From the NCBI RefSeq assembly GCF_000300235.2, contig NZ_CP004388.1, positions 1,035,501-1,099,500 of the forward strand: a stretch of DNA of 64,000 bases, read 5' to 3'. The notes below the pieces were generated by a model. The model ran no database searches. It was not told the origin of the DNA and saw only the letters and a list, made by a program, of their open reading frames with translations. The position numbers and the translations under genes are program-made. This document shows positions 1 through 64,000 of the stretch, piece after piece. The DNA is from Thalassospira xiamenensis M-5 = DSM 17429. Lineage in GTDB: Bacteria > Pseudomonadota > Alphaproteobacteria > Rhodospirillales > Thalassospiraceae. The stretch's first letter is position 1, and each line of letters begins with the position of its first letter.

Positions 1-3
1 TGA

Positions 4-862
4 TCAGATTTTTCGTCTTTCGAATTCGACGGGTGACAACATCCCGTTGGTACTATGTTTGCGCTTCGGGTTGTAGAACATTTCTATGTAATCGAAGACA
101 TCCTGACGTGCCTCATCCCGTGATTTATAGACCCTGCGGCGGATGCGTTCGCGTTTAAGCAAGTTGAAGAAACTTTCGGCAACAGCATTGTCATAACAGT
201 TCCCACGGCGGCTCATACTATGTTCAAGATTGTGCTGACGAAGGAAAGCTGGCCCAGTCGATGCTGGTATATTGGGAACCCTGATCAGAATGGATCAGCA
301 CCCTGTTCTTTGGCTTTCGCCGCCAGACGGCCATCAGCAAGGCTTGCAGAACAACCTCTGTATCTTGTCGCTGCTTCAATGCCCAGCCAACCACCATGCG
401 GGAATAAAGGTCAATTACGACGGCAAGATACGCAAATCCTTCCTGTGTCTTGATATAGGTGATATCGGTCACCCAAACGGTATTTGGTCTGGCGGTATCA
501 AACTGCCGATCCAGTTTGTTGTCAGCGACGACAGCCGGTTTGCGGCCATATTTGCCGGGACGCTTCTTGTAACCGATCCGGGCGCGTATGCCTGCATTGC
601 GGGCCAGTCGGGCAACACGGTTCGGACTGCAACTCTCTCCCATATCCAGCAGATCATCATGGATTTTGCGGTAGCCATATACCTGACCGCTGTCTTCCCA
701 TATCTGGCGAACAAGCGCGGTCTGCCTTTGATCTTCCAGAAACCGGGCGCTGTGTGGTTTCTTCTGCCAAGCATAAAAGCCACTGGGATGAACCTGCAAA
801 CACCGGCACATGGTGCGCACCGAGTAGACCCGGCGATGCTGGTCAATAAACGCGTACCTCAT
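4..862 (-). pseudogene. IS3 transposase OrfB, frameshifted
   Basis: This is the DDE integrase-like half of an IS3 transposase. The first acidic residue is in VTDITYI, the second in HSDQGSQYTS and the glutamate in AVAESFF, which is the usual DD(35)E arrangement. The reading frame is broken between the second D and the E. Around 243-244 the minus strand reads TTTCCTTCG, where removing one C restores the family-typical path into MSRRGNCYDNA. The upstream part (224-862) therefore ends early, and the downstream part (4-216) lacks its own start context. Its start overlaps the orfA stop in an ATGA, as is usual for IS3 elements that make OrfAB by frameshifting. I infer a single-base insertion; a sequencing error is possible. 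Confidence 0.85.
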
Positions 863-1137
863 TTTGCATCCCTGGCGAAGTACGCGGTTGCCTTTTTTAG
901 AATATCGCGCTCCTCGGTGATCCGGGCGAGTTCTTGCTTCAGGCGGCGTATCTCGGATGATTGTTGATCAGCTTCAGCAATCGTATCAGGGGACTTGCTG
1001 AACTTCTTCTTCCACACATACAGGGAATGTGTGCTGACACCGAGACGAGCAGAAACTTCCGCTACTGAGTAGCCTCGTTCTGTAATCTGGCGAACGGCAT
1101 TGATTTTGAACTCATCGGTAAAATGACTCTTGGGCAT
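859..1137 (-). CDS. IS3 transposase OrfA (DNA-binding subunit)
   Basis: A 92-residue protein with an N-terminal helix-turn-helix (FTDEFKINAVRQI ... VSARLGVSTHSLYVWKKKF) followed by a leucine-zipper-like coiled coil with EIRRLKQELARI and ILKKATAYFAR near the C-terminus. This is the standard IS3 OrfA architecture. It binds the element ends and is needed with OrfB for transposition. Its stop overlaps the orfB start (ATGA). The length matches full-length relatives, so this half looks intact even though orfB is broken. Confidence 0.9.
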   Translation of the reverse strand: MPKSHFTDEFKINAVRQITERGYSVAEVSARLGVSTHSLYVWKKKFSKSPDTIAEADQQSSEIRRLKQELARITEERDILKKATAYFARDAK

Positions 1138-1288
1138 CGTAAACTCCTTGCCTCACTTTATAAGTGATGGGGTGTCTACAATTCCAGGGGCTATTCAGTT
1201 CAATCAGTTTGTCTTTCCTGCCCATGGCAATTTGCGACGCCCTGATTTGTTGCGGGTGAAATGGAATATAACAAATGCCGGGATTTTA

Positions 1289-1308
1289 TGCAACTAAAAC
1301 TAGTTGCA
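1289..1308. promoter_or_regulatory. Perfect inverted repeat in the leader of the phage-like block
   Basis: TGCAACTA, a four-base AAAC spacer, then TAGTTGCA: an 8+8 perfect dyad. It lies between the IS3 end and the terminator-like array. It could be an operator or a small hairpin; no cognate regulator is visible nearby. Apart from this dyad and the hairpins at 1456-1593, I see no gene in 1198-1620. Confidence 0.4.
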
Positions 1309-1455
1309 TCTTGATGTTGGCGAGATTCAGGACGTTTTTGGTGAAATTAAACATGCAAAAACAAATTTTTATGAAGAAAATAGCATTTTTCTGAAAAATG
1401 TTCTTGATTTGTTCTTTTTCTTGTGCCATAAGGGAGAAGTCAACACCACAATTGC

Positions 1456-1593
1456 GCCCGCATCGCTTTATCGCGTTGCGGGCGTTTTTGTTTCCAAGCC
1501 CGTTTAAGGGCGTTTGTTTTTTTTAGCCCCGGTTTGGGGCTGTTTGTTTTTTGGGCCCCGGTTTGGGGTGTTTTGTTTTGCCCCGTTCGGGGC
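1456..1593 (+). terminator. Array of five terminator-like hairpins
   Basis: Five GC-rich stem-loops follow each other, most with a T-rich tail. They are GCCCGCA...TGCGGGC plus T5 (1456-1490), GCCC/GGGC plus a T8 run (1498-1524), AGCCCC/GGGGCT plus T6 (1525-1552), GCCCC/GGGG plus T-rich (1553-1579) and GCCCC/GGGGC (1580-1593). The last one lies directly before the strong Shine-Dalgarno of the first phage gene. They probably insulate the late operon from upstream transcription. The repeated CCC-loop-GGG-GTTTGTTTT pattern suggests local duplication. Confidence 0.6.
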
Positions 1594-1620
1594 GGGGGCA
1601 GAAGGAGGTAAAGGGGCATC

Positions 1621-1863
1621 ATGGGCAGTCTGTTTTCGACACCAAAACCATCCGCGCCACCACCAATTGCCACCAGTCCGTCCGCAAACCCGGCGTCCGT
1701 CGATGACGGGGAAAGTGCGGCAGAAGCGGCACGACGGGCGCGGTCCGAGGCGCTGGAGCGGCGACGCTATGGCCGGGCCGGTCTGATCGGTACGGGGTTT
1801 CGTGGCCTGTTGTCAGACCGGATCGACCGTGCGGCGGGTGGCAAAAATCTTTTGGGGGATTAG
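1621..1863 (+). CDS. Small phage protein preceding the portal
   Basis: An 80-residue protein with a Pro/Ser-rich start (MGSLFSTPKPSAPPP) and a basic C-terminal half containing ARRARSEALERRRYGRAG and GFRGLL. Short proteins with this start and a GR-G-x(n)-GLL ending are common directly upstream of the head-tail connector in alphaproteobacterial podoviruses; their role is not established. The AGAAGGAGGT ribosome-binding site is near-perfect, with the ATG about ten bases downstream. The portal gene starts three bases after its stop, so the two are co-translated. Confidence 0.7.
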   Translation: MGSLFSTPKPSAPPPIATSPSANPASVDDGESAAEAARRARSEALERRRYGRAGLIGTGFRGLLSDRIDRAAGGKNLLGD

Positions 1864-1866
1864 GCG

Positions 1867-3708
1867 ATGACAGAACGGCAGAACCGCAAAGCGCGCCCGG
1901 TCCGTCCGGCCCGGAAGGTGGGTTTGGCGGCAAAGCGTGCGACGTCTGATCGGGGGCTTCCCGATGGAGCGCAGCGTGCTGCCGGTCGGAATGCGACCGG
2001 GCCGGGTGATGCCAATCCGGGGGATGCCAGGCCGGGTGATGCCAGGCCGTCGGGAGCAGACCAGACGGCGGCGAGATTTGGCCGGATGGCGAAGGAGCCG
2101 GTCGGCCGTCTTGGAGCAGGTGCTGGTGCTGGTGCGGGGACAGGCAGCAATGCCGGGACCGGAACCAAAGCCGGCGGGATTGCGATTGCCGATTTGCGGG
2201 CCCGGTTCCGCGCGGCGGTCGGGCAGAAGCAGGGCTGGGTCCGGCATTGGCAGGAATGTTACGAATTTGCCCTGCCGCAGCGCAATGGGGCAAGCGAGCA
2301 ACCGGGAGCATCCGGCGGGGTATCTGGTGGGGAAAAGAAGTTTGATCGGGTGTTTGATGCCACGGCCCCCGATGCGGTCGAGCAGCTTGCGGCAAGCCTG
2401 ATGGCGGAAATCACCCCGCCGAGTGGTGGCTGGTTCGCGTTTGAGCCGGGCGGCAATGTGGCGGATGCGGATCGGGACATTCTGACCGCGCGGCTGGCGC
2501 GCGCCGCAAGCATTTTGCAGGGGCATTTTGACCGGTCCAATTTCGCGGTCGAGATGCATCAGGCGTTTCTCGATCTGGTGACGGCGGGGACGGCGTGCCT
2601 TCGGCTTGAAGCGGATGATTTTTTAAGCCCGTCGGCGTTTCGGTTTGGCGCGGTGCCGCTGCGTGAACTGGCGTTCGAGGAACGCAGTGACGGCAGAATG
2701 GATGCGGTGTTTCGCAAGCTGTCGTTGACCCGTGACGAGATTGCAAGGCAATGGCCAGAGGCGCGGTTGCCCGATAGGGATCGGGATGAGGGGCAGAGCC
2801 CGAAACGATACGCGGTGGTCGAGGCGGTTCTGCCCGATCCGGGGGCGTTTGGCGGTTATCAGCTTTGCGTGTTTTTTGAGGATGGCGGGCAGGTTTCGGG
2901 TGGTCTGGCCGGCGAAGATGGGGTGATCCATCGGGACCGTTTTGAGGTGTCGCCCTATATCGCGTTTCGGTGGATGAAGGCACCGGGCGAGGTTTATGGC
3001 AGGTCGCCGGTGATGAAGGCGCTGCCCGATATCAAGACGGCGAACAAGGTGGTCGAGCTGGTGCTTAAAAACGCATCCATCGCGGTGACTGGCATCTGGC
3101 AGGCCGATGATGACGGGGTTTTGAACCCGGCGGCGATCCGGCTGGTGCCCGGAAGTATCATCCCGAAGGCGGTCGGGTCGGCGGGTTTGACGCCGCTTGA
3201 TGCGCCGGGGCGGTTTGATGTTTCTGATCTGGTGCTGTCCGATCTGCGTGATCGCATCCGGCGGTGCCTGTTGGCCGACCGGCTGGGGCAAAGTGACCAG
3301 CCGGGCATGACCGCGACCGAGGTTCTGGAACGGGCATCGGAAAATGCCCGGTTGCTGGGGGCGACCTATGGGCGGTTGCAGGCGGAACTGCTTTATCCGC
3401 TTATTCGCCGGGCGGTCCATATTCTGGTGCGGCGTGGGGAGCTGCCCGATATGCCGCTTGATGGCGATGTCGTGCAGTTGCGCCATAGCGCGCCATTGGC
3501 CCAGTTGCCCAAACGCGTACAGGCCGGGCAGGCGATGGATTGGCTGTCACGGATTGCGACGCTGGGGCCGGAGGCGCTGGGCGAGGTCGATATGCCGCAC
3601 ATGGTCCGCTGGCTTGCCGATCAGTTTGGCGTGCCGGACCATTTGCTCAGGCCGGTTTTGCCGGTTGAGGCAATGGTTGAGGCGGCGATGATGGAGGATG
3701 CACCATGA
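1867..3708 (+). CDS. Head-tail connector (podoviral portal protein)
   Basis: A 613-residue protein. From about residue 110 it follows the podoviral head-to-tail connecting protein family (T7 gp8-like): RARFRAAVGQKQGWVRHWQECYEFALPQ at the start of the conserved part, a central YGRSPVMKALPDIKTANK segment, and a C-terminal TATEVLERASEN...GRLQAELLYPLIRR region. It would form the dodecameric DNA portal. The first ~105 residues are a low-complexity extension with GDA(N/R)PGDARP repeats and a GAGAGAGTG stretch, which the family normally lacks. The stop overlaps the next gene (ATGA). Confidence 0.88.
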   Translation: MTERQNRKARPVRPARKVGLAAKRATSDRGLPDGAQRAAGRNATGPGDANPGDARPGDARPSGADQTAARFGRMAKEPVGRLGAGAGAGAGTGSNAGTGTKAGGIAIADLRARFRAAVGQKQGWVRHWQECYEFALPQRNGASEQPGASGGVSGGEKKFDRVFDATAPDAVEQLAASLMAEITPPSGGWFAFEPGGNVADADRDILTARLARAASILQGHFDRSNFAVEMHQAFLDLVTAGTACLRLEADDFLSPSAFRFGAVPLRELAFEERSDGRMDAVFRKLSLTRDEIARQWPEARLPDRDRDEGQSPKRYAVVEAVLPDPGAFGGYQLCVFFEDGGQVSGGLAGEDGVIHRDRFEVSPYIAFRWMKAPGEVYGRSPVMKALPDIKTANKVVELVLKNASIAVTGIWQADDDGVLNPAAIRLVPGSIIPKAVGSAGLTPLDAPGRFDVSDLVLSDLRDRIRRCLLADRLGQSDQPGMTATEVLERASENARLLGATYGRLQAELLYPLIRRAVHILVRRGELPDMPLDGDVVQLRHSAPLAQLPKRVQAGQAMDWLSRIATLGPEALGEVDMPHMVRWLADQFGVPDHLLRPVLPVEAMVEAAMMEDAP

Positions 3709-3968
3709 GTGGTTGGGACTGGTTTGAGGGGGTGGCAGCCGTCGACGAAACGGATGAAGCAGATCGGGTGCATTGGCAGCAATGCTTTGGCACGCACGCG
3801 GGGCAGAAGGTTCTGGCGGAGCTTGAACGCAGCATCATCAAAACCGCGCTTGGCCCGCAAAGCCCGGATCGGGCGATCTGGATGCGGGAAGGGCAGCGGG
3901 CGCTGGTTTTGCAGATGGCGCGGCTTGCAAGGGGCAGCGTAGATGGGGGCGCGGCGGATAAAGGGTGA
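3705..3968 (+). CDS. Bbp19-like small phage protein
   Basis: An 87-residue acidic and helical protein. It has WQQCFGTHAGQKVLAEL, ALGPQSPDRAIWMREGQRALV and a basic ending, resembling the small Bbp19-type proteins found after the portal gene in podoviruses related to Bordetella phage BPP-1. Function is unknown. It starts inside the stop codon of the portal gene (ATGA), so it belongs to the same translational unit. A 360-base spacer carrying a palindromic repeat pair follows it. Confidence 0.6.
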   Translation: MSGWDWFEGVAAVDETDEADRVHWQQCFGTHAGQKVLAELERSIIKTALGPQSPDRAIWMREGQRALVLQMARLARGSVDGGAADKG

Positions 3969-4053
3969 GGTTGCCCGTTTTTGTTGGAGCACCTTTGCCT
4001 GTGAAGTCGGGAGGATGGTGTGCTTGATGCCAGTTTGGTGCATCCGGCACGAT

Positions 4054-4153
4054 GGACTCCCGCCTGCGCGGGAGTGACGGAGAGGGTGGAGAGACGGGAG
4101 CGGTTGGGGCGGGACCTTTGCCTCCCCCGTCATGCCCGCGAACGCGGGCATCC
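4054..4153. repeat. Palindromic repeat pair 1
   Basis: Two copies of the dispersed palindrome in opposite orientation: 4054-4080 (GGACTCCCGC / GCGGGAGTGAC) and 4129-4153 (GTCATGCCCGC / GCGGGCATCC). They fill the 3969-4325 spacer between the Bbp19-like and scaffold genes. I see no other signal there apart from the ribosome-binding site of the scaffold gene. Confidence 0.85.
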
Positions 4154-4325
4154 AGACTTGGTGCCGCATCGACGATTAGGAGTTGTGCGGCGCGAGGGAG
4201 TGACTGCGTCCTTTGCCGGACCGTCCAGACCCTGCTGCCCCGCGCAGTGTTAATCAGGAAAAACCGTTATTTTATGAACAGTAATCCGGCAGCGAAGCGG
4301 CTGCGCGGAGAGGGGAGAGTGTATC

Positions 4326-5036
4326 ATGACCATTGATCAGAACCCGGCGCGGCCAGAAGCCGGGCAGGGGGCGGAGGATAATCTGTTGCGTCCGGCCGAT
4401 GTGGCGGGCGGCGTGACTGAGGCGTTAGGCGTCGAGGCGGATGTGGTTTTCGATGCTGGCGTCTTGCCGGAAGGTGAATTTGACGCCGGTGAAGCCAGCG
4501 CGGCCCTTGACCCGGCCAGCATTCCCGAAACGCCGGACGGATACGAGATTGCGGTTGATGAGGTGTTGGGCGCGGTTGATCCAGCGGTAAATGCGCGCTT
4601 GCATGAAGCGGGATTTACCGGCGCACAGGCGCAGCTTGTTTATGATCTGGCGGCCGAGGTGATCGGGCCGTTAATTGGCGAGGTTGAGGGCGCAGGCAAA
4701 CGTGCCACGGATCGGGCGGCACTGGCGGCGGAATTTGGCGGGGCGGAAAACTGGAAACGGTTGGCACCGCGGATTGAGAAATGGGGGCGCGAGAACCTGC
4801 CCGAGGCGGCGTTTGAGGTTCTGTGCCAAACGGCAGACGGGGTGCGCAGCATTCATCGGTTGATGAGCGGCCGGGCGGAGCAGGGACTGGCGTCGGGGTC
4901 AGGCGCGGACGGGACAGGCGATTTGCGCCAAGATATCCGGGCCAAAATGAATGATCCGCGATACTGGCGCGACCGTGATCCGGGGATTGTCGCCGAGGTG
5001 CAGGCAGGTTTTGACCGCCTGCATGGCATTTCCTAG
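4326..5036 (+). CDS. Probable phage scaffold (capsid assembly) protein
   Basis: A 236-residue, very acidic protein between portal and capsid, the position of the T7 scaffold (gp9). The N-terminal third is disordered and Glu/Ala/Gly-rich. The middle is helical (VNARLHEAGFTGAQAQLVYDL) and there is an EFGGAENWKRLAPRIEKWG segment. The C-terminus has a DPRYWRDRDP...VQAGFDRLHG tail typical of podoviral scaffolds that contact the capsid. The call rests on position, composition and that tail. A GAGAGGGGAGAG purine run precedes the ATG. Confidence 0.7.
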   Translation: MTIDQNPARPEAGQGAEDNLLRPADVAGGVTEALGVEADVVFDAGVLPEGEFDAGEASAALDPASIPETPDGYEIAVDEVLGAVDPAVNARLHEAGFTGAQAQLVYDLAAEVIGPLIGEVEGAGKRATDRAALAAEFGGAENWKRLAPRIEKWGRENLPEAAFEVLCQTADGVRSIHRLMSGRAEQGLASGSGADGTGDLRQDIRAKMNDPRYWRDRDPGIVAEVQAGFDRLHGIS

Positions 5037-5833
5037 TTCACCTGATAGCGGCCATCGGTTTTGTGGACTTCGGGGGGAATGCGGGTGCGCTCGAACGCGG
5101 CATACACGTCATAAAGCCCCGGTGCCGGGACGCTGGCAAAGGCGTCTTCGGTGAGGGTCACGGCATCATCCATGTTCTGGCGTTTTTCAAAGACGTGGAC
5201 GGGCACCTGTGCCTGCCCGGCGCGAAGGGCCGTATCGATCAGCATATAGACCGGTTCGATATCGCTGTTTTCAAGGGCAATACCGCCCGTGCCCTCGCAA
5301 TTGCCGCGAAGGGCGGGGCGGGCGGTTTGGGCCTGTTCTGCCATTTCTTCGGGGCTGCCTGATGTGAGCGGGGTCAGGGCGATTTCGAGGTGATGGGGGC
5401 TGCTCGGCGAAAGGTCGTCGCGCGTGACATGGTAAACGCCAAGATTGGCGGTGCTGCCGATGGTCTGTGCGGTGCCGTCGGTTTCGCCGTTATTGCCGTC
5501 GCTGGCGCGCGTGATGGCATCGGCGTCGCAGAAATTATAGCGGGTAAACAGGCGGTAACGGTTGTTTGCCTTTAACCAGACTTCGACATCGCGATCCGCA
5601 TAGAAGACGCGTACGAAAACCGGCGCGCCAATCGCAAGATCGGCGTTGGACAGTTCGGCTTCGAGATCGGGCAGAACCCGGTCGCGGATATTTTCCGCGC
5701 CAAACCCGGCAAGGGACGAAACCCGGCTGGTGAAGTCGTTGAAATAGCCGGGAACGGGGGTATAGGGCAGCAGGGTATAACCCGCTGCCCCAATCCCGAT
5801 CAGGGCGATGGTGGCAAACAGTTTTGCGCGCAA
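5033..5833 (-). CDS. YafK-family L,D-transpeptidase-like protein lacking catalytic residues
   Basis: About 266 residues, read against the phage genes and overlapping the scaffold stop by four bases. I place the start at a TTG (5831-5833) preceded by GGAG, giving an N-terminal membrane segment (LFATIALIGIGAAGY). The rest aligns along its length with E. coli YafK (DpaA/LdtF): VFVRVFYADRDVEVWLK...YRLF, then GVYHVTRDDLSP, and RTRIPPEVHKTDGRYQV at the end. Where YafK has HGDCVSIGC this protein has RGNCEGTGG, so the active-site His and Cys are both lost. It cannot be a working transpeptidase or amidase; it may bind peptidoglycan or be decaying. A longer ORF extends upstream to 5941 but has no signal-like start. 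Confidence 0.65.
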   Translation of the reverse strand: MRAKLFATIALIGIGAAGYTLLPYTPVPGYFNDFTSRVSSLAGFGAENIRDRVLPDLEAELSNADLAIGAPVFVRVFYADRDVEVWLKANNRYRLFTRYNFCDADAITRASDGNNGETDGTAQTIGSTANLGVYHVTRDDLSPSSPHHLEIALTPLTSGSPEEMAEQAQTARPALRGNCEGTGGIALENSDIEPVYMLIDTALRAGQAQVPVHVFEKRQNMDDAVTLTEDAFASVPAPGLYDVYAAFERTRIPPEVHKTDGRYQVN

Positions 5834-6063
5834 CGCAAACTCCAGATCATCAATTTTGCAACAGGTCCGGCCAAACCGGACAGATGTTCGATCCCCCGTG
5901 GCGATGGGGGTTCGAGCCGAAACACAAGACCACTCAACCATGACCGCAAGATGACCGGTTCGGGGTGCAAATAAGGCGGAATTGCCTGATTTGCTGCCGC
6001 TTCGGGATGCTGCATCGCGCGTTGCGGTCTTAAAATTGTTTATGGGCAGAAGGATATAAACCG

Positions 6064-6879
6064 ATGAGTGTCACGATTGATAAAAGCTTTGTGGATCATT
6101 TCCAGGCCGATGTGCATCAGGCCTATCAGCGGATGGGATCAAAGCTTCGTAATACGGTGCGGGTCAAAAACAGCGTCAAGGGGGCCAGCACGGTTTTCCA
6201 GAAAGTCGGCAAGGGCACGGCCACCACCAAGGCACGCCACGGCAAGGTGCCGGTGATGAATGCCGAACATGAGGCGGTGCGCTGTGACCTTCGCGATTAT
6301 TATGCCGGTGACTGGGTCGATGCGCTTGATGAGCTCAAGACCAATCACGATGAAAAGATGGTTCTGGCCAATGCCGGGGCCTATGCCCTTGGCCGCAAGA
6401 CCGATGATCTGATCATCAATGCGCTGGCAAGCGGCGAGGAGCTTATTGATCACAATGATACGGGGCTGACCCTTGGCAAGGTGATGGTGGCGTTTGAGGG
6501 CATGGGCAACCGCGATGTGCCCGATGACGGGCAGCGTTATGCGATTGTCGGCTGGAAACAATGGTCGCAGCTTTTGCAGATCAACGAATTTTCCAATGCT
6601 GACTATGTCGGCGATGATGATCTTCCGTGGAAGGGCACACAGGCCAAACGGTGGCTTGGCACGCTGTGGATGCCGCATTCGGGGCTTCCGGTGGCGGACG
6701 GCATCCGGTCGTGCTTCTGGTATCACAGAACGGCGATTGGCCATGCGATCGGGGCCGATGTGCAGTCCGACATTACCTGGCACGGCGATCATGCGGCGCA
6801 TTTCGTCAACAATTCCATGAGCCAGGGTGCGGTGCTTGTTGATGATGCCGGGGTGAGCTGCATCCGGGCCAAGGAATAG
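6064..6879 (+). CDS. Major capsid protein (podoviral)
   Basis: A 271-residue protein whose sequence fits the phage capsid family seen in epsilon15/BPP-1-like podoviruses: an N-terminal SFVDHFQADVHQAYQRMGSKLRNTVR helix region, a GKVPVMNAEHEAV segment, a long helix DDLIINALASG, and a C-terminal FVNNSMSQGAVLVDDAGV strand region. It forms the icosahedral shell. The AGAAGGA ribosome-binding site is well placed before the ATG. It follows the scaffold gene, with the reversed YafK-like gene between them, and leads into a small gene 44 bases on. Confidence 0.85.
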   Translation: MSVTIDKSFVDHFQADVHQAYQRMGSKLRNTVRVKNSVKGASTVFQKVGKGTATTKARHGKVPVMNAEHEAVRCDLRDYYAGDWVDALDELKTNHDEKMVLANAGAYALGRKTDDLIINALASGEELIDHNDTGLTLGKVMVAFEGMGNRDVPDDGQRYAIVGWKQWSQLLQINEFSNADYVGDDDLPWKGTQAKRWLGTLWMPHSGLPVADGIRSCFWYHRTAIGHAIGADVQSDITWHGDHAAHFVNNSMSQGAVLVDDAGVSCIRAKE

Positions 6880-6923
6880 GCCGCGGCTTCTGAAGATTTT
6901 TCATACAGATAACGGAGATCAAA

Positions 6924-7199
6924 ATGGCAGAAGGTTTTAAAGCCAGAAACCTGAGTGTTCTGGCCTATGCCAACGGCTTTACGCTTTGGCATTACATCAC
7001 CCCGGATTTCGCCGCCGATGTCGATACGGCGGGCTATTTCACCGATGCGCGCGACATGCTGCGGGTTGGTGACATCATCATCGCCAATACCAACCGCGAT
7101 GCCACCATGTCCGGCGGGCTGTTCGTCGTGGCGAGTTCGGGGGCTTTGGGCGTTGATGTCCGCGATATGACGGCGATTGGCAGTTCGAATACGGACTGA
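6924..7199 (+). CDS. Small head-associated phage protein
   Basis: A 91-residue protein (MAEGFKARNLSVLAYANGFTLWHY at the start, with an aspartate-rich middle and VRDMTAIGSSN near the end). Small proteins of this kind follow the capsid gene in BPP-1-like podoviruses and may be decoration or head-completion proteins; the exact role is unknown. It has an AACGGAG ribosome-binding site and lies in the same orientation as capsid. The next gene is the ferredoxin-lysozyme cargo, 72 bases downstream. Confidence 0.6.
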   Translation: MAEGFKARNLSVLAYANGFTLWHYITPDFAADVDTAGYFTDARDMLRVGDIIIANTNRDATMSGGLFVVASSGALGVDVRDMTAIGSSNTD

Positions 7200-7271
7200 T
7201 CGTCATAACTGTTCAGACGAAGTCTAATTTCCTCATATTCCAAGATATCCTCCCGAAAGGAAGAAGTATAA

Positions 7272-8132
7272 ATGAGCGAAAATGGTGTAAGCGGATATCG
7301 TGTAAGAGTTAATTATGGAGGGACAAGTTACGAATTTCACTGCCCCGAAGATGCCTACATCCTTGATACGGCTGAGGAAGTTGGTTTGATTCTGCCTTAT
7401 TCATGTCGGGCAGGGGCTTGCAGCACGTGTGCTTGCGGCGTGATATCCGGTTCGATTGATGACAGCGATCAGTCTTATCTTGACGACGAGCAGAGGCAGG
7501 CAGGTTTTTTCCTGTCTTGTGTGGCTTATCCCGGCTCTCATGTTGAGATCGTGGCTGGACAGGAAGATGCCGTAAATAACGGGGAAAATCCTCGATTGAC
7601 AGGTGGCGGAGCCCCAGTCTGGTTAGGCCCTAATCCTTACAGTGCCGATATTGAACTTGATGCCGTTGTTGTTTCCGAAGCCGGGGAAGAGTTTATCAAG
7701 GACCTAGAGGGCTATGTCAGCGAACCTTACAAGGTCGATGATGTCGGCAACTGGACTGTTGGTTATGGTCATGAATTGACCCAAGAAGAGTATGACAGCG
7801 GTGTTTACTCTTTTGTTTCAAGAGAGTTTGCCGAAACCTTGTTCGCTGACGATATTCTGATCGCTAAAGAGACGGTTGATCGATTCATCGCTAACAACAA
7901 TCCGAACATATCGCTCTCGCAAAGCCAGTATGATGCTTTGGCAAGCCTGGCTTTTAACTCTGGATATCCGGGGCGTTTTCCGAAGCTGAGTGAGGCTTTC
8001 GCTCAAGGAAATCACATTGGCGTCGCAAACGAATTCGGAGATATTACCAATAATGGGGACCAAGGGTTGATTAACCGACGAAATGCTGAGCAGGCCCTTT
8101 ATCTCTCGGAGGATTATTCAGGGATACCGTAG
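7272..8132 (+). CDS. Ferredoxin-lysozyme fusion, probable M-class (pectocin-like) bacteriocin
   Basis: A 286-residue protein with two domains. Residues 1-99 form a plant/cyanobacterial-type [2Fe-2S] ferredoxin with ligands C45, C50, C53 and C83 in the canonical CX4CX2CX29C spacing, and the PetF-like blocks [23 protein letters not shown] and [11 protein letters not shown] Gly/Pro-rich linker (about 100-138) leads to a GH24 T4-type lysozyme with catalytic E146, D156 and T162 (GNWTVGYGH) and the C-terminal [14 protein letters not shown] motif. There is no signal peptide. Pectocins of Pectobacterium pair such a ferredoxin with a peptidoglycan-attacking domain and enter cells through a ferredoxin receptor. 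An unusual endolysin is the alternative. The gene is AT-richer than the phage genes around it. The start has an AAGGAAGAAG ribosome-binding site. Confidence 0.85.
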
Positions 8133-8307
8133 GCATAAAATATGCATATGTTATCGCTCTGATGATGTCCTGATTTTGGATCATTTTCCTGCTTTGGTGT
8201 TTCAAAATCGAGGAGATCATTTGGGCTATTTGGTGTAGATTTTTCTTCTATAAGTTGTATCCTTGCGTGTTGTTATGTTTGCATAAAATGCTGCGAGGCT
8301 GTTTACG

Positions 8308-9039
8308 ATGTCTTTCACCAGAGTTTTCCTGATTGTGTCATTTTTCGTCTCTTGCGCAGCTTCCAGTTTGCAGGCGCAAACGGTATGTGACTCAGATATT
8401 CTGTCAAAAGTTGAAAGATATCGAGGGCAGATCCTGAACGGAAACTTGCCCGAACTGACAAAAAACATCCGGTTCCCGGTCCCCTTGATTTTTGCAGGGA
8501 GCATTCAGGAATGGGATCCGGTACGGCTTGAAAAGTATTCAAGGAGTATTTTTCATGCAGAATTCCTCCAAGAACTTACAAAAGCAGATACTTGTGATCT
8601 GGCGCAACAGATGAAGATTGATCCTGATAGTGGTCGTATCCAATCGCTCGTGCTGTTTTATGACGCAGAGGATGCGAAATACGCTCGAAGTGCAATTGGT
8701 TCAGTGCGGCAACTGAACCGCTTCATGGGGCTTGCAATAGAACGGATGAAAGCAAGAGACTATGTTGCTCTTTCGGAAATGTTTTCCTATCCGATCCGCG
8801 TGTGGGTGCACGAAGTCGAGACAGTTGTCGAAAATAAGAGGGACTTTGCTGCATTCGGGGATGCCATTATTGACGACCAATTTTTAAACATTGTGACCCA
8901 TGCCTATCAAACCGGAGACTATGGGCAACATCCGCGCGGATTGATGCTCAATAGTCGCGGCGACATTTGGGTGCGTTCTTACAGCGGGATGGCCCTTAAA
9001 TTTTCCGACTTTACAGGGAAGCCGGTGACGGTTCCCTAA
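8308..9039 (+). CDS. Exported protein, candidate immunity protein for the ferredoxin-lysozyme
   Basis: A 243-residue protein of no recognised family. Residues 1-23 are a signal peptide ending SLQA before QTV; an FVSC at 13-16 is a weak lipobox. The mature part seems to contain two related modules, about 35-90 (YRGQILNGNLPELTKNIRFPVPL) and 135-195 (MKARDYVALSEMFSYPIRVWV), each a helix pair leading into an (F/Y)P strand, somewhat like NTF2-fold proteins. It follows the ferredoxin-lysozyme gene in the same direction and shares its lower GC. It is followed by a terminator. A periplasmic location is what immunity to a peptidoglycan hydrolase needs, as for the pesticin immunity protein. The immunity role is inferred from context only. 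Confidence 0.6.
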   Translation: MSFTRVFLIVSFFVSCAASSLQAQTVCDSDILSKVERYRGQILNGNLPELTKNIRFPVPLIFAGSIQEWDPVRLEKYSRSIFHAEFLQELTKADTCDLAQQMKIDPDSGRIQSLVLFYDAEDAKYARSAIGSVRQLNRFMGLAIERMKARDYVALSEMFSYPIRVWVHEVETVVENKRDFAAFGDAIIDDQFLNIVTHAYQTGDYGQHPRGLMLNSRGDIWVRSYSGMALKFSDFTGKPVTVP

Positions 9040-9071
9040 ACACCTTCAAACAACAATACTCTTTCGTCCGA

Positions 9072-9095
9072 ACCCGGCAGTTCTTACTGCCGGGT
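9072..9095. repeat. Left direct repeat (duplicated terminator hairpin) of IS1182-type copy 1
   Basis: A hairpin with arms ACCCGGCAG and CTGCCGGGT around TTCTTA abuts the element here. The same 24 bases recur at 10601-10624, so they form a long target duplication. Confidence 0.85.
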
Positions 9096-10600
9096 CAGAC
9101 CGCTGACAAACCCCGTCATATTTTGGCGGGGTTTTTCTTTTAGAGGTGTTTGAAAGCTGGCTTGAGTGTGCCGAGGGGATTATCCCTCAGCGATTGGCCC
9201 CTTGGGGCCCAAAGCCAGGGCTATTTTCTTGATGTTTTGGGCGGCGGCGGCCAGCAGACATTGGCATTTGACATTGATCAGTCCCCGGAACCTTGCATAT
9301 CGATGACCGTGAAGCTGTTTGGCATCTGCAAAAGAGCGTTCGACCGTCTCTTTTCGGCGCTTGTAAACCCGCTTACCCCACTCTGTCAGACGATAGGCGT
9401 CAGCCCGGTCTCTGGCGTCTTGCCAGACATGGCGCGTGACAGTTTTTCGGTGGTGGGCATTGGCGGTACAGGAAGCCAGCACAGGACAGGTGCGGCATTT
9501 TTCCGGGTCGCTGTGATAATGGCGGTACCATTTCGGTCGGTTGTCGCATAAGACAGAAGCTGACCTTCGGGGCAGCGATAAGCATCACGTTCAGGGTCAT
9601 AAACGTATTTGCGTTTGGGGATGTAGCCTTCCCGAAGGTTCGGGCGGCGATAGCCCGTCACGCCAAGGATGTCACGATCTTCAAGGCCTTTGGCAATCGC
9701 GGCGGTCGCATAGCCCGCATCCAGTCCGACGGCGATAACATCAAGGTCAAAACGCTGCCTTTGTCGGTCAAGACGGTCGAGATAGGGAATGCTGTCATGC
9801 AGATTGGCCGGGGTGGCGTAACTGTCGGTAATGATCCCAAGCTTGCCATCGACCGTGCGGTGATCGAGATAGAAAAAGCCCTTGGGCTTGCCGTCGCGTA
9901 CCATATATCCGCTGTCGGGATCGGTTCGGCTGATCTTGGTTTCTTTCTCAACCGGCTGGCGTTCCTTGGCTTTGAGCGGCTTTTTCGCATGAGCCGCCCG
10001 GTCTTCCTCAATCGCCAGATCCAGATCATCCCAATAGGCCGCGCGCGATTTGGCAACCACTTCGCGGTCCCATTTGTTCTTGTTGGCATCGGCCTTCAAA
10101 TGCGTGCTGTCGGTATAGAGAACCTTACCATCCACCAGCCCGTGCCTGATCGCCTGCTCGACGATCTCGTCAAAAATATCCTGCGCAACACTGGCATCAT
10201 GATATCGACGCCGCCGGTTCTGCGACAGGGTCGAGGCATCAAAGACCTTGTCGGTCAGCTTGAGTTGCAAAAACCAGCGATAGGCGACATTGACCTCAAT
10301 CTCGCGCACAAGCTGGCGCTCCGAGCGCACGCCAAACAGATAGCCAATGAACAGCGCCTTAAACATCATCACCGGATCAAGGGCGGGACGGCCATTGTTC
10401 GCGCAGTACAAATCGGCCACGCGCGCATGGATAAAACTGAAATCGATCACGGCATCGATCTTACGAAGCAAATGATCGCTGGGGACCAAACTGTCGAGTG
10501 TCACCATCTCAAGTTCGGTTTGATGTGGGCTGGGTTTCTTAAGCATTCCCCATTGAATCAAAAATCCCCGCCAATGGCGAGGACTTTGTCAGCAGTCTGG
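9096..10600 (-). mobile_element. IS1182-type insertion sequence, copy 1 (defective)
   Basis: The ends carry the inverted repeat CAGAC(C/T)GCTGACAAA. Just inside each end is a hairpin that would act as a terminator (AAACCCC...GGGGTTT and AAGTCC...GGACTT). It is about 1504 bases, one base shorter than copy 2 at 62103-63608, to which it is otherwise almost identical. It is inserted in a terminator between the exported protein gene and the tail-collar gene, with the hairpin duplicated on both sides. Confidence 0.9.
9180..10546 (-). pseudogene. IS1182-family transposase, frameshifted
   Basis: The protein matches the 455-residue transposase of copy 2 until TDRNG, then shifts frame. At 9526-9527 the plus strand reads GGTACCATTT where copy 2 (reverse complement) reads GGTATCCATTT, so one base is missing. 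The C-terminal part continues in another frame (from LASCTANAHHRKT to AEG). Conserved blocks include SDHLLRKIDAVIDF, NNGRPALDPVMMFK, YTDSTHLKADANKNKW and KETVERSFADAKQLHG. Only one further substitution (synonymous) from copy 2 was noticed, so the insertion is recent. Copy 2 could still act on its ends in trans. Confidence 0.9.
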
Positions 10601-10632
10601 ACCCGGCAGTTCTTACTGCCGGGTTTTTTTTA
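10601..10632 (+). terminator. Terminator hairpin with T-tract; right direct repeat of IS copy 1
   Basis: The 24-base hairpin (arms ACCCGGCAG / CTGCCGGGT) is followed by an eight-T tract. This is presumably the original terminator of the 8308-9039 gene, now separated from it by the insertion. The left copy at 9072-9095 keeps the hairpin but not the T-tract. Confidence 0.85.
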
Positions 10633-10655
10633 TGTCCAAACCAAGGAGAATGTCC

Positions 10656-11267
10656 ATGCAGTGTAATACACCGGTTGCCAGTGAAGTTCTGAACGTTGTT
10701 CTGGCGGCCAATATCGCGCCGGATCGGCAGGATGACACCCAGCTTTTGCAGGCGATCAATGCCCTGATTGCCAATGGTGGTTCGGGTGGTAATGGTGGTA
10801 ATGGCGGTAATGGCGGCGGTTTCGGTGCCGAAATCGGCTCTGTCACCGCCTTTGCCATGCCGACCCCGCCGGAAGGCTGGCTGGTTTGTGACGGTTCGGC
10901 GGTTTCGCGGACCGACTATGCCGATCTTTATGCCGCGATTGGGACCGTCTGGGGCGATGGTGACCAGATTGCCACCTTTAACCTGCCGGACCTTCGCGGT
11001 GAGTTTGTGCGTGGTTTTGATGCCGGGCGTGGTGTGGATGCGGATCGCGTGTTTGCGTCTGGTCAGCTTGACGAATTCAAAACACATTCTCACGGTATTG
11101 AGACTTGGGGCGTTAACACGGCGATTGCTGGGCAGGTACATATGGGGAATGGATCGCCGTTCCAAAATGTGCCCACCAGTGAGACGGGTGGAGATGAAAC
11201 CCGCCCGCGCAACGTCGCGATGACCTATGCGATCAAGGCGTTTTATTCGGTGGCGGCTTCGGCCTGA
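10656..11267 (+). CDS. Phage tail collar-domain protein
   Basis: About 203 residues. An N-terminal helical part ends in a glycine/asparagine linker (GGNGGNGGNGGG). A collar domain follows: EIGSVTAFAMPTPPEGWLVCDGSAVSR, YADLYAAIG, FNLPDLRGEFVRGFDAGRG, the DEFKTHSHG metal-binding-like His pair, and ETRPRNVAMTYAIKA at the end. Such proteins are distal tail or fibre components. I chose the ATG at 10656 because AGGAG lies seven bases upstream; in-frame ATGs at 10632 and 10650 have no spacing. The IS insertion just upstream cuts it off from the preceding transcript. Confidence 0.8.
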   Translation: MQCNTPVASEVLNVVLAANIAPDRQDDTQLLQAINALIANGGSGGNGGNGGNGGGFGAEIGSVTAFAMPTPPEGWLVCDGSAVSRTDYADLYAAIGTVWGDGDQIATFNLPDLRGEFVRGFDAGRGVDADRVFASGQLDEFKTHSHGIETWGVNTAIAGQVHMGNGSPFQNVPTSETGGDETRPRNVAMTYAIKAFYSVAASA

Positions 11268-11288
11268 TATCTGACGGATGAATGATGG

Positions 11289-11320
11289 GCGGGGTCCGGG
11301 GTTCCGGGCCCCGCTTTTAC
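11289..11320 (+). terminator. Rho-independent terminator after the collar gene
   Basis: GCGGGGTCCGG, a short loop, then CCGGGCCCCGC followed by TTTT. It lies 22 bases after the collar-gene stop. Confidence 0.75.
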
Positions 11321-11337
11321 CTGCGGCACGAAGGACT

Positions 11338-11410
11338 GGATTCCCGCCTGCGCGGGAATGACGGCAGGGAAAAGCTCCTTTCACCGTCACTCCCGCGAAA
11401 GCGGGAGTCC
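11338..11410. repeat. Palindromic repeat pair 2
   Basis: Copies at 11338-11364 (GGATTCCCGC / GCGGGAATGAC) and 11386-11410 (GTCACTCCCGC / GCGGGAGTCC) in opposite orientation, between the collar gene and the reversed Sel1-repeat gene. Confidence 0.85.
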
Positions 11411-11458
11411 ATCGTGCCGCATCCTTAAAACCGGCCATGAGCCTGCAGTCCGATGGTT

Positions 11459-13024
11459 TTACTGCGCCCCTTTTTCCGCCAGATATTTGGTGACCTGAGC
11501 GGCGGCGCGGGCGCGTTGTTCGTAGGTGACGGAGGGGGCGGCGACTTCGATCCAGGTTTTGGCTTCGACATGATCGCGCGCGGCGGCGATGGACAGATAA
11601 TACCAGGCAAGTTCGAGGTCTTCGGTGGTGTATTCGCCGTAATAATGCATCCGGCCCATGGCGGCAAAACCGTTGGTATCGTCAAGTTCGACGGCCTTCT
11701 GATACCAGACAATTGCGCCTGCCGGGTCTTCGGGGCCGCCGATGCCGTATTCGAGGAAATGGCCGTAATAGTAAGGGGCATCGGGATCGCCGTTTTCAGC
11801 GGCAAGCTTCATCCACTTCCGGGCCAGCACCGGATCGGGTTCGATGCCCTCGGCACCGGACTGGTAGATGGCGGAAAGGTTGTATTGGGCGTAGGCGTCG
11901 CCGTCGGCGGCGGCCTTTTCATACCATTCGCGTGCGCGGGGAAGGCTGACATCGACCCCGATGCCGTGCAGATAGCAATCGGCCAGATTGACCATGGCAG
12001 ACACATCGCCCAGATCGGCGGCGCGCCGATAGTGATAGGCGGCTTCGGTGGCGTCGGGTGCGACGCCTGACCCGTTGAGATACATGACACCGATCAGGTT
12101 GATCGCCCCGGCATGGTTATGATCCGCCGCCTTGCGGGCCAGTTCCATCGCGCGGGGGAAATCCTGCGGCATGCCATCGCCATAATAGGCGGCCAGCGCA
12201 TCGGCAAAGAGCGGTTCGGTATCGGTTGCCGGGGCGGTCGCCGTCGGTTCGGGGGCGGGTTTGGGTACCGGTTCGGGTGCGGGAGCTGGTTCGATCTCGA
12301 CGAGCCGGAAGGATGTAAAGCGTTCGGTTATCGTGCCGTTGGCATCCATGGTCCGGTTGGTGAAGGGGCAGGGTTCGGATTCCGGGTAGGTCGTAATCGC
12401 GTCGCCGTCGGCCAGAACCGCGATGGCCGGGGCGTAACCCTGTTTGGCGGCGCAATTGTACCAGCCTTCGGCTTCTTCGAAGGCGTCAAAGAAGAGGAAT
12501 TGTCCTTCGAGATATTCGGCCAGAGCGAACTGTGCGGCGGGATCGCCATTCATGGCGCGGGCGCGCAGGGCGTCTTCATCGCCATCGTAGCTGTTTGCGG
12601 TGTCGGAAATGTCTGGTGCGTTTTGCTTCTGGTCGGCGGTGTAACCGGCCCCGGTGTAATAGCATTCGCCGGTTTCGCTGATGTCGAAATTGGCGTTGAT
12701 GTTTTGCAGTTGATCAATGGCGGGCTGGTCACCCTGCAGGGCTGCGCATTCAAGCAGGCGGGTGATGGTGAAATGTTCATCATCGTCAATGTCGCCGTCC
12801 TCGGCATAGTCGTAGGACAGCAAGATCGCCAGCAGGCGCTGGGCCTCGGCATTGCCTGCGTAGGACTTGCGCCAGTATTCCCGGATCAGGGGATCGTCAT
12901 CGGTGTTCTGGGCGATTTCGATGACCAAGGTCGGCACTTTAGCGATGGTTCTCGCAGATGCCGTGGCCATTGCACCGAGGCTTCCGATCAGGACAAGCGA
13001 CGTGAAGAACAGTGACCGCGACAT
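11459..13024 (-). CDS. Exported Sel1-repeat (TPR-like) protein
   Basis: A 521-residue protein with a signal peptide (SLFFTSLVLIGSLGAMATASA). A Pro/Glu-rich linker (PAPAPEPVPKPAPEP, about 240-255) divides a weak N-terminal repeat region from a C-terminal run of Sel1-like repeats of about 36 residues, with blocks such as NLIGVMYLNGSGVAPDATEAAYHYRRAA and NLADCYLHGIGV. Sel1 repeats are protein-binding solenoids, often periplasmic and linked to envelope stress or secretion. It is read against the phage genes and is probably cargo acquired by the block. No catalytic motif is visible. Confidence 0.8.
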   Translation of the reverse strand: MSRSLFFTSLVLIGSLGAMATASARTIAKVPTLVIEIAQNTDDDPLIREYWRKSYAGNAEAQRLLAILLSYDYAEDGDIDDDEHFTITRLLECAALQGDQPAIDQLQNINANFDISETGECYYTGAGYTADQKQNAPDISDTANSYDGDEDALRARAMNGDPAAQFALAEYLEGQFLFFDAFEEAEGWYNCAAKQGYAPAIAVLADGDAITTYPESEPCPFTNRTMDANGTITERFTSFRLVEIEPAPAPEPVPKPAPEPTATAPATDTEPLFADALAAYYGDGMPQDFPRAMELARKAADHNHAGAINLIGVMYLNGSGVAPDATEAAYHYRRAADLGDVSAMVNLADCYLHGIGVDVSLPRAREWYEKAAADGDAYAQYNLSAIYQSGAEGIEPDPVLARKWMKLAAENGDPDAPYYYGHFLEYGIGGPEDPAGAIVWYQKAVELDDTNGFAAMGRMHYYGEYTTEDLELAWYYLSIAAARDHVEAKTWIEVAAPSVTYEQRARAAAQVTKYLAEKGAQ

Positions 13025-13163
13025 TGATGCTCCATTCCTGCGGATTATTCGGGAAGCTATTGATTTATACTAGGAGTAAAAATATTTGACGTTTCGTTTA
13101 AACGTTAAGGTTGTACACGAGGCTCGTTTACGGCTAAATAACTTTGACGGGGGGATGAAATAT

Positions 13164-13736
13164 ATGAAATCTATTATTTTCAAGGCCTTAGTTTGCGCCA
13201 ACGTAGTTCAGCTTTTGGCGCTTTCCTATTTCATATACATTTTTTCTGATCCTCTTCTGAATGGTGCGTTTATTGTTATCGATAATGAATTTGTTAATGG
13301 CAAGGACTCTGTGGCATATGCGGCTGAGATAGGTCGCTTGGATACAATATCGCTTTTAGTGGCGTACTTGGGACTGTTTTTGATTGTCTTTACGATTGGC
13401 AGTATATGGTATTCTCACCATGATGCTCGTAGTGCGGCACAGTCTACAGCTTCTGAGCAGGCTGCCGTTGTTGCGACAAGGCAGGTGCAAGACTATATAG
13501 ACAACAGCTTAAGTGATGAATTGTCAGAGTTGTTGCTCGAAGACCCTCAGATATTAGAAAGTGCTGTCCGGAGTGGTCTCAGGAACGAGAGTGTTTTTTT
13601 AGAACAAATAGTGAAAGACATTCTTGAAGAAAGCGGGCATATTCCCGCAGCGCAGTCTGATGACAGTATTATGAAAGCTTTTACTAATATAGATGCCGAC
13701 GAGATGGAGGAAGGAGGAGATGATGACGACCGTTAA
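13164..13736 (+). CDS. Two-helix membrane protein paired with an ImmA-type protease
   Basis: About 190 residues. Two membrane segments lie near the N-terminus (ALVCANVVQLLALSYFIYIF and ISLLVAYLGLFLIVFTIG), separated by about 40 residues. An acidic cytoplasmic region rich in Leu/Glu (DNSLSDELSELLLEDPQIL) and a DADEMEEGGDDDD tail follow. I prefer the ATG at 13164, nine bases after a GGGGGG run; 13155 is possible. The gene overlaps the next by 14 bases, so they form a two-gene unit. AT-rich codon use marks it as foreign to the phage late genes. Function is unknown; it may be a sensor or the protease's substrate. Confidence 0.65.
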   Translation: MKSIIFKALVCANVVQLLALSYFIYIFSDPLLNGAFIVIDNEFVNGKDSVAYAAEIGRLDTISLLVAYLGLFLIVFTIGSIWYSHHDARSAAQSTASEQAAVVATRQVQDYIDNSLSDELSELLLEDPQILESAVRSGLRNESVFLEQIVKDILEESGHIPAAQSDDSIMKAFTNIDADEMEEGGDDDDR

Positions 13737-14214
13737 ATCAGTGATTGAACAGCATGGCTCATCTGCTCCGGTCAATATTGAGCAGATGATACGTGATCTG
13801 GGCATTGAGCTTGATAAAGAGGCCAAGCTTTCGCCAGAAATTTCTGGACAGATTGAAATGCTTGAGAACGATACGTACAAGATTTCTGCCAATGGTGATC
13901 ATCACTATTATCGTCGCAGATTTACTATGGCGCATGAACTGGCTCACTATATTCTGCATCGCGACCTAATCGGACGTGGTTTGGATGACAACCAGATGTA
14001 TCGTAGTACCGTTGCTGGTAATTTCTATAACCCCCGTGTTCAGCCATCGCACGAGATTGAAGCAAATCAGTTGGCTGCGGATTTGTTGGTGCCGGGTAAG
14101 GTGCTTCGCAAGCTTTGGGAGAGCGGCGAGAGAAATCTAGAGAAACTCGCCAAACAGTTTCAGGTGTCTAAGAGTGCGATGGAAATTCGACTGAAGACTC
14201 TGAATCTTAAATAA
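13723..14214 (+). CDS. ImmA/IrrE-family metallopeptidase
   Basis: A 163-residue zinc peptidase. The HEXXH motif is at H71-E72-x-x-H75 (MAHELAHYILH) and the third ligand is E113 in SHEIEANQLAADLLVP. A C-terminal helical region (LEKLAKQFQVSKSAMEIRLKTL) is typical of the family. ImmA proteins cleave phage or mobile-element repressors; IrrE relatives cut stress regulators. There is no XRE repressor next to it; instead it overlaps an unusual membrane protein gene. The start at 13723 is set by AGGAGG five bases upstream. Low GC and a terminator downstream indicate a self-contained cargo cassette between tail genes. Confidence 0.85.
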   Translation: MTTVKSVIEQHGSSAPVNIEQMIRDLGIELDKEAKLSPEISGQIEMLENDTYKISANGDHHYYRRRFTMAHELAHYILHRDLIGRGLDDNQMYRSTVAGNFYNPRVQPSHEIEANQLAADLLVPGKVLRKLWESGERNLEKLAKQFQVSKSAMEIRLKTLNLK

Positions 14215-14240
14215 AACCGTATACAGAATTCTTGATTGAA

Positions 14241-14268
14241 AGCCCGGCTTCATAGAGCCGGGCTTTTT
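14241..14268 (+). terminator. Terminator after the ImmA gene
   Basis: AGCCCGGCT / AGCCGGGCT stem with a six-base loop, then TTTTT. It separates the cargo pair from the tail tubular gene. Confidence 0.85.
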
Positions 14269-14288
14269 GCATTTAAGGGTGAGGTTTC

Positions 14289-14858
14289 ATGGCGTTAAGC
14301 GACATCGCACTTTGTGCGCGCGCATTGGTGATGATCGGGGCGGCACCGATTGTTTCGTTCGAGGATGACACGGCCGAGGCGGAGGTGGCGGGAATGCTGT
14401 ATCCGGCCATTCGGGACGGGATGCTGGCGGCTTATCCGTGGCGGTTTGCCGCGCGTGGGGCGTGGCTGGCGCGGAGGGATAGTGAGGACGTTTTGGGCGC
14501 TGGCGAGGGCATGTTTGTCCTGCCCGGTGATTTTATCCGGTTGCTGTCGCTTGAGACGGATGGCGGGGCGGTGCCGGAGTTTGAGCTGGTGCAGGGGGCG
14601 GTGAGGTGCGCGGCGGATCGGGCGTATCTGCGCTATGTCGGGCGGATGGCGGAGGGGGCGTTTCCGGCGTTTTTTGATCTGGCGCTGATCACACGCCTTG
14701 CGGCGGAATTTTGTGTGCCGCTGACCGAAAGTACGTCGCGGGCGGAGTATCTGTTTAAACGTGCCGAGGAACAGTTTCGGAGTGCCCGACTGGCCGATGC
14801 GCAGCAATCAACCCCGCGGGCGATTGGGGATTTTACCCTGATCGGGGCGCGGGGGTAA
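14289..14858 (+). CDS. Tail tubular protein A (T7 gp11-like)
   Basis: A 189-residue protein. MALSDIALCARALVMIGA at the start, DTAEAEVAGMLYPAIRDGMLAAYPWRFA, a LPGDFIRLLSL segment and the AFFDLALITRLAAEFCVPLTES ending are characteristic of podoviral tail adaptor/tubular A proteins that dock to the portal. The gene order (tubular A, then nozzle) matches T7. It begins 20 bases after the cargo terminator, so its promoter must lie within or read through the cargo region. Confidence 0.82.
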   Translation: MALSDIALCARALVMIGAAPIVSFEDDTAEAEVAGMLYPAIRDGMLAAYPWRFAARGAWLARRDSEDVLGAGEGMFVLPGDFIRLLSLETDGGAVPEFELVQGAVRCAADRAYLRYVGRMAEGAFPAFFDLALITRLAAEFCVPLTESTSRAEYLFKRAEEQFRSARLADAQQSTPRAIGDFTLIGARG

Positions 14859-14888
14859 GGGGTTTGACCAACGGGGAGGGGACGGGAT

Positions 14889-16820
14889 ATGGCGCGCAGG
14901 GTTTTGGAAAAGACGACATTTTCGACCGGTGAACTGGCCCCGGAATTGTGGGGGCGCTCAGACCTTAATGCCTATGGCAATGGGGCGGCGCGGTTGCGCA
15001 ATGTGTTTATTGAACCGAGCGGCGGGGTGCGCAGGCGGCCCGGTATTGCGTTGATTGATGCGTTATCCGGCCCGGTGCGGTTGATCGCGTTCGAGTTCAA
15101 TACCGAGCAGACCTATCTGCTGGTGTTTGGGGATTATCAGGGCACGGTTTATCGCGATGGGGTGGCGATTGTCGGGTTTGAAACGCCGTTTGGGGTGGCG
15201 CACCATGCGCTTCTGAACTGGACGCAAAGTGCCGATACGCTGCTTGTCACCCACCCGGAGGTCGAACCGATGCGCCTGACGCGAAAGGCATCGGTTGATG
15301 GAGTTGGTGTTTGGGAAATGACCAACTGGGCGTGGCGGGAAACGGCGGTGAAGCGGTTTCAGCCATACTATAAATTCGGTGATCCTGCGGTCAGCATCAC
15401 ACCATCGGGCACAGGTGGCGCTGGCGGCACGATCAGCATCACGGCCAGTTCGGCCCTTTTTGAGGCCGGGCATGTCGGGACGCGCTGGCGCATTCAGGGG
15501 ATCGAGGGGGAGATTGCCGGGGTTTCGAGTGCGACACTGGCAACGATTGCGTTGCAAGAGGCCCTGCCCGATGCCAGCACGACACAGGATTTTGAGGAAC
15601 AGGTGTTTTCGCCGGTTCGTGGTTGGCCACGCAGCGTGACGTTTCATCAGGATCGGATGGTGATTGGTGGATCGCGCGATTTGCCCAACCGGTTGTGGAT
15701 GTCGAAATCGGGGGATCTGTTCAATTTCGATCTGGGCGAGGGGCTGGATGACGAGGCGATTGAATTTGCCCTGCTGGCCGATCAGGTCAATGCGATTACC
15801 GGCATTTTCGCCGGACGCCATTTGCAGGTTTTCACCAGCGGATCGGAATGGATGGTGACGGGCGACCCGTTAACACCGGCCAATATCCAGGTCACGCGAC
15901 AGACGCGGATTGGCAGCCGGGCGGATCGGACGGTGCCGCTGGTCAATGTCGATGGCGCGACGATCTTTGCCGCGCGAAGCGGCCGGGAATTGCGTGAATT
16001 CCTGTTCACCGATGTCGAGCAGGCTTATGGGGCGGCGGATTTGGCATTGTTGTCGCGCCATCTGGTGCAAAGCCCGGTTGATCAGGCGTTTGATGCCGAT
16101 CATCGGCTTTTGCATGTGGTGATGGGCGATGGCAGCCTTGGCACATTGACACTTTATCGCAGCGAGGCGATCACCGCCTGGTCGGCGCAAAGTGTTGAGG
16201 GTGCGGCATTTCGCGCTGTCGCGGTGGCGGGCGGGCAGGTTTACCTTTGCCTTGAGAGGGCTGGGCAATTTTACCTTGGCCGGTTTGATGACGCCTGCGG
16301 GCTTGATCTTTCGATCACCGCAGAATTGGCCGAGGGCGAAAAACCGCGCCGTCATTGGGGCGCGCTGGATGATCTGGAGGGGGGGACCTTGGCCGTATGG
16401 GCCGATGGTGTGCTTTACCGCGATATCATGGTTTCGGGGGGGACGATCAGCCTGCCCGACGCGGTGTCAAAGGTCGTGGCCGGATTGCCCTTTACCCATG
16501 AAATTGCCGCTTTGCCACCGGCCGGATCGGATGGCACGCGGGCGCATGAGGGCAATGCGTTGCGGCTTGTGTCGGTGACATTCCGGGTGCAGCAGACCGC
16601 GCAGTTGCGTGTTGATACCGGGCGGGGATTTCGCGATGTGGCGCTTGGTAGAGGACGGAGCGAAGACGCGGCTTATAGCGGTGATGTGAGCTTGCGTGCC
16701 CTTGGCTGGCGGCGCGGCAGTGCCGGGCGGGACAATGATGGATTATGGCGGATCGCCGGGGATTTTCCCCGGCCTTTTTTATTGCTGGGGGTCGCCAGCG
16801 AATTGGGGGTGAATGACTGA
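14889..16820 (+). CDS. Tail nozzle / tubular protein B-like protein
   Basis: A 643-residue protein beginning MARRVLEKTTFSTGELAPELWGRSDLNAYGNGA, then ALRNVFIEP-like and GGVRRRPG segments. This is the signature of the podoviral nozzle/stabilisation proteins. The middle holds beta-propeller-like repeats, with blocks such as WPRSVTFHQDRMVIGGSRDLPNRLW, FTSGSEWMVTGDPLTPANI and RSGRELREFLF. It would form the end of the short tail. Its stop overlaps the next start by one base. Confidence 0.85.
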   Translation: MARRVLEKTTFSTGELAPELWGRSDLNAYGNGAARLRNVFIEPSGGVRRRPGIALIDALSGPVRLIAFEFNTEQTYLLVFGDYQGTVYRDGVAIVGFETPFGVAHHALLNWTQSADTLLVTHPEVEPMRLTRKASVDGVGVWEMTNWAWRETAVKRFQPYYKFGDPAVSITPSGTGGAGGTISITASSALFEAGHVGTRWRIQGIEGEIAGVSSATLATIALQEALPDASTTQDFEEQVFSPVRGWPRSVTFHQDRMVIGGSRDLPNRLWMSKSGDLFNFDLGEGLDDEAIEFALLADQVNAITGIFAGRHLQVFTSGSEWMVTGDPLTPANIQVTRQTRIGSRADRTVPLVNVDGATIFAARSGRELREFLFTDVEQAYGAADLALLSRHLVQSPVDQAFDADHRLLHVVMGDGSLGTLTLYRSEAITAWSAQSVEGAAFRAVAVAGGQVYLCLERAGQFYLGRFDDACGLDLSITAELAEGEKPRRHWGALDDLEGGTLAVWADGVLYRDIMVSGGTISLPDAVSKVVAGLPFTHEIAALPPAGSDGTRAHEGNALRLVSVTFRVQQTAQLRVDTGRGFRDVALGRGRSEDAAYSGDVSLRALGWRRGSAGRDNDGLWRIAGDFPRPFLLLGVASELGVND

Positions 16821-17263
16821 TGGGCGCGTTTGCATCCTATGCACCAATGGCACTTTCTGCCCTGCAAACCGGGCAGCAGATTTCATCAAACCGGGCGGAT
16901 CAGAAAAGCCGCGCGGCAGAGACCGAGGCCAACCGGCAGGTCGATATTGCGCAAATCAATGCCAGCGAGGCCGAACGCGCACGCGAACGGGCCGAGGAAT
17001 TGCGCATCCGACAGGCACGGTTACGCGCACGCCAAGGGGCGGCGGGCCTGCAAAGCGGGGGCACCGGATCGGCCAGTGCGGTTCTGGCCGGGCTTGAAAA
17101 ACAGGCATTGTCAGAAACGCATGCCGATGCGGATGCGGCGGCACGCAAGCGGGCAGAGGTTAACCGGCAGGCAAGTTGGCGTGAAACATCGCTTTTGCGA
17201 TCCTCGCAGGATGACACGGTGGCACGGTTGAATGCGTGGTTTGCCCGGCGGGATGGGTGGTGA
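16820..17263 (+). CDS. Internal virion protein (T7 gp14-like)
   Basis: A 147-residue protein. An N-terminal hydrophobic segment (MGAFASYAPMALSALQTGQQ) is followed by a long Arg/Glu/Ala-rich coiled coil (ASEAERARERAEELRIRQARLRA), a GLQSGGTGSASAVLAG hinge and another coiled coil. This layout fits core or ejection proteins such as T7 gp14. The larger ejection proteins gp15 and gp16 expected next to it are not present; a repeat cluster follows instead. Confidence 0.65.
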   Translation: MGAFASYAPMALSALQTGQQISSNRADQKSRAAETEANRQVDIAQINASEAERARERAEELRIRQARLRARQGAAGLQSGGTGSASAVLAGLEKQALSETHADADAAARKRAEVNRQASWRETSLLRSSQDDTVARLNAWFARRDGW

Positions 17264-17310
17264 GGGTTTAAGGGTTGGTGGTGAATATTGAGTGTGCGGC
17301 ACTGTTTACT

Positions 17311-17654
17311 GGATTCCCGCGTGCGCGGGAATGACGGGGGTGGGGTAGGGCCTTTCCGCCCGTTCGTCACTCCCGCATAGGCGGGAGTCCACCGGGCTTG
17401 CGGGTTCGGTGGCTGGTTTTGAGGATGCGGCGCGGCTGACTGGATTCCCGCGTGCGCGGGAATGACGGGGTTTGAGGTAGGGCCTTTCCGCCCGTTCGTC
17501 ACTCCCGCGAAAGCGGGAGTCCATGGTGCTGCGAGCTCGGTGGTTGGGTTTGAGGCTGTGGCACCGCTGACTGGATTCCCGCGTGCGCGGGAATGACGAG
17601 GTTTTGGGGTAGGGCCTTGCCACCTGTTCGTCACTCCCGCATAGGCGGGAGTCC
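17311..17654. repeat. Palindromic repeat cluster 3 (three tandem pairs)
   Basis: Six copies in alternating orientation: 17311-17337, 17366-17390, 17442-17468, 17498-17522, 17573-17599 and 17630-17654. The whole pair plus spacer repeats about every 131 bases, including the shared spacer text GTAGGGCCTT and GTTTGAGG-like linkers. It is therefore a true tandem composite unit. It occupies the spacer between the internal virion protein and the fibre gene. Confidence 0.9.
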
Positions 17655-17691
17655 AGGGCGGCGGGTTCGGGTTAGTTTTTGGGGGGATGAG

Positions 17692-19095
17692 ATGGGCGTG
17701 GTATTTAAGGTTGATGGCGCGACGGGTGTCGGGTTTACCGGCGACGGCAAACGTACGGTTTTTCCGTTTCAGTTCGCGGTTTTTGGCAGTGATGATGTGG
17801 CGGTGCGCGTTGATGGAAAGCCGGTCACGACCGGGTTTCATGTGGCGTTAAATGACGCCGAAGAAGCGCCCGGTGGCGCGGTGATTTTTGAGGTCGCGCC
17901 ATGGGTGGGGGCGGCGATTTCGATCCGGCGGTATTTGCGGTTACGGCGGCTCAGTGCCTATGGCAGTTCGGCGTCGCCACGCGGGGATGCGGTGGATCGG
18001 GATCTGGATTATCTGACCGCGGCCCTTGGCGATGTGGATCAGGCGATGCGGGGCAGTTTGCGGCTTGATCCCGCCGATCAGGGCAAGGGTGATCTGGCGT
18101 TACCGCGGATGGTGCCCGGTCGCGCCTTGGTTTGGAATGCGCAAGGTGACGGGCTGGCGAACGGGCCGGATGCGGGCGAGATTGCATTGGCCGGGCAGCA
18201 TGGCGCGATGGCGCGGGATGCGGCCAGCCGGGCCGAGGCCGCCGGAACGCGGGCCGAAACCGCGCTTGCAGGGTTTCAGAAGCAATTGGCGGGGGCAGCG
18301 TTTGACCTTGATCTGCGTGCGCAAAACGTCACGCTTTGGCAGGATGAACGGCGCATGCCGGTGATGGATGCGCCGGGCGACCGGATCATGGATATCCGCG
18401 AGACCGGGGCGCTGGTGCGGTTATCGAATGGCGGGCGGTTGAGCCTTCCGGGGGTGAGCACCGCGCGCAACGGGGTGCGATACCGGGTGGTCAATGGCGA
18501 TGGCACGATGGTCGATGTCCGTGCGGCCAGCGGGGACCAGATCGTGCCGTTGGATGGGGCGGCGGTGCGCAGTGTTTATGCCCTGCCGTTGCGGGGGGAT
18601 TGTGTTGATCTGATCTGTGATGGTGGGCGGTGGTTTGCGGCACCGATCCGGCAAACCGGGCCGGTGGTGAAGCTTTTGCGCACCAGTTCGCAGGATATTC
18701 CGGCGGGTGGTTATTTCATTGTTGAATGGGATCAGGTGGCGGAGGACAGCCACGGGCTTTATGACGCCGCCGTGCATGGGATCGGGAACCTTCCGCCCGG
18801 TTTTTACCATGTCGATGCCGGGGTGAATTTTGCCATCAGCGATACGGCGGTGGCGGTCAGTGCCTATGTCGAGCGGCAGGGGGCGGCGGGATGGAGCACG
18901 CATTTGCAGGCGTCCGACATTGTCGGGTCGGGCAGCAATGCGACGCAGAGTGTCCGGGTCAGCGGCATCGCCCGGATCGGGATTGGGAGCGATAATGCGC
19001 TTCGGCTGCGGGTGCGCCATTCGGACAGTGTGACGCGCCAGATTGCGGCGGGTTCGGTGATGAGCTGGTTTCATCTGCATCGGATTGGCGGGTAG
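17692..19095 (+). CDS. Tail fibre protein (T7 gp17-like N-terminus)
   Basis: A 467-residue protein. Residues 1-95 match the tail-attachment domain of podoviral fibres (TGVGFTGDGKRTVFPFQF, VAVRVDGKPV, GAAISIRRYLRLRR). A helical region with an Ala/Arg-rich coiled coil follows. The C-terminal ~140 residues look like a beta jelly-roll receptor-binding head (SSQDIPAGGYFIVEWDQVAEDSHGLYD, FYHVDAGVNFAISDTAVAVSAYVERQ), similar to C1q/TNF-like folds. The start at 17692 follows a GGGGGG run five bases upstream. Confidence 0.8.
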   Translation: MGVVFKVDGATGVGFTGDGKRTVFPFQFAVFGSDDVAVRVDGKPVTTGFHVALNDAEEAPGGAVIFEVAPWVGAAISIRRYLRLRRLSAYGSSASPRGDAVDRDLDYLTAALGDVDQAMRGSLRLDPADQGKGDLALPRMVPGRALVWNAQGDGLANGPDAGEIALAGQHGAMARDAASRAEAAGTRAETALAGFQKQLAGAAFDLDLRAQNVTLWQDERRMPVMDAPGDRIMDIRETGALVRLSNGGRLSLPGVSTARNGVRYRVVNGDGTMVDVRAASGDQIVPLDGAAVRSVYALPLRGDCVDLICDGGRWFAAPIRQTGPVVKLLRTSSQDIPAGGYFIVEWDQVAEDSHGLYDAAVHGIGNLPPGFYHVDAGVNFAISDTAVAVSAYVERQGAAGWSTHLQASDIVGSGSNATQSVRVSGIARIGIGSDNALRLRVRHSDSVTRQIAAGSVMSWFHLHRIGG

Positions 19096-19121
19096 GTTTT
19101 GAGGCTTTGGCACGGCTGACT

Positions 19122-19407
19122 GGATTCCCGCGTGCGCGGGAATGACGGCTTAAGGGGGTCAGGCTTTTCCGCCTGTTCGTCACTCCCGCGCAGGCGGGAG
19201 TCCATCGGGCGGCGGGTGCCGTGGCCGGTTTTGAGTATGCGGCACGGCTGACTGGATTCCCCCGTGTGCGGGAATGACGAAAGGAAGTTAAGGCACCTCT
19301 ACATCGTCACTCCGGCGAAAGCGGGAGTCCATGGGGCTGCGGGCTCGGTCGTCGGCTTTGAGGATACGGCACTGTTAACTGGATTCCCGCGTTCGCGGGA
19401 ATGACGG
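19122..19407. repeat. Palindromic repeat cluster 4 (two pairs plus one)
   Basis: Five copies: 19122-19148, 19179-19203, 19254-19279 (slightly degenerate), 19306-19330 and 19381-19407, in alternating orientation. They fill the spacer between the two fibre-type genes, with the same composite unit as cluster 3. Confidence 0.9.
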
Positions 19408-19486
19408 GTGGGGCTGGGCCTTTCCATCTGGCGACAGGCTCGTTGATCCTGACGACATTTCATCATTTGAAGACGGAGAATGCAAA

Positions 19487-20599
19487 ATGGGCATGCGATA
19501 TGCGCCATTGGAAAGCTGTCTGCGCGTGGGGCGCGCCAGCCCCAAGATTGTACGCGGATCAGACGGGATTTTGGCCGAGATTGGCGTGGATATGCCGGGC
19601 CATGATCATGATGGGCTGGGCCGGGCGCGGGGGCTTTTGATCGAGGGGGCGGCGAGCAATCTGCTGCGCTATTCCACAACGTTTGCCAATCCGCTTTGGG
19701 AGAAGGATGCGGGGGTGAGTGTGGCGACGTCCGGGGTTGCGGCCCCGGATGGGAGTATGAGTGCCACACGCCTTGACCTTCCGGGTGGGGCGGGTGGGCT
19801 TTTTCAGAGGGTCGATGACCTGATCGCGGGGGCGATATACAGCTTTGGTATCTGGGCGCGGGCGGTTTCGGGCACGGCGGAGATTACGCTGGGCGGGGTG
19901 GATGGGGCGTCAAACCATGCGGTGAGCCTTGATGAAAGCTGGCAACGGGTGGGCTTTGCCGAGGTCGCATCGGGCACCAGCCGATACCCAAAAATCAGCA
20001 CCGCGATTTCGGGCAATCCGGCATCGATCCTGATCTGGAATGCGCAGCTTGAGGCCGGGCCGGTTTTGACCAGCGATCTGATCAGCAAGGGTATTCCCGC
20101 CGCACGCGCGATGGATGATGTGATGCTGGATCCGGGCGACTGGTTCCGGGGCGCAACCGGGCGGGGCACGTTTGTTTTTGATCTGGAATTGCCAGCGGCC
20201 TGGGATGGGATTTGGCGGATCGTGCAGATGCATTCGGGGAACCTTAACGATGATCATCTTGATCTGGGCTATGACAGTGCGGCGGATCAGTTGCGGGTTT
20301 CATTGCGCAAGGGTGGCGCGCCGATCATCACGCAGTCGCTTTATGGCGGGCTTGTTCCCGGAAGCCGCACGCGGATCGTGCTGGCGTGGGCGGATGATGG
20401 GGTGGCGGTGGCGAAGGCGGGCGCGATTTTGAAATCACCCGGCGGCTTTGCCATGCCACGCAGTTTCAACACGATCCGGGTGGGGAGTTATGCCGGGCAA
20501 AGCGGGGCGTTGAACGGGCATTTGCGCGGGGTTTCCTACTGGCCGGAACGGTTGGCGGATGATCGCCTGATCGCCCTTTCGGCAAATCCCGAAAATTAA
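19487..20599 (+). CDS. Phage tail spike or fibre-associated beta-sandwich protein
   Basis: A 370-residue protein. The N-terminal part resembles phage head-spike or fibre linkers: RGLLIEGAASNLLRYSTTFANPLWEK, then a carbohydrate-binding-like region (LFQRVDDLIAGAIYSFGIWARAVSG, IWNAQLEAGPVLTSDLI). The C-terminal half looks like a concanavalin/LamG-type domain (GTFVFDLELPAAWDG, RSFNTIRVGSYAGQSGALNGHLRGVSYWPERL). It probably recognises cell-surface glycans together with the preceding fibre. ACGGAG lies upstream of the ATG at 19487. Confidence 0.7.
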   Translation: MGMRYAPLESCLRVGRASPKIVRGSDGILAEIGVDMPGHDHDGLGRARGLLIEGAASNLLRYSTTFANPLWEKDAGVSVATSGVAAPDGSMSATRLDLPGGAGGLFQRVDDLIAGAIYSFGIWARAVSGTAEITLGGVDGASNHAVSLDESWQRVGFAEVASGTSRYPKISTAISGNPASILIWNAQLEAGPVLTSDLISKGIPAARAMDDVMLDPGDWFRGATGRGTFVFDLELPAAWDGIWRIVQMHSGNLNDDHLDLGYDSAADQLRVSLRKGGAPIITQSLYGGLVPGSRTRIVLAWADDGVAVAKAGAILKSPGGFAMPRSFNTIRVGSYAGQSGALNGHLRGVSYWPERLADDRLIALSANPEN

Positions 20600-20643
20600 C
20601 CCCATGGAAGCCCCCAAACGAAACAGAGGAAACGGAGGACAGG

Positions 20644-20946
20644 ATGGAGGAACTTGATACGGTGCGGGCAGAGCTTTTGCAAAGCCTGCCCGGCGATATC
20701 AGCCGTGCGCGCAATGCCTATCGCCGGATGGCGCAGGCCGCAGCCCTTAAAATGGACGCCAAAAGTTTTGCCGCCCATCAAACGGCGTGCAAGGCGGGGC
20801 TTTCGCATCTGGAAGGATTGATCAAGCTGCTGCGCTGGGCGTCCGGCCCCGATGCGGCGGAGAATGACAAGGCAAAGTCGCCCGCGATGGAGGAGGCGGA
20901 GATCAGGAAGCTGATTGCGGAGGCAAGGGGGGCGTTGGCGGGGTAA
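20644..20946 (+). CDS. Small helical phage protein (possible small terminase)
   Basis: A 100-residue all-helical protein (VRAELLQSLPGDISRARNAYRRMAQ, HQTACKAGLSHLEGLIKLLRW, IRKLIAEARGALAG). I do not recognise a family. In T7 order, the small terminase lies between fibre and large terminase, so this is a positional candidate, but no HTH is convincing. AACGGAGGACAGG precedes the ATG. Confidence 0.45.
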   Translation: MEELDTVRAELLQSLPGDISRARNAYRRMAQAAALKMDAKSFAAHQTACKAGLSHLEGLIKLLRWASGPDAAENDKAKSPAMEEAEIRKLIAEARGALAG

Positions 20947-21014
20947 AAAGATTGATATTCAAGTAAATCAGAATTCCCTACTTTTAGAGGGCGAATTGTA
21001 GCGGGAGATTGGTT

Positions 21015-21980
21015 TTGAAGCCGAATATCGAAATACCGGACCGCCTTTACAAATACCGAGCATTCAGTGATTTGACAGTTCAGGCGCTTGTGTCGGATGA
21101 GTTGTTTTTTGCTGACCCGTCAACGTTTAACGACCCTTTGGATGCCAAGCCTTGCTTGACAGCAGATTTGCCTGCTTCTCATCTTAAAGATTTGTTGGGG
21201 CAACTTGTAAATCAGCGTCGAGAAGGTGAAATGGCGGCGGCGGCAAAAGCCTTGAAATATAAAGGGCCAAAAACCATTAGCCATATATTCAAGCAAAGTA
21301 CTAGTGCTGCAAATCGCGCAATCTCAGACGTTTTATATCATGCGAGCAATCCGGATTTTGACGACCCAAATGCCCTTAGTACTCTGCTAGCCACAGAAAT
21401 CGAGAGTGAACTACTGAAAAGATATGAAGCGGGAATCTTTTGTTTAGCTGAGCGTTCAGACTGTCCATTAATGTGGAGCCATTACGGGGGCCAACACACT
21501 GGAATTTGCCTTGGTTATTCAGTTCCTGTGGATGTCTCCGGGGGTATTCGAAAAGTTGAATACGATAAGAATCGATTAGTTAAAGCGAGCGACGTTGCTG
21601 CAATGCTGGCAGGAGACAACGCTGCAAAACAGCGGGTCGATGGTGCGGTTCTTCTGCGGAAGGCACCTGATTGGAAGTATGAAAATGAATGGCGGTTAAT
21701 TGGAGAGCGCGGTTTGGCCCGAAATCCACTTGAGCTGGAAGAAGTAATTTTTGGATTGCGGTGCAGCGCTGAAGTTAAGTTTTCACTCGCAACGGCTATG
21801 GCAAAGCGTTCCCGGAAGGTCATGTTCTATGAAATGAGGGAAAGCCGCCCGTCATTTGAGCTTAAGAAACGTGAACTAGATTTTGATGAAATGAACGTAT
21901 ATTTCCCGAGACGTTCTCGCGATGTTGAAGATGCGTTTGGTCCAGCTTCTGATCACGAGGCGCTTGATAACTTCGAATGA
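21015..21980 (+). CDS. DUF2971-domain protein (cargo)
   Basis: About 321 residues with the DUF2971 landmarks: LYKYRAFSDLTVQALVSDELFFADPSTFNDPLD at the start, CLAERSDCPLMWSHYGGQHTGICLGY in the middle and DWKYENEWRLIG towards the end. The biochemical role of the family is unknown. Members are common on mobile elements and near defence genes. The likely start is TTG at 21015, seven bases after GGGAG; a TTG at 21009 would be too close. Codon use is clearly AT-richer than the flanking phage genes, which suggests horizontal acquisition. Confidence 0.75.
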   Translation: MKPNIEIPDRLYKYRAFSDLTVQALVSDELFFADPSTFNDPLDAKPCLTADLPASHLKDLLGQLVNQRREGEMAAAAKALKYKGPKTISHIFKQSTSAANRAISDVLYHASNPDFDDPNALSTLLATEIESELLKRYEAGIFCLAERSDCPLMWSHYGGQHTGICLGYSVPVDVSGGIRKVEYDKNRLVKASDVAAMLAGDNAAKQRVDGAVLLRKAPDWKYENEWRLIGERGLARNPLELEEVIFGLRCSAEVKFSLATAMAKRSRKVMFYEMRESRPSFELKKRELDFDEMNVYFPRRSRDVEDAFGPASDHEALDNFE

Positions 21981-22072
21981 GTTGATTGCATCGACACATC
22001 CAAAGAACGTGTCGAAATTTTCCGGTTTTATCGACATGACATGACGTGCGGCGTGTAGCGGCACGGCTGACT

Positions 22073-22160
22073 GGATTCCCGCGTTCGCGGGAATGACGGT
22101 TTTTTTTGGGGTAGGTAAGGTCTTTCCATCCGTTCGTCACTCCCGCGCAGGCGGGAGTCC
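22073..22160. repeat. Palindromic repeat pair 5
   Basis: Copies at 22073-22099 and 22136-22160 in opposite orientation, between the DUF2971 gene and the promoter of the Xre/RES toxin-antitoxin pair. Confidence 0.85.
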
Positions 22161-22202
22161 ATGGGGCTGCGGGTGCGGTGCTTGGTTTTGTTATCCGGTT
22201 GT

Positions 22203-22242
22203 TTGCCATTTGGCATAAAAATGCTATATTGATGCCAAATGG
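22203..22242 (+). promoter_or_regulatory. Promoter and paired operator of the Xre/RES module
   Basis: A -35 box TTGCCA (22203-22208), a 16-base spacer and a -10 box TATATT (22225-22230). An 11-base perfect inverted repeat, CCATTTGGCAT (22206-22216) and ATGCCAAATGG (22232-22242), brackets the -10. Its second arm runs into the GGAGG ribosome-binding site of the antitoxin gene. This is a typical layout for autorepression by the antitoxin. Confidence 0.75.
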
Positions 22243-22251
22243 AGGTGTGCG

Positions 22252-22665
22252 ATGGAATTCGCGATTGTGGAGCCGACCGGGGCGCGGCCGGATCGGGCGG
22301 CGATTACCGAGGATGAGGCGGCGGCGCTGGCGCGCGCCACGGTTAATCTGTTTGGTGTCTGGGATCTGAGCGATCAGGAAGCGCGCGTTTTGCTGGGCGA
22401 TATGCCCGCGCGCACATGGGCGCGGTGGAAGAAGAAGGATATCGGGCGGATTGATCGTGATTTGCGTACGCGCATGGCGATGCTGATCGGGATTCACAAA
22501 GGATTGCGGTACCTGTTTCGTGAACCGGCGCGCGGTTATGCCTGGATCCGCAAGCCCAATGCGGCGTTTGGCGGGCAATCTGCGCTTGAGATCATGTTGC
22601 GCGGCGAGATCATGGATATTGCCGATATTCGAAGTTACCTTGATGCGGAGCGCGGCGGCTGGTGA
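22252..22665 (+). CDS. MbcA/ParS/Xre-family antitoxin
   Basis: A 137-residue protein. The N-terminal half is Xre-like and helical (AALARATVNLFGVWDLSDQEARVLLGDMPARTWARWKKK). The C-terminal half is the toxin-binding domain with GIHKGLRYLF, AYAWIRKPN-like (GYAWIRKPNAAFGGQSALEIML) and a RGEIMDIADIRSYLD ending, which is diagnostic of antitoxins that pair with RES toxins. It should neutralise the downstream toxin and repress the promoter at 22203-22242. GGAGG lies six bases before the ATG. Its stop overlaps the toxin's GTG start. Confidence 0.9.
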   Translation: MEFAIVEPTGARPDRAAITEDEAAALARATVNLFGVWDLSDQEARVLLGDMPARTWARWKKKDIGRIDRDLRTRMAMLIGIHKGLRYLFREPARGYAWIRKPNAAFGGQSALEIMLRGEIMDIADIRSYLDAERGGW

Positions 22666-23348
22666 GCAGGAGCAGGCATGTTGCGTGGCCGCAATGCGTG
22701 CGGATCATCCGGTCGATCTATCCGCCGATTGACCTGTTTGAAGACATCGCCGATCCCGCCGATTGGGAGGCCCTGGCATCGGCGGAGGCCAAGATGAACC
22801 CGCGCATTCGTGACAGTATCGGCAATCTGGCCAAGGTGCCGGTCGAACGCCGGGTATCGGGGCCGGGAGCGAGTTATGTGATGGCACCGTTTGTTCATTG
22901 TTCGCCCTATCGCCCCGGCCGGTTTTCCGATGGCACATACGGGCTTTATTACGCGGGGGATCGCCGGTCTGTGGCGATTGCCGAAACCGTGCATCACCAT
23001 GCACGGATGATGCGGGCGACCGATGAGGAACCCGGCTGGACATCGCAGTTTCGCGAGCTGGTCGGGCGGATCGATCATGTGTTTGATGATGTCAGCGATC
23101 GGGCGGATTTGCTGGACCCCGATGATTATAGCGCATCGCAGAAATTTGGCGCGGAACGGCGGGCGGCGGGATCGGACGGGATTTACTGGCCGAGTGTGCG
23201 GTTTGACGGCGGGCATTGCATTGCGGCGTTCTGGCCCGATGTGGTGCCGATCCCCGTGCAGGGCGATCATTTTTCCTATCACTGGAACGGGGAGGCGGTC
23301 GATTATGTTCGCAACCTTGCCAGTGGGGAGACTTGGCGGGTGATTTAG
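22662..23348 (+). CDS. RES-domain toxin (NAD+-degrading)
   Basis: A 228-residue RES protein. The family's arginine sits in YRPGRFSDGTYGLYYAGD, the glutamate in SVAIAETVHHHARMM and the serine region in AAGSDGIYWPSVR. Characterised RES toxins deplete NAD+ by phosphorolysis or hydrolysis and stall growth. The start is a GTG overlapping the antitoxin stop (GTGA), so translation is coupled. The pair sits between phage cargo and a repeat pair, and may stabilise the block or act in abortive infection. Confidence 0.9.
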   Translation: MSRSRHVAWPQCVRIIRSIYPPIDLFEDIADPADWEALASAEAKMNPRIRDSIGNLAKVPVERRVSGPGASYVMAPFVHCSPYRPGRFSDGTYGLYYAGDRRSVAIAETVHHHARMMRATDEEPGWTSQFRELVGRIDHVFDDVSDRADLLDPDDYSASQKFGAERRAAGSDGIYWPSVRFDGGHCIAAFWPDVVPIPVQGDHFSYHWNGEAVDYVRNLASGETWRVI

Positions 23349-23397
23349 GGCGGGTTTTGTAAAGCCGGGTGGTTGTGAGGTTGCTGCGCGGAGGACT

Positions 23398-23472
23398 GGA
23401 TTCCCGCGTGCGCGGGAATGACGGAGGAGGCAGAGTGCTACAACATCGTCACTCCCGCGCAGGCGGGAGTCC
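23398..23472. repeat. Palindromic repeat pair 6
   Basis: Copies at 23398-23424 and 23448-23472 in opposite orientation, between the RES toxin gene and the reversed alpha/beta hydrolase gene. Confidence 0.85.
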
Positions 23473-23531
23473 ATGGGGCGGTTGGCGCGGTGGCTGCACC
23501 GTTTCGTGGTGCAGCCAGCCGGTTTCAGGCG

Positions 23532-24512
23532 TTATTTGAGCGTGACATGGGCATGTGACGGGGCGTGATCGGCAAGGGCTTTGGCGGCGTCCGCCCATGA
23601 CGTATCAGCCGGATCAAGGGCTGATTTGAGGTAGGCCAGCGTCATGCGTTGGGTGATGGCAAGGCGGTCGGGGTCTTCGTCGTCGGTTTCCTTTGCATCA
23701 TATCCGGCAATGCCGCCAAGGCCATGTTTGCCGCCAATCAGGGTCAGCAGGGCATCGGCACCGGGGCTGTAGTGGAACGGGTCGGTGTGCCAGGCGGGGC
23801 CACGCGTCGTCAGGTGCGGGTTGTCATCGGCATCGCCGGCAACGACGAGGGTTTTTGTCGTCAGGTGGCTGAAATCGGGGTTGAGCGATGTGTAGTTTGC
23901 ACGTGCAAAGTCGCTGAGGCTATCCCCGCCCTTGCCGGGGGCGGCCAGCAGAACACCGGCCCTGATGCGCGGTTCGATCAGATCGACATTCTGTGCGGCC
24001 GGGTCGTTGATATCGGTCAGACGGGCACCAAGCAGCATACCGACGGTCTGCCCGCCCAGCGAATGGCCGATGGCAGCGATTTTGTTGCGATCCAGCCGTC
24101 CGGAGATGGCGGGGAACTGGTCCTCTATTGCGTCAAGCTGATCCAGAATGAGTTTCATATCAAGCACGCGCGAGCGCCAGAAAAACGGCGCGCCCGGTGC
24201 ATCGGCCGGAAGGCCGGCGACCTTGGAATTGCCATGGGTCGGCTGGATCACGACAAAGCCGTGTGCGGCATAGAAATTCGCAAGCGGCGCGTAACCATCC
24301 TTCGACGGGATATAAAGCGACGGCCCATGCCCGTGCGACAGCAGAAGGATCGGAAGGTCCCGATCATTCGAGGGCGGGGTGAGCGGCGCGGTGATGCGCA
24401 GGTCAAGCGGCAACCCGCGATCCGGGGCCGGAAGGGTGACGGGATTGAGGCACAGGGTCGAAAAGGACGGGCCGGTCGGGATATGGCGGGTATCGGTAAG
24501 CAGATTGTTCAT
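23532..24512 (-). CDS. Alpha/beta hydrolase (chlorophyllase/dienelactone-like fold)
   Basis: About 326 residues. PILLLSHGHGPSLYIPS carries the oxyanion region, the nucleophile is in GHSLGGQ, an aspartate lies in VVAGDADDNPH and the histidine in GGKHGLGG: a complete catalytic triad. No signal peptide is seen. I start at the ATG at 24512 (MNNLLTD) rather than at the longer ORF, whose upstream part lies in the operator region. It is divergent from a TetR-type regulator with three shared operators, so it is probably induced by a small molecule that it hydrolyses. It looks like host cargo inside the phage block. Confidence 0.82.
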   Translation of the reverse strand: MNNLLTDTRHIPTGPSFSTLCLNPVTLPAPDRGLPLDLRITAPLTPPSNDRDLPILLLSHGHGPSLYIPSKDGYAPLANFYAAHGFVVIQPTHGNSKVAGLPADAPGAPFFWRSRVLDMKLILDQLDAIEDQFPAISGRLDRNKIAAIGHSLGGQTVGMLLGARLTDINDPAAQNVDLIEPRIRAGVLLAAPGKGGDSLSDFARANYTSLNPDFSHLTTKTLVVAGDADDNPHLTTRGPAWHTDPFHYSPGADALLTLIGGKHGLGGIAGYDAKETDDEDPDRLAITQRMTLAYLKSALDPADTSWADAAKALADHAPSHAHVTLK

Positions 24513-24568
24513 GACTTGGTGCCTTGTTTTGCTTGGCGAAGGTCGGGGGCTTCGCCTATATAGAAAAA

Positions 24569-24639
24569 CGGAACGTTGATCCGATGATAAACGGAACTTT
24601 GTTCCACTTGATGAACTGTATATACGGAACGTTGTTCCG
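24569..24639. promoter_or_regulatory. Three palindromic TetR operators
   Basis: Copies of CGGAAC-(G/T)TT-G(A/T)TCC(G/A) lie at 24569-24583, 24592-24606 and 24625-24639, spaced 23 and 33 bases apart. The last is GGAAC-GTT-GTTCC, a perfect dyad. They lie between the divergent hydrolase and TetR genes and should bind the TetR dimer. Confidence 0.85.
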
Positions 24640-24697
24640 CGTATCAAGGGTAATTGCGTGCGGGGTCTTTGGGCCTGCTACAACAGGGAAGATTTGA

Positions 24698-25318
24698 GTG
24701 ACAGACGACCCGACAAAACATGACCTTGAAGGCAAGGCAACGAAACGGCGGGTGCGGGCCGATGCCCAGCGTAACGAGGACGCGGTGCTGGAGGCGGCCA
24801 AGGCGGTTTTTGCGACCGCGGGCGTGGATGCGCCGGTGCGCGAAATTGCCACGAAGGCCGGGGTTGGGGTGGGGACGTTGTATCGCCGTTTTCCAACCCG
24901 GTCGGACCTTGTGGCGGCGGTTTTCAGGCGGGAGGTGGATGCCTGTGCGGCAACCGCAGAAACGCTTGCGGCGGACTATCCGCCCGGCGAGGCGCTGGTG
25001 CGCTGGCTTAACCGCTATACCGATTTTATCGCGACCAAAAAGGGGCTGGCGGCGGCATTGCATTCCGGCGATCCGGCGTTTGATGCGCTGCCCGATTATT
25101 TTCGCGCGAAGTTCGAGCCGGTTCTGACATCGCTTCTGGAAGCTGCTGCGGCAGCGGGCGAGGTACGGCGCGATATTGCCGCCTATGACCTTTTGCGCGC
25201 GATCGGCAACCTTTCGGTCGCCGGGGTTGGCGACGAAGCGGGGGCGGCGCATACGCGCAGCATGGTGGAGCTTCTGGTGGATGGCTTGCGGTTTGGGGCG
25301 GTGAAGGCGGGGCAGTAG
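24698..25318 (+). CDS. TetR/AcrR-family regulator
   Basis: A 206-residue protein. The N-terminal HTH reads RNEDAVLEAAKAVFATAGVDAPVREIATKAGVGVGTLYRRFPTR. The C-terminal helical ligand domain includes WLNRYTDFIATKKGLAAALHSG and PVLTSLLEAAAAAGEVRRDI, typical of the SBD-like subgroup. The start is a GTG at 24698. It is divergent from the alpha/beta hydrolase, and three GGAAC/GTTCC operators in between point to autorepression and control of the hydrolase. Confidence 0.9.
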   Translation: MTDDPTKHDLEGKATKRRVRADAQRNEDAVLEAAKAVFATAGVDAPVREIATKAGVGVGTLYRRFPTRSDLVAAVFRREVDACAATAETLAADYPPGEALVRWLNRYTDFIATKKGLAAALHSGDPAFDALPDYFRAKFEPVLTSLLEAAAAAGEVRRDIAAYDLLRAIGNLSVAGVGDEAGAAHTRSMVELLVDGLRFGAVKAGQ

Positions 25319-25362
25319 GGCGGAGGCCTTCGGTTTTGCGCGAAGGTTTTTTCCACTCTGTC

Positions 25363-25595
25363 GTCACTCCCGCGCAGGCGGGAGTCCATGGGGCTTGCAG
25401 GTTCGGTGGATGGTTTTGAGGCTGTGGCACGAAGGACTGGAGTCCCGCCTTCGCGGGAATGACGGTTTATTGAGATACGATTTCCACCCGTTTGTCACTC
25501 CCGCGCAGGCGGGAGTCCATCGGGCAGCGGGTCCGGTGGAAGGTTTTGAGGCTGCGGCGCGAAGGGCTGGATTCCCGCGTTCGCAAGAATGACGG
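25363..25595. repeat. Palindromic repeat cluster 7
   Basis: Four copies: 25363-25387, 25439-25465, 25494-25518 and 25569-25595 (last one partly degenerate). They fill the spacer between the TetR gene and the GIY-YIG gene. Confidence 0.9.
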
Positions 25596-25613
25596 AAGAG
25601 AGTTTATCGACGC

Positions 25614-25904
25614 TTATGCGTTCAGGCTATCGAACAGGTCGTTCCAGTCGGGATTGTGTTTTTCGATCAGGTCGAGCTTCCAGGCGCGGCGCCATTTTTT
25701 AAGGCGCTTTTCGCGCAAAATGGCGTTTTCCATGCTGTCATACAGTTCAAAATGCACGAGTTGCCCGACATTGTAACGTTGGGTGAAGCCCTTATCCGTG
25801 CCAGTGCGATGTTGCCAGATGCGGGCGCGCAGATCGGCGGTGACGCCGATGTAAAGCGTGCCGTTGCGGTTGCTGGCAAGGATATAGACGCAGGGCTGTT
25901 TCAT
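25614..25904 (-). CDS. Small GIY-YIG nuclease-domain protein
   Basis: A 96-residue single-domain protein. The GIY-YIG core is CVYILASNRNGTLYIGVTADLRARIWQHR, with the catalytic Tyr and Arg in place, and a later glutamate lies in AILREKRLKKWRRAWKLDLIE. It belongs to the compact UPF0213/YhbQ-like group. It is enclosed by eight copies of the palindromic repeat (four on each side), which makes a link between nuclease and repeat spread attractive but unproven. The ATG at 25904 is the only suitable start. It is read against the phage genes. Confidence 0.88.
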   Translation of the reverse strand: MKQPCVYILASNRNGTLYIGVTADLRARIWQHRTGTDKGFTQRYNVGQLVHFELYDSMENAILREKRLKKWRRAWKLDLIEKHNPDWNDLFDSLNA

Positions 25905-26001
25905 CGCCGGAGGATAGCAGGATTTGGCCAGATGACGGAGCTTTTGGTGATGCCGATGGGTGGTTTTGGTTGCGGGGGTGGAGGTCTCGGCACGAAAGAC
26001 T

Positions 26002-26210
26002 GGATTCCCGCGTTCGCGGGAATGACGGCTTTGGGGATGGGCTTTCGACACATTCGTCACTCCCGCGAAGGCGGGAGTCCATCGTGCTGAGGGTTCGGTG
26101 GTTGGGGTAGAGGACGTGGCCCGCAAGGACTGGATTCCCGCGTGCGCGGGAATGACGGTTTTGGGGATGGGCTTTCGACACATTCGTCACTCCCGCGAAA
26201 GCGGGAGTCC
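26002..26210. repeat. Palindromic repeat cluster 8
   Basis: Four copies: 26002-26028, 26056-26080, 26132-26158 and 26186-26210, two composite pairs about 130 bases apart, between the GIY-YIG gene and the large terminase. Confidence 0.9.
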
Positions 26211-26245
26211 AGGGTGCAGCGGGTTGGATGGTGAGGGGATCGGGC

Positions 26246-27817
26246 ATGGCGCAGGTGATTGATCGGGGGCGGGCGAGATGTGCCGGGTTTGGCGAATTTG
26301 TCTGGATCTGGAATGCGATGATGGGGCTTGGGATGCCGGGGCATCATCGCGATATGGCGGCGTGGCTTGAGGCGTGCTGGACGGCGGGGAAGGGGCAGCT
26401 TTTGCTGATGGCGTTTCGCAATTCGGGCAAATCAACACTGGTCGGGCTGTTTTGCGCGTGGCTTTTGTATCGCGATGCGGATTTGCGCATTCTGGTGCTG
26501 GCGGCCGATCTGGGACTGGCGAAAAAGATGGTTCGCAATGTCAAGCGCGTGATCGAACGCCATCCGTTGCTGGCGGGGCTTCTGCCCGAAAAGCGGGTCG
26601 ATTGGGGCACGCAGCGTTTTACGGTCGAGCGACCGGGCGTATTGCGGGATCCGTCGATGCAGGCGGCGGGAATTGGCGGCAATATCACCGGGTCGCGCGC
26701 CGATGTGGTGATTTGCGATGATGTCGAGGTGCCCAAAAACAGCGATAGCGCCCATAAACGCGCCGAATTGCGCGAGAAACTGGGCGAGATTGCCTATGTG
26801 CTGTCGCCCGATGGCACGCAGATTTATGTCGGAACCCCACATAGCTATTATTCGATCTATGCCGATGAAATCCGGGCCGAAACCGGGGAGGCTGCACCGT
26901 TTCTGGCGGGGTTTGAGCGGTTCTGCCTGCCGATCCTGGATGAACAGGGGCAATCGAACTGGCCAGACCGGTTTCCGATCACCAAGATCGAGGAAATCCG
27001 CACCCATACCGGGGAGCGGAAATTTGCCAGCCAGATGATGCTGGAGATGCTGGCCCCCAGTGACGGCATCCTCGACCCGGCCCGGTTGCACCGTTATGGC
27101 GATGATGCGGTGATCGAGCAGGCCAACGGGGTGCTTCGGCTGTCGATTGCGGGGCGGCGGATGGTGGCGGGCGCATGCCATTTTGATCCGAGTTTTGGGG
27201 CCGGTGGGGGCTTACCTGGTGGCGCATATGGGAGCGCAAAGGGGGGTGATGGCGCGGTGATTGCGTGCGTTTATGTCTGCGAGCGGGGGGAATACTGGCT
27301 GCATGATATGGCGTGGCTGACATTTGATCCGGCACGCCTGCATGAGGCCGATGAAGCCAGCCAGATTTGTGCCAAGGCCGCAGCATTCATCCGGCAGAAC
27401 CATTTGCCGTCGGTGCGGGTCGAGACCAATGGCGTCGGGCGGTTTTTGCCCAATATCCTGCGTCGCGCCTTAAAGCAGGCCGACTGGGCGGCAAGTGTGG
27501 TGGAGCATCACGAGGCGAAAAACAAGGACGCGCGGATCGAGGATGCATTTGGGGCGGTGTTGAGTGCGGGGTTGCTGCATGCGCATGCGCGTATCTGGCA
27601 AACGCCGTTCATCCGTGAAATGCGCGAATGGCGACCCGGCGAGGGACGGGGGCGCGGGAAGGGCAAAGCAGGCCAGCATGATGACGGGCTTGATGCGGTG
27701 GCGGGCTGCCTGATCCATGAGCCGGTGCGCCTGCCGCGGGTGGAAAAAGCCCGGTCCGGGGGCGACTGGCGGCCTGCCGGGGCGGCTTTTTCGGCGCGAA
27801 ACGGGTTTCAGCCCTAA
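26246..27817 (+). CDS. Large terminase subunit (TerL)
   Basis: About 523 residues. The ATPase has a Walker A at about 57-63 (FRNSGKS) and a Walker B VVICDDVE at about 154-161. The nuclease half has an early acidic CHFDPSFG, a GDGAVIACVYVC strand and KNKDARIEDAFGAVLSAG, ending HDDGLDAVAGCL. This matches podoviral (T7 gp19-like) terminases that package DNA through the portal. I prefer the ATG at 26246 over 26228, since GAGGGG lies about eight bases upstream. It lies far downstream of the portal, as in T7, but is separated from the fibre genes by cargo. Confidence 0.85.
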   Translation: MAQVIDRGRARCAGFGEFVWIWNAMMGLGMPGHHRDMAAWLEACWTAGKGQLLLMAFRNSGKSTLVGLFCAWLLYRDADLRILVLAADLGLAKKMVRNVKRVIERHPLLAGLLPEKRVDWGTQRFTVERPGVLRDPSMQAAGIGGNITGSRADVVICDDVEVPKNSDSAHKRAELREKLGEIAYVLSPDGTQIYVGTPHSYYSIYADEIRAETGEAAPFLAGFERFCLPILDEQGQSNWPDRFPITKIEEIRTHTGERKFASQMMLEMLAPSDGILDPARLHRYGDDAVIEQANGVLRLSIAGRRMVAGACHFDPSFGAGGGLPGGAYGSAKGGDGAVIACVYVCERGEYWLHDMAWLTFDPARLHEADEASQICAKAAAFIRQNHLPSVRVETNGVGRFLPNILRRALKQADWAASVVEHHEAKNKDARIEDAFGAVLSAGLLHAHARIWQTPFIREMREWRPGEGRGRGKGKAGQHDDGLDAVAGCLIHEPVRLPRVEKARSGGDWRPAGAAFSARNGFQP

Positions 27818-28093
27818 AAAGTTTCGTGAATTCACAAATGCTTATGCAATCCGTCGATCACAAAATCGAGAAATTCATGGAAAATTCAATATTCGTGATT
27901 ACCTTAACTATATGATTGAATAGTAATTGCGAAAATTAACTATACAAAGGAATAATTTGCATCCTTTGAGCCGATACGGGTTTGTTGCCGCAAGGCGCGG
28001 CGTTGGTCAATTTAGCAGTGCCGGAACACAAGACGCCCCTGCCGTTCATCCCGGGCGCACCGCACTGCCTGTCCCTTAAAGGAGGGCCTGACC
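27818..28093. other. AT-rich spacer, promoter-like but no gene
   Basis: The first ~140 bases after the terminase are strongly AT-rich, with two TTAACTATA segments (27904 and 27936), so a promoter for the lysis genes may lie here; no clear -35/-10 pair can be assigned. The end of the spacer carries AAAGGAGGG, the ribosome-binding site of the next gene. Confidence 0.4.
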
Positions 28094-28405
28094 ATGTGGA
28101 AAACTGTAAGCCTGATTGCCGTAATGACCGGTGGCATCACCCTTGCCAGTCCGGTTACGGCGCAGACCGTATCGCCGGTTTGCGGCGACCGCACCAAGGT
28201 GATCAACAGCCTGAGCGCGAAATATTCCGAGGAACCGGTTGCGGTTGGCGTGACCGCCAATGGCGGCGTGATCGAGGTGCTGAAAGCCCCCGATGGCAAG
28301 ACATGGACCATCCTGTTTACCTCGCCCAACGGGGCAAGCTGCCTTGTGGCATCGGGCGAGGCGTGGCAGGAGCTTGAGGTAAAGTTTAACGGGCCGCACG
28401 CCTGA
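28094..28405 (+). CDS. Small exported alphaproteobacterial protein
   Basis: A 103-residue protein with a signal peptide (MWKTVSLIAVMTGGITLASPVTAQ). The mature part has KYSEEPVAVGVTANGGVIEV, APDGKTWTILFTSPNGASCLVASGEAW and two cysteines that could pair. Proteins with this pattern are widespread in alphaproteobacteria but have no known function. AAAGGAGGG gives a strong translation start. It lies between terminase and lysis genes. Confidence 0.7.
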   Translation: MWKTVSLIAVMTGGITLASPVTAQTVSPVCGDRTKVINSLSAKYSEEPVAVGVTANGGVIEVLKAPDGKTWTILFTSPNGASCLVASGEAWQELEVKFNGPHA

Positions 28406-28581
28406 ATTTTCGGCGCGCCCCGGACCGAGACACCAGCCCCGCAACCGACCCTATCCTCCCGGTGGGTGCTTGCGGACCCGGCTGGTGACCATTGACGGAT
28501 GACTGAGACGAAGACAATCGGGACGATTGAGACGACGGCTGATCCTATCTTATCTGGTTTTGATGAGTGACCTCCTTGACT

Positions 28582-28616
28582 GACCCGCAAGCCTTTCGGT
28601 TTGCGGGTCTTTTTTG
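28582..28616 (+). terminator. Rho-independent terminator
   Basis: GACCCGCAA / TTTGCGGGTC stem followed by TTTTTT. It lies about 180 bases after the small exported protein gene; the stretch between holds nothing recognisable. Confidence 0.85.
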
Positions 28617-28661
28617 TGCCGGGGCGGGAGAGGGGGCGGGCGGCTTGGTAAAATTTCATGT

Positions 28662-28692
28662 GGGTCCGCATTTCCGATGCGGGCCCTTTTTC
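28662..28692 (+). terminator. Second terminator-like hairpin before the lysis genes
   Basis: GGGTCCGCAT / GATGCGGGCCC stem followed by a five-T run, 35 bases upstream of the next start. Confidence 0.65.
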
Positions 28693-28726
28693 ATGGGCGA
28701 TTCATGCAAAGGGGCAGGAGGATGTG

Positions 28727-29020
28727 ATGAGCGGACCGGTTGATCTGATCTGGTGGATTACGGCGGTGGAAATTCCCGCCGTGGCGGGGCTTTTCTGGCT
28801 GAACTGGCGGATGCGGGGCGAGCTTTCGGCGCGGCTGGAAAGCCAGCGCGAGGGTCATGACGCGGAGATGATCGCGCTTCGCGATGGCTTGGCGGACTTC
28901 AAGCTCGATGTGGCGCGAAACTACGTTTCGATCCCGTACCTCAAGGATATTGAAAAACGCCTGACCGCGCATCTGCTGCGGATCGAGGCGAAGCTTGATC
29001 ACAATGTACCGGCAGCGTGA
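28727..29020 (+). CDS. Small membrane protein of the lysis module
   Basis: A 97-residue protein. One N-terminal membrane segment (LIWWITAVEIPAVAGLFWLNW) is followed by a cytoplasmic or periplasmic coiled coil (ARLESQREGHDAEMIALRDGLADF). It could be a spanin-like, anti-holin or holin-type protein; I do not recognise the family. CAGGAGG before the ATG at 28727 sets the start. It precedes the cell-wall hydrolase by 32 bases. Confidence 0.6.
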   Translation: MSGPVDLIWWITAVEIPAVAGLFWLNWRMRGELSARLESQREGHDAEMIALRDGLADFKLDVARNYVSIPYLKDIEKRLTAHLLRIEAKLDHNVPAA

Positions 29021-29052
29021 GGCCGGTTTTGAACCCTAGAAAGGAAACAGCG

Positions 29053-29508
29053 ATGAATGATGTTCTGATGATGGAAGCCGTTGCCGACCCGCAGGAATTG
29101 CCGGTCGCCGAGGTGCTGGCAAGGACGCTTTATGGTGAGGCGCGCGGCGAGGGTTTGCCGGGGATCGAGGCGGTGGCCTGCGTGATCCTGAACCGGGTGG
29201 CATTTGCCAAAGCGCGCGGGCGCTATTGGTGGGGCAATACGGTGTCGCAGGTGTGCCTGAAACCGGGGCAGTTTTCCTGCTGGAACGCGGGCGATCCGAA
29301 CCGGGTGAAGTTGCTTAAGCTCAGTGCGCGCGACCCGGCATACCGGCTGTGCAAACGGGTGGCGACACGGGCATTGGCCGGGGAGATTGCCGACATGACC
29401 CAGGGGGCGACGCATTATCACACCCATGCGGTTGATCCCTATTGGGCGCGCGGACAGGTGCCGGTGGCCGAGATTGGCGGGCATCTGTTTTTCAAAAACA
29501 TCGGTTAA
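29053..29508 (+). CDS. SleB-type cell-wall hydrolase (phage endolysin)
   Basis: A 151-residue Hydrolase_2 protein. LARTLYGEARGEGLPGIEAVACVILNRV carries the catalytic glutamate. FSCWNAGDPNR, GATHYHTHAVDPYWA and VAEIGGHLFFKN complete the family pattern. It cleaves peptidoglycan glycan strands. There is no signal peptide, so export depends on the holin encoded 20 bases downstream. Alphaproteobacterial phages and gene transfer agents use this hydrolase-holin pair. It makes the ferredoxin-lysozyme unnecessary as an endolysin. Confidence 0.85.
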   Translation: MNDVLMMEAVADPQELPVAEVLARTLYGEARGEGLPGIEAVACVILNRVAFAKARGRYWWGNTVSQVCLKPGQFSCWNAGDPNRVKLLKLSARDPAYRLCKRVATRALAGEIADMTQGATHYHTHAVDPYWARGQVPVAEIGGHLFFKNIG

Positions 29509-29528
29509 TTCAAACGGGGAGGTATCAC

Positions 29529-30029
29529 ATGATACCAGCATTACTGGCGCAGATCGGCCTGCCGCTTTTGATGAAGGCGGTCGGGGCGGGGCTTGAAACC
29601 ATTGATCATCCGGTCGCGAAAACCGCGGCCGAGGGGCTTAAACAGGTGGGGGATGCGGTGACCAAGGGCGATGTCACGCCCGCCCAGATCATCGAGGCCA
29701 ACCGCCATTCCGAACGCATGGCGGAAATCGAGCTTTCGCGGGACCGGAGCGTTCTGGCAACCGTCAACCGCACCATCCGGGCCGAGGTACAAAGCGAGGA
29801 TGCGTTTGTGCGCCGCTGGCGACCGAGCTTTGGCTATGCGGTGGCACTCACCTGGATCATGACCATGGGATCAATTGCGGCCGCCATCATCTTAACGCCG
29901 CTTCAGGCCCCGGCGATTATCGCGGCATTGGTCAATACCAGCCCGATCTGGGGCATTGCGCTGGGCGTTTTGGGGGTCAGTGTGGTGAAGCGGAGTGCGG
30001 ATAAGAAGATCGGGGAGGGTGGCGCGTGA
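29529..30029 (+). CDS. Holin, GTA-type three-TM family
   Basis: A 166-residue protein. IGLPLLMKAVGAGLETI at the N-terminus, GDVTPAQIIEANRHSERMAEIELS, AEVQSEDAFVRRWRPSFGYAVALTW, then two C-terminal membrane segments (MGSIAAAIILTPLQAPAI and SPIWGIALGVLGVSVV). This fits the three-TM holin family first linked to gene transfer agent release. GGAGG before the ATG sets the start. A decayed copy of its C-terminus lies 600 bases downstream. Confidence 0.82.
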   Translation: MIPALLAQIGLPLLMKAVGAGLETIDHPVAKTAAEGLKQVGDAVTKGDVTPAQIIEANRHSERMAEIELSRDRSVLATVNRTIRAEVQSEDAFVRRWRPSFGYAVALTWIMTMGSIAAAIILTPLQAPAIIAALVNTSPIWGIALGVLGVSVVKRSADKKIGEGGA

Positions 30030-30167
30030 CGGGGTGACGGGGTGGTGGCCTGTTTGCGGCGGTGATTGCGGGTTGTTTCGGGTGGTGTGGCTGATATGAT
30101 CGAAAACACCACCCAGGGGGCTAACAGGGGGCTTGAGATTTTGCTGGCCTCCGCAGACGAGGCCGCC

Positions 30168-30626
30168 ATGTCTGATCAAACGTCGTCATTGCATTTACCA
30201 TCACGGCCGATTGCGGCGACAATTGCCGTTGTCGTGCGCGATCAGCAGGTTTTGCTGGTGCGCCGCGCCAATCCGCCCGATCAGGGCATGTGGGGATATC
30301 CCGGCGGCAAGATCGAGGCGGGCGAAACCCTTGCACAGGCCGCGTTACGCGAACTTCACGAGGAAACCGGTATTTCGGCGGAAGCCATCGGTGTTTTGAC
30401 GGCCCTTGATGCCTTTGATCGTGATGCGGACGGGCAGGTTAAACGCCATTTCATCCTGATTGCGATGCTGTGCCGCTGGAATGGTGGGGAGCCGGTTGCG
30501 GGGGATGATGCGCTGGATGCGGGCTGGTTCCCGGTTGCCGGGCTTGAGGAAGGCGGGCTTGAGCTGAGTCAGGATGTGGCGTGGGTGGCGCGGAAGGCGG
30601 CGGGTGTTATGGAGGAGGGGGCATGA
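30168..30626 (+). CDS. Nudix hydrolase (MutT-like)
   Basis: A 152-residue protein with a complete Nudix box (GGKIEAGETLAQAALRELHEET) after AATIAVVVRDQQVLLVRRANPPDQGMWGYP. It hydrolyses nucleoside-diphosphate derivatives, but the substrate is unknown. I use the ATG at 30168; the longer ORF start has no ribosome-binding site. It lies between the intact holin gene and a holin-derived pseudogene, so it may have arrived with a duplicated fragment. Confidence 0.88.
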   Translation: MSDQTSSLHLPSRPIAATIAVVVRDQQVLLVRRANPPDQGMWGYPGGKIEAGETLAQAALRELHEETGISAEAIGVLTALDAFDRDADGQVKRHFILIAMLCRWNGGEPVAGDDALDAGWFPVAGLEEGGLELSQDVAWVARKAAGVMEEGA

Positions 30627-30752
30627 TTACCAATATCCTCACGCCGCGTCAGGCTTTGGTGGTTATTGCACCCTAGGCCAATACCATTCTGATCTGGGCG
30701 TTGTGTGTGTGGGGGGGGTCGTGATGAAGCGGAGTGCGACAAGAAGAGTGGG
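30623..30752 (+). pseudogene. Decayed duplicate of the holin C-terminus
   Basis: The DNA tracks the 3' part of the holin gene (29885-30008). Shared blocks include CTCACGCCGC, GCCAATACCA, GATCTGGGC and GAAGCGGAGTGCG in the same order, with an in-frame stop and several indels. Translated in pieces it gives ILTPRQALVVIAP against ILTPLQAPAIIAA in the holin. It is non-functional. Its presence on the far side of the Nudix gene implies a past duplication or recombination event. Confidence 0.75.
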
Positions 30753-30756
30753 CAAA

Positions 30757-30795
30757 TCAAAAGAAGGGAGTGCTCTCAAAGCACTCCCTTCAATA
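30757..30795 (-). terminator. Terminator of the 42-residue gene
   Basis: GAAGGGAGTGCT / AGCACTCCCTTC stem; read leftward it is followed by a T-rich tract. It lies just after the stop at 30802. Confidence 0.75.
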
Positions 30796-30801
30796 GAGTA
30801 G

Positions 30802-30930
30802 TTATTTTTTCTCAACTACGGTCGTCTTAGGATGTCTCTTTGCGTACTCTTTAGTCACGTAACGCCCACTCTCGGCGCTACGTGCCTTACCGGTTGATGA
30901 GGAACTTTTCGAGCTTGGTTTTTTAGCCAT
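30802..30930 (-). CDS. Very small basic protein (42 residues)
   Basis: The minus strand encodes MAKKPSSKSSSSTG..., then SGRYVTKEYAKRHPKTTV and VEKK. GGAG lies seven bases before the ATG and a terminator follows, so it is a complete expression unit. Small proteins with (T/S)GR(Y/F)VTKEYAKxHPKTTV are widespread in proteobacteria, often in prophages; function is unknown. It probably marks the right-hand rim of the phage-like block. Confidence 0.75.
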   Translation of the reverse strand: MAKKPSSKSSSSTGKARSAESGRYVTKEYAKRHPKTTVVEKK

Positions 30931-31050
30931 TTTCAATCTCCGTTGTTGGCTGTTGCTCGATCTGCCTTGAACCGTTGCTCCACAATTGATAACTTTGTGG
31001 TCTTCAAAAAGCGCAACCTCGAGGCAAATCTGACTTGAGGAAGCAATTTT

Positions 31051-31085
31051 CAGGCGATCTCTGTTCCAGCAGAGGTCGCCTTTAT
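31051..31085 (+). terminator. Terminator-like hairpin in a gene-free stretch
   Basis: AGGCGATCTCTG / CAGAGGTCGCCT stem followed by TTTATTTTG. I see no gene in 30931-31216 besides this hairpin. Confidence 0.6.
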
Positions 31086-31216
31086 TTTGTCTGCCTCAAT
31101 TAAGATGCTATCCGAAGGTATGCCACTCGTCAAAGTTTTTCATTCTGTTTAAGTTGTTGATTTTAAATGTTTTAAAGGTTTGTTCTTGATCTGTTTCTTT
31201 TTCTGATGAGGGTGCA

Positions 31217-31471
31217 ATGGAACCTGTGACTCTTCGTAATCACGTTGGATCAATGACAGCTACTTTGAACCTAGCGTTAGAACGAGTTCTGGAAACTGAA
31301 GCTCTGTGCATTGTTTCACGACTGAAATCAGGGGAGCAGATGATCTGTGTCCTGGGAGAGAATGTCGAAGCCACCTCAAGATTAGTTGCAGATGTTGAGC
31401 TTGCGAAAGTTCGAATACTTGAAGGGTTGGATAGTGTGTCGACATTAATTGTGGCGGGTGAAACCATCTAA
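31217..31471 (+). CDS. Small hypothetical protein
   Basis: An 84-residue AT-rich reading frame with GAGGG nine bases upstream. It contains ATLNLALERVLETEALCIVSRL and LGENVEATSRLVADVELAKVRILEGL, alternating strand and helix. No family is recognised. Its stop overlaps the convergent ParE-type toxin gene by four bases. A reversed ORF covers nearly the same bases, so the call is tentative. Confidence 0.4.
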   Translation: MEPVTLRNHVGSMTATLNLALERVLETEALCIVSRLKSGEQMICVLGENVEATSRLVADVELAKVRILEGLDSVSTLIVAGETI

Positions 31472-31836
31472 ATGATATGGCCCGTTTCAGAAGATAAAGC
31501 AGGCTTTTCCGATATTTTTTTTTGATTCTCGGTTTGCCAATAATCCTGCCGCCCATGCCGAACATGCAGGATTGAAACCTGTTCTTCCTCGACACAATAA
31601 AACACCCGCCAAGGCGTTCCGCGCCCATAGAGCAATTGCCGGATTTCACTATCGAAGGCGTTACTTTCCGGGGCAATTGCGTGGGCAAATGGGAAGGTTT
31701 TCAGGTTCATTACAGCTTCTTGCAAGCCATCCCGCCACCGATAGGCATAGAGCGGGTTTTCTTCATGCAGCCAGTCATAGGCCGCAATGATATCCGCGAC
31801 GGCCTTGGGCGATATGACGACCCGATAATGCTTCAT
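31468..31836 (-). CDS. RelE/ParE-family toxin
   Basis: A 122-residue protein with the ParE/RelE fold: YRVVISPKAVADIIAAYDWLHEENPLYAYRWRDGL, LKTFPFAHAIAPES, IRQLLYGRGTPWRVFYCVEEEQVSILHVRHGRQD. Such toxins cut mRNA on ribosomes (RelE) or poison gyrase (ParE); the sequence alone does not decide. About 20 extra residues follow the usual end. The start overlaps the stop of the upstream antitoxin gene. Confidence 0.88.
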   Translation of the reverse strand: MKHYRVVISPKAVADIIAAYDWLHEENPLYAYRWRDGLQEAVMNLKTFPFAHAIAPESNAFDSEIRQLLYGRGTPWRVFYCVEEEQVSILHVRHGRQDYWQTENQKKISEKPALSSETGHII

Positions 31837-32111
31837 TTATGCCGGGTGGAGAGGTCGTTAAAGAAGCTTTCCGCGTCCTGTCCCTGACCGTCGGCAATCT
31901 GATTCAGGCCTGTGCGGATGCCCGCGACCGTCTCGTTATATTCCAGACGATTTTGCATGTCCTGCCATGCCTTGGCATCCATGACCACCACAGACGCCTT
32001 GCCATTGACGGTCAGGATCGCGGGTTGCTGCGTTTCACGCAGGCGTTTGGTGAAGGTCGCCGTATCGCGTTTGAATTCGGTCAGCGGGCGAATATCCTTG
32101 GTGATATCCAT
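31833..32111 (-). CDS. Phd/YefM-family antitoxin
   Basis: A 92-residue protein. DIRPLTEFKRDTATFTKRLRETQQPAILTVNGKASVVVMDAKAWQDM is the classic Phd/YefM DNA-binding domain, and the acidic C-terminus would wrap the toxin. The start at 32111 follows AAAGGTG; the longer ORF to 32153 has no such site. It is first in the operon and overlaps the toxin gene, so the pair should be autoregulated. Confidence 0.9.
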   Translation of the reverse strand: MDITKDIRPLTEFKRDTATFTKRLRETQQPAILTVNGKASVVVMDAKAWQDMQNRLEYNETVAGIRTGLNQIADGQGQDAESFFNDLSTRHK

Positions 32112-32282
32112 ATTTGCACCTTTAAAGCATCGAATTGAATGCGAATTTAGCATGTTTTTCGTGGTGGTGCGATGGAAATTCCCGGTGAAACGTCAATGCG
32201 GGCTTAGCCCACCCTGAAACAAACCCGCCCGCCCCGCGTTGCAAAGGCAACATCATTTGGCACACAGGCAAAAGGATTTGGC

Positions 32283-32882
32283 ATGACGGACGCAGAACCG
32301 GTTTCCGTGGGCGAGATTGTCGCGCGGATACGGGATCGGGCGGCGGCGGGGCAGCGGACGGTTTCGGTTGATGATATGGTCTCCGTGCTGGGGCGGCGAA
32401 GTTACGGGCCGTTTTTGTTCGTGCCCGGATTGATCGGGGTCACACCCCTATCGGGGATTCCGATGGTGCCCGCGATCCTTGCGGTGATTGTGGCCGTGTT
32501 TGCCATTCAGATCGTTCTGGGGCGGTCGCATTTATGGTTGCCCGATATCCTTGGCCGCCGGTCGTTTGACGGGGCGAAGGTCGCCGATGCGATGGCGCGG
32601 ATCGAACCGGTTGCCGAGAAGCTTGATCGCTGGTTTTACGGGCGGTTGCCGGGATTGACCGGGCGGCATGGGGTGCGGGTGGCGGCCCTTGTCTGTGTGC
32701 TGCTGGCGGCATTGGTGCCGTTTTTTGAAATGGTGCCGTTTGCCGGGATGGCGCCGATGAGTGCGATTGCCGCCTTCGGGCTTGCGATCCTTGTGCGCGA
32801 CGGGGCGCTGATGCTGGCCGCGATATTTATTTCGCTGACATCAATGGCGGGACTGGTGTGGGTGCTGCTGGCGGCGGTGTGA
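32283..32882 (+). CDS. exoD: ExoD-family inner-membrane protein
   Basis: A 199-residue membrane protein with the ExoD pattern: YGPFLFVPGLIGVTPLSGIPMVPAILAVIVAVFAIQIVLGRSHLWLP, a central FYGRLPGLTGRHGVRVAALVC, and C-terminal MVPFAGMAPMSAIAAFGLAILVRDG. About five membrane helices are predicted. ExoD was named for a role in exopolysaccharide synthesis and symbiosis in Sinorhizobium; the molecular function is unclear. It is transcribed alone. Confidence 0.85.
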   Translation: MTDAEPVSVGEIVARIRDRAAAGQRTVSVDDMVSVLGRRSYGPFLFVPGLIGVTPLSGIPMVPAILAVIVAVFAIQIVLGRSHLWLPDILGRRSFDGAKVADAMARIEPVAEKLDRWFYGRLPGLTGRHGVRVAALVCVLLAALVPFFEMVPFAGMAPMSAIAAFGLAILVRDGALMLAAIFISLTSMAGLVWVLLAAV

Positions 32883-32896
32883 GGTGATGAGGTGGA

Positions 32897-33211
32897 TCAG
32901 GATGCGATCCGGGCCAGTTCGCTATAAAGATAAAACAGGACGCAGGCGGTGCCGATTGCCGCAATCAGGCGGGCGACAAGCCGGGGCAGGTGAGCGTTGG
33001 GCCAGATGTTGGGCACATTCGGACCGCCGAAAGCGCGGAAATCCTTGTGAATGTCGATGATCTCTGTCGCCGGGCGGCGCTGGTTCTGTGTAACGTGGCC
33101 CAGCGAGCCGCGACGGAAGGCGGCCGGTTTCGGGGCCTGATCATTTGAAACCCATTGGCGGGTGGTGTCGGGAAGGTCTACAGGGGCGCGTCGGGCCTGT
33201 CTGGTCGTCAT
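32897..33211 (-). CDS. Small membrane-anchored hypothetical protein
   Basis: A 104-residue protein. The first ~70 residues are polar and basic (MTTRQARRAPVDL...), and a single membrane helix ends the protein (LVARLIAAIGTACVLFYLYSEL). It is a tail-anchored type of unknown role. It lies convergent to exoD with only 14 bases between the stops. An AT-rich promoter-like stretch (GGTATAATTTAACTATA around 33276-33291) lies just beyond its start. Confidence 0.55.
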   Translation of the reverse strand: MTTRQARRAPVDLPDTTRQWVSNDQAPKPAAFRRGSLGHVTQNQRRPATEIIDIHKDFRAFGGPNVPNIWPNAHLPRLVARLIAAIGTACVLFYLYSELARIAS

Positions 33212-33428
33212 GTTCTGCGTGCTCGTGTCCGGTTTGGTGGTCTGGTCTTCTGATTTTGCCGGATGATTTTAGTTGGTATAATTTAACTATACATAAGTAT
33301 CTTGTATTTCCTCATCGGTATAGGTTTTTCGCGCGAGAGGCAAGAGAGAAAAAGCACAAAACCGGTTTTTTTGTGCTTTGGCATTTCGCCTGCTTGCCGA
33401 ACGGGCCAGGCGACCTTATTTTCCCCGG

Positions 33429-33809
33429 ATGACAAATTCATCACACACCATGATTTACCGCGTATTGGGCTCGGACGAGTGGGCGGAAGCGCTTGCGACC
33501 GGGCATTATGCCGGTGCGCCGCATGATATTGCGGACGGTTTTATCCATTTTTCGACGATTGATACGCTGGCAGAAACCCTTGCGCTGCATTACCCGAAAC
33601 GCGGGGGATTGCGGCTTTTGCATGTGCCGGTCGCGGCGGTCGATGACAAGCTGAAATGGGAACCGGCGCGCGGTGGCACGCTGTTCCCGCATCTTTATGA
33701 CCAGCTTTCGGTCGAGCATGTCGCACGCGTTGATGACCTTAAGCTTGATGATAACGAGGTTCATATCCTGCCCGAGGATCTGCGCCCCGACTATATGCGC
33801 AGAGGGTAA
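33429..33809 (+). CDS. DUF952-family protein
   Basis: A 126-residue protein with the DUF952 pattern: MIYRVLGSDEWAEALATGHYAGAPHDIADGFIHFSTIDTLAETLALHY, LLHVPVAAVDDKLKWEPARGGTLFPHLYDQL. It resembles the ADP-ribosyltransferase-like fold seen for this family, but its activity is unknown. The start may be the ATG at 33429 or at 33450. In this genome group it is often next to pyrD; here it is about 2.3 kb away. Confidence 0.8.
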   Translation: MTNSSHTMIYRVLGSDEWAEALATGHYAGAPHDIADGFIHFSTIDTLAETLALHYPKRGGLRLLHVPVAAVDDKLKWEPARGGTLFPHLYDQLSVEHVARVDDLKLDDNEVHILPEDLRPDYMRRG

Positions 33810-34046
33810 TCATACCCGGCGATAGACGCGCCCGCCGCCCCGCTTTTGGCCGGTATCCTCGACCGTGGGGAATTTACCGGCCCGGACCGCATTGAGAAAT
33901 TCCCGCCCGATCCTGACCTTGTCGCCGATATAAAGCGTATCCCAGCCGGGGCCGTAGATTTCCGGAAAGTGAAATGTGCCGGGGTCGCGGGCGGCGATGC
34001 GGCTTTGCAGGCGGGTGATTTCGTTGGCATCCATGAGGGGAGCCAT
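33810..34046 (-). CDS. DUF1413-like small protein
   Basis: A 78-residue protein (FHFPEIYGPGWDTLYIGDKVRIGREFLNAVRAGKFP), similar to the short DUF1413 family; function unknown. AAAAAAGGAGGCC gives a strong translation start at 34046. It begins where a bidirectional terminator ends, so it is transcribed independently of the reductase upstream of it. Confidence 0.65.
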   Translation of the reverse strand: MAPLMDANEITRLQSRIAARDPGTFHFPEIYGPGWDTLYIGDKVRIGREFLNAVRAGKFPTVEDTGQKRGGGRVYRRV

Positions 34047-34104
34047 GATGGCCTCCTTTTTTTGCGGGCGGCTTTCCTTCAGGTAGTTTTCAGGCGGGCA
34101 TAAA

Positions 34105-34138
34105 GAAAGGGCGATGCCGGGATGGCACCGCCCTTTTG
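34105..34138. terminator. Bidirectional terminator
   Basis: AAAGGGCGATGCC / GGCACCGCCCTTTT stem-loop directly downstream of the reversed reductase gene. Confidence 0.8.
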
Positions 34139-34156
34139 CCTTTGAGATCGGCAGGA

Positions 34157-35269
34157 TCAGACCAGTTCGCCCAGCGTTGCCGGATCAAAGCCGAGCAGGG
34201 CATCGGTTTGATTGTCGCGGACCTTGGCCGTCCAGGCCGCATCGGTGATCAGCGCACGGCCAACCGCGATCAGATCGAATTCGCCGCGTTCCATGCGGTC
34301 CACCAGGGCATCAAGGCTGGCATTCTGGGATGTTTCACCCGAAAACGCGCCGATGAAATCCGATGACAGCCCGACAGAACCGACCGAAATCGTCGGGGCC
34401 CCGGTAAGCTTTTTCACCCAGCCAGCAAAGTTCAGGCCGTTCTCACCATCCAGTTCGGGGAATTCCGGCTCCCAGAAACGGCGTTGCGAGCAATGGACAA
34501 TGTCCACCCCGGCATCGACCAGTGGGCCCAGCCAATCAGTCATTTCATCAGGGGTTGTTGCCAGACGGGCGGCGAAGTCCTGCTGTTTCCATTGGCTGAC
34601 GCGCAGGATGATCGGGAAAACCGGGCCGACGGCAGCACGCATCGCACTGACCACTTCGCGCGCGAAGGTGGCGCGTTCCCGGATGGTTTTGCCGCCAAAG
34701 CGATCGGTGCGCAGATTGGTGCCCGACCAGAAGAACTGATCAATCAGGTAGCCATGCGCGCCGTGAATTTCAAAGGTATCGAAGCCTGCATTTTTGGCAT
34801 CCAGCGCGGCCTGGGCGAAGGCGGCGATGGTGTCGGCAATGTCGGCATCGGTCATGGTGTTGCCGCGCGGCTCGTTGGGGGCAAGCAGGCCAGACGGGCT
34901 TTCGACCGGGTTTTCAGGCTCCCATCCGGTGAAGGAACGGGTTGAACCGGTATGCCAAAGCTGCGGACCCATTTTGCCGCCCGCTTCATGAACCGCATCC
35001 ACCACGGCCTTCCAGCCCTTTAGCGCAGCGGCCCCGTGGAAGAACGGAATGCCCGGTTCATTGCGTGATGACGGGCGGTTGATCACCGTACCCTCCGACA
35101 GGATCAGGCCGACACCGCCTTCGGCGCGCTTGCGGTAATATTGCGCATTGGCGGCACCCGGAATGCCGTCTGGTGCCTTGGAACGGGTCATGGGGGCCAT
35201 GACGATGCGGTTGGGAAGCTCAAGGGTTTTCAGCTTGAAGGGCTGAAACAGAATGTCGGTCTTTGACAT
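34157..35269 (-). CDS. Old Yellow Enzyme-family alkene reductase
   Basis: A 370-residue FMN enzyme. LFQPFKLKTLELPNRIVMAPMTRSKAPDGIPG opens the barrel. HTGSTR, EIHGAHGYLIDQFFWSGTNLRTDRFGG (His/Gly active-site region), VSQWKQQDF, SVGSVGLSSDF and DLIAVGRALITDAAW complete the NemA/OYE pattern. It reduces activated double bonds or nitro compounds with NAD(P)H. It is divergent from an HxlR regulator, with a palindrome in between, as in many electrophile-induced OYE systems. Confidence 0.9.
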   Translation of the reverse strand: MSKTDILFQPFKLKTLELPNRIVMAPMTRSKAPDGIPGAANAQYYRKRAEGGVGLILSEGTVINRPSSRNEPGIPFFHGAAALKGWKAVVDAVHEAGGKMGPQLWHTGSTRSFTGWEPENPVESPSGLLAPNEPRGNTMTDADIADTIAAFAQAALDAKNAGFDTFEIHGAHGYLIDQFFWSGTNLRTDRFGGKTIRERATFAREVVSAMRAAVGPVFPIILRVSQWKQQDFAARLATTPDEMTDWLGPLVDAGVDIVHCSQRRFWEPEFPELDGENGLNFAGWVKKLTGAPTISVGSVGLSSDFIGAFSGETSQNASLDALVDRMERGEFDLIAVGRALITDAAWTAKVRDNQTDALLGFDPATLGELV

Positions 35270-35350
35270 CGGCTATTCTCCGATTGGAATTGGGTGTATG
35301 GTGGATACTAGATATATGGAAGATACCTGCTGTCAATCGGGCACCCGGAA

Positions 35351-35363
35351 TATACCAGGTATA
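35351..35363. promoter_or_regulatory. Palindromic operator between OYE and HxlR genes
   Basis: TATACC-A-GGTATA, a perfect 6+6 dyad in the 156-base divergent spacer. It is the best candidate for HxlR dimer binding, controlling both genes. Confidence 0.7.
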
Positions 35364-35425
35364 CTTGAGGAAACCTGCGTGACGTCGGGCCGGATGAAAT
35401 GAGATGGAAATGAGATGGAAATGCC

Positions 35426-35809
35426 ATGGAAATGAAAGAATGTTCGGTCGAGATGTTCCGCTCGAACTGTCCGAGCCGGGAGCTTTTTGACCAGATTGCC
35501 GATAAATGGTCGATGATGATTCTGGCGGTGCTGGCCCATGGGCCATTGCGGTTTAACGCGATCAGGCGCGGGCTTGAAGGCATCACGCAAAAGGCATTGA
35601 CGCAGACGCTGCGCAAGCTTGAGCGCAACGGCATTGTCGCGCGCCACGTGATCGCGACATCGCCGGTCGCGGTGGAATATGAAATCACCGATCTTGGCCG
35701 GTCGCTCGTTGGGCCGTTCAAGGCGCTTTATCTGTGGACGCGCGATAACTATGACGCAGTCGAAAAGGCGCGGGCGGCGTTTGATGCGCGGATGGAGGAG
35801 CGGGTTTAG
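35426..35809 (+). CDS. HxlR-family transcriptional regulator
   Basis: A 127-residue winged helix protein: CPSRELFDQIADKWSMMILAVLAHGPLRFNAIRRGLEGITQKALTQTLRKLERNGIVAR, then YEITDLGRSLVGPF. Cys17 (CSVEMFRSNCPSRE region) is placed like the redox-sensing cysteine of some HxlR/QorR proteins. It probably represses the divergent alkene reductase and releases the operator when electrophiles are sensed. Confidence 0.9.
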   Translation: MEMKECSVEMFRSNCPSRELFDQIADKWSMMILAVLAHGPLRFNAIRRGLEGITQKALTQTLRKLERNGIVARHVIATSPVAVEYEITDLGRSLVGPFKALYLWTRDNYDAVEKARAAFDARMEERV

Positions 35810-36074
35810 GAACCCATGCCCCAACCGCCGCCTTGGGGGACAAGCTGTCGCGGGTTTTCTTGCCTGACAGGAAAACCGCAAATGTCAGAAATAACTGACA
35901 AATCCGTTGTCTTTGGCATTTCCCCCATAAATGTAAGATATATATGACATATGGCATTGACTGCGGATCATGTCGGGGTGTCTGTCGCGCGGGCCTTCAG
36001 GGCATTGATCCTTGCCCCGTTCCCTTACACAGCGTAAGAACAGGGCAGGTATTTACAAGCACGGAGCAGGTCGC

Positions 36075-37325
36075 GTGGGGTGGTACAAGTCACTGGTTTT
36101 GCCGGTTGTGCGCTGGATCGATGCGGAGACCGCGCATGGTCTTGCGATTTGCGCACTGAAAAACAATCTGGTGCCGCGCGACGATGATGCGCTGGATGCC
36201 ACACCGATCCTTGAGACAGAGGTGTTCGGGCGCAAATTTGCCAATCCGGTCGGGCTTGCCGCCGGGTTCGATAAAAATGCCGAGGTCCCCAATCAGGCGC
36301 TTTCCCACGGGTTCGGCTTTGTTGAAATCGGATCGGTCACCCCCGAACCGCAACCGGGCAACCCCAAGCCCCGGCTCTTCCGGCTTTATTCCGACCGGGC
36401 GGTGATCAACCGCATGGGCTTTAACAATGAGGGTGCTGCCGTGGTGGCCGAACGCCTGCGCAAGCGTGCGCGCAAGGGCATTCTGGGTGCCAATCTTGGC
36501 AAAAACAAATATTCCGAGGACGCGGCGGCCGATTATGTGAAGGGTGTTGCCGCCCTTGGCCCTTATGCCGATTATCTGGTGGTCAATGTATCCTCGCCCA
36601 ATACGCCCGGTTTGCGCGCACTTCAGGGGCGGGGGCCGCTTGAGGCGCTTCTGACGTCGGTTTTAAAAGCACGCGATAGCCATGCCAAGGGTGTGCCGGT
36701 GCTGCTTAAGGTCGCACCCGACCTGACCGAGGAAGACAAGGCCGATATTGCTGCGGTCGCGTTAAAACTCCGGCTTGATGGCATGATTGTTTCAAACACC
36801 ACGATTGACCGGCCGGTCGGGCTTAATTCCTATGATCAGGATGAAAAGGGCGGTCTTTCCGGCCCGCCGCTTATGGAGCCCTCGACCAAGGTTCTTGCCG
36901 ATTTTTACCGCCTGACCGGGGGTAAAATCCCGTTGATCGGGGTCGGCGGGATTGCATCGGGCAAGGATGCCTATGAGAAGATCCTTAATGGGGCGTCGCT
37001 GGTGCAGCTTTATTCCGCCCTTGTCTATCACGGGCTGGAGCTTGTGACCGAGATCAAGGAAGACCTTGCACGGCGGTTGCGCAAGGATGGGTTTGCCAGT
37101 GTTGCCGATGCGGTTGGGGCGGCGTTCCCGGAAATTTCCGGGCGGAAGGCTCCGGTTGATGAGGCGCGCGCGGCCAAGGCGGCGGTGACGGCGAAGGCGG
37201 AACCTGCCAAGGCAGATGAGGCCAAACCGGCGACCGCAGCGAAAGCGACCGCCAAGAAGCCAGCTACCAAGAAACCGACGGCGAAAAGTAAGGCTGCGCC
37301 GAAGGGCGGTTCGGCGACAGATTGA
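36075..37325 (+). CDS. pyrD: Dihydroorotate dehydrogenase (quinone), with a Lys/Ala-rich tail
   Basis: A class 2 PyrD of 416 residues; the reaction is dihydroorotate to orotate with ubiquinone, at the inner membrane. The N-terminal helix (WYKSLVLPVVRWIDAETAHGLAICALK) is the quinone tunnel. NPVGLAAGFDKNAEV, NRMGFNNEGA, NVSSPNTPGLR with the catalytic serine, KVAPDLTEED, SNTTIDRP and GVGGIASGKDAYEKI are canonical. I start at GTG 36075, eight bases after GGAG. The family normally ends near residue 355; here about 60 residues follow, rich in Lys/Ala/Pro (TAKKPATKKPTAKSK), resembling histone H1-like tails. Confidence 0.92.
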   Translation: MGWYKSLVLPVVRWIDAETAHGLAICALKNNLVPRDDDALDATPILETEVFGRKFANPVGLAAGFDKNAEVPNQALSHGFGFVEIGSVTPEPQPGNPKPRLFRLYSDRAVINRMGFNNEGAAVVAERLRKRARKGILGANLGKNKYSEDAAADYVKGVAALGPYADYLVVNVSSPNTPGLRALQGRGPLEALLTSVLKARDSHAKGVPVLLKVAPDLTEEDKADIAAVALKLRLDGMIVSNTTIDRPVGLNSYDQDEKGGLSGPPLMEPSTKVLADFYRLTGGKIPLIGVGGIASGKDAYEKILNGASLVQLYSALVYHGLELVTEIKEDLARRLRKDGFASVADAVGAAFPEISGRKAPVDEARAAKAAVTAKAEPAKADEAKPATAAKATAKKPATKKPTAKSKAAPKGGSATD

Positions 37326-37338
37326 TTTGTGGCACCAT

Positions 37339-37422
37339 GGACTCCCGCGTTCGCGGGAGTGACGGTTTTGGGGTTGAGCGTTCGTTTCCCGCTCCCCGTC
37401 ATTCCCGCAAGCACGGGAATCC
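37339..37422. repeat. Palindromic repeat pair 9 (only pair outside the phage block)
   Basis: Copies at 37339-37365 (GGACTCCCGC / GCGGGAGTGAC) and 37398-37422 (GTCATTCCCGC / CGGGAATCC), directly after pyrD. The two sequence variants are swapped relative to most pairs in the phage block. Confidence 0.85.
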
Positions 37423-37474
37423 ATCTTGCCGCATGTGCGATGACGACGATTTTAACATGAAGTGGAATGGGTGA

Positions 37475-38359
37475 ATGACGGTTGGCAACAGCTATCAGAT
37501 GATCAACGGCCTGTCGGAAGTGATCGAACAGTATGATGCGGTGATCCTTGATCTTTGGGGCGTGGTGCATGACGGGGTCACACCGTATCCAAGCTCCATC
37601 CCGGCGATGGAGGCGCTTAAAAAGGCCGGTGTGCCGGTCGCCCTTCTGTCGAACGCGCCGCGCCGGTCAAGCGTCGTGGTGGCACGCATGGAAGATATGG
37701 GTATCGCGCGCGACCTTTATGGCCCGGCGGTCGCATCGGGCGAGATCGCCTATAGCCAGCTTCTCGCACGGACCGACCCGTGGTACGCCAAGCTGGGGCG
37801 CCGCGTGATGAGTGTCGGCCCGGTGCGCGACATGTCGATGTTTGAAGGGCAGGATATCGAGATCGTCAAGGATGTCGCCGATGCCGACTGGCTTCTGGTG
37901 ACCGGGCCGAATGACGATTATGACGCGGTGTCGGTTTATGAGGATCTGCTGCATGCCGCCAAGGCGCGGGATTTGCCGATGCTGTGCCCGAACCCGGACC
38001 GCGAAGTGATCCGCGGCGGGGATCGCATCATCTGTGCCGGTGCGATTGCCGCACGTTACGAGGTGCTGGGCGGCAATGTCCGCTGGGAAGGCAAGCCGCT
38101 GGCGAGTGCCTATGATTTCTGCCTGCAACTGTTTGACAAGGGGCCGGATGCGAAGCTTCTGGTGGTGGGCGACAGCCTTTCGACCGATGTGGCCGGGTCA
38201 AACAATGCCGGGCTTGATGTGGCGCTGGTGACCGGTGGCATCCATGCCGAGGAACTTGGCGCGCCGCGCGGGACATTGCCCGAGAAGGGCAGGCTTGACG
38301 CGCTGCTGAACGCGACCGGGCGCAGCATTACCTATGCGGTTGGGGATTTTTGTTGGTGA
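37475..38359 (+). CDS. HAD-superfamily class IIA hydrolase (NagD-like)
   Basis: A 294-residue phosphatase-like protein. Motif I is DAVILDLWGVVHDG, motif II LLSNAPRRS, and motifs III/IV are GKPLASAYDFCLQ and LLVVGDSLSTDVAGSNNAGLDVALVTGG. It matches the alphaproteobacterial HAD-IIA subfamily related to NagD. The substrate is unknown; sugar or nucleotide phosphates are likely. It is transcribed on its own downstream of pyrD. Confidence 0.88.
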   Translation: MTVGNSYQMINGLSEVIEQYDAVILDLWGVVHDGVTPYPSSIPAMEALKKAGVPVALLSNAPRRSSVVVARMEDMGIARDLYGPAVASGEIAYSQLLARTDPWYAKLGRRVMSVGPVRDMSMFEGQDIEIVKDVADADWLLVTGPNDDYDAVSVYEDLLHAAKARDLPMLCPNPDREVIRGGDRIICAGAIAARYEVLGGNVRWEGKPLASAYDFCLQLFDKGPDAKLLVVGDSLSTDVAGSNNAGLDVALVTGGIHAEELGAPRGTLPEKGRLDALLNATGRSITYAVGDFCW

Positions 38360-38383
38360 GTTCTTATTTTGTTCTTTATTTTG

Positions 38384-38412
38384 TTGACATTAACATCCGC
38401 GATCAATATGGT
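38384..38412 (+). promoter_or_regulatory. Promoter of the Panacea cassette
   Basis: TTGACA (38384-38389), a 17-base spacer and TATGGT (38407-38412), upstream of the ATG at 38460. An AGAGGGAAG ribosome-binding site lies in between. Confidence 0.65.
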
Positions 38413-38459
38413 AAATAATACATAGTCTGTCTTTTTAGGGCAGTTCTGAGAGGGAAGTT

Positions 38460-38912
38460 ATGCATTCATCGAGTGCGGTCGCAAATCAGCTTTTGGAGCT
38501 CGCAAGGAGCTCAGGCAAACAGTTGACACCTATGCAGGTGCTCAAGCTTGTGTACCTTTGTCATGGTTGGATGCTTGGTCTGCATGGGCAGGAGCTTATC
38601 AGCGATGATGTTGAGGCTTGGCAATACGGGCCGGTTATTCCGTCTCTTTACCATGCGATGAAGCATTACCGGGCAAGTCCGGTGACCAGCACCCTCGAAC
38701 AGCCAGTTGACGAGCCTGAATTCTCTGCGGAAGAAGTTGACCTTATCCGTCAAGTTTTTGAACAGTATGGTGATTATACTGGCCCACAGCTCTCAACAAT
38801 TACCCATAAATCTGGTTCGCCGTGGCACCAGATATGGAACTCTTCTGATGACGAAATTCCGAATCCTATCATTCGAGCTCATTATGAAGAGTTAGCTAGT
38901 GGTGACAAATAA
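38460..38912 (+). CDS. Panacea (SocA/DUF4065)-domain protein, candidate antitoxin
   Basis: A 150-residue Panacea-domain protein: ANQLLELARSSGKQLTPMQVLKLVYLCHGWMLGLHG, ISDDVEAWQYGPVIPSLYHAMKHY, then an acidic helical end with YTGPQLSTITHKSGSPW. Panacea domains act as antitoxins to many unrelated toxins (PanAT systems), and SocA is a proteolytic adaptor in Caulobacter. It is the first gene of a three-gene overlapping cassette. AT-rich codon use differs from the surrounding chromosome, suggesting recent transfer. Confidence 0.88.
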   Translation: MHSSSAVANQLLELARSSGKQLTPMQVLKLVYLCHGWMLGLHGQELISDDVEAWQYGPVIPSLYHAMKHYRASPVTSTLEQPVDEPEFSAEEVDLIRQVFEQYGDYTGPQLSTITHKSGSPWHQIWNSSDDEIPNPIIRAHYEELASGDK

Positions 38913-39261
38913 GAAAGTTCCGGGAATCTCTGCTCCTGTGCCTGAAGATGAGGCTGCGAAAGAAGAGCAGGCATTGATTCAAGACGGCAATCTTGAGAGT
39001 GCAAAAAAGAAAAATGAAGAAAATGAACTAGGTCGTGCAGATCGACTGAGGCACCACATTTATTGTGCCTCGGTCATTGCGATTTGGGCTCTTTTTGCAA
39101 TTGTGTTTGCTTCTTTGTTGTCTCTTACGTGGTATTATATTGGCCCCAAATCTTGGCAGTGGTTGACCGAGGATCAGGTTGGTTTCATAAAAGGTGCATT
39201 GCTGAGTGGTGGGGGCGGTGCCTTGCTATCTTCTACAATGAACCATTATTTGAAGAAATGA
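38899..39261 (+). CDS. Two-TM protein, candidate toxin of the Panacea pair
   Basis: A 120-residue protein. An acidic N-terminal half (PVPEDEAAKEEQALIQDGNLESAKKK) is followed by two hydrophobic segments (IYCASVIAIWALFAIVFASLLSLTWYY and FIKGALLSGGGGALLSS). It starts at a GTG (38899 or 38902) inside the Panacea gene, so the two are coupled. Small membrane proteins are one of the toxin classes paired with Panacea antitoxins. Toxicity is inferred from the pairing alone. Confidence 0.65.
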   Translation: MVTNKKVPGISAPVPEDEAAKEEQALIQDGNLESAKKKNEENELGRADRLRHHIYCASVIAIWALFAIVFASLLSLTWYYIGPKSWQWLTEDQVGFIKGALLSGGGGALLSSTMNHYLKK

Positions 39262-39455
39262 TGCGCGACATCACGATTGAAGAATTGGCAGCACGCATTA
39301 GACAGAAACGGGCCGAATTGGGCCTGTCTGGCAAGGGTGACGTGCAACCAAATTCCGGTCGTCGGCGCACTCAAAGCAAGCGTAATCTGTTGCGCAATAT
39401 TGCCGAGCTTGCCGCAAGGGACGGTCGAGAGCCGCCTTTTAAAGCCAATTACTGA
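39258..39455 (+). CDS. Small basic protein at the end of the Panacea cassette
   Basis: A 65-residue protein, beginning at ATGATG overlapping the previous stop. MMRDITIEELAARIRQKRAELGLSGKG is helical; GRRRTQSKRNLLRNIAELAARDGREPP is strongly basic. It could bind nucleic acid or assist the pair. No family is recognised. A strong terminator closes the cassette at 39476-39507. Confidence 0.55.
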   Translation: MMRDITIEELAARIRQKRAELGLSGKGDVQPNSGRRRTQSKRNLLRNIAELAARDGREPPFKANY

Positions 39456-39475
39456 TCTGCTTTGATCCTGTTTTC

Positions 39476-39507
39476 AGCCCGCCCCCGCTTTCGCGGGGGC
39501 GGGCTTT
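39476..39507. terminator. Strong bidirectional terminator
   Basis: AGCCCGCCCCCGC / GCGGGGGCGGGCT with a TTTC loop, between the Panacea cassette and the convergent EamA gene. Confidence 0.85.
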
Positions 39508-39539
39508 GCGGGCATGAAGGCTTTGGGTTCGGGGGACGG

Positions 39540-40412
39540 TCAGCTCTCTGCCACGCGCTTTTCGCGGAAGATGATGAAGATGCCGCTTCCGGTGATGATG
39601 GCGGCACCGACAAAGGTCAGAAGATCGGGCGTTTCGCCCCAGAAAAACCAGCCAAGCCCGGTGGCCCAGACGAGGGCGGTGTAATCAAACGGGGCGACGG
39701 TTGGGGCGTCGGCAACCCGGAAGGCCTGGGTGATCAGGGTCATGCCGCTGGTCCCGACAAAGGCGATGGCGATGAAAAGCCCGATATCCTCTGCCCGGAT
39801 CGGGGTCCAGAAATACCAGACAGCACAGGCACTGAGCAGGGTGCTGGTGAAGCTGAGGTAAAACAGAAGCGTCCACATGCTTTCGCGGGGATCAAGAAGC
39901 CGCGCACTTAGCATCAGAAGCGCATAGGCAAAGGCGGTCGCCACCGGCAAGAGCGAGACGGGCTCAAAGGTTGCCGCACCGGGGCGCACGATCACCAGAA
40001 CACCCAAAAAACCGACCATCACGGCCACCCAGCGCCGCCAGCCGACCCGCGCAATCAGCACCGATGAAATCGCGGTGATGAAAAGCGGGGCGACAAAGGC
40101 AAGGGCGGTGGCCTCCGCCAGTCCCATCAGATGGATACTGGTAAAGAACATGATGGTTGCGGCGATCCAGATGACGGTGCGCATGAAATGCACGCCGATG
40201 CGATTGGACCGCAGGCCGCCAAGCCCGACCATTTTTATCGCCAGCAGGGCGGCAAAGGGCAGGGCAATCGAATTGCGCAGAAAGATGATCTGGATTGGTG
40301 AATAATGATCCATCAATCCCTTGGCCAGGGCATCATTGACACACAGCAGGGCGACACCGGCACACATCAGAATGATGCCGGTCAGGTTGTGCTGGGGCTG
40401 TTGTGCATTCAT
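39540..40412 (-). CDS. EamA/DMT-family transporter
   Basis: A 290-residue membrane protein with ten predicted helices in two EamA repeats: GIILMCAGVALLCVNDALAKGLMDHYSPIQIIFLRN opens repeat one, and VATAFAYALLMLSARLLDPRES the second. The family exports or imports metabolites; the substrate cannot be told. I start at the ATG at 40412 (MNAQQPQ) since the longer ORF's leader is polar and lacks a ribosome-binding site. Confidence 0.85.
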   Translation of the reverse strand: MNAQQPQHNLTGIILMCAGVALLCVNDALAKGLMDHYSPIQIIFLRNSIALPFAALLAIKMVGLGGLRSNRIGVHFMRTVIWIAATIMFFTSIHLMGLAEATALAFVAPLFITAISSVLIARVGWRRWVAVMVGFLGVLVIVRPGAATFEPVSLLPVATAFAYALLMLSARLLDPRESMWTLLFYLSFTSTLLSACAVWYFWTPIRAEDIGLFIAIAFVGTSGMTLITQAFRVADAPTVAPFDYTALVWATGLGWFFWGETPDLLTFVGAAIITGSGIFIIFREKRVAES

Positions 40413-40597
40413 GGTTCGTGGCGCTTTCCCTGTGTGATGGTGGGTTATCGCAATCACCATCTGTTTTCCGAGCTTTAGGGCAAAGTGCCGATTGAGGCCA
40501 GCAAAGAAAACGCCCGGTCGGGATTTCGGGAAGAGGGATGAATTTTGCGAGACGTTCGCAAAAACGGTTGACTTTCTGCCTTGGAACAGATTTTAAG

Positions 40598-40617
40598 TGT
40601 TATGTTATATCATAACA
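40598..40617. promoter_or_regulatory. Zur-like palindrome upstream of the ABC importer
   Basis: TGTTATG-N6-CATAACA, a perfect 7+7 dyad. The core ATGTTATAtCATAACA differs at only a few positions from the Zur box consensus of proteobacteria (ATGTTATANTATAACAT). It lies just upstream of the solute-binding protein gene, so repression by a zinc-responsive Fur-family protein is likely. Confidence 0.6.
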
Positions 40618-40639
40618 AATTTGTTTCATGGAGAAGATG

Positions 40640-42202
40640 ATGACGCGAGCACTGCTTGCCCGTTTTTATACCCTTGCCGGTATTCTGGCGGTTGCCGGGG
40701 CGGTTGAAACCACCGGAGGGATTGCCGGTGTGGCGATGGCCGGGGCGAATGACGATGTGCTTGATATTGCAAGCCCGCTTGAGATTTCCGGGCTTGATCC
40801 GGCCAAGTCGGGCTATCTTTTCAGCCGCATGCAGGCCGCCGAAACGCTGTTTACGGTCAATCGCGAAAGCCAGATCGTGCCGATGCTGGCCAAGGACAGC
40901 CGGGCAAGCGATGACGGGTTGCGGTGGGAAATCAGCCTGCGCGATGATGTGACATTCCATGATGGCACGCCGTTGACGGCCGAAATTGTGACCGCTGATC
41001 TTAACCGCGCGTTCGAGCGCCCGGGTGTGTTGCGCCAGGCACCGATTACCGGCATTTCCGCATCGGGCAATGACATCGTGATCACGCTGTCCGAGCCGTT
41101 TGCGATGTTGCCAGCGTTTCTGGCGCATTACAGCACCATCATCCTTGCACCCGGATCGTTTGACGATGCCGGGGAAGTCCAGACGATTATCGGCACCGGC
41201 GCATACCGGGTTGATGCGGTTGTGCCGCCGCTTCGGATCGAGCTTTCGGCGTTTGACAAATGGTGGAACGGCCGCGCCCAGATTGAGAAGGTCAGCTATC
41301 TTGCGGTCAGCCGCGGTGAAACACGCGCGATGATGGCGCAAAGTGGTGATGCCGATCTGGTTCTGTCGCTGTTGCCGGTTGCGGTCACACAGCTTAAGGG
41401 TAATCCGGACGTCAATGTGACGGTGGCGACCGTCCCGCGGACCCGGCTTTTGAAATTGAATCTGGCACAGCCGTTCTTTGACGAAACGGTGGAGCGGCAG
41501 GCGCTGAGCCTTGCGATCAATCGAAAGGCGATTGCCGGGGTTGTGATGCGCAATACCGCTCTGGCGGCAAGCCAGATGTTCCCGCCCGAAATTCGCGACT
41601 GGTACGATGCGAATATGCCGGTTCTTGATTTCGATCCGCAAAAGGCGCGCGAATTGCTGGCGGATGCGGGCTGGGTCGCCGGTTCGGACGGCATCCTTGA
41701 AAAGGATGGCAAACGGTTTGATGTGACCGTGCGGACCTATGCAAGCTGGCCGGATTTGCCGCTGATAGCCACGGCATTGCAGTCGCAGTTGCGCGATGTT
41801 GGTATCGGGCTTGAGATTTCGGTGGGCAGCTATACCGAAATTCCGGCCGGTCATGCCGATGGCACGCTTGAGGCAGCCCTTGTGACACGCAGTTTTTCGA
41901 TGGTGCCCGATCCGCTGGCGACAGTGATGGAAGATTATGGTCCCGGCGGGGCTGATTGGGGGGCGATGAACTGGCACAATGCCGAGGCCGAAGACCTGAT
42001 TGCCGATTTGCGCAAGACGACGGACGGGGATGCGCGCGCGCAGATGCAAAAGAAGCTTGCCGATATCCTGCAAGCCGAATTGCCGACCATTCCGCTGGTC
42101 TGGAGCGAGCTTGCCATGGCATCGAGTGCGCGGTTGGAAAATGTCCGCATCGATCCGTATGAGCAGAATTATTACCTTGCCGATCTGCGGTGGGCGCAAT
42201 GA
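40640..42202 (+). CDS. Periplasmic solute-binding protein (NikA/DppA family)
   Basis: About 520 residues. A signal peptide (LLARFYTLAGILAVAGAV...) is followed by LEISGLDPAKSGYLFSRMQAAETLF, LAKDSRASDDGLRWEISLRDDVTFHDGTPLTAEIV, GTGAYRVDAV, LNLAQPFFDETVERQALSLAINRKAIAGVV: the family 5 extracellular binding protein pattern, closest in style to NikA/CntA-type metal-chelate binders. GGAGA before the ATG at 40640 sets the start. It leads a four-gene operon with overlapping starts. The Zur-like dyad upstream suggests zinc-chelate or metallophore uptake rather than peptides. Confidence 0.85.
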   Translation: MTRALLARFYTLAGILAVAGAVETTGGIAGVAMAGANDDVLDIASPLEISGLDPAKSGYLFSRMQAAETLFTVNRESQIVPMLAKDSRASDDGLRWEISLRDDVTFHDGTPLTAEIVTADLNRAFERPGVLRQAPITGISASGNDIVITLSEPFAMLPAFLAHYSTIILAPGSFDDAGEVQTIIGTGAYRVDAVVPPLRIELSAFDKWWNGRAQIEKVSYLAVSRGETRAMMAQSGDADLVLSLLPVAVTQLKGNPDVNVTVATVPRTRLLKLNLAQPFFDETVERQALSLAINRKAIAGVVMRNTALAASQMFPPEIRDWYDANMPVLDFDPQKARELLADAGWVAGSDGILEKDGKRFDVTVRTYASWPDLPLIATALQSQLRDVGIGLEISVGSYTEIPAGHADGTLEAALVTRSFSMVPDPLATVMEDYGPGGADWGAMNWHNAEAEDLIADLRKTTDGDARAQMQKKLADILQAELPTIPLVWSELAMASSARLENVRIDPYEQNYYLADLRWAQ

Positions 42203-43137
42203 AGGGATTGATTGCGACCCGCCTGATGCAGCTTGTGGCGGTTATTCTGATCGTCGGCACGCTGAGTTTTGCGTTGATGTATTTCCTGCCGGGTGATCCG
42301 GCATTAAGGATTGCCGCAGGCCGGTATGGCCCGGACATGATGGATAACGCGATTTCGGATATGGTCCGGGCCGAACTTGGTCTGGATCAGCCGATCCTTG
42401 TCCGGTTCCTGTCATGGATGGGCGATCTGGTCCGGTTTGATCTGGGCCATTCGCTGGTGACCGGGGCGCCGGTGATCCACGAGATCGGTTTGCAGCTTGG
42501 CTATACCCTTTGGCTGGCGGTGACGGCCTTTGTGCTGTCGCTTGTCATCGGGCCGGTGGCCGGGGCGATTGCCGGGCTCTTTCCCGGATCGGTCTATGAC
42601 CGGGTGATGCTGCTTGTCGCGGTTGGTTTGCGTGCCGTGCCGCCCTTTGTTCTGGCGATCCTGTTCATGATGGTGTTCGGGGTGACGTTGCGCTGGCTGC
42701 CGACCGCAGGGTTTGGTGGCTGGGAGAACCTTGTTCTGCCGTCGGTTACACTCGCACTTGGTCTTGCGGCGATGTCGTCGCGTGTGATGCGCGATGCCAT
42801 GATGGGGGTGGCATCCGCCCCCTATTTCATTCATGCCCGGTACAAGGGATTGTCTGACCGGGCGGTGGTGATGCGCCACGGGGTCCGCAATGCCTCCCTG
42901 CCGGTTGTCACCTATCTGGGTTTGCAGATGGTGTATCTGGTCGAAGGGGTGGTTGTGGTTGAATCGATCTTTGCCTTTCCGGGGATCGGTCATGCGCTTG
43001 TCCATGCGATCATCGCGCGCGATGTGCCGATGGTGCAGGGCACGGCCCTTGCCATGGGGGGATTGTTCGTGCTGCTGAACAGTGTGGTCGATCTTATGTG
43101 TCTGCGGCTTGATCCGCGTTTGCGGAGGGCAGCATGA
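42199..43137 (+). CDS. ABC importer permease 1 (DppB/NikB-like)
   Basis: A 312-residue permease. LMQLVAVILIVGTLSFALMYFLPGDPA is the first helix and the DppB-type loop, and ASAPYFIHARYKGLSDRAVVMRHGVRNASLPVVTYLG carries the EAA-like coupling motif. About six membrane helices are present. The start overlaps the binding-protein stop (ATGA), so expression is coupled. It pairs with the next gene to form the channel. Confidence 0.9.
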   Translation: MKGLIATRLMQLVAVILIVGTLSFALMYFLPGDPALRIAAGRYGPDMMDNAISDMVRAELGLDQPILVRFLSWMGDLVRFDLGHSLVTGAPVIHEIGLQLGYTLWLAVTAFVLSLVIGPVAGAIAGLFPGSVYDRVMLLVAVGLRAVPPFVLAILFMMVFGVTLRWLPTAGFGGWENLVLPSVTLALGLAAMSSRVMRDAMMGVASAPYFIHARYKGLSDRAVVMRHGVRNASLPVVTYLGLQMVYLVEGVVVVESIFAFPGIGHALVHAIIARDVPMVQGTALAMGGLFVLLNSVVDLMCLRLDPRLRRAA

Positions 43138-43979
43138 TGAAAACCGGTTCACTTGCTCATCTTCCGGCTGGTCTTGCCGAACAGCAGGCTGGCGGATTCT
43201 GGACAACCGCACGCATGGCGGGGGTGGCGATCATTGTGCCGCTTCTGGCGTTTGCGTTTATCGGGCCGATGCTGATTGATACTGATCCGCTGGCACAGGA
43301 TTACGAGGCGGTTCTGATTTCGCCGGGCGATGCGGCGCATATCTTGGGGACCGATCATTTCGGTCGTTCGATGCTCGCACGTCTTGCATTCGGTGCGCAG
43401 CTTTCGTTTGTCATGGCCTTTGTGACGGCATTGACGGCGGCGGTGCCGGGGATTTTGCTGGGCATTCTGGCGGCTGCACGCGGGGGATTAATCGAACGCG
43501 GGCTTGTCGCGCTTTCGGATATTGTTCTGGCCCTGCCGGGATTGTTGCTGGTTCTGCTGTTGCTGGCGTTTGCGCCGGGGCAGTTCGGGCCGCTTTATCT
43601 TGGCCTGGCGCTTTATCTTTGGGTCGAGTTTTTCCGGGTGGCGCGCATTGAAACGGCGCGTGTCATGACATCGCCCAGTGTTGAAGCCACACGGCTTTTG
43701 GGGTTCGGGCGGTTTTACATCGTGACACGGATCATTTTCCCGGCGCTGGCCGGGCCGATGATCACGCTTTTTGCCTTTGCCACCGGATCGGCGATCATTG
43801 CGGTCAGTACGCTAAGTGCGATCCATGTCGGCCTGCGCCCGCCAACACCCGAACTTGGCGCGATGATTGTTGAACTGATGCCCTATTACAGCGAGGCCCC
43901 GTTGCAGATCATGATGCCGGCAGCGGCGATTTTCCTGCTGGTTCTGGCGTTGCAGCTTCTGGCCGGAAGGAAAAGCTGA
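43134..43979 (+). CDS. ABC importer permease 2 (DppC/NikC-like)
   Basis: A 281-residue permease. DPLAQDYEAVLISPGDAAHILGTDHFGRSMLARLAFGAQLSF is the typical DppC start, and SPSVEATRLLGFGRFYIVTRIIFPALAGP holds the EAA coupling motif. It overlaps both neighbours (ATGATG and TGATG junctions). Confidence 0.9.
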   Translation: MMKTGSLAHLPAGLAEQQAGGFWTTARMAGVAIIVPLLAFAFIGPMLIDTDPLAQDYEAVLISPGDAAHILGTDHFGRSMLARLAFGAQLSFVMAFVTALTAAVPGILLGILAAARGGLIERGLVALSDIVLALPGLLLVLLLLAFAPGQFGPLYLGLALYLWVEFFRVARIETARVMTSPSVEATRLLGFGRFYIVTRIIFPALAGPMITLFAFATGSAIIAVSTLSAIHVGLRPPTPELGAMIVELMPYYSEAPLQIMMPAAAIFLLVLALQLLAGRKS

Positions 43980-45430
43980 TGCATGATATCCGTATCGAAA
44001 ATCTGACGGTGCGCACACAGGGTGGCACGGTTCTGGTTGATGATGTGTCGCTGGCTTTTGGCCCGAACAGGCCGGTTTGCCTGATCGGGGAGACCGGATC
44101 GGGCAAAAGCCTGATCATGCATGCGGTGATGGGCAGCCTGCCTGACAGTCTGGTGTGCGAGGGGAAAATCCTGTTTGACGGGGTGGATCTTCTGACACAG
44201 ACAGCCGATGCCAGACGTGCCTTATGGGGGCGCAAGATTGCCCTTTTGCCACAGGAGCCGTGGCTTGCGCTTGACCCCACCATGCGGGTGCAGGGGCAGG
44301 TGGCGGAAGTTTACACCGCCCTGCATGGCATTCCGGCGCGGGAAGCCGGGCAGAAGGCGGATGGTGAACTTTCGGCGGTGGGGCTTGCCCATGCGGGAAA
44401 TGCCTATCCGTTTGAATTGTCGGGCGGCATGGCGCAGCGCGTTTCGATTGCCATGGCCCATGCGGGCGGCAGTCCGGTGATGCTGGCCGACGAGCCGACC
44501 AAGGGCCTTGACCGGGCATTGTGCAAGGTAGTGGGCGAATTGTTGTGCTTCGAGGTTGCACTTGGCCGGGCGATGATGGTGATCACCCATGATCTTGAAC
44601 TGGCCGAACAGGTTGGCGGGACGGTCGGCGTGATGCGGCGTGGCCGGTTGCTTGAGGCCGGGGCGGCGGCGGATATTTTGTCTGCGCCGTCCGATCCCTA
44701 TACCCGGCATCTGGTGGCGAGCTTGCCACGCAACTGGCCGGTGCGCGACCATCCGCATCCCCGTAACGATGCGACGTCATCGGGTGATAAAGCGGTGGTC
44801 ACCGGGCGCGGTATCGGCAAGTCATTTGGCGAAAGGCAGCTTTTTTCCGGGCTTGATATCACGCTTAACCGGGGCGAGATCACCGTGGTCCTGGGGCCAA
44901 GCGGCAGCGGCAAAAGCACGCTTGGCAATATTTTGCTGGGATTGATGCCGTTTCAGGAGGGGGCGGTGGCGCGACCGGGAAATCTTCCGGCGATGCGATA
45001 CCAGAAAATCTATCAGGACCCGCCATCGGCCTTTATTGCCCATCAGACGCTTGGTCAGGGATTTGACGACCTTCGGCGGTTACACGGGATCGACATGGCA
45101 CGCCAGACCGCGATGATGGAAAGCCTTGGCCTTGATCGCGGGCTTCTGGCAAGGCCGCCCTCGGCGATTTCGGGTGGGGAATTGCAACGTTTTGCGATTG
45201 CGCGGTCGCTTCTTCTGGATCCGGTGATGCTGTTTGCCGACGAGGCGACATCGCGGCTTGACCCGGTCAGTCAGAAACGGGTGATCGACCTTCTGGTGGC
45301 ACAGGTTCGCGAACGCGATCTTGCGTTGCTGCTGGTGACGCATGACGAGGTATTGGCCGAACGCATTGCCGACCGGATCATCCGAATTGACAATGCGCGG
45401 ACCGCGACCACACAGGCCAAAGCGGCGTAA
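43979..45430 (+). CDS. Fused double ABC ATPase (NikD-NikE/DppD-DppF in one chain)
   Basis: A 483-residue protein with two nucleotide-binding domains. Domain 1: Walker A GETGSGKS (37-44), signature LSGGMAQR, Walker B VMLADEPT. Domain 2 (from about 265): Walker A GPSGSGKST, signature ISGGELQR, Walker B MLFADEAT. In Dpp/Nik systems these are usually two proteins; the fusion ensures equal dosage. It completes the operon and powers uptake. Alanine-rich end (TTQAKAA). Confidence 0.9.
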   Translation: MHDIRIENLTVRTQGGTVLVDDVSLAFGPNRPVCLIGETGSGKSLIMHAVMGSLPDSLVCEGKILFDGVDLLTQTADARRALWGRKIALLPQEPWLALDPTMRVQGQVAEVYTALHGIPAREAGQKADGELSAVGLAHAGNAYPFELSGGMAQRVSIAMAHAGGSPVMLADEPTKGLDRALCKVVGELLCFEVALGRAMMVITHDLELAEQVGGTVGVMRRGRLLEAGAAADILSAPSDPYTRHLVASLPRNWPVRDHPHPRNDATSSGDKAVVTGRGIGKSFGERQLFSGLDITLNRGEITVVLGPSGSGKSTLGNILLGLMPFQEGAVARPGNLPAMRYQKIYQDPPSAFIAHQTLGQGFDDLRRLHGIDMARQTAMMESLGLDRGLLARPPSAISGGELQRFAIARSLLLDPVMLFADEATSRLDPVSQKRVIDLLVAQVRERDLALLLVTHDEVLAERIADRIIRIDNARTATTQAKAA

Positions 45431-45486
45431 CGGCTTCTTTGGCTTATGACCGCTGGTCCGGTCGCGAGGCCCCGATTATTTCAGAC

Positions 45487-45518
45487 AAAAAAACGCCGCC
45501 CGGTGAAGGCGGCGTTTT
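45487..45518. terminator. Bidirectional terminator
   Basis: AAAACGCCGCC / GGCGGCGTTTT stem between the convergent ATPase and aminotransferase genes. Confidence 0.85.
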
Positions 45519-45545
45519 GCGTTTGGGACGCGAGATGCTGAGGGG

Positions 45546-46400
45546 TCAGATCGCGGTGGCGCGGTTGGCTTCGATATAGATTTCGCGCAGCCGCTTGGCG
45601 ATCGGGCCCGGGGTGCCGTCGCCGATTTTTTTGCCATCGACTTCGGCGACCGGGCAGACAAAGGCCGAGGCCGAGGTTGAGAAGGCTTCCTTGGCGGCAT
45701 AGACTTCATCGACGGTGAACAGGCGTTCTTCGACCTTGAGCTGCAATTCCTCGGCACATTTCAGGACGGCCTTACGCGTGATGCCGTGCAGGATGTCGTT
45801 GGAAAGCTGCCGGGTGACGATGACGTTATCCTGGGTCACGATATAGGCGTTGTTTGACGAGCCTTCGGTGACGTAACCATCGAGCACCATCCACGCATCA
45901 TCAGCCCCCTTGGCGGCGGCTTCGGTTTTCAGAAGCGACGCATAAAGAAGCTGTACGGTTTTGATGTCGGACCGGCGCCAGCGGACATCCGGGTAGGTCA
46001 GGATTTTCTGGCCGCGTTCGGCCAGCGGCGATTTGATCAGGGATTTGGATTGGGTGAACAGAACAACCGTGGCCGGGGTGTCATCCTTGATCGCGAAATC
46101 ACGATCACCGGCCGATCCGCGCGAGATTTGCAGGTAAACCAGCCCCTCGGTGATGTCGTTGCGTTTGACCAGTTCGCGATGGATTTCAAGCAGTTCGTCG
46201 ATATCGGCCTTGTAGGTGAAGCCCAGTTCCGAGAGCGAGCGGGCCAGACGGGTCATGTGACCGTTAAAATCGATCAGCTTGCCATCAAGTACCGAGGTGA
46301 CTTCATACACGCCATCGGCAAACAGGAAGGAACGGTCAAAGATCGAAATCTTGGCTTCATTTTCCGGCAGATAATCGCCGTTCACATAAACAGTACGCAT
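45546..46400 (-). CDS. dat: D-amino-acid aminotransferase (class IV PLP enzyme)
   Basis: A 284-residue fold-type IV enzyme. VYVNGDYLPENEAKISIFDRSFLFADGVYEV is the family start; the Schiff-base lysine is K147 in RRSDIKTVQLL; the cofactor glutamate is in DGYVTEGSSNNAYIV; a DILHGITRKAVL segment follows. It interconverts D-alanine and D-glutamate for cell-wall synthesis, though branched-chain relatives exist. I start at the ATG at 46400. Confidence 0.9.
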   Translation of the reverse strand: MRTVYVNGDYLPENEAKISIFDRSFLFADGVYEVTSVLDGKLIDFNGHMTRLARSLSELGFTYKADIDELLEIHRELVKRNDITEGLVYLQISRGSAGDRDFAIKDDTPATVVLFTQSKSLIKSPLAERGQKILTYPDVRWRRSDIKTVQLLYASLLKTEAAAKGADDAWMVLDGYVTEGSSNNAYIVTQDNVIVTRQLSNDILHGITRKAVLKCAEELQLKVEERLFTVDEVYAAKEAFSTSASAFVCPVAEVDGKKIGDGTPGPIAKRLREIYIEANRATAI

Positions 46401-46742
46401 GTCATCTTCCTGTCTGTTCGGGAGCCGTCGGAATGGTGCGGGCATTCGCGAGCGTTACATCATATACCATTTCGATAGCACAGAGCAGGCGGGTTTGTCG
46501 CGCCACGCTTTGGTTGTTGCGTATAAAAGGTGGAAAATTGCCTTTGTGGCCTTTGGGATGCCGCAATGTTGCACATATATGCGTTTATTGGCGTGCAGGG
46601 CCGCAGAACATTCGATGATAATTTTTTGAAATTAGTGTTTGACCTGAACTTAACTTGAGGTCCTATGGTCCTGCTCCTGAGATAGAGGTTCTTCGATATA
46701 CCGCCCCATACCGCCCCGAACGGACAAGACACGGAGCCCCCG
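46401..46742. other. Spacer without a recognised gene
   Basis: A divergent spacer of about 340 bases between the aminotransferase and NAT genes. Short ORFs in it lack ribosome-binding sites or family features. It must hold both promoters, but I cannot assign -35/-10 pairs with confidence. Confidence 0.4.
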
Positions 46743-47684
46743 ATGAATACGCATCTGCCGACGAATGCCGCCAAATTCGATGATGCCACGATCCATTCCA
46801 GCGTGCAGAACGCGATTGACGCCAGCTGGGCGAAGCCCTTTAACCTGCCGGAGCCGCAGGTCGATCTGGATGCCTATTTTGCCCGGATCGGCTATGACGG
46901 CCCGCGCGAGGCAACACTTGAGGTTTTGCGCGATCTGCATGCGCTCCATCCCGCGCATATCCCGTTCGAGGCGATCAATGTGCTGTGCCGCAAGGGCGTG
47001 AGCCTTAACCCCGATGATGTGGACCGCAAGATCATTTTTGACGGGCGCGGTGGATATTGCTTTGAGCAGAATGGCCTGTTCCGGCGTGTGTTGCGCAGCC
47101 TTGGTTTCGAGGTCGAAAGCCTTGCCGGGCGGGTATTGTGGGGCTATTCCGAGAGTGACGGCCCGCGGCCGCGTTGCCATATGGCGATGCGGGTCACACT
47201 GGATGGCGAGGCGTGGCTGGTTGATGTCGGGCTGGGCGGATGTGTGCCGACCGCGCCGCTTTTGCTGGGCGTTTCGGTGCCGCAGGTGACCCCGCATGAT
47301 ACCTTCCGGGTGCGGGAGCGCAATGGCCGTTACCTGACGGAGCTTGAACGCGACGGGGTGTGGAAGCCGGTGCATGAGGTCGATATCATCCCGGTCGAGG
47401 ATATCGATTACGAGGTGATGAACTTTTATGCCAGCACCCATCCCGAAAGCGGCTTTGCCAAGGTTCTGATGGTGGCGCGCAGTGCGCCGCATGCAAGGTT
47501 CACGCTGCTGAATAATCGCCTGACCATCCGGTTGCGGACGGGCGAGGAAGAGGTGCATCACCTGTCGGTCGGCGATGTCGAGCAGACATTGACCGATATT
47601 TTCGGCATCAGCGTTGATCCGTCGTGGCGGACCTACCTTGAAGATGTGGTTGCCAGTGCCGAGGCCGTGCGCAGGCAGGGGTAA
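46743..47684 (+). CDS. Arylamine N-acetyltransferase
   Basis: A 313-residue NAT. The catalytic triad is C106 (GRGGYCFEQNGLF), H146 (RPRCHMAMRV) and D161 (WLVDVGLGG). It transfers acetyl groups from acetyl-CoA to arylamines or hydrazines. About 38 residues precede the family's usual start (LDAYFARIGYDGPREATLEVL), giving an N-terminal extension. It is transcribed alone, with a bidirectional terminator behind it. Confidence 0.9.
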   Translation: MNTHLPTNAAKFDDATIHSSVQNAIDASWAKPFNLPEPQVDLDAYFARIGYDGPREATLEVLRDLHALHPAHIPFEAINVLCRKGVSLNPDDVDRKIIFDGRGGYCFEQNGLFRRVLRSLGFEVESLAGRVLWGYSESDGPRPRCHMAMRVTLDGEAWLVDVGLGGCVPTAPLLLGVSVPQVTPHDTFRVRERNGRYLTELERDGVWKPVHEVDIIPVEDIDYEVMNFYASTHPESGFAKVLMVARSAPHARFTLLNNRLTIRLRTGEEEVHHLSVGDVEQTLTDIFGISVDPSWRTYLEDVVASAEAVRRQG

Positions 47685-47704
47685 GACCGCGAAATTCAGA
47701 TAAT

Positions 47705-47738
47705 AAAGGGCCGTGGCGTTGATGCTGCGGCCCTTTTG
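47705..47738. terminator. Bidirectional terminator
   Basis: AAAGGGCCG / CGGCCCTTTT stem between the convergent NAT and solute-binding protein genes. Confidence 0.8.
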
Positions 47739-47747
47739 CATGCGGGG

Positions 47748-48551
47748 TCAATAATTGACCGTCAATTCATGCCGGTTCATCAGGCTTTCAAACGTGCCGT
47801 TCTGTTTGACGGTGGCGAGGGCCGTGTTGAAGCGTTCGAGCAATTCATTGCCGTTCGGGTAATCCTTTGAGGTCATCAGGAAAAGCCCCGATCCTTCAAG
47901 CAGCGGTTTTTCAATCGTATAGAATTTTTCGACTTCTTTTGGCGGGAAAAGGTTTCGGATGGTGTACCAGCCAACGGAGCGCGCGGTGGAGAACAGGTCA
48001 ATCCGGCCGATGTGAAGCATTTTGAAATTCTGTTCTTCGGTCAGGGCATATTCGACGGAAAGCCCGGCTTCCTCAAACCATGGCTGATAATAATATCCCT
48101 GTATCCCGCCAAGGCGGTAGGGTTTGAGATCAGAGAGTTCTTCATAGTGAATGGCCGGTTTGCGACCCTTTGCGTTATAGGCAAAAAACGGGGAATCTTC
48201 GATATAGAGCGCATCAGAGAAATTGAATTTTCGCGCGCGTTCTTCGGTGCGGCGATAGGGCAGCGTGCCCCATGCTTCGAGATTTTCAACATCCTGTTCG
48301 CCGCGTTTCCAAGGTTTGAAATGAAATTCGAACGTGACATTCATTTCATGGCCGATGGCATCAAACAGATCGGGCAGGAAGCTTCCATCCGCGTCGGCGT
48401 GCGCATAGGGCGGGTAATCGTTGGTGACGATGACCAGCGTTTCGGTTGCGTGTGCCGATGGCAGTTCATGCGCGTTGGCGTGCGTCTGAGCGTTTGTCTG
48501 GGCGAGCAGCAAAAGGGCGGCTGCGAGCCCGATTTTGCGAAAAAATGTCAT
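47748..48551 (-). CDS. Family 3 periplasmic solute-binding protein
   Basis: A 267-residue exported protein: a signal peptide (IGLAAALLLLAQTNAQTHA), ETLVIVTNDYPPYAHADADGSFLPDLFDAIGHEMNVTFEFHFKPW, then SPFFAYNAKGRKP and LKPYRLGGIQGYYY. This fits the polar amino acid binding-protein superfamily. No transporter genes adjoin it, so it may be an orphan sensor-type or signalling binding protein. Confidence 0.8.
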   Translation of the reverse strand: MTFFRKIGLAAALLLLAQTNAQTHANAHELPSAHATETLVIVTNDYPPYAHADADGSFLPDLFDAIGHEMNVTFEFHFKPWKRGEQDVENLEAWGTLPYRRTEERARKFNFSDALYIEDSPFFAYNAKGRKPAIHYEELSDLKPYRLGGIQGYYYQPWFEEAGLSVEYALTEEQNFKMLHIGRIDLFSTARSVGWYTIRNLFPPKEVEKFYTIEKPLLEGSGLFLMTSKDYPNGNELLERFNTALATVKQNGTFESLMNRHELTVNY

Positions 48552-48693
48552 CCGCGTCCTTTTCCCGATGCCCCGGGGCGATTGGTTGCGGTGTTCTGTG
48601 GCGGTCGCAATTCAACCGTGTGTTTCATTGTATATGGGTAGGGCAGAAGAACTTTGCAGGGGGATGCAGGTTTGGCTTTGAGGTATCGGGCAT

Positions 48694-48728
48694 AAAAAAA
48701 ACGCGCCGCATGGGGGATGCGGCGCGTG
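48694..48728 (-). terminator. Terminator of the exported hydrolase gene
   Basis: ACGCGCCGCAT / ATGCGGCGCGT stem with an A8 run on its left, read leftward as a T-tract. Confidence 0.8.
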
Positions 48729-48765
48729 AAGTCGGGCAGATGTTGAGGGAGGCAGGGGTTGAAGA

Positions 48766-49584
48766 TCAGTTGGTGTTGGCGGCCTTCAAGATCAGGTCGG
48801 CAACAGCTTTGGGGTGGGAAACCATGACGACGTGGGAGGCACCATCAATCACGACGGTTTCCTGTGAATTGGCGCGTTGCGCCATGAATTCCATTGCCGC
48901 CGGCGGGATGTTTTTATCGGCCGTGCCATAGATGTGGTAGGACGGCAGGTCTTTCCATGCGGTATCGCCAGACGGCTCGTTCAATGCAAAGTCGGTGACC
49001 GGGCGTTGGGCAATCGCCATCAGGCGGGCCTTTTCAGCGGGCACGTCGGCGGCAAATTGCGCGTGGAATTTCGCCGGATCGATATAAAGATCATTCACAC
49101 CGTTGCCGAGCGGAACCGGGGCTGCCAGGGCTTCGCCCAATGTGCCGCCGGGGAATTTTCCGGCCAGTTCGGCAATGGTTTCACCCTTTTCCGGGGCGAA
49201 AGAGGCGACATAGACCAGCGATTTCACATTGGCTGCACCGGTTGCGGCGTTGCTGATGACCGGCCCGCCGTAGGAATGACCAACCAGAACCACCTCACCC
49301 GGAATGCTGTCGATAAGCGAGCGGGTATAGGCGGCATCGCCCGAAACACTGCGCAGCGGGTTGGCAACGCTGATCACGCGATATCCTTCGTCCTGCAGGA
49401 TCGGTGCGACACCGTCCCAGCTGTCAGAGGCGGCAAAGGCACCATGGACCAGAAGGATGGTCGGTTTGGTGTTGGCGGCGGCGGTCGCAGCAGTGTCGGC
49501 GGCAAAGGCCGGAGATTGAGCGGCCATCAGGCCAAAAGCAAAAGCGGTCGCCTTGAGCAGGTTTTTCACATTCAGCATTTTCAT
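48766..49584 (-). CDS. Exported alpha/beta hydrolase
   Basis: A 272-residue protein with a signal peptide (LLKATAFAFGLMAAQSPAFAAD). ILLVHGAFAASDSWDGV is the oxyanion loop, GHSYGGPVI holds the nucleophile, an aspartate lies in YGTADKNIPP and the histidine in GASHVVMVSHP. It acts in the periplasm or outside; ester, lactone or amide substrates are possible. Single gene with its own terminator. Confidence 0.85.
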   Translation of the reverse strand: MKMLNVKNLLKATAFAFGLMAAQSPAFAADTAATAAANTKPTILLVHGAFAASDSWDGVAPILQDEGYRVISVANPLRSVSGDAAYTRSLIDSIPGEVVLVGHSYGGPVISNAATGAANVKSLVYVASFAPEKGETIAELAGKFPGGTLGEALAAPVPLGNGVNDLYIDPAKFHAQFAADVPAEKARLMAIAQRPVTDFALNEPSGDTAWKDLPSYHIYGTADKNIPPAAMEFMAQRANSQETVVIDGASHVVMVSHPKAVADLILKAANTN

Positions 49585-49815
49585 CTTCCTTTTCCCGGTT
49601 TCGCCGATGACCGGCCAAACGTTGTTTCGATGAAATGCTTGTAGCTGTGAATTTATGATCGCGCAATATTAAATCGTGTGCGATTAAATCACGTGCAATC
49701 ACATAAGCGTGAGGTCGGTGTTATGGCCCGTGAGCGGGCGGGGCGGGTTCGAGGCCGCAAATCCCAAAGTTTGGGGATTGAAATTGCAGGGGGATCAAAA
49801 GGTCGGCAAAAGCAA

Positions 49816-49844
49816 ACAGGCCCGGAGAGTTTGTCCGGGCCTGT
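49816..49844 (-). terminator. Terminator of the chemoreceptor gene
   Basis: ACAGGCCCGG / CCGGGCCTGT stem; AAACA to its left gives a short T-tract on the minus strand. Confidence 0.7.
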
Positions 49845-49884
49845 TGCAGTTTGCGCGTGTTTTATATCGTTGCCTGTCTTTACG

Positions 49885-51549
49885 TCAGGCCGCTTTCACG
49901 GCGTTCAAGAACGTCTCGACTTTCTGGCGCAGGGTTTCGGCCTGTTCGGACAGGTCCCCCGATGCGGCAAGCACCTGTTCGGCCGCCGCACCGGTTGAGG
50001 CTGCGGCTTCGTTGACGCCGTGAATGTTTGAGGTTACCTCGGTGGTTCCGTCAGATGCTTCCTGAACATTGCGGTTGATTTCCTGGGTGGCGGCACCCTG
50101 TTGTTCAACGGCGCTTGCGATGGTGGCCGAAATTTCGCTGATTTCGGCAATTGTCGTGCTGATGGAACCGATGGCAATCACCGCTTCCTCGGTTTCGGAC
50201 TGGATCATTGTGATCTGGCTGGTGATTTCGTCCGTCGCCTTTGACGTTGCATTGGCGAGGTTTTTGACCTCTGCGGCGACCACGGCAAACCCTTTTCCGG
50301 CCTCGCCCGCGCGGGCGGCCTCGATCGTGGCGTTAAGGGCCAGAAGATTGGTCTGGGCTGCGATATCGCTGATCAGGCCGACAACATCGCCGATTTTCTG
50401 GGCTGCTTCGGCAAGGCCGCGGACCTGGGCGTTGGTGCTTTGGGCTTCGGCAACGGCTTTGCTGGCGACCTGTGCGGACTGGCTTACCTGATGGCTGATT
50501 TCAGAAATCGAGGCGCTCAGTTCCTCGGAGGCGCTGGCCACCGTCTGTACATTGTTTGATGCCTGTTCGGCCGCGGCGGCGACAACCGTGGACTGGCGGC
50601 TGGTTTCCTCGGCAGTTGCGGTCATGGATGTTGCAGTTGCCTGCATTTCGGTCGCGGCAGATGCCACGGTTTTCAGGACTGTCGACACGTCGCTGTCGAA
50701 ATCGTTGGTCAGTTTTTCGATCAGTCTGGTTCGCGCTGCCTGCTGTTTCTGGGCCTCGGCCTCTTGGGCGGCAAGTTCGTCGGCCTTGATCATGTTTTCC
50801 TGAAACACCAGAACGGCTTTGGCCATGTCGCCAATTTCGTCCTCATGATTCTGGCCGGGGATCAGGATGGTTTTATCGCCATCGGCAAGTTTGCGCATTG
50901 TCGTCGTGATCGCCACAATCGGGCGGGATATTCCGGCCCCGATGAACCAAGCGGCAACCATACCGACAATAACAGCGACAACGGCAATTATTTCGGTAAC
51001 CACGATCTCGAACTCGATGTCGTTGATCGTCTGGTCCGCAAGTGCATTCTGTTCCTGCTTGCTGGCAATCCGGATCTCTTCGATTGCCGTTGCAATTCGG
51101 GCACCAATCACGTCAAGCTCACTTTCGATGATTTCCTGGCGCTCGGATGCATCATTGCTTGCGCTGAATTTATTCAAAGATGCAAGGAAAGCCTGAAAGT
51201 CCTGCTCTGCCTGACGGGCAGCCGCGATTTTGCTTTGACTGTCAAGGATGGCGATAAGCTTCTTGTTCATGTCAAGTGCGGTCGACAGCTTGCCGACGGC
51301 TTGCTCTCTTAGCGCGCTTGACGAATTGGTTTGATAGGTCGCAATGCTGATACGCGCATCCTGAATATTGGCAAGCACGTAGGATGACTGGTTCGATATT
51401 TCCGCCAGCTCGTGATATTTCGCGAAGTTATTTTCTGCGCGATAAAGGGAGAAGACGGAAATAATCGCCAAGACCCCCAAAAGCACGAGAATGATCCCGA
51501 ACCCGCCAAATACTTTGTGGGATATCTTGATTTTACCCAAAAACGACAT
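49885..51549 (-). CDS. Methyl-accepting chemotaxis protein
   Basis: A 554-residue receptor. An N-terminal TM helix ([23 protein letters not shown]), a helical periplasmic sensor (~35-185), a second TM ([23 protein letters not shown]), a HAMP region ([24 protein letters not shown]), then the signalling hairpin with the tip [42 protein letters not shown]. It relays ligand binding to CheA/CheW. No ligand can be predicted. Single gene. Confidence 0.92.
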
Positions 51550-51692
51550 TTTAACTCACCATAGGTTTCGAGGTCCGAATTCATTGCGCACACCCTTTTA
51601 GTATAGTATTTACATCCATATGGATAGTGAAACAATACTTTGGTAGGTTTGGTTTATCACTGTGTGATGTTATTCACCTTTGGGTGAGGGCG

Positions 51693-51729
51693 AAAAAAAA
51701 CGCGCCGCAAAGAAGGATGCGGCGCGTAT
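51693..51729 (-). terminator. Terminator of the autotransporter gene
   Basis: ACGCGCCGCA / TGCGGCGCGT stem with an eight-A run to its left. Confidence 0.8.
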
Positions 51730-51763
51730 GGGATGGCCCAAAGGACAACAGGTTTTTGAGAGA

Positions 51764-54700
51764 TCAGAATTTCATCCTGAACCCGGCACCGAGGGCATGT
51801 TCGCGGCGGCTTTTGGAGATCGAGGGCTGATAATCGGCATAGAAGCTCCAGCCGTCGTCATCGGCAAGGGTCATGCCGAGATTGCCGACCAGTGTATCGC
51901 GGTCGGTTTCGCTGCCTGCGACCGTGAAGGAGGATGTGCCGGTAAAGGCCAATGTGGTGCTGTTGGCTGTCGGGCCAAGGTGATGGTCCCAGCCAAGCCG
52001 GAATTGCGGGATCAGGGTTTTGCCATTGCCGGTTTCAAACATGCCCGCCATCCTTAGCCCAAGGCTTGCGGTGCCGGTCAGGGTGCTGTCAGATGCGCGT
52101 GACAGATTGGCCGATCCGGCCCCGGTTTCGGTAAAGCCGTCATGATTGTTCCACAGCATGCCCAGCGCGCCATAGGGCGCAACCCGCCAGTTATGGGCAA
52201 CGTCAAATCCCCTTGCCAGTTCAAGATTGGCATTGAGCGCGTTGTCGGTGTAATCCGCCGTGGCGGTACGATCAATGCCGCCAAAAACAAGGTTACGGCG
52301 GCTGTCATTTGCCGTTCGGGTCCATCCGGCCTGCCCGGAAAGCCGCAAATCATCCCCAAGGTCACGTGTGCCATAAAGCCCGGCCATGAAATTGCGACTA
52401 TCGAGGGTGGCGTCCCGGCCAGCCTGACGGTTCCTGGCGTCGGCATAACCGAAATAGACCCCCAGAATGGTGGTGTCGGAAAGCTGTGTGTCAAAGCCGC
52501 CAACCATGCCGGTCCATTGGTAATCGGTGGTGTCGGCATTGCCATCACCATCGATCCGGCCGGTTGCGCCGATGGCCTGAAGCCAGATGGCGGAGGCGGA
52601 CTGTGGCGCATTTTCAGTGCCCAGCGACAGCATGTTTGCGTCACTTGCCATCGGACCGGAACGGGCAAAGCCGGTAAGTTCGGCGGGGGACAGGGTGCTG
52701 GCGGCGACAAGGGACCCGCTGGTGGTTTGGGCAATGGTGCGGCTGCGGTTCAGATCGGCAAGGCGTGCGCCGATCTGGCCGGTGGCCTGATGGGTGATGC
52801 GGGCATTCATGGTGGGGGCAGCGGCAAAGATATCGCCCGAGAGCTGTTGATAGGCGTGCTGTGCCCCGGCATTCGTCAGGCCAAGAATGGCGTTGCTGAT
52901 GGTGGTGCCGTCCGTGCCCGAAAGGTTGCCAACCTGGCCAGCGACGGCTTTTTGATTGGGGGTTGTGGCAATGTCGGTAAAGCCACTGGCGTTGCGGGTC
53001 AGTGTCAGGGAGACATCATTGCCGGTGCCGCCGACGGTGGAACGGGCGGCGTCATAAAAGGCGAGCTGATTGTCAATGGTTGCGAAATCGCCGGTAACCG
53101 CATCAACGCCGTCATTTTCGATGATCACGTAACTATAGGTGGTTTGACCGGTGAAATTGTTCCCCGATACGCCTTTGACCCGCAGGGTCGAGCCGGTGAT
53201 ATCGACCGTGCCATTGACAATGACCTTGTCGGAATTTCCGGCATCGTCCACCTCGATCTCGAGGATGGAACCGGCATTGAGGAGATAGGCACCATTGACG
53301 GTTTGTGTGCCGATGGAATTGCCCGGCGCATGAATGCCGCCCGATGAAATGGTGGTTGCCCCGACGGTTCCCGTGCCGCCAAGGGTGGCACCGTTCGCGA
53401 CCGTGACGGCAGAGGCAATTGATCCATTGACCGCAAGGCGGCCCGCAGAAACGGTCGTGGTGCCGGAATAGGTGTTGGCGCCGCTGAGTGTGACGGTGCC
53501 GGTGCCGGTTTTGGTCAGCGCGCCGGTCCCGGCCAGAACGGCACTGATGGTGCCTGATTGGGTATCGAAGGTGCCCGATGATGACAATGTGCCGTTTGAT
53601 ACGGTTGCGCCATTGAGTGTGATGGTGCCGGTGCGGGTCTGTGTCGTCGTGCCGAGATCAAGCGTTCCACCGGTCAGGTTAAGTGCGCCTGCGGCATTTC
53701 CGAGTGTTCCCGATCCGGACAGGGATAATGTGCCCGCCGAAAGGTTTGTTGCGCCGGAATAGCTGTTGGCGGCACTGAGTGTCAGGGTGCCTGCGCCGTT
53801 TTTGGTCAGTGCCCAGCTTCCGGTGCCGCCCGATCCGGCCTGATCGGTGATGGTATTGGCAAGGGTTTGTGTATCGCCGGTATCAGGATTGAAGGTCAGG
53901 GTGCCGCTGCCTTGCAGGAAAACACCATCGCCAAAGGCAGAGCCGTCCTCGGCGGTGCCCGCCGCACCGGTTCCGCCGTTTCCGCCGGTGACAGTGTTGT
54001 TATTGACGGTCAGGGTTCCGGCGATGGTCAGGGTTGCGCCATCCATCACAAAGATGGCACCCCCGGCACCAAGGCCACCACCCCCGGCCGCCTGAGAGAT
54101 GGTACCGCTTGAGACACCGTTGCCCGCGCCAAATCCGCCCTGACCGACATTGGCGACGCTGCCAAGGCCGCCACCACCGCCGCCGCCGCCAAAACCGCCA
54201 TCGCCCCGGAATGCGCCACCCCCGCCGCCAAAACCGCCATTGCCGGCTTTGCCGCCGCCGCCGCCAAAGCCGCCATCGGGGTCGTCGGTGAACGTGCCAT
54301 CAATGCCGTTGACACCGCCGCCGCCGACCGATTGGTCGCCGGAACCCCCGCCGCCGCCATTGTTGCCGCCCGTACCACCCCCGCCGCCAGAATCGGTGCC
54401 ATCCCCACCGGCACCTTCGCCCTGGGCGATCCCGTCACCGCCATTGCCACTATTTGATCCACCGGTTGCCCCGCTGCCAAGGCCGCCGCCGCCGCCGTTA
54501 GTCGCCACTGACAACCGTGCCGCCATCGACCCCCCATGCCGCCGCCCCCGCCGGTGACCCCACTTGCGGTTTGTGCACCGCCATCACCGCCGGTTGCGGC
54601 GTTGTTTTGCGCGACAAGGTTGCTGATGGTGACATTGGCGCCATCCTTGACGAACAGGGCCCCGCCAAGCCCGGCACCGCCGCCTGCGGCCTGGCCGGCA

Positions 54701-55116
54701 TCGCCGCCAGATGCAACCGCATTCTCGATGGTCAGGTCGTTGATTGCCACGGTGCCGGAATACACAAACAGGCCGCGAAAGGCGTTATTGCCACTGAGTG
54801 TATTGCCATTCCCGTTCAGCGTGATGTTGCTGTTAAGCGCGTTCAGGTCGCCGCTGGTCAGCGTGATGGTGCCAAGGCCATTTTGGACATCAATGGTGTT
54901 GGTGCCGCCCGCAGCATTGGCATCAAAAATCGCCTGACGCAGGGAACCGGCACCGCTATCGGCGGTGTTGGTCACATTGAACGTTGCGGCCTGTGCCGAT
55001 CCTGCTGGTGCGGTGCATGACAGGATCAGGGGGACAAGGCCGTACCGGGCATGCGCAAAGATACCACGCCAGCAGGAGAATTGACGTGCCCGCCGGGATG
55101 GTTGATGCGGATCCAT
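51764..55116 (-). pseudogene. Glycine-rich autotransporter adhesin, split by a frameshift
   Basis: Two frames together encode about 1117 residues. The first (from 55116) has a signal peptide (YGLVPLILSCTAPAGSAQA) and the passenger start (FNVTNTADSGAGSLRQAIFDANAAGGTNTIDV). At about 54529-54534 the minus strand has ATGGGGGGTCG, six G; a seventh G would join it to the second frame. That frame holds a Gly/Asn/Asp-rich stretch, PATR-type strands (GTLTLSAANSYSGATNLSAGTLSLSG and similar) and a C-terminal barrel (WLQAIGATGRIDGDGN to GAGFRMKF). Either the gene is off, phase-variable at the G tract, or the base is a sequencing error. Confidence 0.82.
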
Positions 55117-55308
55117 ATGACAGCACGCCTTCGGTCATGAGAAATGATGATTTCTCAATCCTTTGGGCGACTTTTGCCAAGGGGACAACCCGCTATCTGG
55201 GGCCTTAGGCTTTATTCTGCGCAATCTGGATAAGGGGTTGCGCAAAGTGGATATTTGGCAGGTTTTTAAAAGATAAAAAGACCATCCGCCGGGCCGGATC
55301 ATTCGGGA

Positions 55309-55707
55309 TCAGTTTGCCGGTCTGGCATCGGCCCGTTGGGAGAGATCATCCATATAGGCCAGAAGATCGGCGATGGTTTCCGGCGTGAAGGTGAATTCCG
55401 GCATGGTCAGTTGATCGTGCGACACGGTGATGCCTTCGGCCAAGGCTTCTTCGAGGTTTTCAATCGGCCAGCGCTGGCCGAAGCTTGCGAGCGGTGGGGC
55501 GGTGGTGATTTCGGGGTCGGGATAGGGATCACCGGCAAATTCCATATGGCAGCGCAGGCAGGTCTGTTCTGCAATCGATTTGCCGCGCGCGATATCGCCC
55601 TGTTCCTCGCCGCGATGGGCCAGCTGGTTGCTGACGATCAGGAAAGTGGCGGCGGCGGCCCCGGTGATCAGGACGACGAGGCTGCTTTTGCGGATTCTGG
55701 TTTTCAT
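55309..55707 (-). CDS. Membrane-anchored class I cytochrome c
   Basis: A 132-residue protein. An uncleaved-looking N-terminal helix (SLVVLITGAAAATFLIVSNQLA) is followed by GDIARGKSIAEQTCLRCHMEF, with haem-binding C50-x-x-C53-H54, and a distal methionine in QLTMPEFTFTPETIADLLAYMDDL. It would carry electrons in the periplasm. Single gene, divergent from the iron-signalling sigma factor. Confidence 0.88.
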   Translation of the reverse strand: MKTRIRKSSLVVLITGAAAATFLIVSNQLAHRGEEQGDIARGKSIAEQTCLRCHMEFAGDPYPDPEITTAPPLASFGQRWPIENLEEALAEGITVSHDQLTMPEFTFTPETIADLLAYMDDLSQRADARPAN

Positions 55708-55792
55708 GGCGGTTTCCCCTTTCTTGCTTGCGCGGAGTATAGCGCCATTTGGTAAAGGAACGTTTTCGAATGTGGCGGGGAAGATTGCGAAA

Positions 55793-55811
55793 GATATTGA
55801 TAATCAGTCTT
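55793..55811. promoter_or_regulatory. Fur box upstream of the sigma factor gene
   Basis: GATATTGATAATCAGTCTT matches the 19-base Fur consensus GATAATGATAATCATTATC at 15 positions. It lies in the divergent spacer before the FecI-like sigma gene, so the system should be iron-repressed. Confidence 0.75.
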
Positions 55812-55882
55812 AATATCTGCTAGTGACGTTTCCGGTTTCCGATACGCCATTGTTTGTGCCGGTCCAGAAGGAAGATACGGCT

Positions 55883-56395
55883 TTGTCCGCGAACCCCAAT
55901 GCCCTTGTTCTTTTCATGTCGCACCGTCCGGCGCTGGTGAATTATGCCAGCAGCATCACGGGCAATCGCGTGCAGGCCGAGGATCTGGTGCAGGAAGCGT
56001 GGTTGCGGTTTGACGCGGCATCGGACGGGCGGCTGATCGAGGATGCGACGGGGTATCTTTACCGGATCGTGCGCAACCTGGCGCTCGATAGCAAACGCAG
56101 GCTGGTGCGTGAAAGCCGCCTGACATCGGCGGGGGATTATGACGAAGCCGCCCGGACATCTCCCGATGTTGCCCCGGACCCGGAAACCGTCGCCCTTTAC
56201 AAGGATGAATATGCGATTGTGATGGCGGCGATGGATGAATTGCCCGAACGCACCCGCATTGCATGCGAGATGCATCGGTTTGGTGGCGCAAAGCTTAAGG
56301 AAATTGCCGCCTTCCTTGGCATATCCGTGCCGCTGGCGCACAAGCTGGTGGCGGACGGGATCGAGCATTGCAAGCAGCGGCTGGATCAGGCATGA
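55883..56395 (+). CDS. FecI-like ECF sigma factor
   Basis: About 170 residues. Region 2: LFMSHRPALVNYASSITGNRVQAEDLVQEAWLRFDAA with LYRIVRNLALDSKRR; region 4: AMDELPERTRIACEMHRFGGAKLKEIAAFLGISVPLAHKLV. It directs transcription of the receptor gene downstream when the anti-sigma factor is signalled. I prefer a TTG at 55883, nine bases after AAGGA; a GTG at 55823 is open but has no ribosome-binding site and lies close to the Fur box. Confidence 0.88.
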   Translation: MSANPNALVLFMSHRPALVNYASSITGNRVQAEDLVQEAWLRFDAASDGRLIEDATGYLYRIVRNLALDSKRRLVRESRLTSAGDYDEAARTSPDVAPDPETVALYKDEYAIVMAAMDELPERTRIACEMHRFGGAKLKEIAAFLGISVPLAHKLVADGIEHCKQRLDQA

Positions 56396-56530
56396 GCCGG
56401 GTTCACAATATTTATAGAAAAAAGTTCCGCAAATGCGTTTAGTAGTTGCAGGGATTTTGGCTTTGGTTTTTTTCGGGGCAGGCCGGTCCGCACCCGCAAT
56501 TTGCGAGACCGACCGGGGATAGAGACGAGA

Positions 56531-57574
56531 ATGGCAGCGAACACAGATGCGATCCCGCCGCAGGCCTCACGGGAGGCGACCGACTGGCTGATCCTGTTGC
56601 AGGAAGAGCCGGACGATCAGGATATTCTGCGTGCATTCGCGGCATGGTGTGATGCCGACCCGGCCCATATGCAGGCATGGAATGCAACCCGCCTGGCAGC
56701 CGATGTGATGGCGGCAGGTCTGCCCGAACATGCCGACCGATGGCAGCCATTTGTGCATGAGATGCGGGCGGGCGGTGAAGGATCATCTGTTTCATCATCA
56801 TCGCGTAAAGACAATATTGTCCGCCCAACGTTCGGACGGCGAAAGATGCTGCTTGGTGGCGGGCTTGCAATTGCCGCATCGCTTTTTGCCGCCGTGGTCG
56901 GGCCGGGGATCGTTAGCCGTGCCGTGACCGGCTGGCAGGCCGATTATGTGACCGACACCGCCGAAATGCGGACCATCACCCTTGCCGATGCCAGCACGGT
57001 GACGATGGCACCGGAAAGTGCGATCCGGGTGCGGTTTGAGGCGGGGGAGCGCCATATCGCGCTTTTGGGCGGTGAAGCGTTTTTTGACGTGACGCCCGAC
57101 CCCGAGCGGCCATTCCGGGTATCGTCGGAGGATGTCGATGTCACGGTGCTGGGCACCGGGTTTGATGTGCGGCGCAATGATGCCGGTACGCTGGTTGCGG
57201 TCGAACATGGATTGGTGCGGGTCGGATTTGATGCGATTAACCCGCCGGTTCATGAAATGCTTGAAGCCGGACAAAGTGCCAGTGTGACATGGCAGGGGGC
57301 GGTGGCGCGTGGCAGCCTTCCGGCCGGGCAGATCGCGAGCTGGCGACAGAACCAGTTGATTGCACAGGATCAGCCGTTGGGCACCGTGATTGACGGGTTG
57401 CGGCGTTATTATCCGGGCCGGATCATCATCACCGATGATGCGCTGGCGACCCGGACGGTGACGGGGGTTTATAACCTTGCCGATCCGCTGGCAGCCCTTC
57501 GCGGGATTGCGCGGGCGCAAAATGCCGTGGTGCGGCAGGTGACACCGTGGATTTTGCTGGTGTCGGCATCCTGA
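56531..57574 (+). CDS. FecR-like anti-sigma regulator
   Basis: A 347-residue inner-membrane protein. The N-terminal DUF4880 region (EATDWLILLQEEPDDQDILRAFAAWCDADPAHMQAWNAT) binds the sigma factor. A TM helix (MLLGGGLAIAASLFAAVVGPGI) and the periplasmic FecR domain follow (TITLADASTVTMAPESAIRVRF, FFDVTPDPERPFRVSSEDVDVTVLGTGFDV), then an STN-like C-terminal part. It relays the TonB receptor's signal to the sigma factor. Confidence 0.9.
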   Translation: MAANTDAIPPQASREATDWLILLQEEPDDQDILRAFAAWCDADPAHMQAWNATRLAADVMAAGLPEHADRWQPFVHEMRAGGEGSSVSSSSRKDNIVRPTFGRRKMLLGGGLAIAASLFAAVVGPGIVSRAVTGWQADYVTDTAEMRTITLADASTVTMAPESAIRVRFEAGERHIALLGGEAFFDVTPDPERPFRVSSEDVDVTVLGTGFDVRRNDAGTLVAVEHGLVRVGFDAINPPVHEMLEAGQSASVTWQGAVARGSLPAGQIASWRQNQLIAQDQPLGTVIDGLRRYYPGRIIITDDALATRTVTGVYNLADPLAALRGIARAQNAVVRQVTPWILLVSAS

Positions 57575-57667
57575 GAACGGCCTGAAACAGCCCGTTTGAC
57601 AAAAATCTGAAAAATTTCCCGAAGTTTTTTTGAAAAAAATCCCCTCAGGCGCGTTTTGTGTTTTAAG

Positions 57668-57700
57668 CGCAAATGAGAAGCGTTTTTATTCTCATTTGCG
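57668..57700. promoter_or_regulatory. 12-base inverted repeat before the TonB receptor
   Basis: CGCAAATGAGAA (57668-57679), a nine-base spacer and TTCTCATTTGCG (57689-57700). The AATGAGAA/TTCTCATT arms resemble Fur-type iron boxes; as RNA it would form a hairpin close to the ribosome-binding site, so it could act at either level. Confidence 0.65.
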
Positions 57701-57733
57701 ATCATGGATATGACGCAGAACGGAGATGACGGA

Positions 57734-60163
57734 ATGACCACAGGGGGTAAGGCGGGCATGCGGAGCCGCAGCAGACAGACGGTTTTCGCAGGCGCGCTTT
57801 TGGTGACAAGCGCATTGGTGCCGGTATTGATTGCGGCACCGGCGATGGCACAGCAACAGGTGGCGCAAAGCGGGGCGGGGGTCCTTGGCGCGTCACATGC
57901 GTTTGATATCCCGGCGCAGTCGATGACCAGTGCGCTGACGCAGTTCGGGCAGCAGTCGGGGCTTCAGATTACGGTGGATGGGGCGCTTGTGCGCGGGATT
58001 GATGCGCCTGCGGTCAGCGGCAGCATGACATCGCAGCAGGCGCTGGACCGGCTGTTTGCCGGAAGTGGCCTGAGTTACAATATTTCCGATGACGGCACGG
58101 TGGTGGTCGAGCAGATCGTAACCGGTGGGGCGGCCGAAGGCGAGGTTCTTGACCCGATCCGGGTGGAGGGCAATGCAGAGGCGGCCTATGGCCCGATGGG
58201 CCCGACACGCGACAGCGTTGTTGCCAGCCGGTCGCGCACCGCATCGAAAACCGATACGCCGATTCTGGATGATTCCGCGGCTGTTTCCGTTGTGACGCAG
58301 AAGGAACTGGAAACGCGCAATGTGCAGGATTTACAACAGGCCCTAGCCTATACATCAGGGGTTAATGTTGCAGAATACGGTGCAGATGTTCGATATGATT
58401 ATTTCCGTATTCGTGGTTTTTATCCGGCAGGTGGGTATGGGAGTTTTACCGATGGTCTGGCGCGGCGCAGCTACAACTGGACCGCAAGTCGTTCTGAACC
58501 TTATGGCATGCAACAGATTGATGTCTTGAAAGGTTCGACATCCAGTCTGTTTGGCATGAATGCGCCTGGCGGTTTGGTCAACATGATCAGCAAGCGACCG
58601 CAGGACGAAGCTGGTGGCGAGGTTTTCACCACGTTTGGGCAAAGCCACCTGACAGTCGGGGGAGATGTGACAGGGCCGGTTGCGGAAGATAGCAACTGGA
58701 CCTATCGCCTGACCGGACTTTGGCAGGATGCTGATCGGGCGGGAAGGGATTATTCACAGGATGATCGTACCTATATCGCGCCAGCTTTCACTTATAAGCC
58801 GAAAGCCGGAACCGAACTGACGATCCTGACCAGTTACAGCAAACGCGACAGCAATGTCGGACATGCTTTTCCTCCCGGTGTTGATGTCGATCCCGATACG
58901 TTCCTTGGCGAGCCGGATTTCGATGAATTCGATACCGAGCAATATGACCTTGGATATCAGATATCGCACCAATTGAGCGACCAGTTGCAGTTCCGTCAGA
59001 ATGCCCGCTTTACGCATCTGACACTTGATCAGCAACAGGTTTATGTCAGTTCTTCCAATCCGGCGAGTAATCGTTCAGCGTGGTCGCTTGAAGGGGAAAC
59101 GAACAGTTTTCTAATCGACAACCAGCTTGAATATGACACGGCATTTAACGCCTATCTTGATAGCAAGACGTTGGCTGGTCTTGAATACAGTTATGCTGAT
59201 ACGCAGGAGACGGCCCTGTCTGGCTCGGCGCCGCCGGTTGATTTCAATAATCCGGCCTATTGCGGTGTTGGCTGTATCACGCTCAGCCCGTGGACCGATC
59301 ACGAGATCAAACAGCGCAGCTATGCCGCCTATGCGCAGGAACAGCTGACGATTGATCGGGACTGGATTGTGACCCTTGGTGGTCGTTACGATTATGTCCA
59401 GTCCGATCTTGAGAACTATTTCGGCACGAGCGAGGAGCATGACATGCATGCATTCACCTCACGTGCGGGACTGACCTACAAGGTGACGGAAGAAGTTTCT
59501 GTCTATGGAAATTATTCGGAATCCTTCCAGCCGGTGTATAGCAATGCAGCCGGGGTTGAGGGTGACCTTAAGCCACAGGAAGGCACGCAGTATGAAGTAG
59601 GCGTCAAATATCAGCCCAGTGAATTTGATGCCCTGTTTACCGTTGCGTTGTTCGACCTGACACAAACCAATCTGGTCAAATCGAATGGGGGTCTGCTGCA
59701 GGAGCAGATTGGCGAGGTTAATTCCCGCGGTGTTGAAGTTGAAGGCAAGATGAGCCTTACGGACCGGATGAACGTCACGCTAGCCTATACCTATCTGGAT
59801 GCGGAAATTACTGAAGATGGAACTTCGGGGAATGAAGGAAACCGCCCCGATCATGTGCCGGAACATGCCGCTTCTTTGTGGATGGACTATACCATTCCTG
59901 AGCATGGGATGTTTGGTGATCTCACACTTGGTGGTGGGGTGCGCTATGTCGGTCAGACTTACGGGGATTCCGCCAACCAGTATTCAATGAGTTCCTATGC
60001 GGTGGCTGATGCAATGATCAATTATCAGGTAACCGACAGTGTCAGTCTTGCGGTCAATGCGAACAACCTGTTTGACCGGGAATACGTAGCATCGAACAAT
60101 GGATTTTCGTCATTCTATGGCGATGGCCGCACGGTTCTGGCGACGTTGAAATATAGCTGGTAG
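57734..60163 (+). CDS. TonB-dependent siderophore transducer receptor
   Basis: A 809-residue outer-membrane receptor. After a signal peptide (VFAGALLVTSALVPVLIAAPAMAQ) comes an STN signalling domain (SHAFDIPAQSMTSALTQFGQQSGLQITVDG...). A plug with DSAAVSVVTQKELETRNVQDLQQALAYTSGV, IDVLKGSTSSLFGMNAPGGLVNMISKRP follows, then the barrel, ending LFDREYVASNNGFSSFYGDGRTVLATLKYSW. It fits the FhuE/FpvA/FecA-type siderophore receptors. The ATG at 57734 follows GGAG. With the sigma and anti-sigma genes upstream it forms a complete cell-surface signalling system. Confidence 0.92.
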   Translation: MTTGGKAGMRSRSRQTVFAGALLVTSALVPVLIAAPAMAQQQVAQSGAGVLGASHAFDIPAQSMTSALTQFGQQSGLQITVDGALVRGIDAPAVSGSMTSQQALDRLFAGSGLSYNISDDGTVVVEQIVTGGAAEGEVLDPIRVEGNAEAAYGPMGPTRDSVVASRSRTASKTDTPILDDSAAVSVVTQKELETRNVQDLQQALAYTSGVNVAEYGADVRYDYFRIRGFYPAGGYGSFTDGLARRSYNWTASRSEPYGMQQIDVLKGSTSSLFGMNAPGGLVNMISKRPQDEAGGEVFTTFGQSHLTVGGDVTGPVAEDSNWTYRLTGLWQDADRAGRDYSQDDRTYIAPAFTYKPKAGTELTILTSYSKRDSNVGHAFPPGVDVDPDTFLGEPDFDEFDTEQYDLGYQISHQLSDQLQFRQNARFTHLTLDQQQVYVSSSNPASNRSAWSLEGETNSFLIDNQLEYDTAFNAYLDSKTLAGLEYSYADTQETALSGSAPPVDFNNPAYCGVGCITLSPWTDHEIKQRSYAAYAQEQLTIDRDWIVTLGGRYDYVQSDLENYFGTSEEHDMHAFTSRAGLTYKVTEEVSVYGNYSESFQPVYSNAAGVEGDLKPQEGTQYEVGVKYQPSEFDALFTVALFDLTQTNLVKSNGGLLQEQIGEVNSRGVEVEGKMSLTDRMNVTLAYTYLDAEITEDGTSGNEGNRPDHVPEHAASLWMDYTIPEHGMFGDLTLGGGVRYVGQTYGDSANQYSMSSYAVADAMINYQVTDSVSLAVNANNLFDREYVASNNGFSSFYGDGRTVLATLKYSW

Positions 60164-60196
60164 GCCAAGGTGCTTTGAAGCATCCGCCGGTTTGCA

Positions 60197-60230
60197 AAAG
60201 ACGGTCGTCCCATCGGGGCGGCCGTTTTTG
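60197..60230 (+). terminator. Terminator after the TonB receptor
   Basis: AAGACGGTCGTCCC / GGGGCGGCCGT stem (one mismatch) followed by TTTTT. Confidence 0.8.
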
Positions 60231-60387
60231 GTTTGCGCATTTTCGCGCCGGGAGGAGGGAGGAGGTGAACTGGTTCACCGATAGCGGATTTGTGATTTGC
60301 CTGCCGATGCGGATTGCCGAAAACTTTTCGCATTCCTGCCACCAATCTCATGATTTCCGCCCCGGTTAATACCGAAGGGAGCCTGTG

Positions 60388-61275
60388 ATGAACCGTTTGA
60401 CGGCCAAAGATTTCTCGCCGCAATTGCTTGAGCTTTATGATTTTTATGCGCACGGGATCATTTCGCGGCGCGAATTTCTTGACCGGGCTGCGAAATATAC
60501 CGTCGGCGGGGTCACGGCGATGTCGGTTCTGGCGTCGCTTAGCCCGGATTATGCGCTTGCCACACAGGTCGAGTTTACCGATCCCGATATTGTCGCGGAA
60601 TATATCATGTATCCGTCGCCCAACGGCCATGGCGAGGTGCGCGGCTATTTCGTCAAACCGGCGAACGCGACCGGCAAGCTGCCCGGTGTGGTGGTGGTGC
60701 ACGAAAATCGCGGGCTTAATCCCTATATCGAGGATGTCGCGCGCCGGGTGGCCAAGGCGGGCTTCATTGCCCTTGCCCCGGATGGTTTGACATCGGTTGG
60801 CGGATATCCCGGCAATGATGACAAGGGCCGGGAATTGCAGCGCCAGGTCGACCCGACCAAATTGATGAATGATTTCTTTGCCGCCATCGAATTCCTGACC
60901 GCGCATGAGGCGACCACTGGCAAGATCGGTATTACCGGTTTTTGTTATGGCGGGGGTGTTTCGAATGCGGCGGCGGTGGCTTATCCCGAACTGGGGGCGG
61001 CGGTGCCGTTCTATGGACGTCAGGCGGACGTGGCCGATGTGCCGCGCATTCAGGCGCCGTTGCTGTTGCATTACGGCGAACTGGACGAGCGGATCAATGA
61101 AGGATGGCCTGCTTATGAGGCGGCATTAAAGGAACATAACAAGGTCTATGAGGCCTATATCTATCCCGGCGCCAATCACGGGTTCCATAATGATTCAACA
61201 CCTCGCTATGACGAGGAACAGGCGAAGCTTGCATGGGATCGCACGATTGCGTGGTTTAATAAACATCTGAGCTAG
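60388..61275 (+). CDS. Exported dienelactone hydrolase-family protein
   Basis: A 295-residue protein. A Tat-type leader ([26 protein letters not shown]) is followed by [52 protein letters not shown], the nucleophile cysteine in GFCYGGGVS, an aspartate in YGELDERIN and the histidine in [11 protein letters not shown]. It hydrolyses lactones or esters in the periplasm. GAAGGGAG six bases before ATG 60388 sets the start over the GTG at 60385. Confidence 0.9.
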
Positions 61276-61301
61276 GCTGCGGTGCAGCCCGCACATTCGC
61301 A

Positions 61302-61337
61302 GCAGCCCGGCGGCCAATATTCCGCCGGGCTGTTTTG
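61302..61337 (+). terminator. Terminator after the dienelactone hydrolase gene
   Basis: CAGCCCGGCGG / CCGCCGGGCTG stem followed by TTTTGTTTT. Confidence 0.88.
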
Positions 61338-61425
61338 TTTTCGATCTGTGCTTGACGGGGACTGCTTTTACGATACATCATAAGTTACGTGATTCGATGT
61401 GGTTTGTGATGAAGGAGCATTTCCG

Positions 61426-62061
61426 ATGCAGAACGCGACCGAAAGGGCGGAAAACCCGGTTGAATTCTGGGAAGATCATTACCGGACAAAAAAGACCGAT
61501 TATTCCGGCAATCCGGGGGAGTTGCTGGTGCGGTATGTGGCCGACCTGACGCCGGGGCGGGTATTGGATATCGGCTGTTCGCACGGGGATGATGCGCTTT
61601 GGCTGGCCGGGCGGGGGTGGGATGTGACGGGGGCGGATATTTCGCAAACCGCGATAGAGCGGGCGCAGAAACGCTTGGTGGGGAGTGATTTTTCTGGCCG
61701 GGTTCTGTTTGTCGCCTGCGATCTGGAACGCGAAATACCGGACGGGGAATATGACCTTGTCACCGCATCCTATTTTCAGTCACCGGTCGCGCTTGCGCGG
61801 GCCGATATTCTTCGGCGTGCAATGGCAAAGCTGGTGCCGGGCGGATATTTCCTGTGTATCGCGCACGCATCGGCCCCGCCGTGGCGGAAGGGAAATGGCG
61901 AACATCAGTTCCCGACCCTTCAGGAAGAGCTCGACGGGCTTGATCTTAGACCCGATGAGTGGATTTTGCACAAGGCCGGGTACGCGGTGCGCAACGTTAC
62001 CGGGCCGGAGGGGGAGAAAGCGGAAGTGAAGGATATCGTGCTGTTTTTACAGCGTGGTTGA
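61426..62061 (+). CDS. Class I SAM-dependent methyltransferase
   Basis: A 211-residue methyltransferase. Motif I is GRVLDIGCSHGDDALWLAGRG, followed by VTGADISQTAIERA, FVACDLEREIPDGEYDLVTASYFQSPV and LVPGGYFLCIAHASAPPW. This is the small TehB/ubiE-like group with an unknown acceptor. AAGGAG before ATG 61426 sets the start. Its terminator hairpin is the insertion site of IS copy 2. Confidence 0.88.
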   Translation: MQNATERAENPVEFWEDHYRTKKTDYSGNPGELLVRYVADLTPGRVLDIGCSHGDDALWLAGRGWDVTGADISQTAIERAQKRLVGSDFSGRVLFVACDLEREIPDGEYDLVTASYFQSPVALARADILRRAMAKLVPGGYFLCIAHASAPPWRKGNGEHQFPTLQEELDGLDLRPDEWILHKAGYAVRNVTGPEGEKAEVKDIVLFLQRG

Positions 62062-62079
62062 TTTCTGGCGACATGGAAA

Positions 62080-62102
62080 GGGCGGGGCCAATTGACCCCG
62101 CC
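62080..62102. repeat. Left direct repeat (duplicated terminator hairpin) of IS copy 2
   Basis: A hairpin with arms GGGCGGGG / CCCCGCC(C) around CCAATTGA abuts the element. The same bases occur at 63609-63632. The exact duplication is 23 or 24 bases, because the first base of the element is ambiguous. Confidence 0.85.
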
Positions 62103-63608
62103 CCAGACTGCTGACAAAGTCCTCGCCATTGGCGGGGACTTTTGATTCAATGGGGAATGCTTAAGAAACCCAGCCCACATCAAACCGAACTTGAGATGGT
62201 GACACTCGACAGTTTGGTCCCCAGCGATCATTTGCTTCGTAAGATCGATGCCGTGATCGATTTCAGTTTTATCCATGCGCGCGTGGCCGATTTGTACTGC
62301 GCGAACAATGGCCGTCCCGCCCTTGATCCGGTGATGATGTTTAAGGCGCTGTTCATTGGCTATCTGTTTGGCGTGCGCTCGGAGCGCCAGCTTGTGCGCG
62401 AGATTGAGGTCAATGTCGCCTATCGCTGGTTTTTGCAACTCAAGCTGACCGACAAGGTCTTTGATGCCTCGACCCTGTCGCAGAACCGGCGGCGTCGATA
62501 TCATGATGCCAGTGTTGCGCAGGATATTTTTGACGAGATCGTCGAGCAGGCGATCAGGCACGGGCTGGTGGATGGTAAGGTTCTCTATACCGACAGCACG
62601 CATTTGAAGGCCGATGCCAACAAGAACAAATGGGACCGCGAAGTGGTTGCCAAATCGCGCGCGGCCTATTGGGATGATCTGGATCTGGCGATTGAGGAAG
62701 ACCGGGCGGCTCATGCGAAAAAGCCGCTCAAAGCCAAGGAACGCCAGCCGGTTGAGAAAGAAACCAAGATCAGCCGAACCGATCCCGACAGCGGATATAT
62801 GGTGCGCGACGGCAAGCCCAAGGGCTTTTTCTATCTCGATCACCGCACGGTCGATGGCAAGCTTGGGATCATTACCGACAGTTACGCCACCCCGGCCAAT
62901 CTGCATGACAGCATTCCCTATCTCGACCGTCTTGACCGACAAAGGCAGCGTTTTGACCTTGATGTTATCGCCGTCGGACTGGATGCGGGCTATGCGACCG
63001 CCGCGATTGCCAAAGGCCTTGAAGATCGTGACATCCTTGGCGTGACGGGCTATCGCCGCCCGAACCTTCGGGAAGGCTACATCCCCAAACGCAAATACGT
63101 TTATGACCCTGAACGTGATGCTTATCGCTGCCCCGAAGGTCAGCTTCTGTCTTATGCGACAACCGACCGAAATGGATACCGCCATTATCACAGCGACCCG
63201 GAAAAATGCCGCACCTGTCCTGTGCTGGCTTCCTGTACCGCCAATGCCCACCACCGAAAAACTGTCACGCGCCATGTCTGGCAAGACGCCAGAGACCGGG
63301 CTGACGCCTATCGTCTGACAGAGTGGGGCAAGCGGGTTTACAAGCGCCGAAAAGAGACGGTCGAACGCTCTTTTGCAGATGCCAAACAGCTTCACGGTCA
63401 TCGATATGCAAGGTTCCGGGGACTGATCAATGTCAAATGCCAATGTCTGCTGGCCGCCGCCGCCCAAAACATCAAGAAAATAGCCCTGGCTTTGGGCCCC
63501 AAGGGGCCAATCGCCGAGGGATAATCCCCTCGGCACACTCAAGCCAGCTTTCAAACACCTCTAAAAGCAAAACCCCGCCAAAATATGACGGGGTTTGTCA
63601 GCGGTCTG
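62103..63608 (+). mobile_element. IS1182-type insertion sequence, copy 2 (intact)
   Basis: About 1505 bases with ends CAGACTGCTGACAAA and, inverted, CAGACCGCTGACAAA. Terminator-like hairpins lie just inside both ends. It is inserted in the terminator shared by the methyltransferase and a convergent ABC permease gene, and the hairpin is kept on both sides. It is almost identical to copy 1, which is in the opposite orientation; recombination between the two would invert 53 kb. Confidence 0.92.
62157..63524 (+). CDS. IS1182-family transposase (intact)
   Basis: A 455-residue DDE transposase. N-terminal DUF772-like region (LDSLVPSDHLLRKIDAVIDFSFIHARVADLYCANNGRPALDPVMMFKALFIGYLFG), then VLYTDSTHLKADANKNKW, a catalytic-core segment GYATAAIAKGLEDRDILGVTGY, a zinc-like CPEGQLLSY...CRTCPVLASC region and the RRKETVERSFADAKQLHGHRYARFRGL end that carries the glutamate. 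I start at the ATG at 62157; upstream codons could use TTG 62142. Only this copy can supply transposase. Confidence 0.9.
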   Translation: MLKKPSPHQTELEMVTLDSLVPSDHLLRKIDAVIDFSFIHARVADLYCANNGRPALDPVMMFKALFIGYLFGVRSERQLVREIEVNVAYRWFLQLKLTDKVFDASTLSQNRRRRYHDASVAQDIFDEIVEQAIRHGLVDGKVLYTDSTHLKADANKNKWDREVVAKSRAAYWDDLDLAIEEDRAAHAKKPLKAKERQPVEKETKISRTDPDSGYMVRDGKPKGFFYLDHRTVDGKLGIITDSYATPANLHDSIPYLDRLDRQRQRFDLDVIAVGLDAGYATAAIAKGLEDRDILGVTGYRRPNLREGYIPKRKYVYDPERDAYRCPEGQLLSYATTDRNGYRHYHSDPEKCRTCPVLASCTANAHHRKTVTRHVWQDARDRADAYRLTEWGKRVYKRRKETVERSFADAKQLHGHRYARFRGLINVKCQCLLAAAAQNIKKIALALGPKGPIAEG

Positions 63609-63642
63609 GGGCGGGGCCAATTGACCCCGCCCGTTGTTTTTC
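63609..63642. terminator. Terminator hairpin and right direct repeat of IS copy 2
   Basis: GGGCGGGG / CCCCGCCC around CCAATTGA, then GTTGTTTTTC. This is presumably the original bidirectional terminator; the copy at 62080 was created by the insertion. Confidence 0.85.
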
Positions 63643-64000
63643 ATTCGCGGAACTTTTCGTGGGCGGGGGCACCGCCACGACCGCGTTTGAGGCTGGGCAG
63701 GGCCAGCATGGCAAGCACGAAAAGGCCGGTTGCCAGTTTCAGATCGGGCGGGGGCATACCGGCGGCCAGGCAGAGCGACACCAGTTGATAATAGATGATC
63801 GCGCCGACAAACGGGGCGAGGAGCTGGCGAAAGATGCTTTGTTTGCCAACGATGGCCTCGCCGATCATGAGGGCGGCCAGACCGTTGATCAGGATGCCAA
63901 GGCCCATATTCACATCGGCAAAGCCCTGTGACTGGACCATAAGCGCGCCGCTGGTGGCCGAAAAGGCGCTGGCAAGGCCAACACCGCCGATGGTCGAAAC
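63641..64000 (-). CDS. ABC transporter permease, C-terminal part (runs off the window)
   Basis: The frame is open to the right edge. The visible ~119 residues include SGALMVQSQGFADVNMGLGILINGLAALMIGEAIVGKQ, FVGAIIYYQLVSLCLAAGMPPPDLKLATGLFVLAMLALP and a basic end. This fits the BPD_transp_2-type permeases that work with TrpX/ABC_sub_bind binding proteins. Binding protein and ATPase genes are expected further right. Start not in the window. Confidence 0.8.
   Translation of the reverse strand, partial: VSTIGGVGLASAFSATSGALMVQSQGFADVNMGLGILINGLAALMIGEAIVGKQSIFRQLLAPFVGAIIYYQLVSLCLAAGMPPPDLKLATGLFVLAMLALPSLKRGRGGAPAHEKFRE

Follow-up and report, generated by a model that had tools for sequence, protein, structure and literature searches.

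A ferredoxin–lysozyme fusion gene, encoding a candidate ferredoxin-guided bacteriocin, in a gene-transfer-agent-like element of Thalassospira xiamenensis M-5

Gene content of the locus

The window, i.e. the whole analysed stretch of 64,000 nucleotides from Thalassospira xiamenensis M-5, contains an open reading frame in which a plant-type [2Fe-2S] ferredoxin is joined to a GH24 lysozyme, followed by a gene for a predicted exported protein of 243 residues (Table 1; all positions are those of the window). An earlier note, made from the sequence alone, had described the fusion with its key residues intact, the exported neighbour belonging to no family, their location between capsid genes upstream and tail genes downstream, and separate lysis genes at 29-30 kb (a SleB-type hydrolase and a GTA-type holin); all of this is borne out. 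The two genes are also AT-richer than the phage genes, as the note had stated: the GC content is 48.4% in the fusion and 47.1% in the 243-residue ORF, versus 59.4% in the remainder of the element.

Table 1. Features of the element and of its variable slot.
Feature	Position	Strand	Remarks
Head-to-tail connector (portal)	1867..3708	+	PF12236, 2.5e-121
T7-type capsid assembly (scaffold) protein	4326..5036	+	PF05396, 1.9e-8
Major capsid protein	6064..6879	+	PF19821, 1.3e-79; one match per genome in 29/29 same-genus genomes
91-aa conserved protein after capsid	6924..7199	+	phrog_18004; left edge of variable slot; 28/28 relatives' loci
Segment breaking collinearity with relative genome G008	7203..10599	.	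fusion, 243-aa ORF and IS element
Ferredoxin-GH24 lysozyme fusion	7272..8132	+	286 aa, single ORF
Plant-type [2Fe-2S] ferredoxin domain	7296..7574	+	residues 9-101; C45, C50, C53, C83 plus C24, C55
Linker, about 32 residues	7575..7670	+	residues 102-133; stretch between domain matches
GH24 lysozyme domain	7671..8123	+	residues 134-284; catalytic E146/D156/T162
243-aa orphan, candidate periplasmic immunity protein	8308..9039	+	Sec-like signal peptide (residues 1-24, by eye)
IS element	9096..10599	.	15-nt inverted repeats (93% complementary); inserted in leader hairpin of collar cassette
IS transposase (DUF772)	9386..10561	-	PF05598, 1.7e-25
Tail collar protein	10632..11267	+	PF07484, 2.1e-23; right edge of slot; 23/28 relatives' loci
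Tail protein, tail tubular A type	14289..14858	+	phrog_394, 1e-33
Tail protein, tail tubular B type	14889..16820	+	phrog_376, 1.9e-120
Spike/fibre protein, GTA_spike_fiber domain	19487..20599	+	NF048003, 5.7e-33
T7-type terminase large subunit	26228..27817	+	NF033889, 2.2e-125
SleB-type cell wall hydrolase	29017..29508	+	PF07486, 1.4e-20; element's own lysis enzyme; 17/28 relatives' loci
GTA_holin_3TM holin	29442..30029	+	PF11351, 1.1e-14; 16/28 relatives' loci

The slot that holds the two genes is variable. In 16 of the 28 relatives' loci, extra tail genes, mostly collar-like or glycine-rich as judged by eye, lie between the 91-residue gene and the best collar match; the one tested, in locus L064, encodes an Mtd-type receptor-binding protein (mtd_2nd, E 1.3e-20). 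Collar cassettes in the relatives are preceded by a hairpin leader, and the fusion has no such leader. Two copies of a 30-nt hairpin, 93% alike, flank the IS element (9066-9095 and 10595-10624). The fusion begins 72 bases after the preceding gene with no terminator-like site between them, and neither a promoter-like site nor an SOS box is conspicuous ahead of it. LexA-type boxes number 54, versus a mean of 44.75 in shuffled sequences (10 of 100 shuffles reach 54), and the interval from 5755 to 8441 contains none; promoter-like sites (one, on the minus strand, versus 3.7 in shuffles) and terminator-like sites (5 versus 4.7) were counted in the same way.

The surrounding element

All 29 same-genus genomes contain the podovirus-like cluster as a single copy, and its flanks are conserved in all four same-genus relatives checked. 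Of the 317 genomes from the order, 155 have its capsid protein. In one genome taken from another family (G239), blastn matched the element and found no match to the flank. The earlier note had placed the fusion inside a prophage; since the cluster is fixed at one place throughout the genus, this label is wrong, and an ordinary prophage, sporadic and with variable insertion sites, is ruled out by the single copy in all 29 genomes together with the conserved flanks. Among the scanned ORFs of 1.8-30 kb, some of which belong to no family, we recognised no replication or integration genes of the element's own. The cluster looks like a phage-derived, gene-transfer-agent-like (GTA-like) element kept genus-wide at a fixed place. 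It resembles RcGTA and BaGTA as a phage-derived cluster kept vertically in a genus and in its GTA_spike_fiber and GTA_holin domains, but differs from them in its podovirus (T7-like) connector, tail tubes and terminase; no NCBIfam model matched its capsid and portal.

Architecture of the fusion protein and its neighbour

In the fusion protein, Pfam Fer2 matches residues 17-87 (E 2.5e-19) and Phage_lysozyme (PF00959) residues 143-273 (E 1.1e-18), and the NCBIfam model fdx_plant (TIGR02008) scores 113.5 bits over residues 9-101 (cut-off 81.15). The four ligand cysteines are all present, with C24 and C55 as extra ones, and the catalytic E, D and T are intact. When the domain is aligned with four phage GH24 enzymes, the catalytic E and T are conserved in every sequence. 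D156 precedes the G by three positions, the spacing also seen in phages Cd1 and AP1; at this position APSE-4 and phi29 carry different residues. Judged by its homology to PF00959 and the E/D/T residues, the C-terminal domain is a predicted peptidoglycan-attacking enzyme. It matches the phage endolysin type phrog_7 (E 5.1e-26) and, weakly, the Bartonella GTA endolysin model BgtA (4.8e-12; 45.9 bits, cut-off 315), and it is strongly acidic (charge -17). Neither Pfam nor PHROG revealed a collar or other tail-attachment domain in the fusion. Just eight residues precede the ferredoxin match; by eye, this N-terminus is not hydrophobic, and neither a signal peptide nor a translocation domain is visible ahead of the ferredoxin.

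The 243-residue ORF follows after a gap of 175 bases, and its N-terminus, MSFTRVFLIVSFFVSCAASSLQAQ, reads by eye as a Sec-like signal peptide. The protein has no match in Pfam, PHROG, NCBIfam, PADLOC or the PDB; with its signal removed, a single sub-threshold Pfam match appears (E 0.24). Comparisons with ten Pectobacterium loci (best E 0.15) and of its two halves with each other gave nothing significant. For neither of the two adjoining genes were relatives of like make-up found in the collections searched. Adjacency, export signal and composition make the protein a candidate for immunity. Only slightly less than even, in our estimate, is the chance that it is unrelated to the fusion, whatever the latter does, and simply another exported moron: it lies 175 bases away, lacks homologues and belongs to no recognisable inhibitor family. 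Against this, it shares with the fusion both the atypical composition and the inserted segment, and it has the export signal required of a periplasmic immunity protein.

Distribution and origin of the ferredoxin domain

The fusion is present in one of 29 same-genus genomes, that of T. xiamenensis M-5; in the loci of the 28 relatives, neither it nor the 243-residue protein has a match, and the slot holds tail-collar or Mtd-type genes. The earlier note had proposed looking for further ferredoxin-GH24 fusions. At the thresholds used, none was detected in 317 genomes of the order, 385 of the class and 25 of Pectobacterium, nor in the phage, plasmid and viral-contig searches. Among the phage and plasmid records that gave matches (586 and 796, respectively) there is no ferredoxin-bearing endolysin, and 80% query coverage was never reached; the nearest to a whole-length plasmid match (79% of the query, 23.8% identity) falls on entries annotated as Acinetobacter 2Fe-2S proteins rather than on a lysozyme. 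In the open-licence literature, the titles and abstract starts among the matches listed describe neither the fusion protein nor the element, and the plan of a ferredoxin-guided toxin was found described only for plant-rotting Pectobacterium.

In our trees, the pectocin ferredoxins group with related ones of Pectobacterium in a clade (support 100/99) that leaves the fusion ferredoxin outside, as a long branch without settled placement. AU tests gave p = 0.297 for its inclusion in the pectocin clade, a placement that is not rejected, 0.618 for a position with stand-alone Pectobacterium ferredoxins and 0.357 for one with tailocin ferredoxins. Redundant and outlying rows were left out of these trees, including roughly half the viral rows of one tree and roughly three quarters of those of two later ones; the two later trees also omit several eukaryotic rows, and the last omits three of seven tailocin rows as well as short-match rows. 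By BLAST, viral-contig ferredoxins score highest (115 bits), followed by the stand-alone Pectobacterium group (up to 108). All six members of that group (L225-L230) share C24 and C55 with the fusion; C24 is common among the 114 other ferredoxin rows, and C55 occurs in just one of them. C55 points to the stand-alone Pectobacterium ferredoxins. These differ from the fusion in being 97-100 residues long and free of a lysozyme, and in the four loci read they form an operon with a small exported protein and a protein whose N-terminus is twin-arginine-like.

Comparison with known toxins

The analogy with pectocins drawn in the earlier note fits, and it is closer than the note recognised. Pectocin P, which the note had overlooked, is itself a ferredoxin-lysozyme bacteriocin with demonstrated killing; under iron limitation the recombinant protein inhibited 17 of 19 Pectobacterium strains (PMC4671253). 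Pectocin P and the fusion both have a plant-type ferredoxin at the N-terminus, with neither signal peptide nor translocation domain ahead of it, and a lysozyme-type peptidoglycan enzyme at the C-terminus. They differ in that pectocin P carries the Pesticin domain PF16754 (L236, L238, L239), which is absent from the PF00959-bearing fusion, and in that the fusion is found in an alphaproteobacterial host, in a phage-derived element and next to an exported neighbour; three pectocin P loci inspected by eye (L259-L261) have no adjoining exported immunity gene. The two C-terminal domains match each other at E 0.36 or worse by BLAST and 0.05 or worse by phmmer (nine-sequence set). With different families and no significant mutual match, simple transfer of pectocin P is ruled out for the catalytic domain.

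Pectocins M1 and M2 share the N-terminal ferredoxin delivery module with the fusion, but end in Colicin_M (L231) instead of a muramidase domain. The catalytic domains delivered by ferredoxin in Pectobacterium are modular (Colicin_M or Pesticin), and the phage GH24 domain would be a third choice. The pesticin/Pim pair is comparable as a lysozyme-type toxin counteracted in the periplasm, but the 243-residue protein has no Pfam, NCBIfam or PDB match to link it to such a system. Pesticin carries its own part for another receptor.

The earlier note had also suggested a search for a FusA-like receptor. None was recognised, by family matches and PDB names, among the 12 PF00593 (TonB-dependent receptor) matches of the producer genome. 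For the five compared with the PDB, the listed chains include none identified by name as a ferredoxin receptor; two carry just the label 'TonB-dependent receptor', and L099 has no match. The genome also has three matches to M16 proteases; between receptor and protease matches, the nearest pair lies more than 300 kb apart. Of 18 Pectobacterium receptors, the three compared with the PDB in the hunt for FusA were other receptors.

A candidate ferredoxin-guided bacteriocin

The most likely reading, to which we give about even chances, is that the fusion protein is a lysis-released, ferredoxin-guided muramidase bacteriocin working like pectocin P; its expression, release, receptor, killing and immunity are each steps that we infer. 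The gene would be co-expressed with the capsid genes, as the 72-base gap suggests, and the protein would stay in the cytoplasm until the SleB hydrolase and the holin lyse the producer. The ferredoxin domain would then bind to a TonB-dependent receptor through which a competitor imports ferredoxin, and uptake by this route would allow the GH24 domain to reach the periplasm and cut the peptidoglycan there; the exported 243-residue protein may protect kin that survive by inhibiting the enzyme in their periplasm.

Counted for a bacteriocin were the order of an N-terminal ferredoxin and a C-terminal peptidoglycan enzyme, which is that of pectocins M and P (L231, L236, L238, L239), with every key residue in place; the inhibition of strains by pectocin P; the element's own lysis pair, present in many relatives' loci that lack the fusion; the modularity of ferredoxin-delivered catalytic domains in Pectobacterium; the restriction to one of 29 genus genomes within a segment non-collinear with G008; and the equally odd composition of the exported gene that follows. 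Counted against it were the failure to recognise a FusA-like receptor in the producer, which could be present in the targets only; the charge of the lysozyme domain, which may keep it from acting freely on peptidoglycan; the orphan status of the neighbour, which has no known immunity relative; the pectocin P loci without a visible immunity neighbour; and promoter and SOS-box sites that do not stand out.

The fuller scenario, offered only tentatively, is a vertically inherited, podovirus-derived GTA-like element armed with this muramidase: a minority of cells would lyse and release particles, the lysate would give DNA to kin and poison non-kin via their ferredoxin importers, and a new periplasmic immunity protein would mark the kin. 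If true, Pectobacterium would no longer be the only source of ferredoxin-guided toxins within reach of our searches, and the new one would be built with a different enzyme family; ferredoxin piracy, and its abuse by toxins, would extend beyond plant pathogens to a probably marine alphaproteobacterium, and ferredoxin importers would have gone unseen in settings rich in ferredoxin from cyanobacteria and algae. A third catalytic domain on the same modular plan would indicate how easily such toxins are assembled. One locus would combine a toxin aimed at non-kin with an element that passes DNA to kin, a link relevant to the open question of why cells retain costly lytic GTA-like elements.

Alternative explanations

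Because its slot carries receptor-binding tail genes in relatives, the fusion would also fit as a component of the GTA-like particle, with the ferredoxin as receptor ligand and the lysozyme opening the wall for DNA entry. We regard this as unlikely. In its favour, extra tail genes fill the slot in 16 of 28 relatives, among them the Mtd-type gene of L064, and ferredoxin-type genes are contained in a Pectobacterium sheathed-tail cluster, between the tail-tube and tail-chaperone genes, and, as reported in PMC6963963, in the carotovoricin tailocin cluster. The latter resembles our locus as a phage-derived killing cluster with a ferredoxin-type gene, but in all seven carotovoricin-type sequences the four ligand cysteines are replaced, and no enzyme is attached. 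Against a particle component, no tail-attachment domain was found in the fusion by Pfam or PHROG, the fusion lacks the hairpin leader of collar cassettes, the collar gene remains downstream, and a known soluble bacteriocin shares the fusion's layout.

Still less probable is an auxiliary endolysin that serves producer lysis, with the ferredoxin as a solubility, redox-sensing or regulatory module. The phage endolysin type of the domain, the weak BgtA match and the phage-derived cluster agree with it. However, the element already has a hydrolase-holin pair, and since this occurs in 17 (hydrolase) and 16 (holin) of 28 relatives' loci, all without the fusion, the latter is dispensable for lysis there; nor was a ferredoxin-bearing endolysin among the phage and plasmid records with matches.

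The slimmest chance falls to a chance or decaying chimera, recent and non-functional, that arose by cassette exchange and hitch-hikes beside the IS element, with which the occurrence in one of 29 genomes, the adjoining IS and the long ferredoxin branch would agree, but the open frame, the intact ligand cysteines and catalytic triad, and the plausible exported partner would not. The cluster of the fusion protein in the sequence collection has nine member sequences; these may be copies of one record, and hence argue only weakly against an assembly artefact.

The fusion and its exported-type neighbour

A single open reading frame of the window joins a plant-type [2Fe-2S] ferredoxin to a GH24 lysozyme, and both parts lie well over their own Pfam cut-offs (Fer2, 2.5e-19; Phage_lysozyme, 1.1e-18). 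With 113.5 bits for TIGR02008 (cut-off 81.15), the ferredoxin falls into the plant subfamily, and none of the residues C45, C50, C53, C83, E146, D156 and T162 is missing. An alignment of the GH24 part with four phage lysozymes (APSE-4, phi29, Cd1, AP1) shows no variation in the E and T columns; D156 stands three positions ahead of a G, at the same spot as an aspartate in Cd1 and AP1. The lysozyme domain is unusually acidic. After a gap of 175 bases follows the 243-aa ORF, and both genes are AT-rich, with a GC content of 48.4% (fusion) and 47.1% (neighbour) against 59.4% in the rest of the element, and a GC3 of 46% and 49%. These domain matches, intact residues and base compositions bear out the earlier note's description of ferredoxin and GH24 in one frame beside an AT-rich gene for an exported-type protein.

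Features of the window around the fusion
Feature	Position	Strand	Remarks
T7-like, GTA-like element	1386-30029		also in same-genus relatives (loci L049-L076)
Gene between scaffold and capsid	5033-5941	-	
Break of collinearity with same-genus genome G008	7203-10599		
Ferredoxin-GH24 fusion	7272-8132	+	286 residues; Fer2 and Phage_lysozyme matches
243-aa ORF	8308-9039	+	Sec-like start by eye; two cysteines further on
Leader hairpin copies	9066-9095, 10595-10624		30 nt each
IS	~9096-10599		15-nt inverted repeats
IrrE/M78 peptidase-type gene	13693-14214	+	within element
GIY-YIG nuclease-type gene	25617-26183	-	adjoins terminase

A GTA-like element with a variable slot

The pair had been placed inside a prophage. 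The capsid protein, however, matches once in every one of the 29 genus genomes, the 28 relatives showing 77-99% identity, and the gene order scaffold-capsid-91-aa gene is kept in 28 of 28 relatives' loci. The portal is found in 27, and the remaining locus, L051, lies on a contig that begins within the scaffold gene. For the collar gene, the count is 23. In the four same-genus relatives checked, the chromosomal flanks on either side are collinear (G008) or conserved (G004, G010, G018). One copy in each genome, conserved order and conserved flanks rule out a prophage; the setting is instead a single-copy, genus-wide element at a fixed place. A fixed place can be claimed for the genus only: G239, from another family of the order, gives element matches but no flank match within the 20 kb taken. 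Terminase, SleB hydrolase and holin are present in 22, 17 and 16 of the 28 fetched loci, of which 26 extend over about 20 kb and may stop before these genes; G008 has all three.

The element's connector, terminase and tail tubes A and B are T7-like, and it also has GTA_spike_fiber and GTA_holin domains. At order level (E 1e-10), 155 of the 317 genomes have the capsid, spread over 50 of the 115 genera; in 144 of the 155 it occurs once (counted from the table). One copy, a constant position within the genus and a broad distribution are what would be expected of a gene transfer agent. The genus belongs to the Rhodospirillales. A published GTA survey lists this order in a row that seems to report no RcGTA-like clusters (PMC6821227). 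The element possibly represents an undescribed podovirus-type GTA family. Between scaffold and capsid, a gene on the minus strand shows a weak likeness to LdtF/DpaA, a peptidoglycan amidase (5e-18, with 65 bits where the cut-off is 365), and has matches, three of them short, in 17 of the 28 relatives' loci.

Extra genes occur in 16 of the 28 relatives, and none in the other 12, in the stretch that runs from the 91-aa gene to the best collar match (or to the tail tube gene where a collar match is absent). Judged by eye, these genes are mostly collar-like or glycine-rich. One (L064:6776-7870) encodes an Mtd-type receptor-binding protein (mtd_2nd, 1.3e-20), a type known from diversity-generating phages, and the slot of L068 looks similar by eye. 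A GC-rich hairpin with a T-run tends to open the slot cassettes (strict pattern in 18 of 28 loci, the T-run in 16 of those 18). The fusion has no such leader and begins 72 bases after the 91-aa gene, so that it is likely transcribed by read-through from the capsid genes. The IS is placed within a terminator-like hairpin and has a copy of the collar cassette's leader hairpin on either side; hence it arrived beside the pair formed by the fusion and the 243-aa gene. It may stop transcription from reaching the collar and tail genes downstream.

Distribution of the fusion

Some match to the fusion is found in 27 of the 29 genomes of the genus; the fusion itself is encoded only in its own genome, the remaining matches covering the ferredoxin part of the query. 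Among the matches listed, the order search (E 1e-15) yields one of 317 genomes, its own, and the search of a class sample (E 1e-12) four of 385, namely its own and three in which just the ferredoxin part matches. The proposed check for fusions in other alphaproteobacterial elements thus returned none among the matches listed for genus, order and class sample at the thresholds used. No phage (586) or plasmid (796) record with a match reaches 80% query coverage. A protein search, which requires shared 5-residue words and can miss relatives, gave 27 proteins at E <=0.001 among 867 candidates; according to the Pfam column, both domains occur only in the fusion's own cluster (9 member sequences), and again only there among the 20 of 42 candidates obtained with the ferredoxin part alone. 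A first scan of viral contigs contained no fusion. A second gave at least 589 stretches with related ferredoxins, and the 80 kept, together with 7 other loci, have no match to the lysozyme part at E 1e-3. The 243-aa protein is present in 1 of the 29 genus genomes, its own, and its sole match in the protein collection is itself.

Comparison with pectocins

Pectocin P consists of a ferredoxin and a pesticin-like domain (PMC3302902). At E 1e-10, 22 of 25 Pectobacterium genomes are matched, every match being either to the ferredoxin part or to the lysozyme part, and in none of the 25 does a match span both. The loci contain M-type pectocins (L231, L232, L249) and P-type ones (L235, L236, L238, L239); Pfam assigns Fer2 and Colicin_M to L231, and Fer2 and Pesticin to L236, L238 and L239, while L232, L235 and L249 are classed by likeness. 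The C-terminal part of the fusion has no significant match to those of pectocin P (best BLAST E 0.36; best phmmer E 0.05, nine-sequence set), but it matches a Pectobacterium phage-type GH24 (1.6e-21). The catalytic domain is therefore from a different family than in pectocin P, and it was probably joined independently.

The tree unites the ferredoxins of pectocins and their Pectobacterium relatives in a clade (100/99) near plant ferredoxins, with the fusion's ferredoxin outside; for the latter, a position inside the clade is not rejected (p-AU 0.297). C55 of the fusion is common to all six stand-alone Pectobacterium ferredoxins, while 1 of 114 other rows has it, and a tree grouping the fusion's ferredoxin with these proteins has a likelihood 4.0 log units above the free tree. 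It is plausible that the fusion drew its ferredoxin from this stand-alone pool. In the Pectobacterium loci L253, L254, L256 and L258, stand-alone ferredoxins with an extra cysteine share an operon with genes for a protein of ~225 aa whose start looks twin-arginine-like, for a small exported protein that contains Cys, and for a protein of 83 aa.

Bacteriocin or particle component

The bacteriocin proposed in the earlier note remains the likeliest reading, by analogy with pectocins and outside the prophage setting. Pectocin P was active on 17 of 19 strains when iron was limited (PMC4671253). FusA is the receptor of pectocin M1, its extracellular loops being modelled to grasp the ferredoxin (PMC5095587), and FusA relatives are scattered across Proteobacteria, including clusters of marine bacteria (PMC6793856). 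By the same route, a ferredoxin importer would carry the fusion in, and the GH24 domain would then cut peptidoglycan. This mechanism is weakened because the producer genome shows no TonB-dependent receptor beside an M16 protease, and because the enzyme domain is so acidic. As a guess that draws on its exported-type start and its place beside the fusion, the 243-aa protein is a candidate immunity protein. Elsewhere in the same genome (C1, near 2.99 Mb), the best-scoring PDB match of the TonB-dependent receptor L094 is the solved structure of the pesticin receptor (2.8e-19).

The strongest rival to the bacteriocin reading is that the fusion is a component of the particle, as its location in the slot would suggest; a Pectobacterium tail cluster likewise holds a ferredoxin-like gene, but there the ligand cysteines are replaced. 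This gene lies between the tail tube and tail chaperone genes in L008 (same gene as L077) and, judged by eye, in L262 (same as L233). Each of the 7 such proteins (L077, L233, L237, L240, L241, L246, L248) has other residues (S or G, D, S, D) at all four ligand positions. The carotovoricin cluster is reported to include a ferredoxin, and the relevant passages do not mention lost cysteines (PMC6963963). The tail-cluster protein would be a ferredoxin mimic that lacks the metal and forms part of a killing particle.
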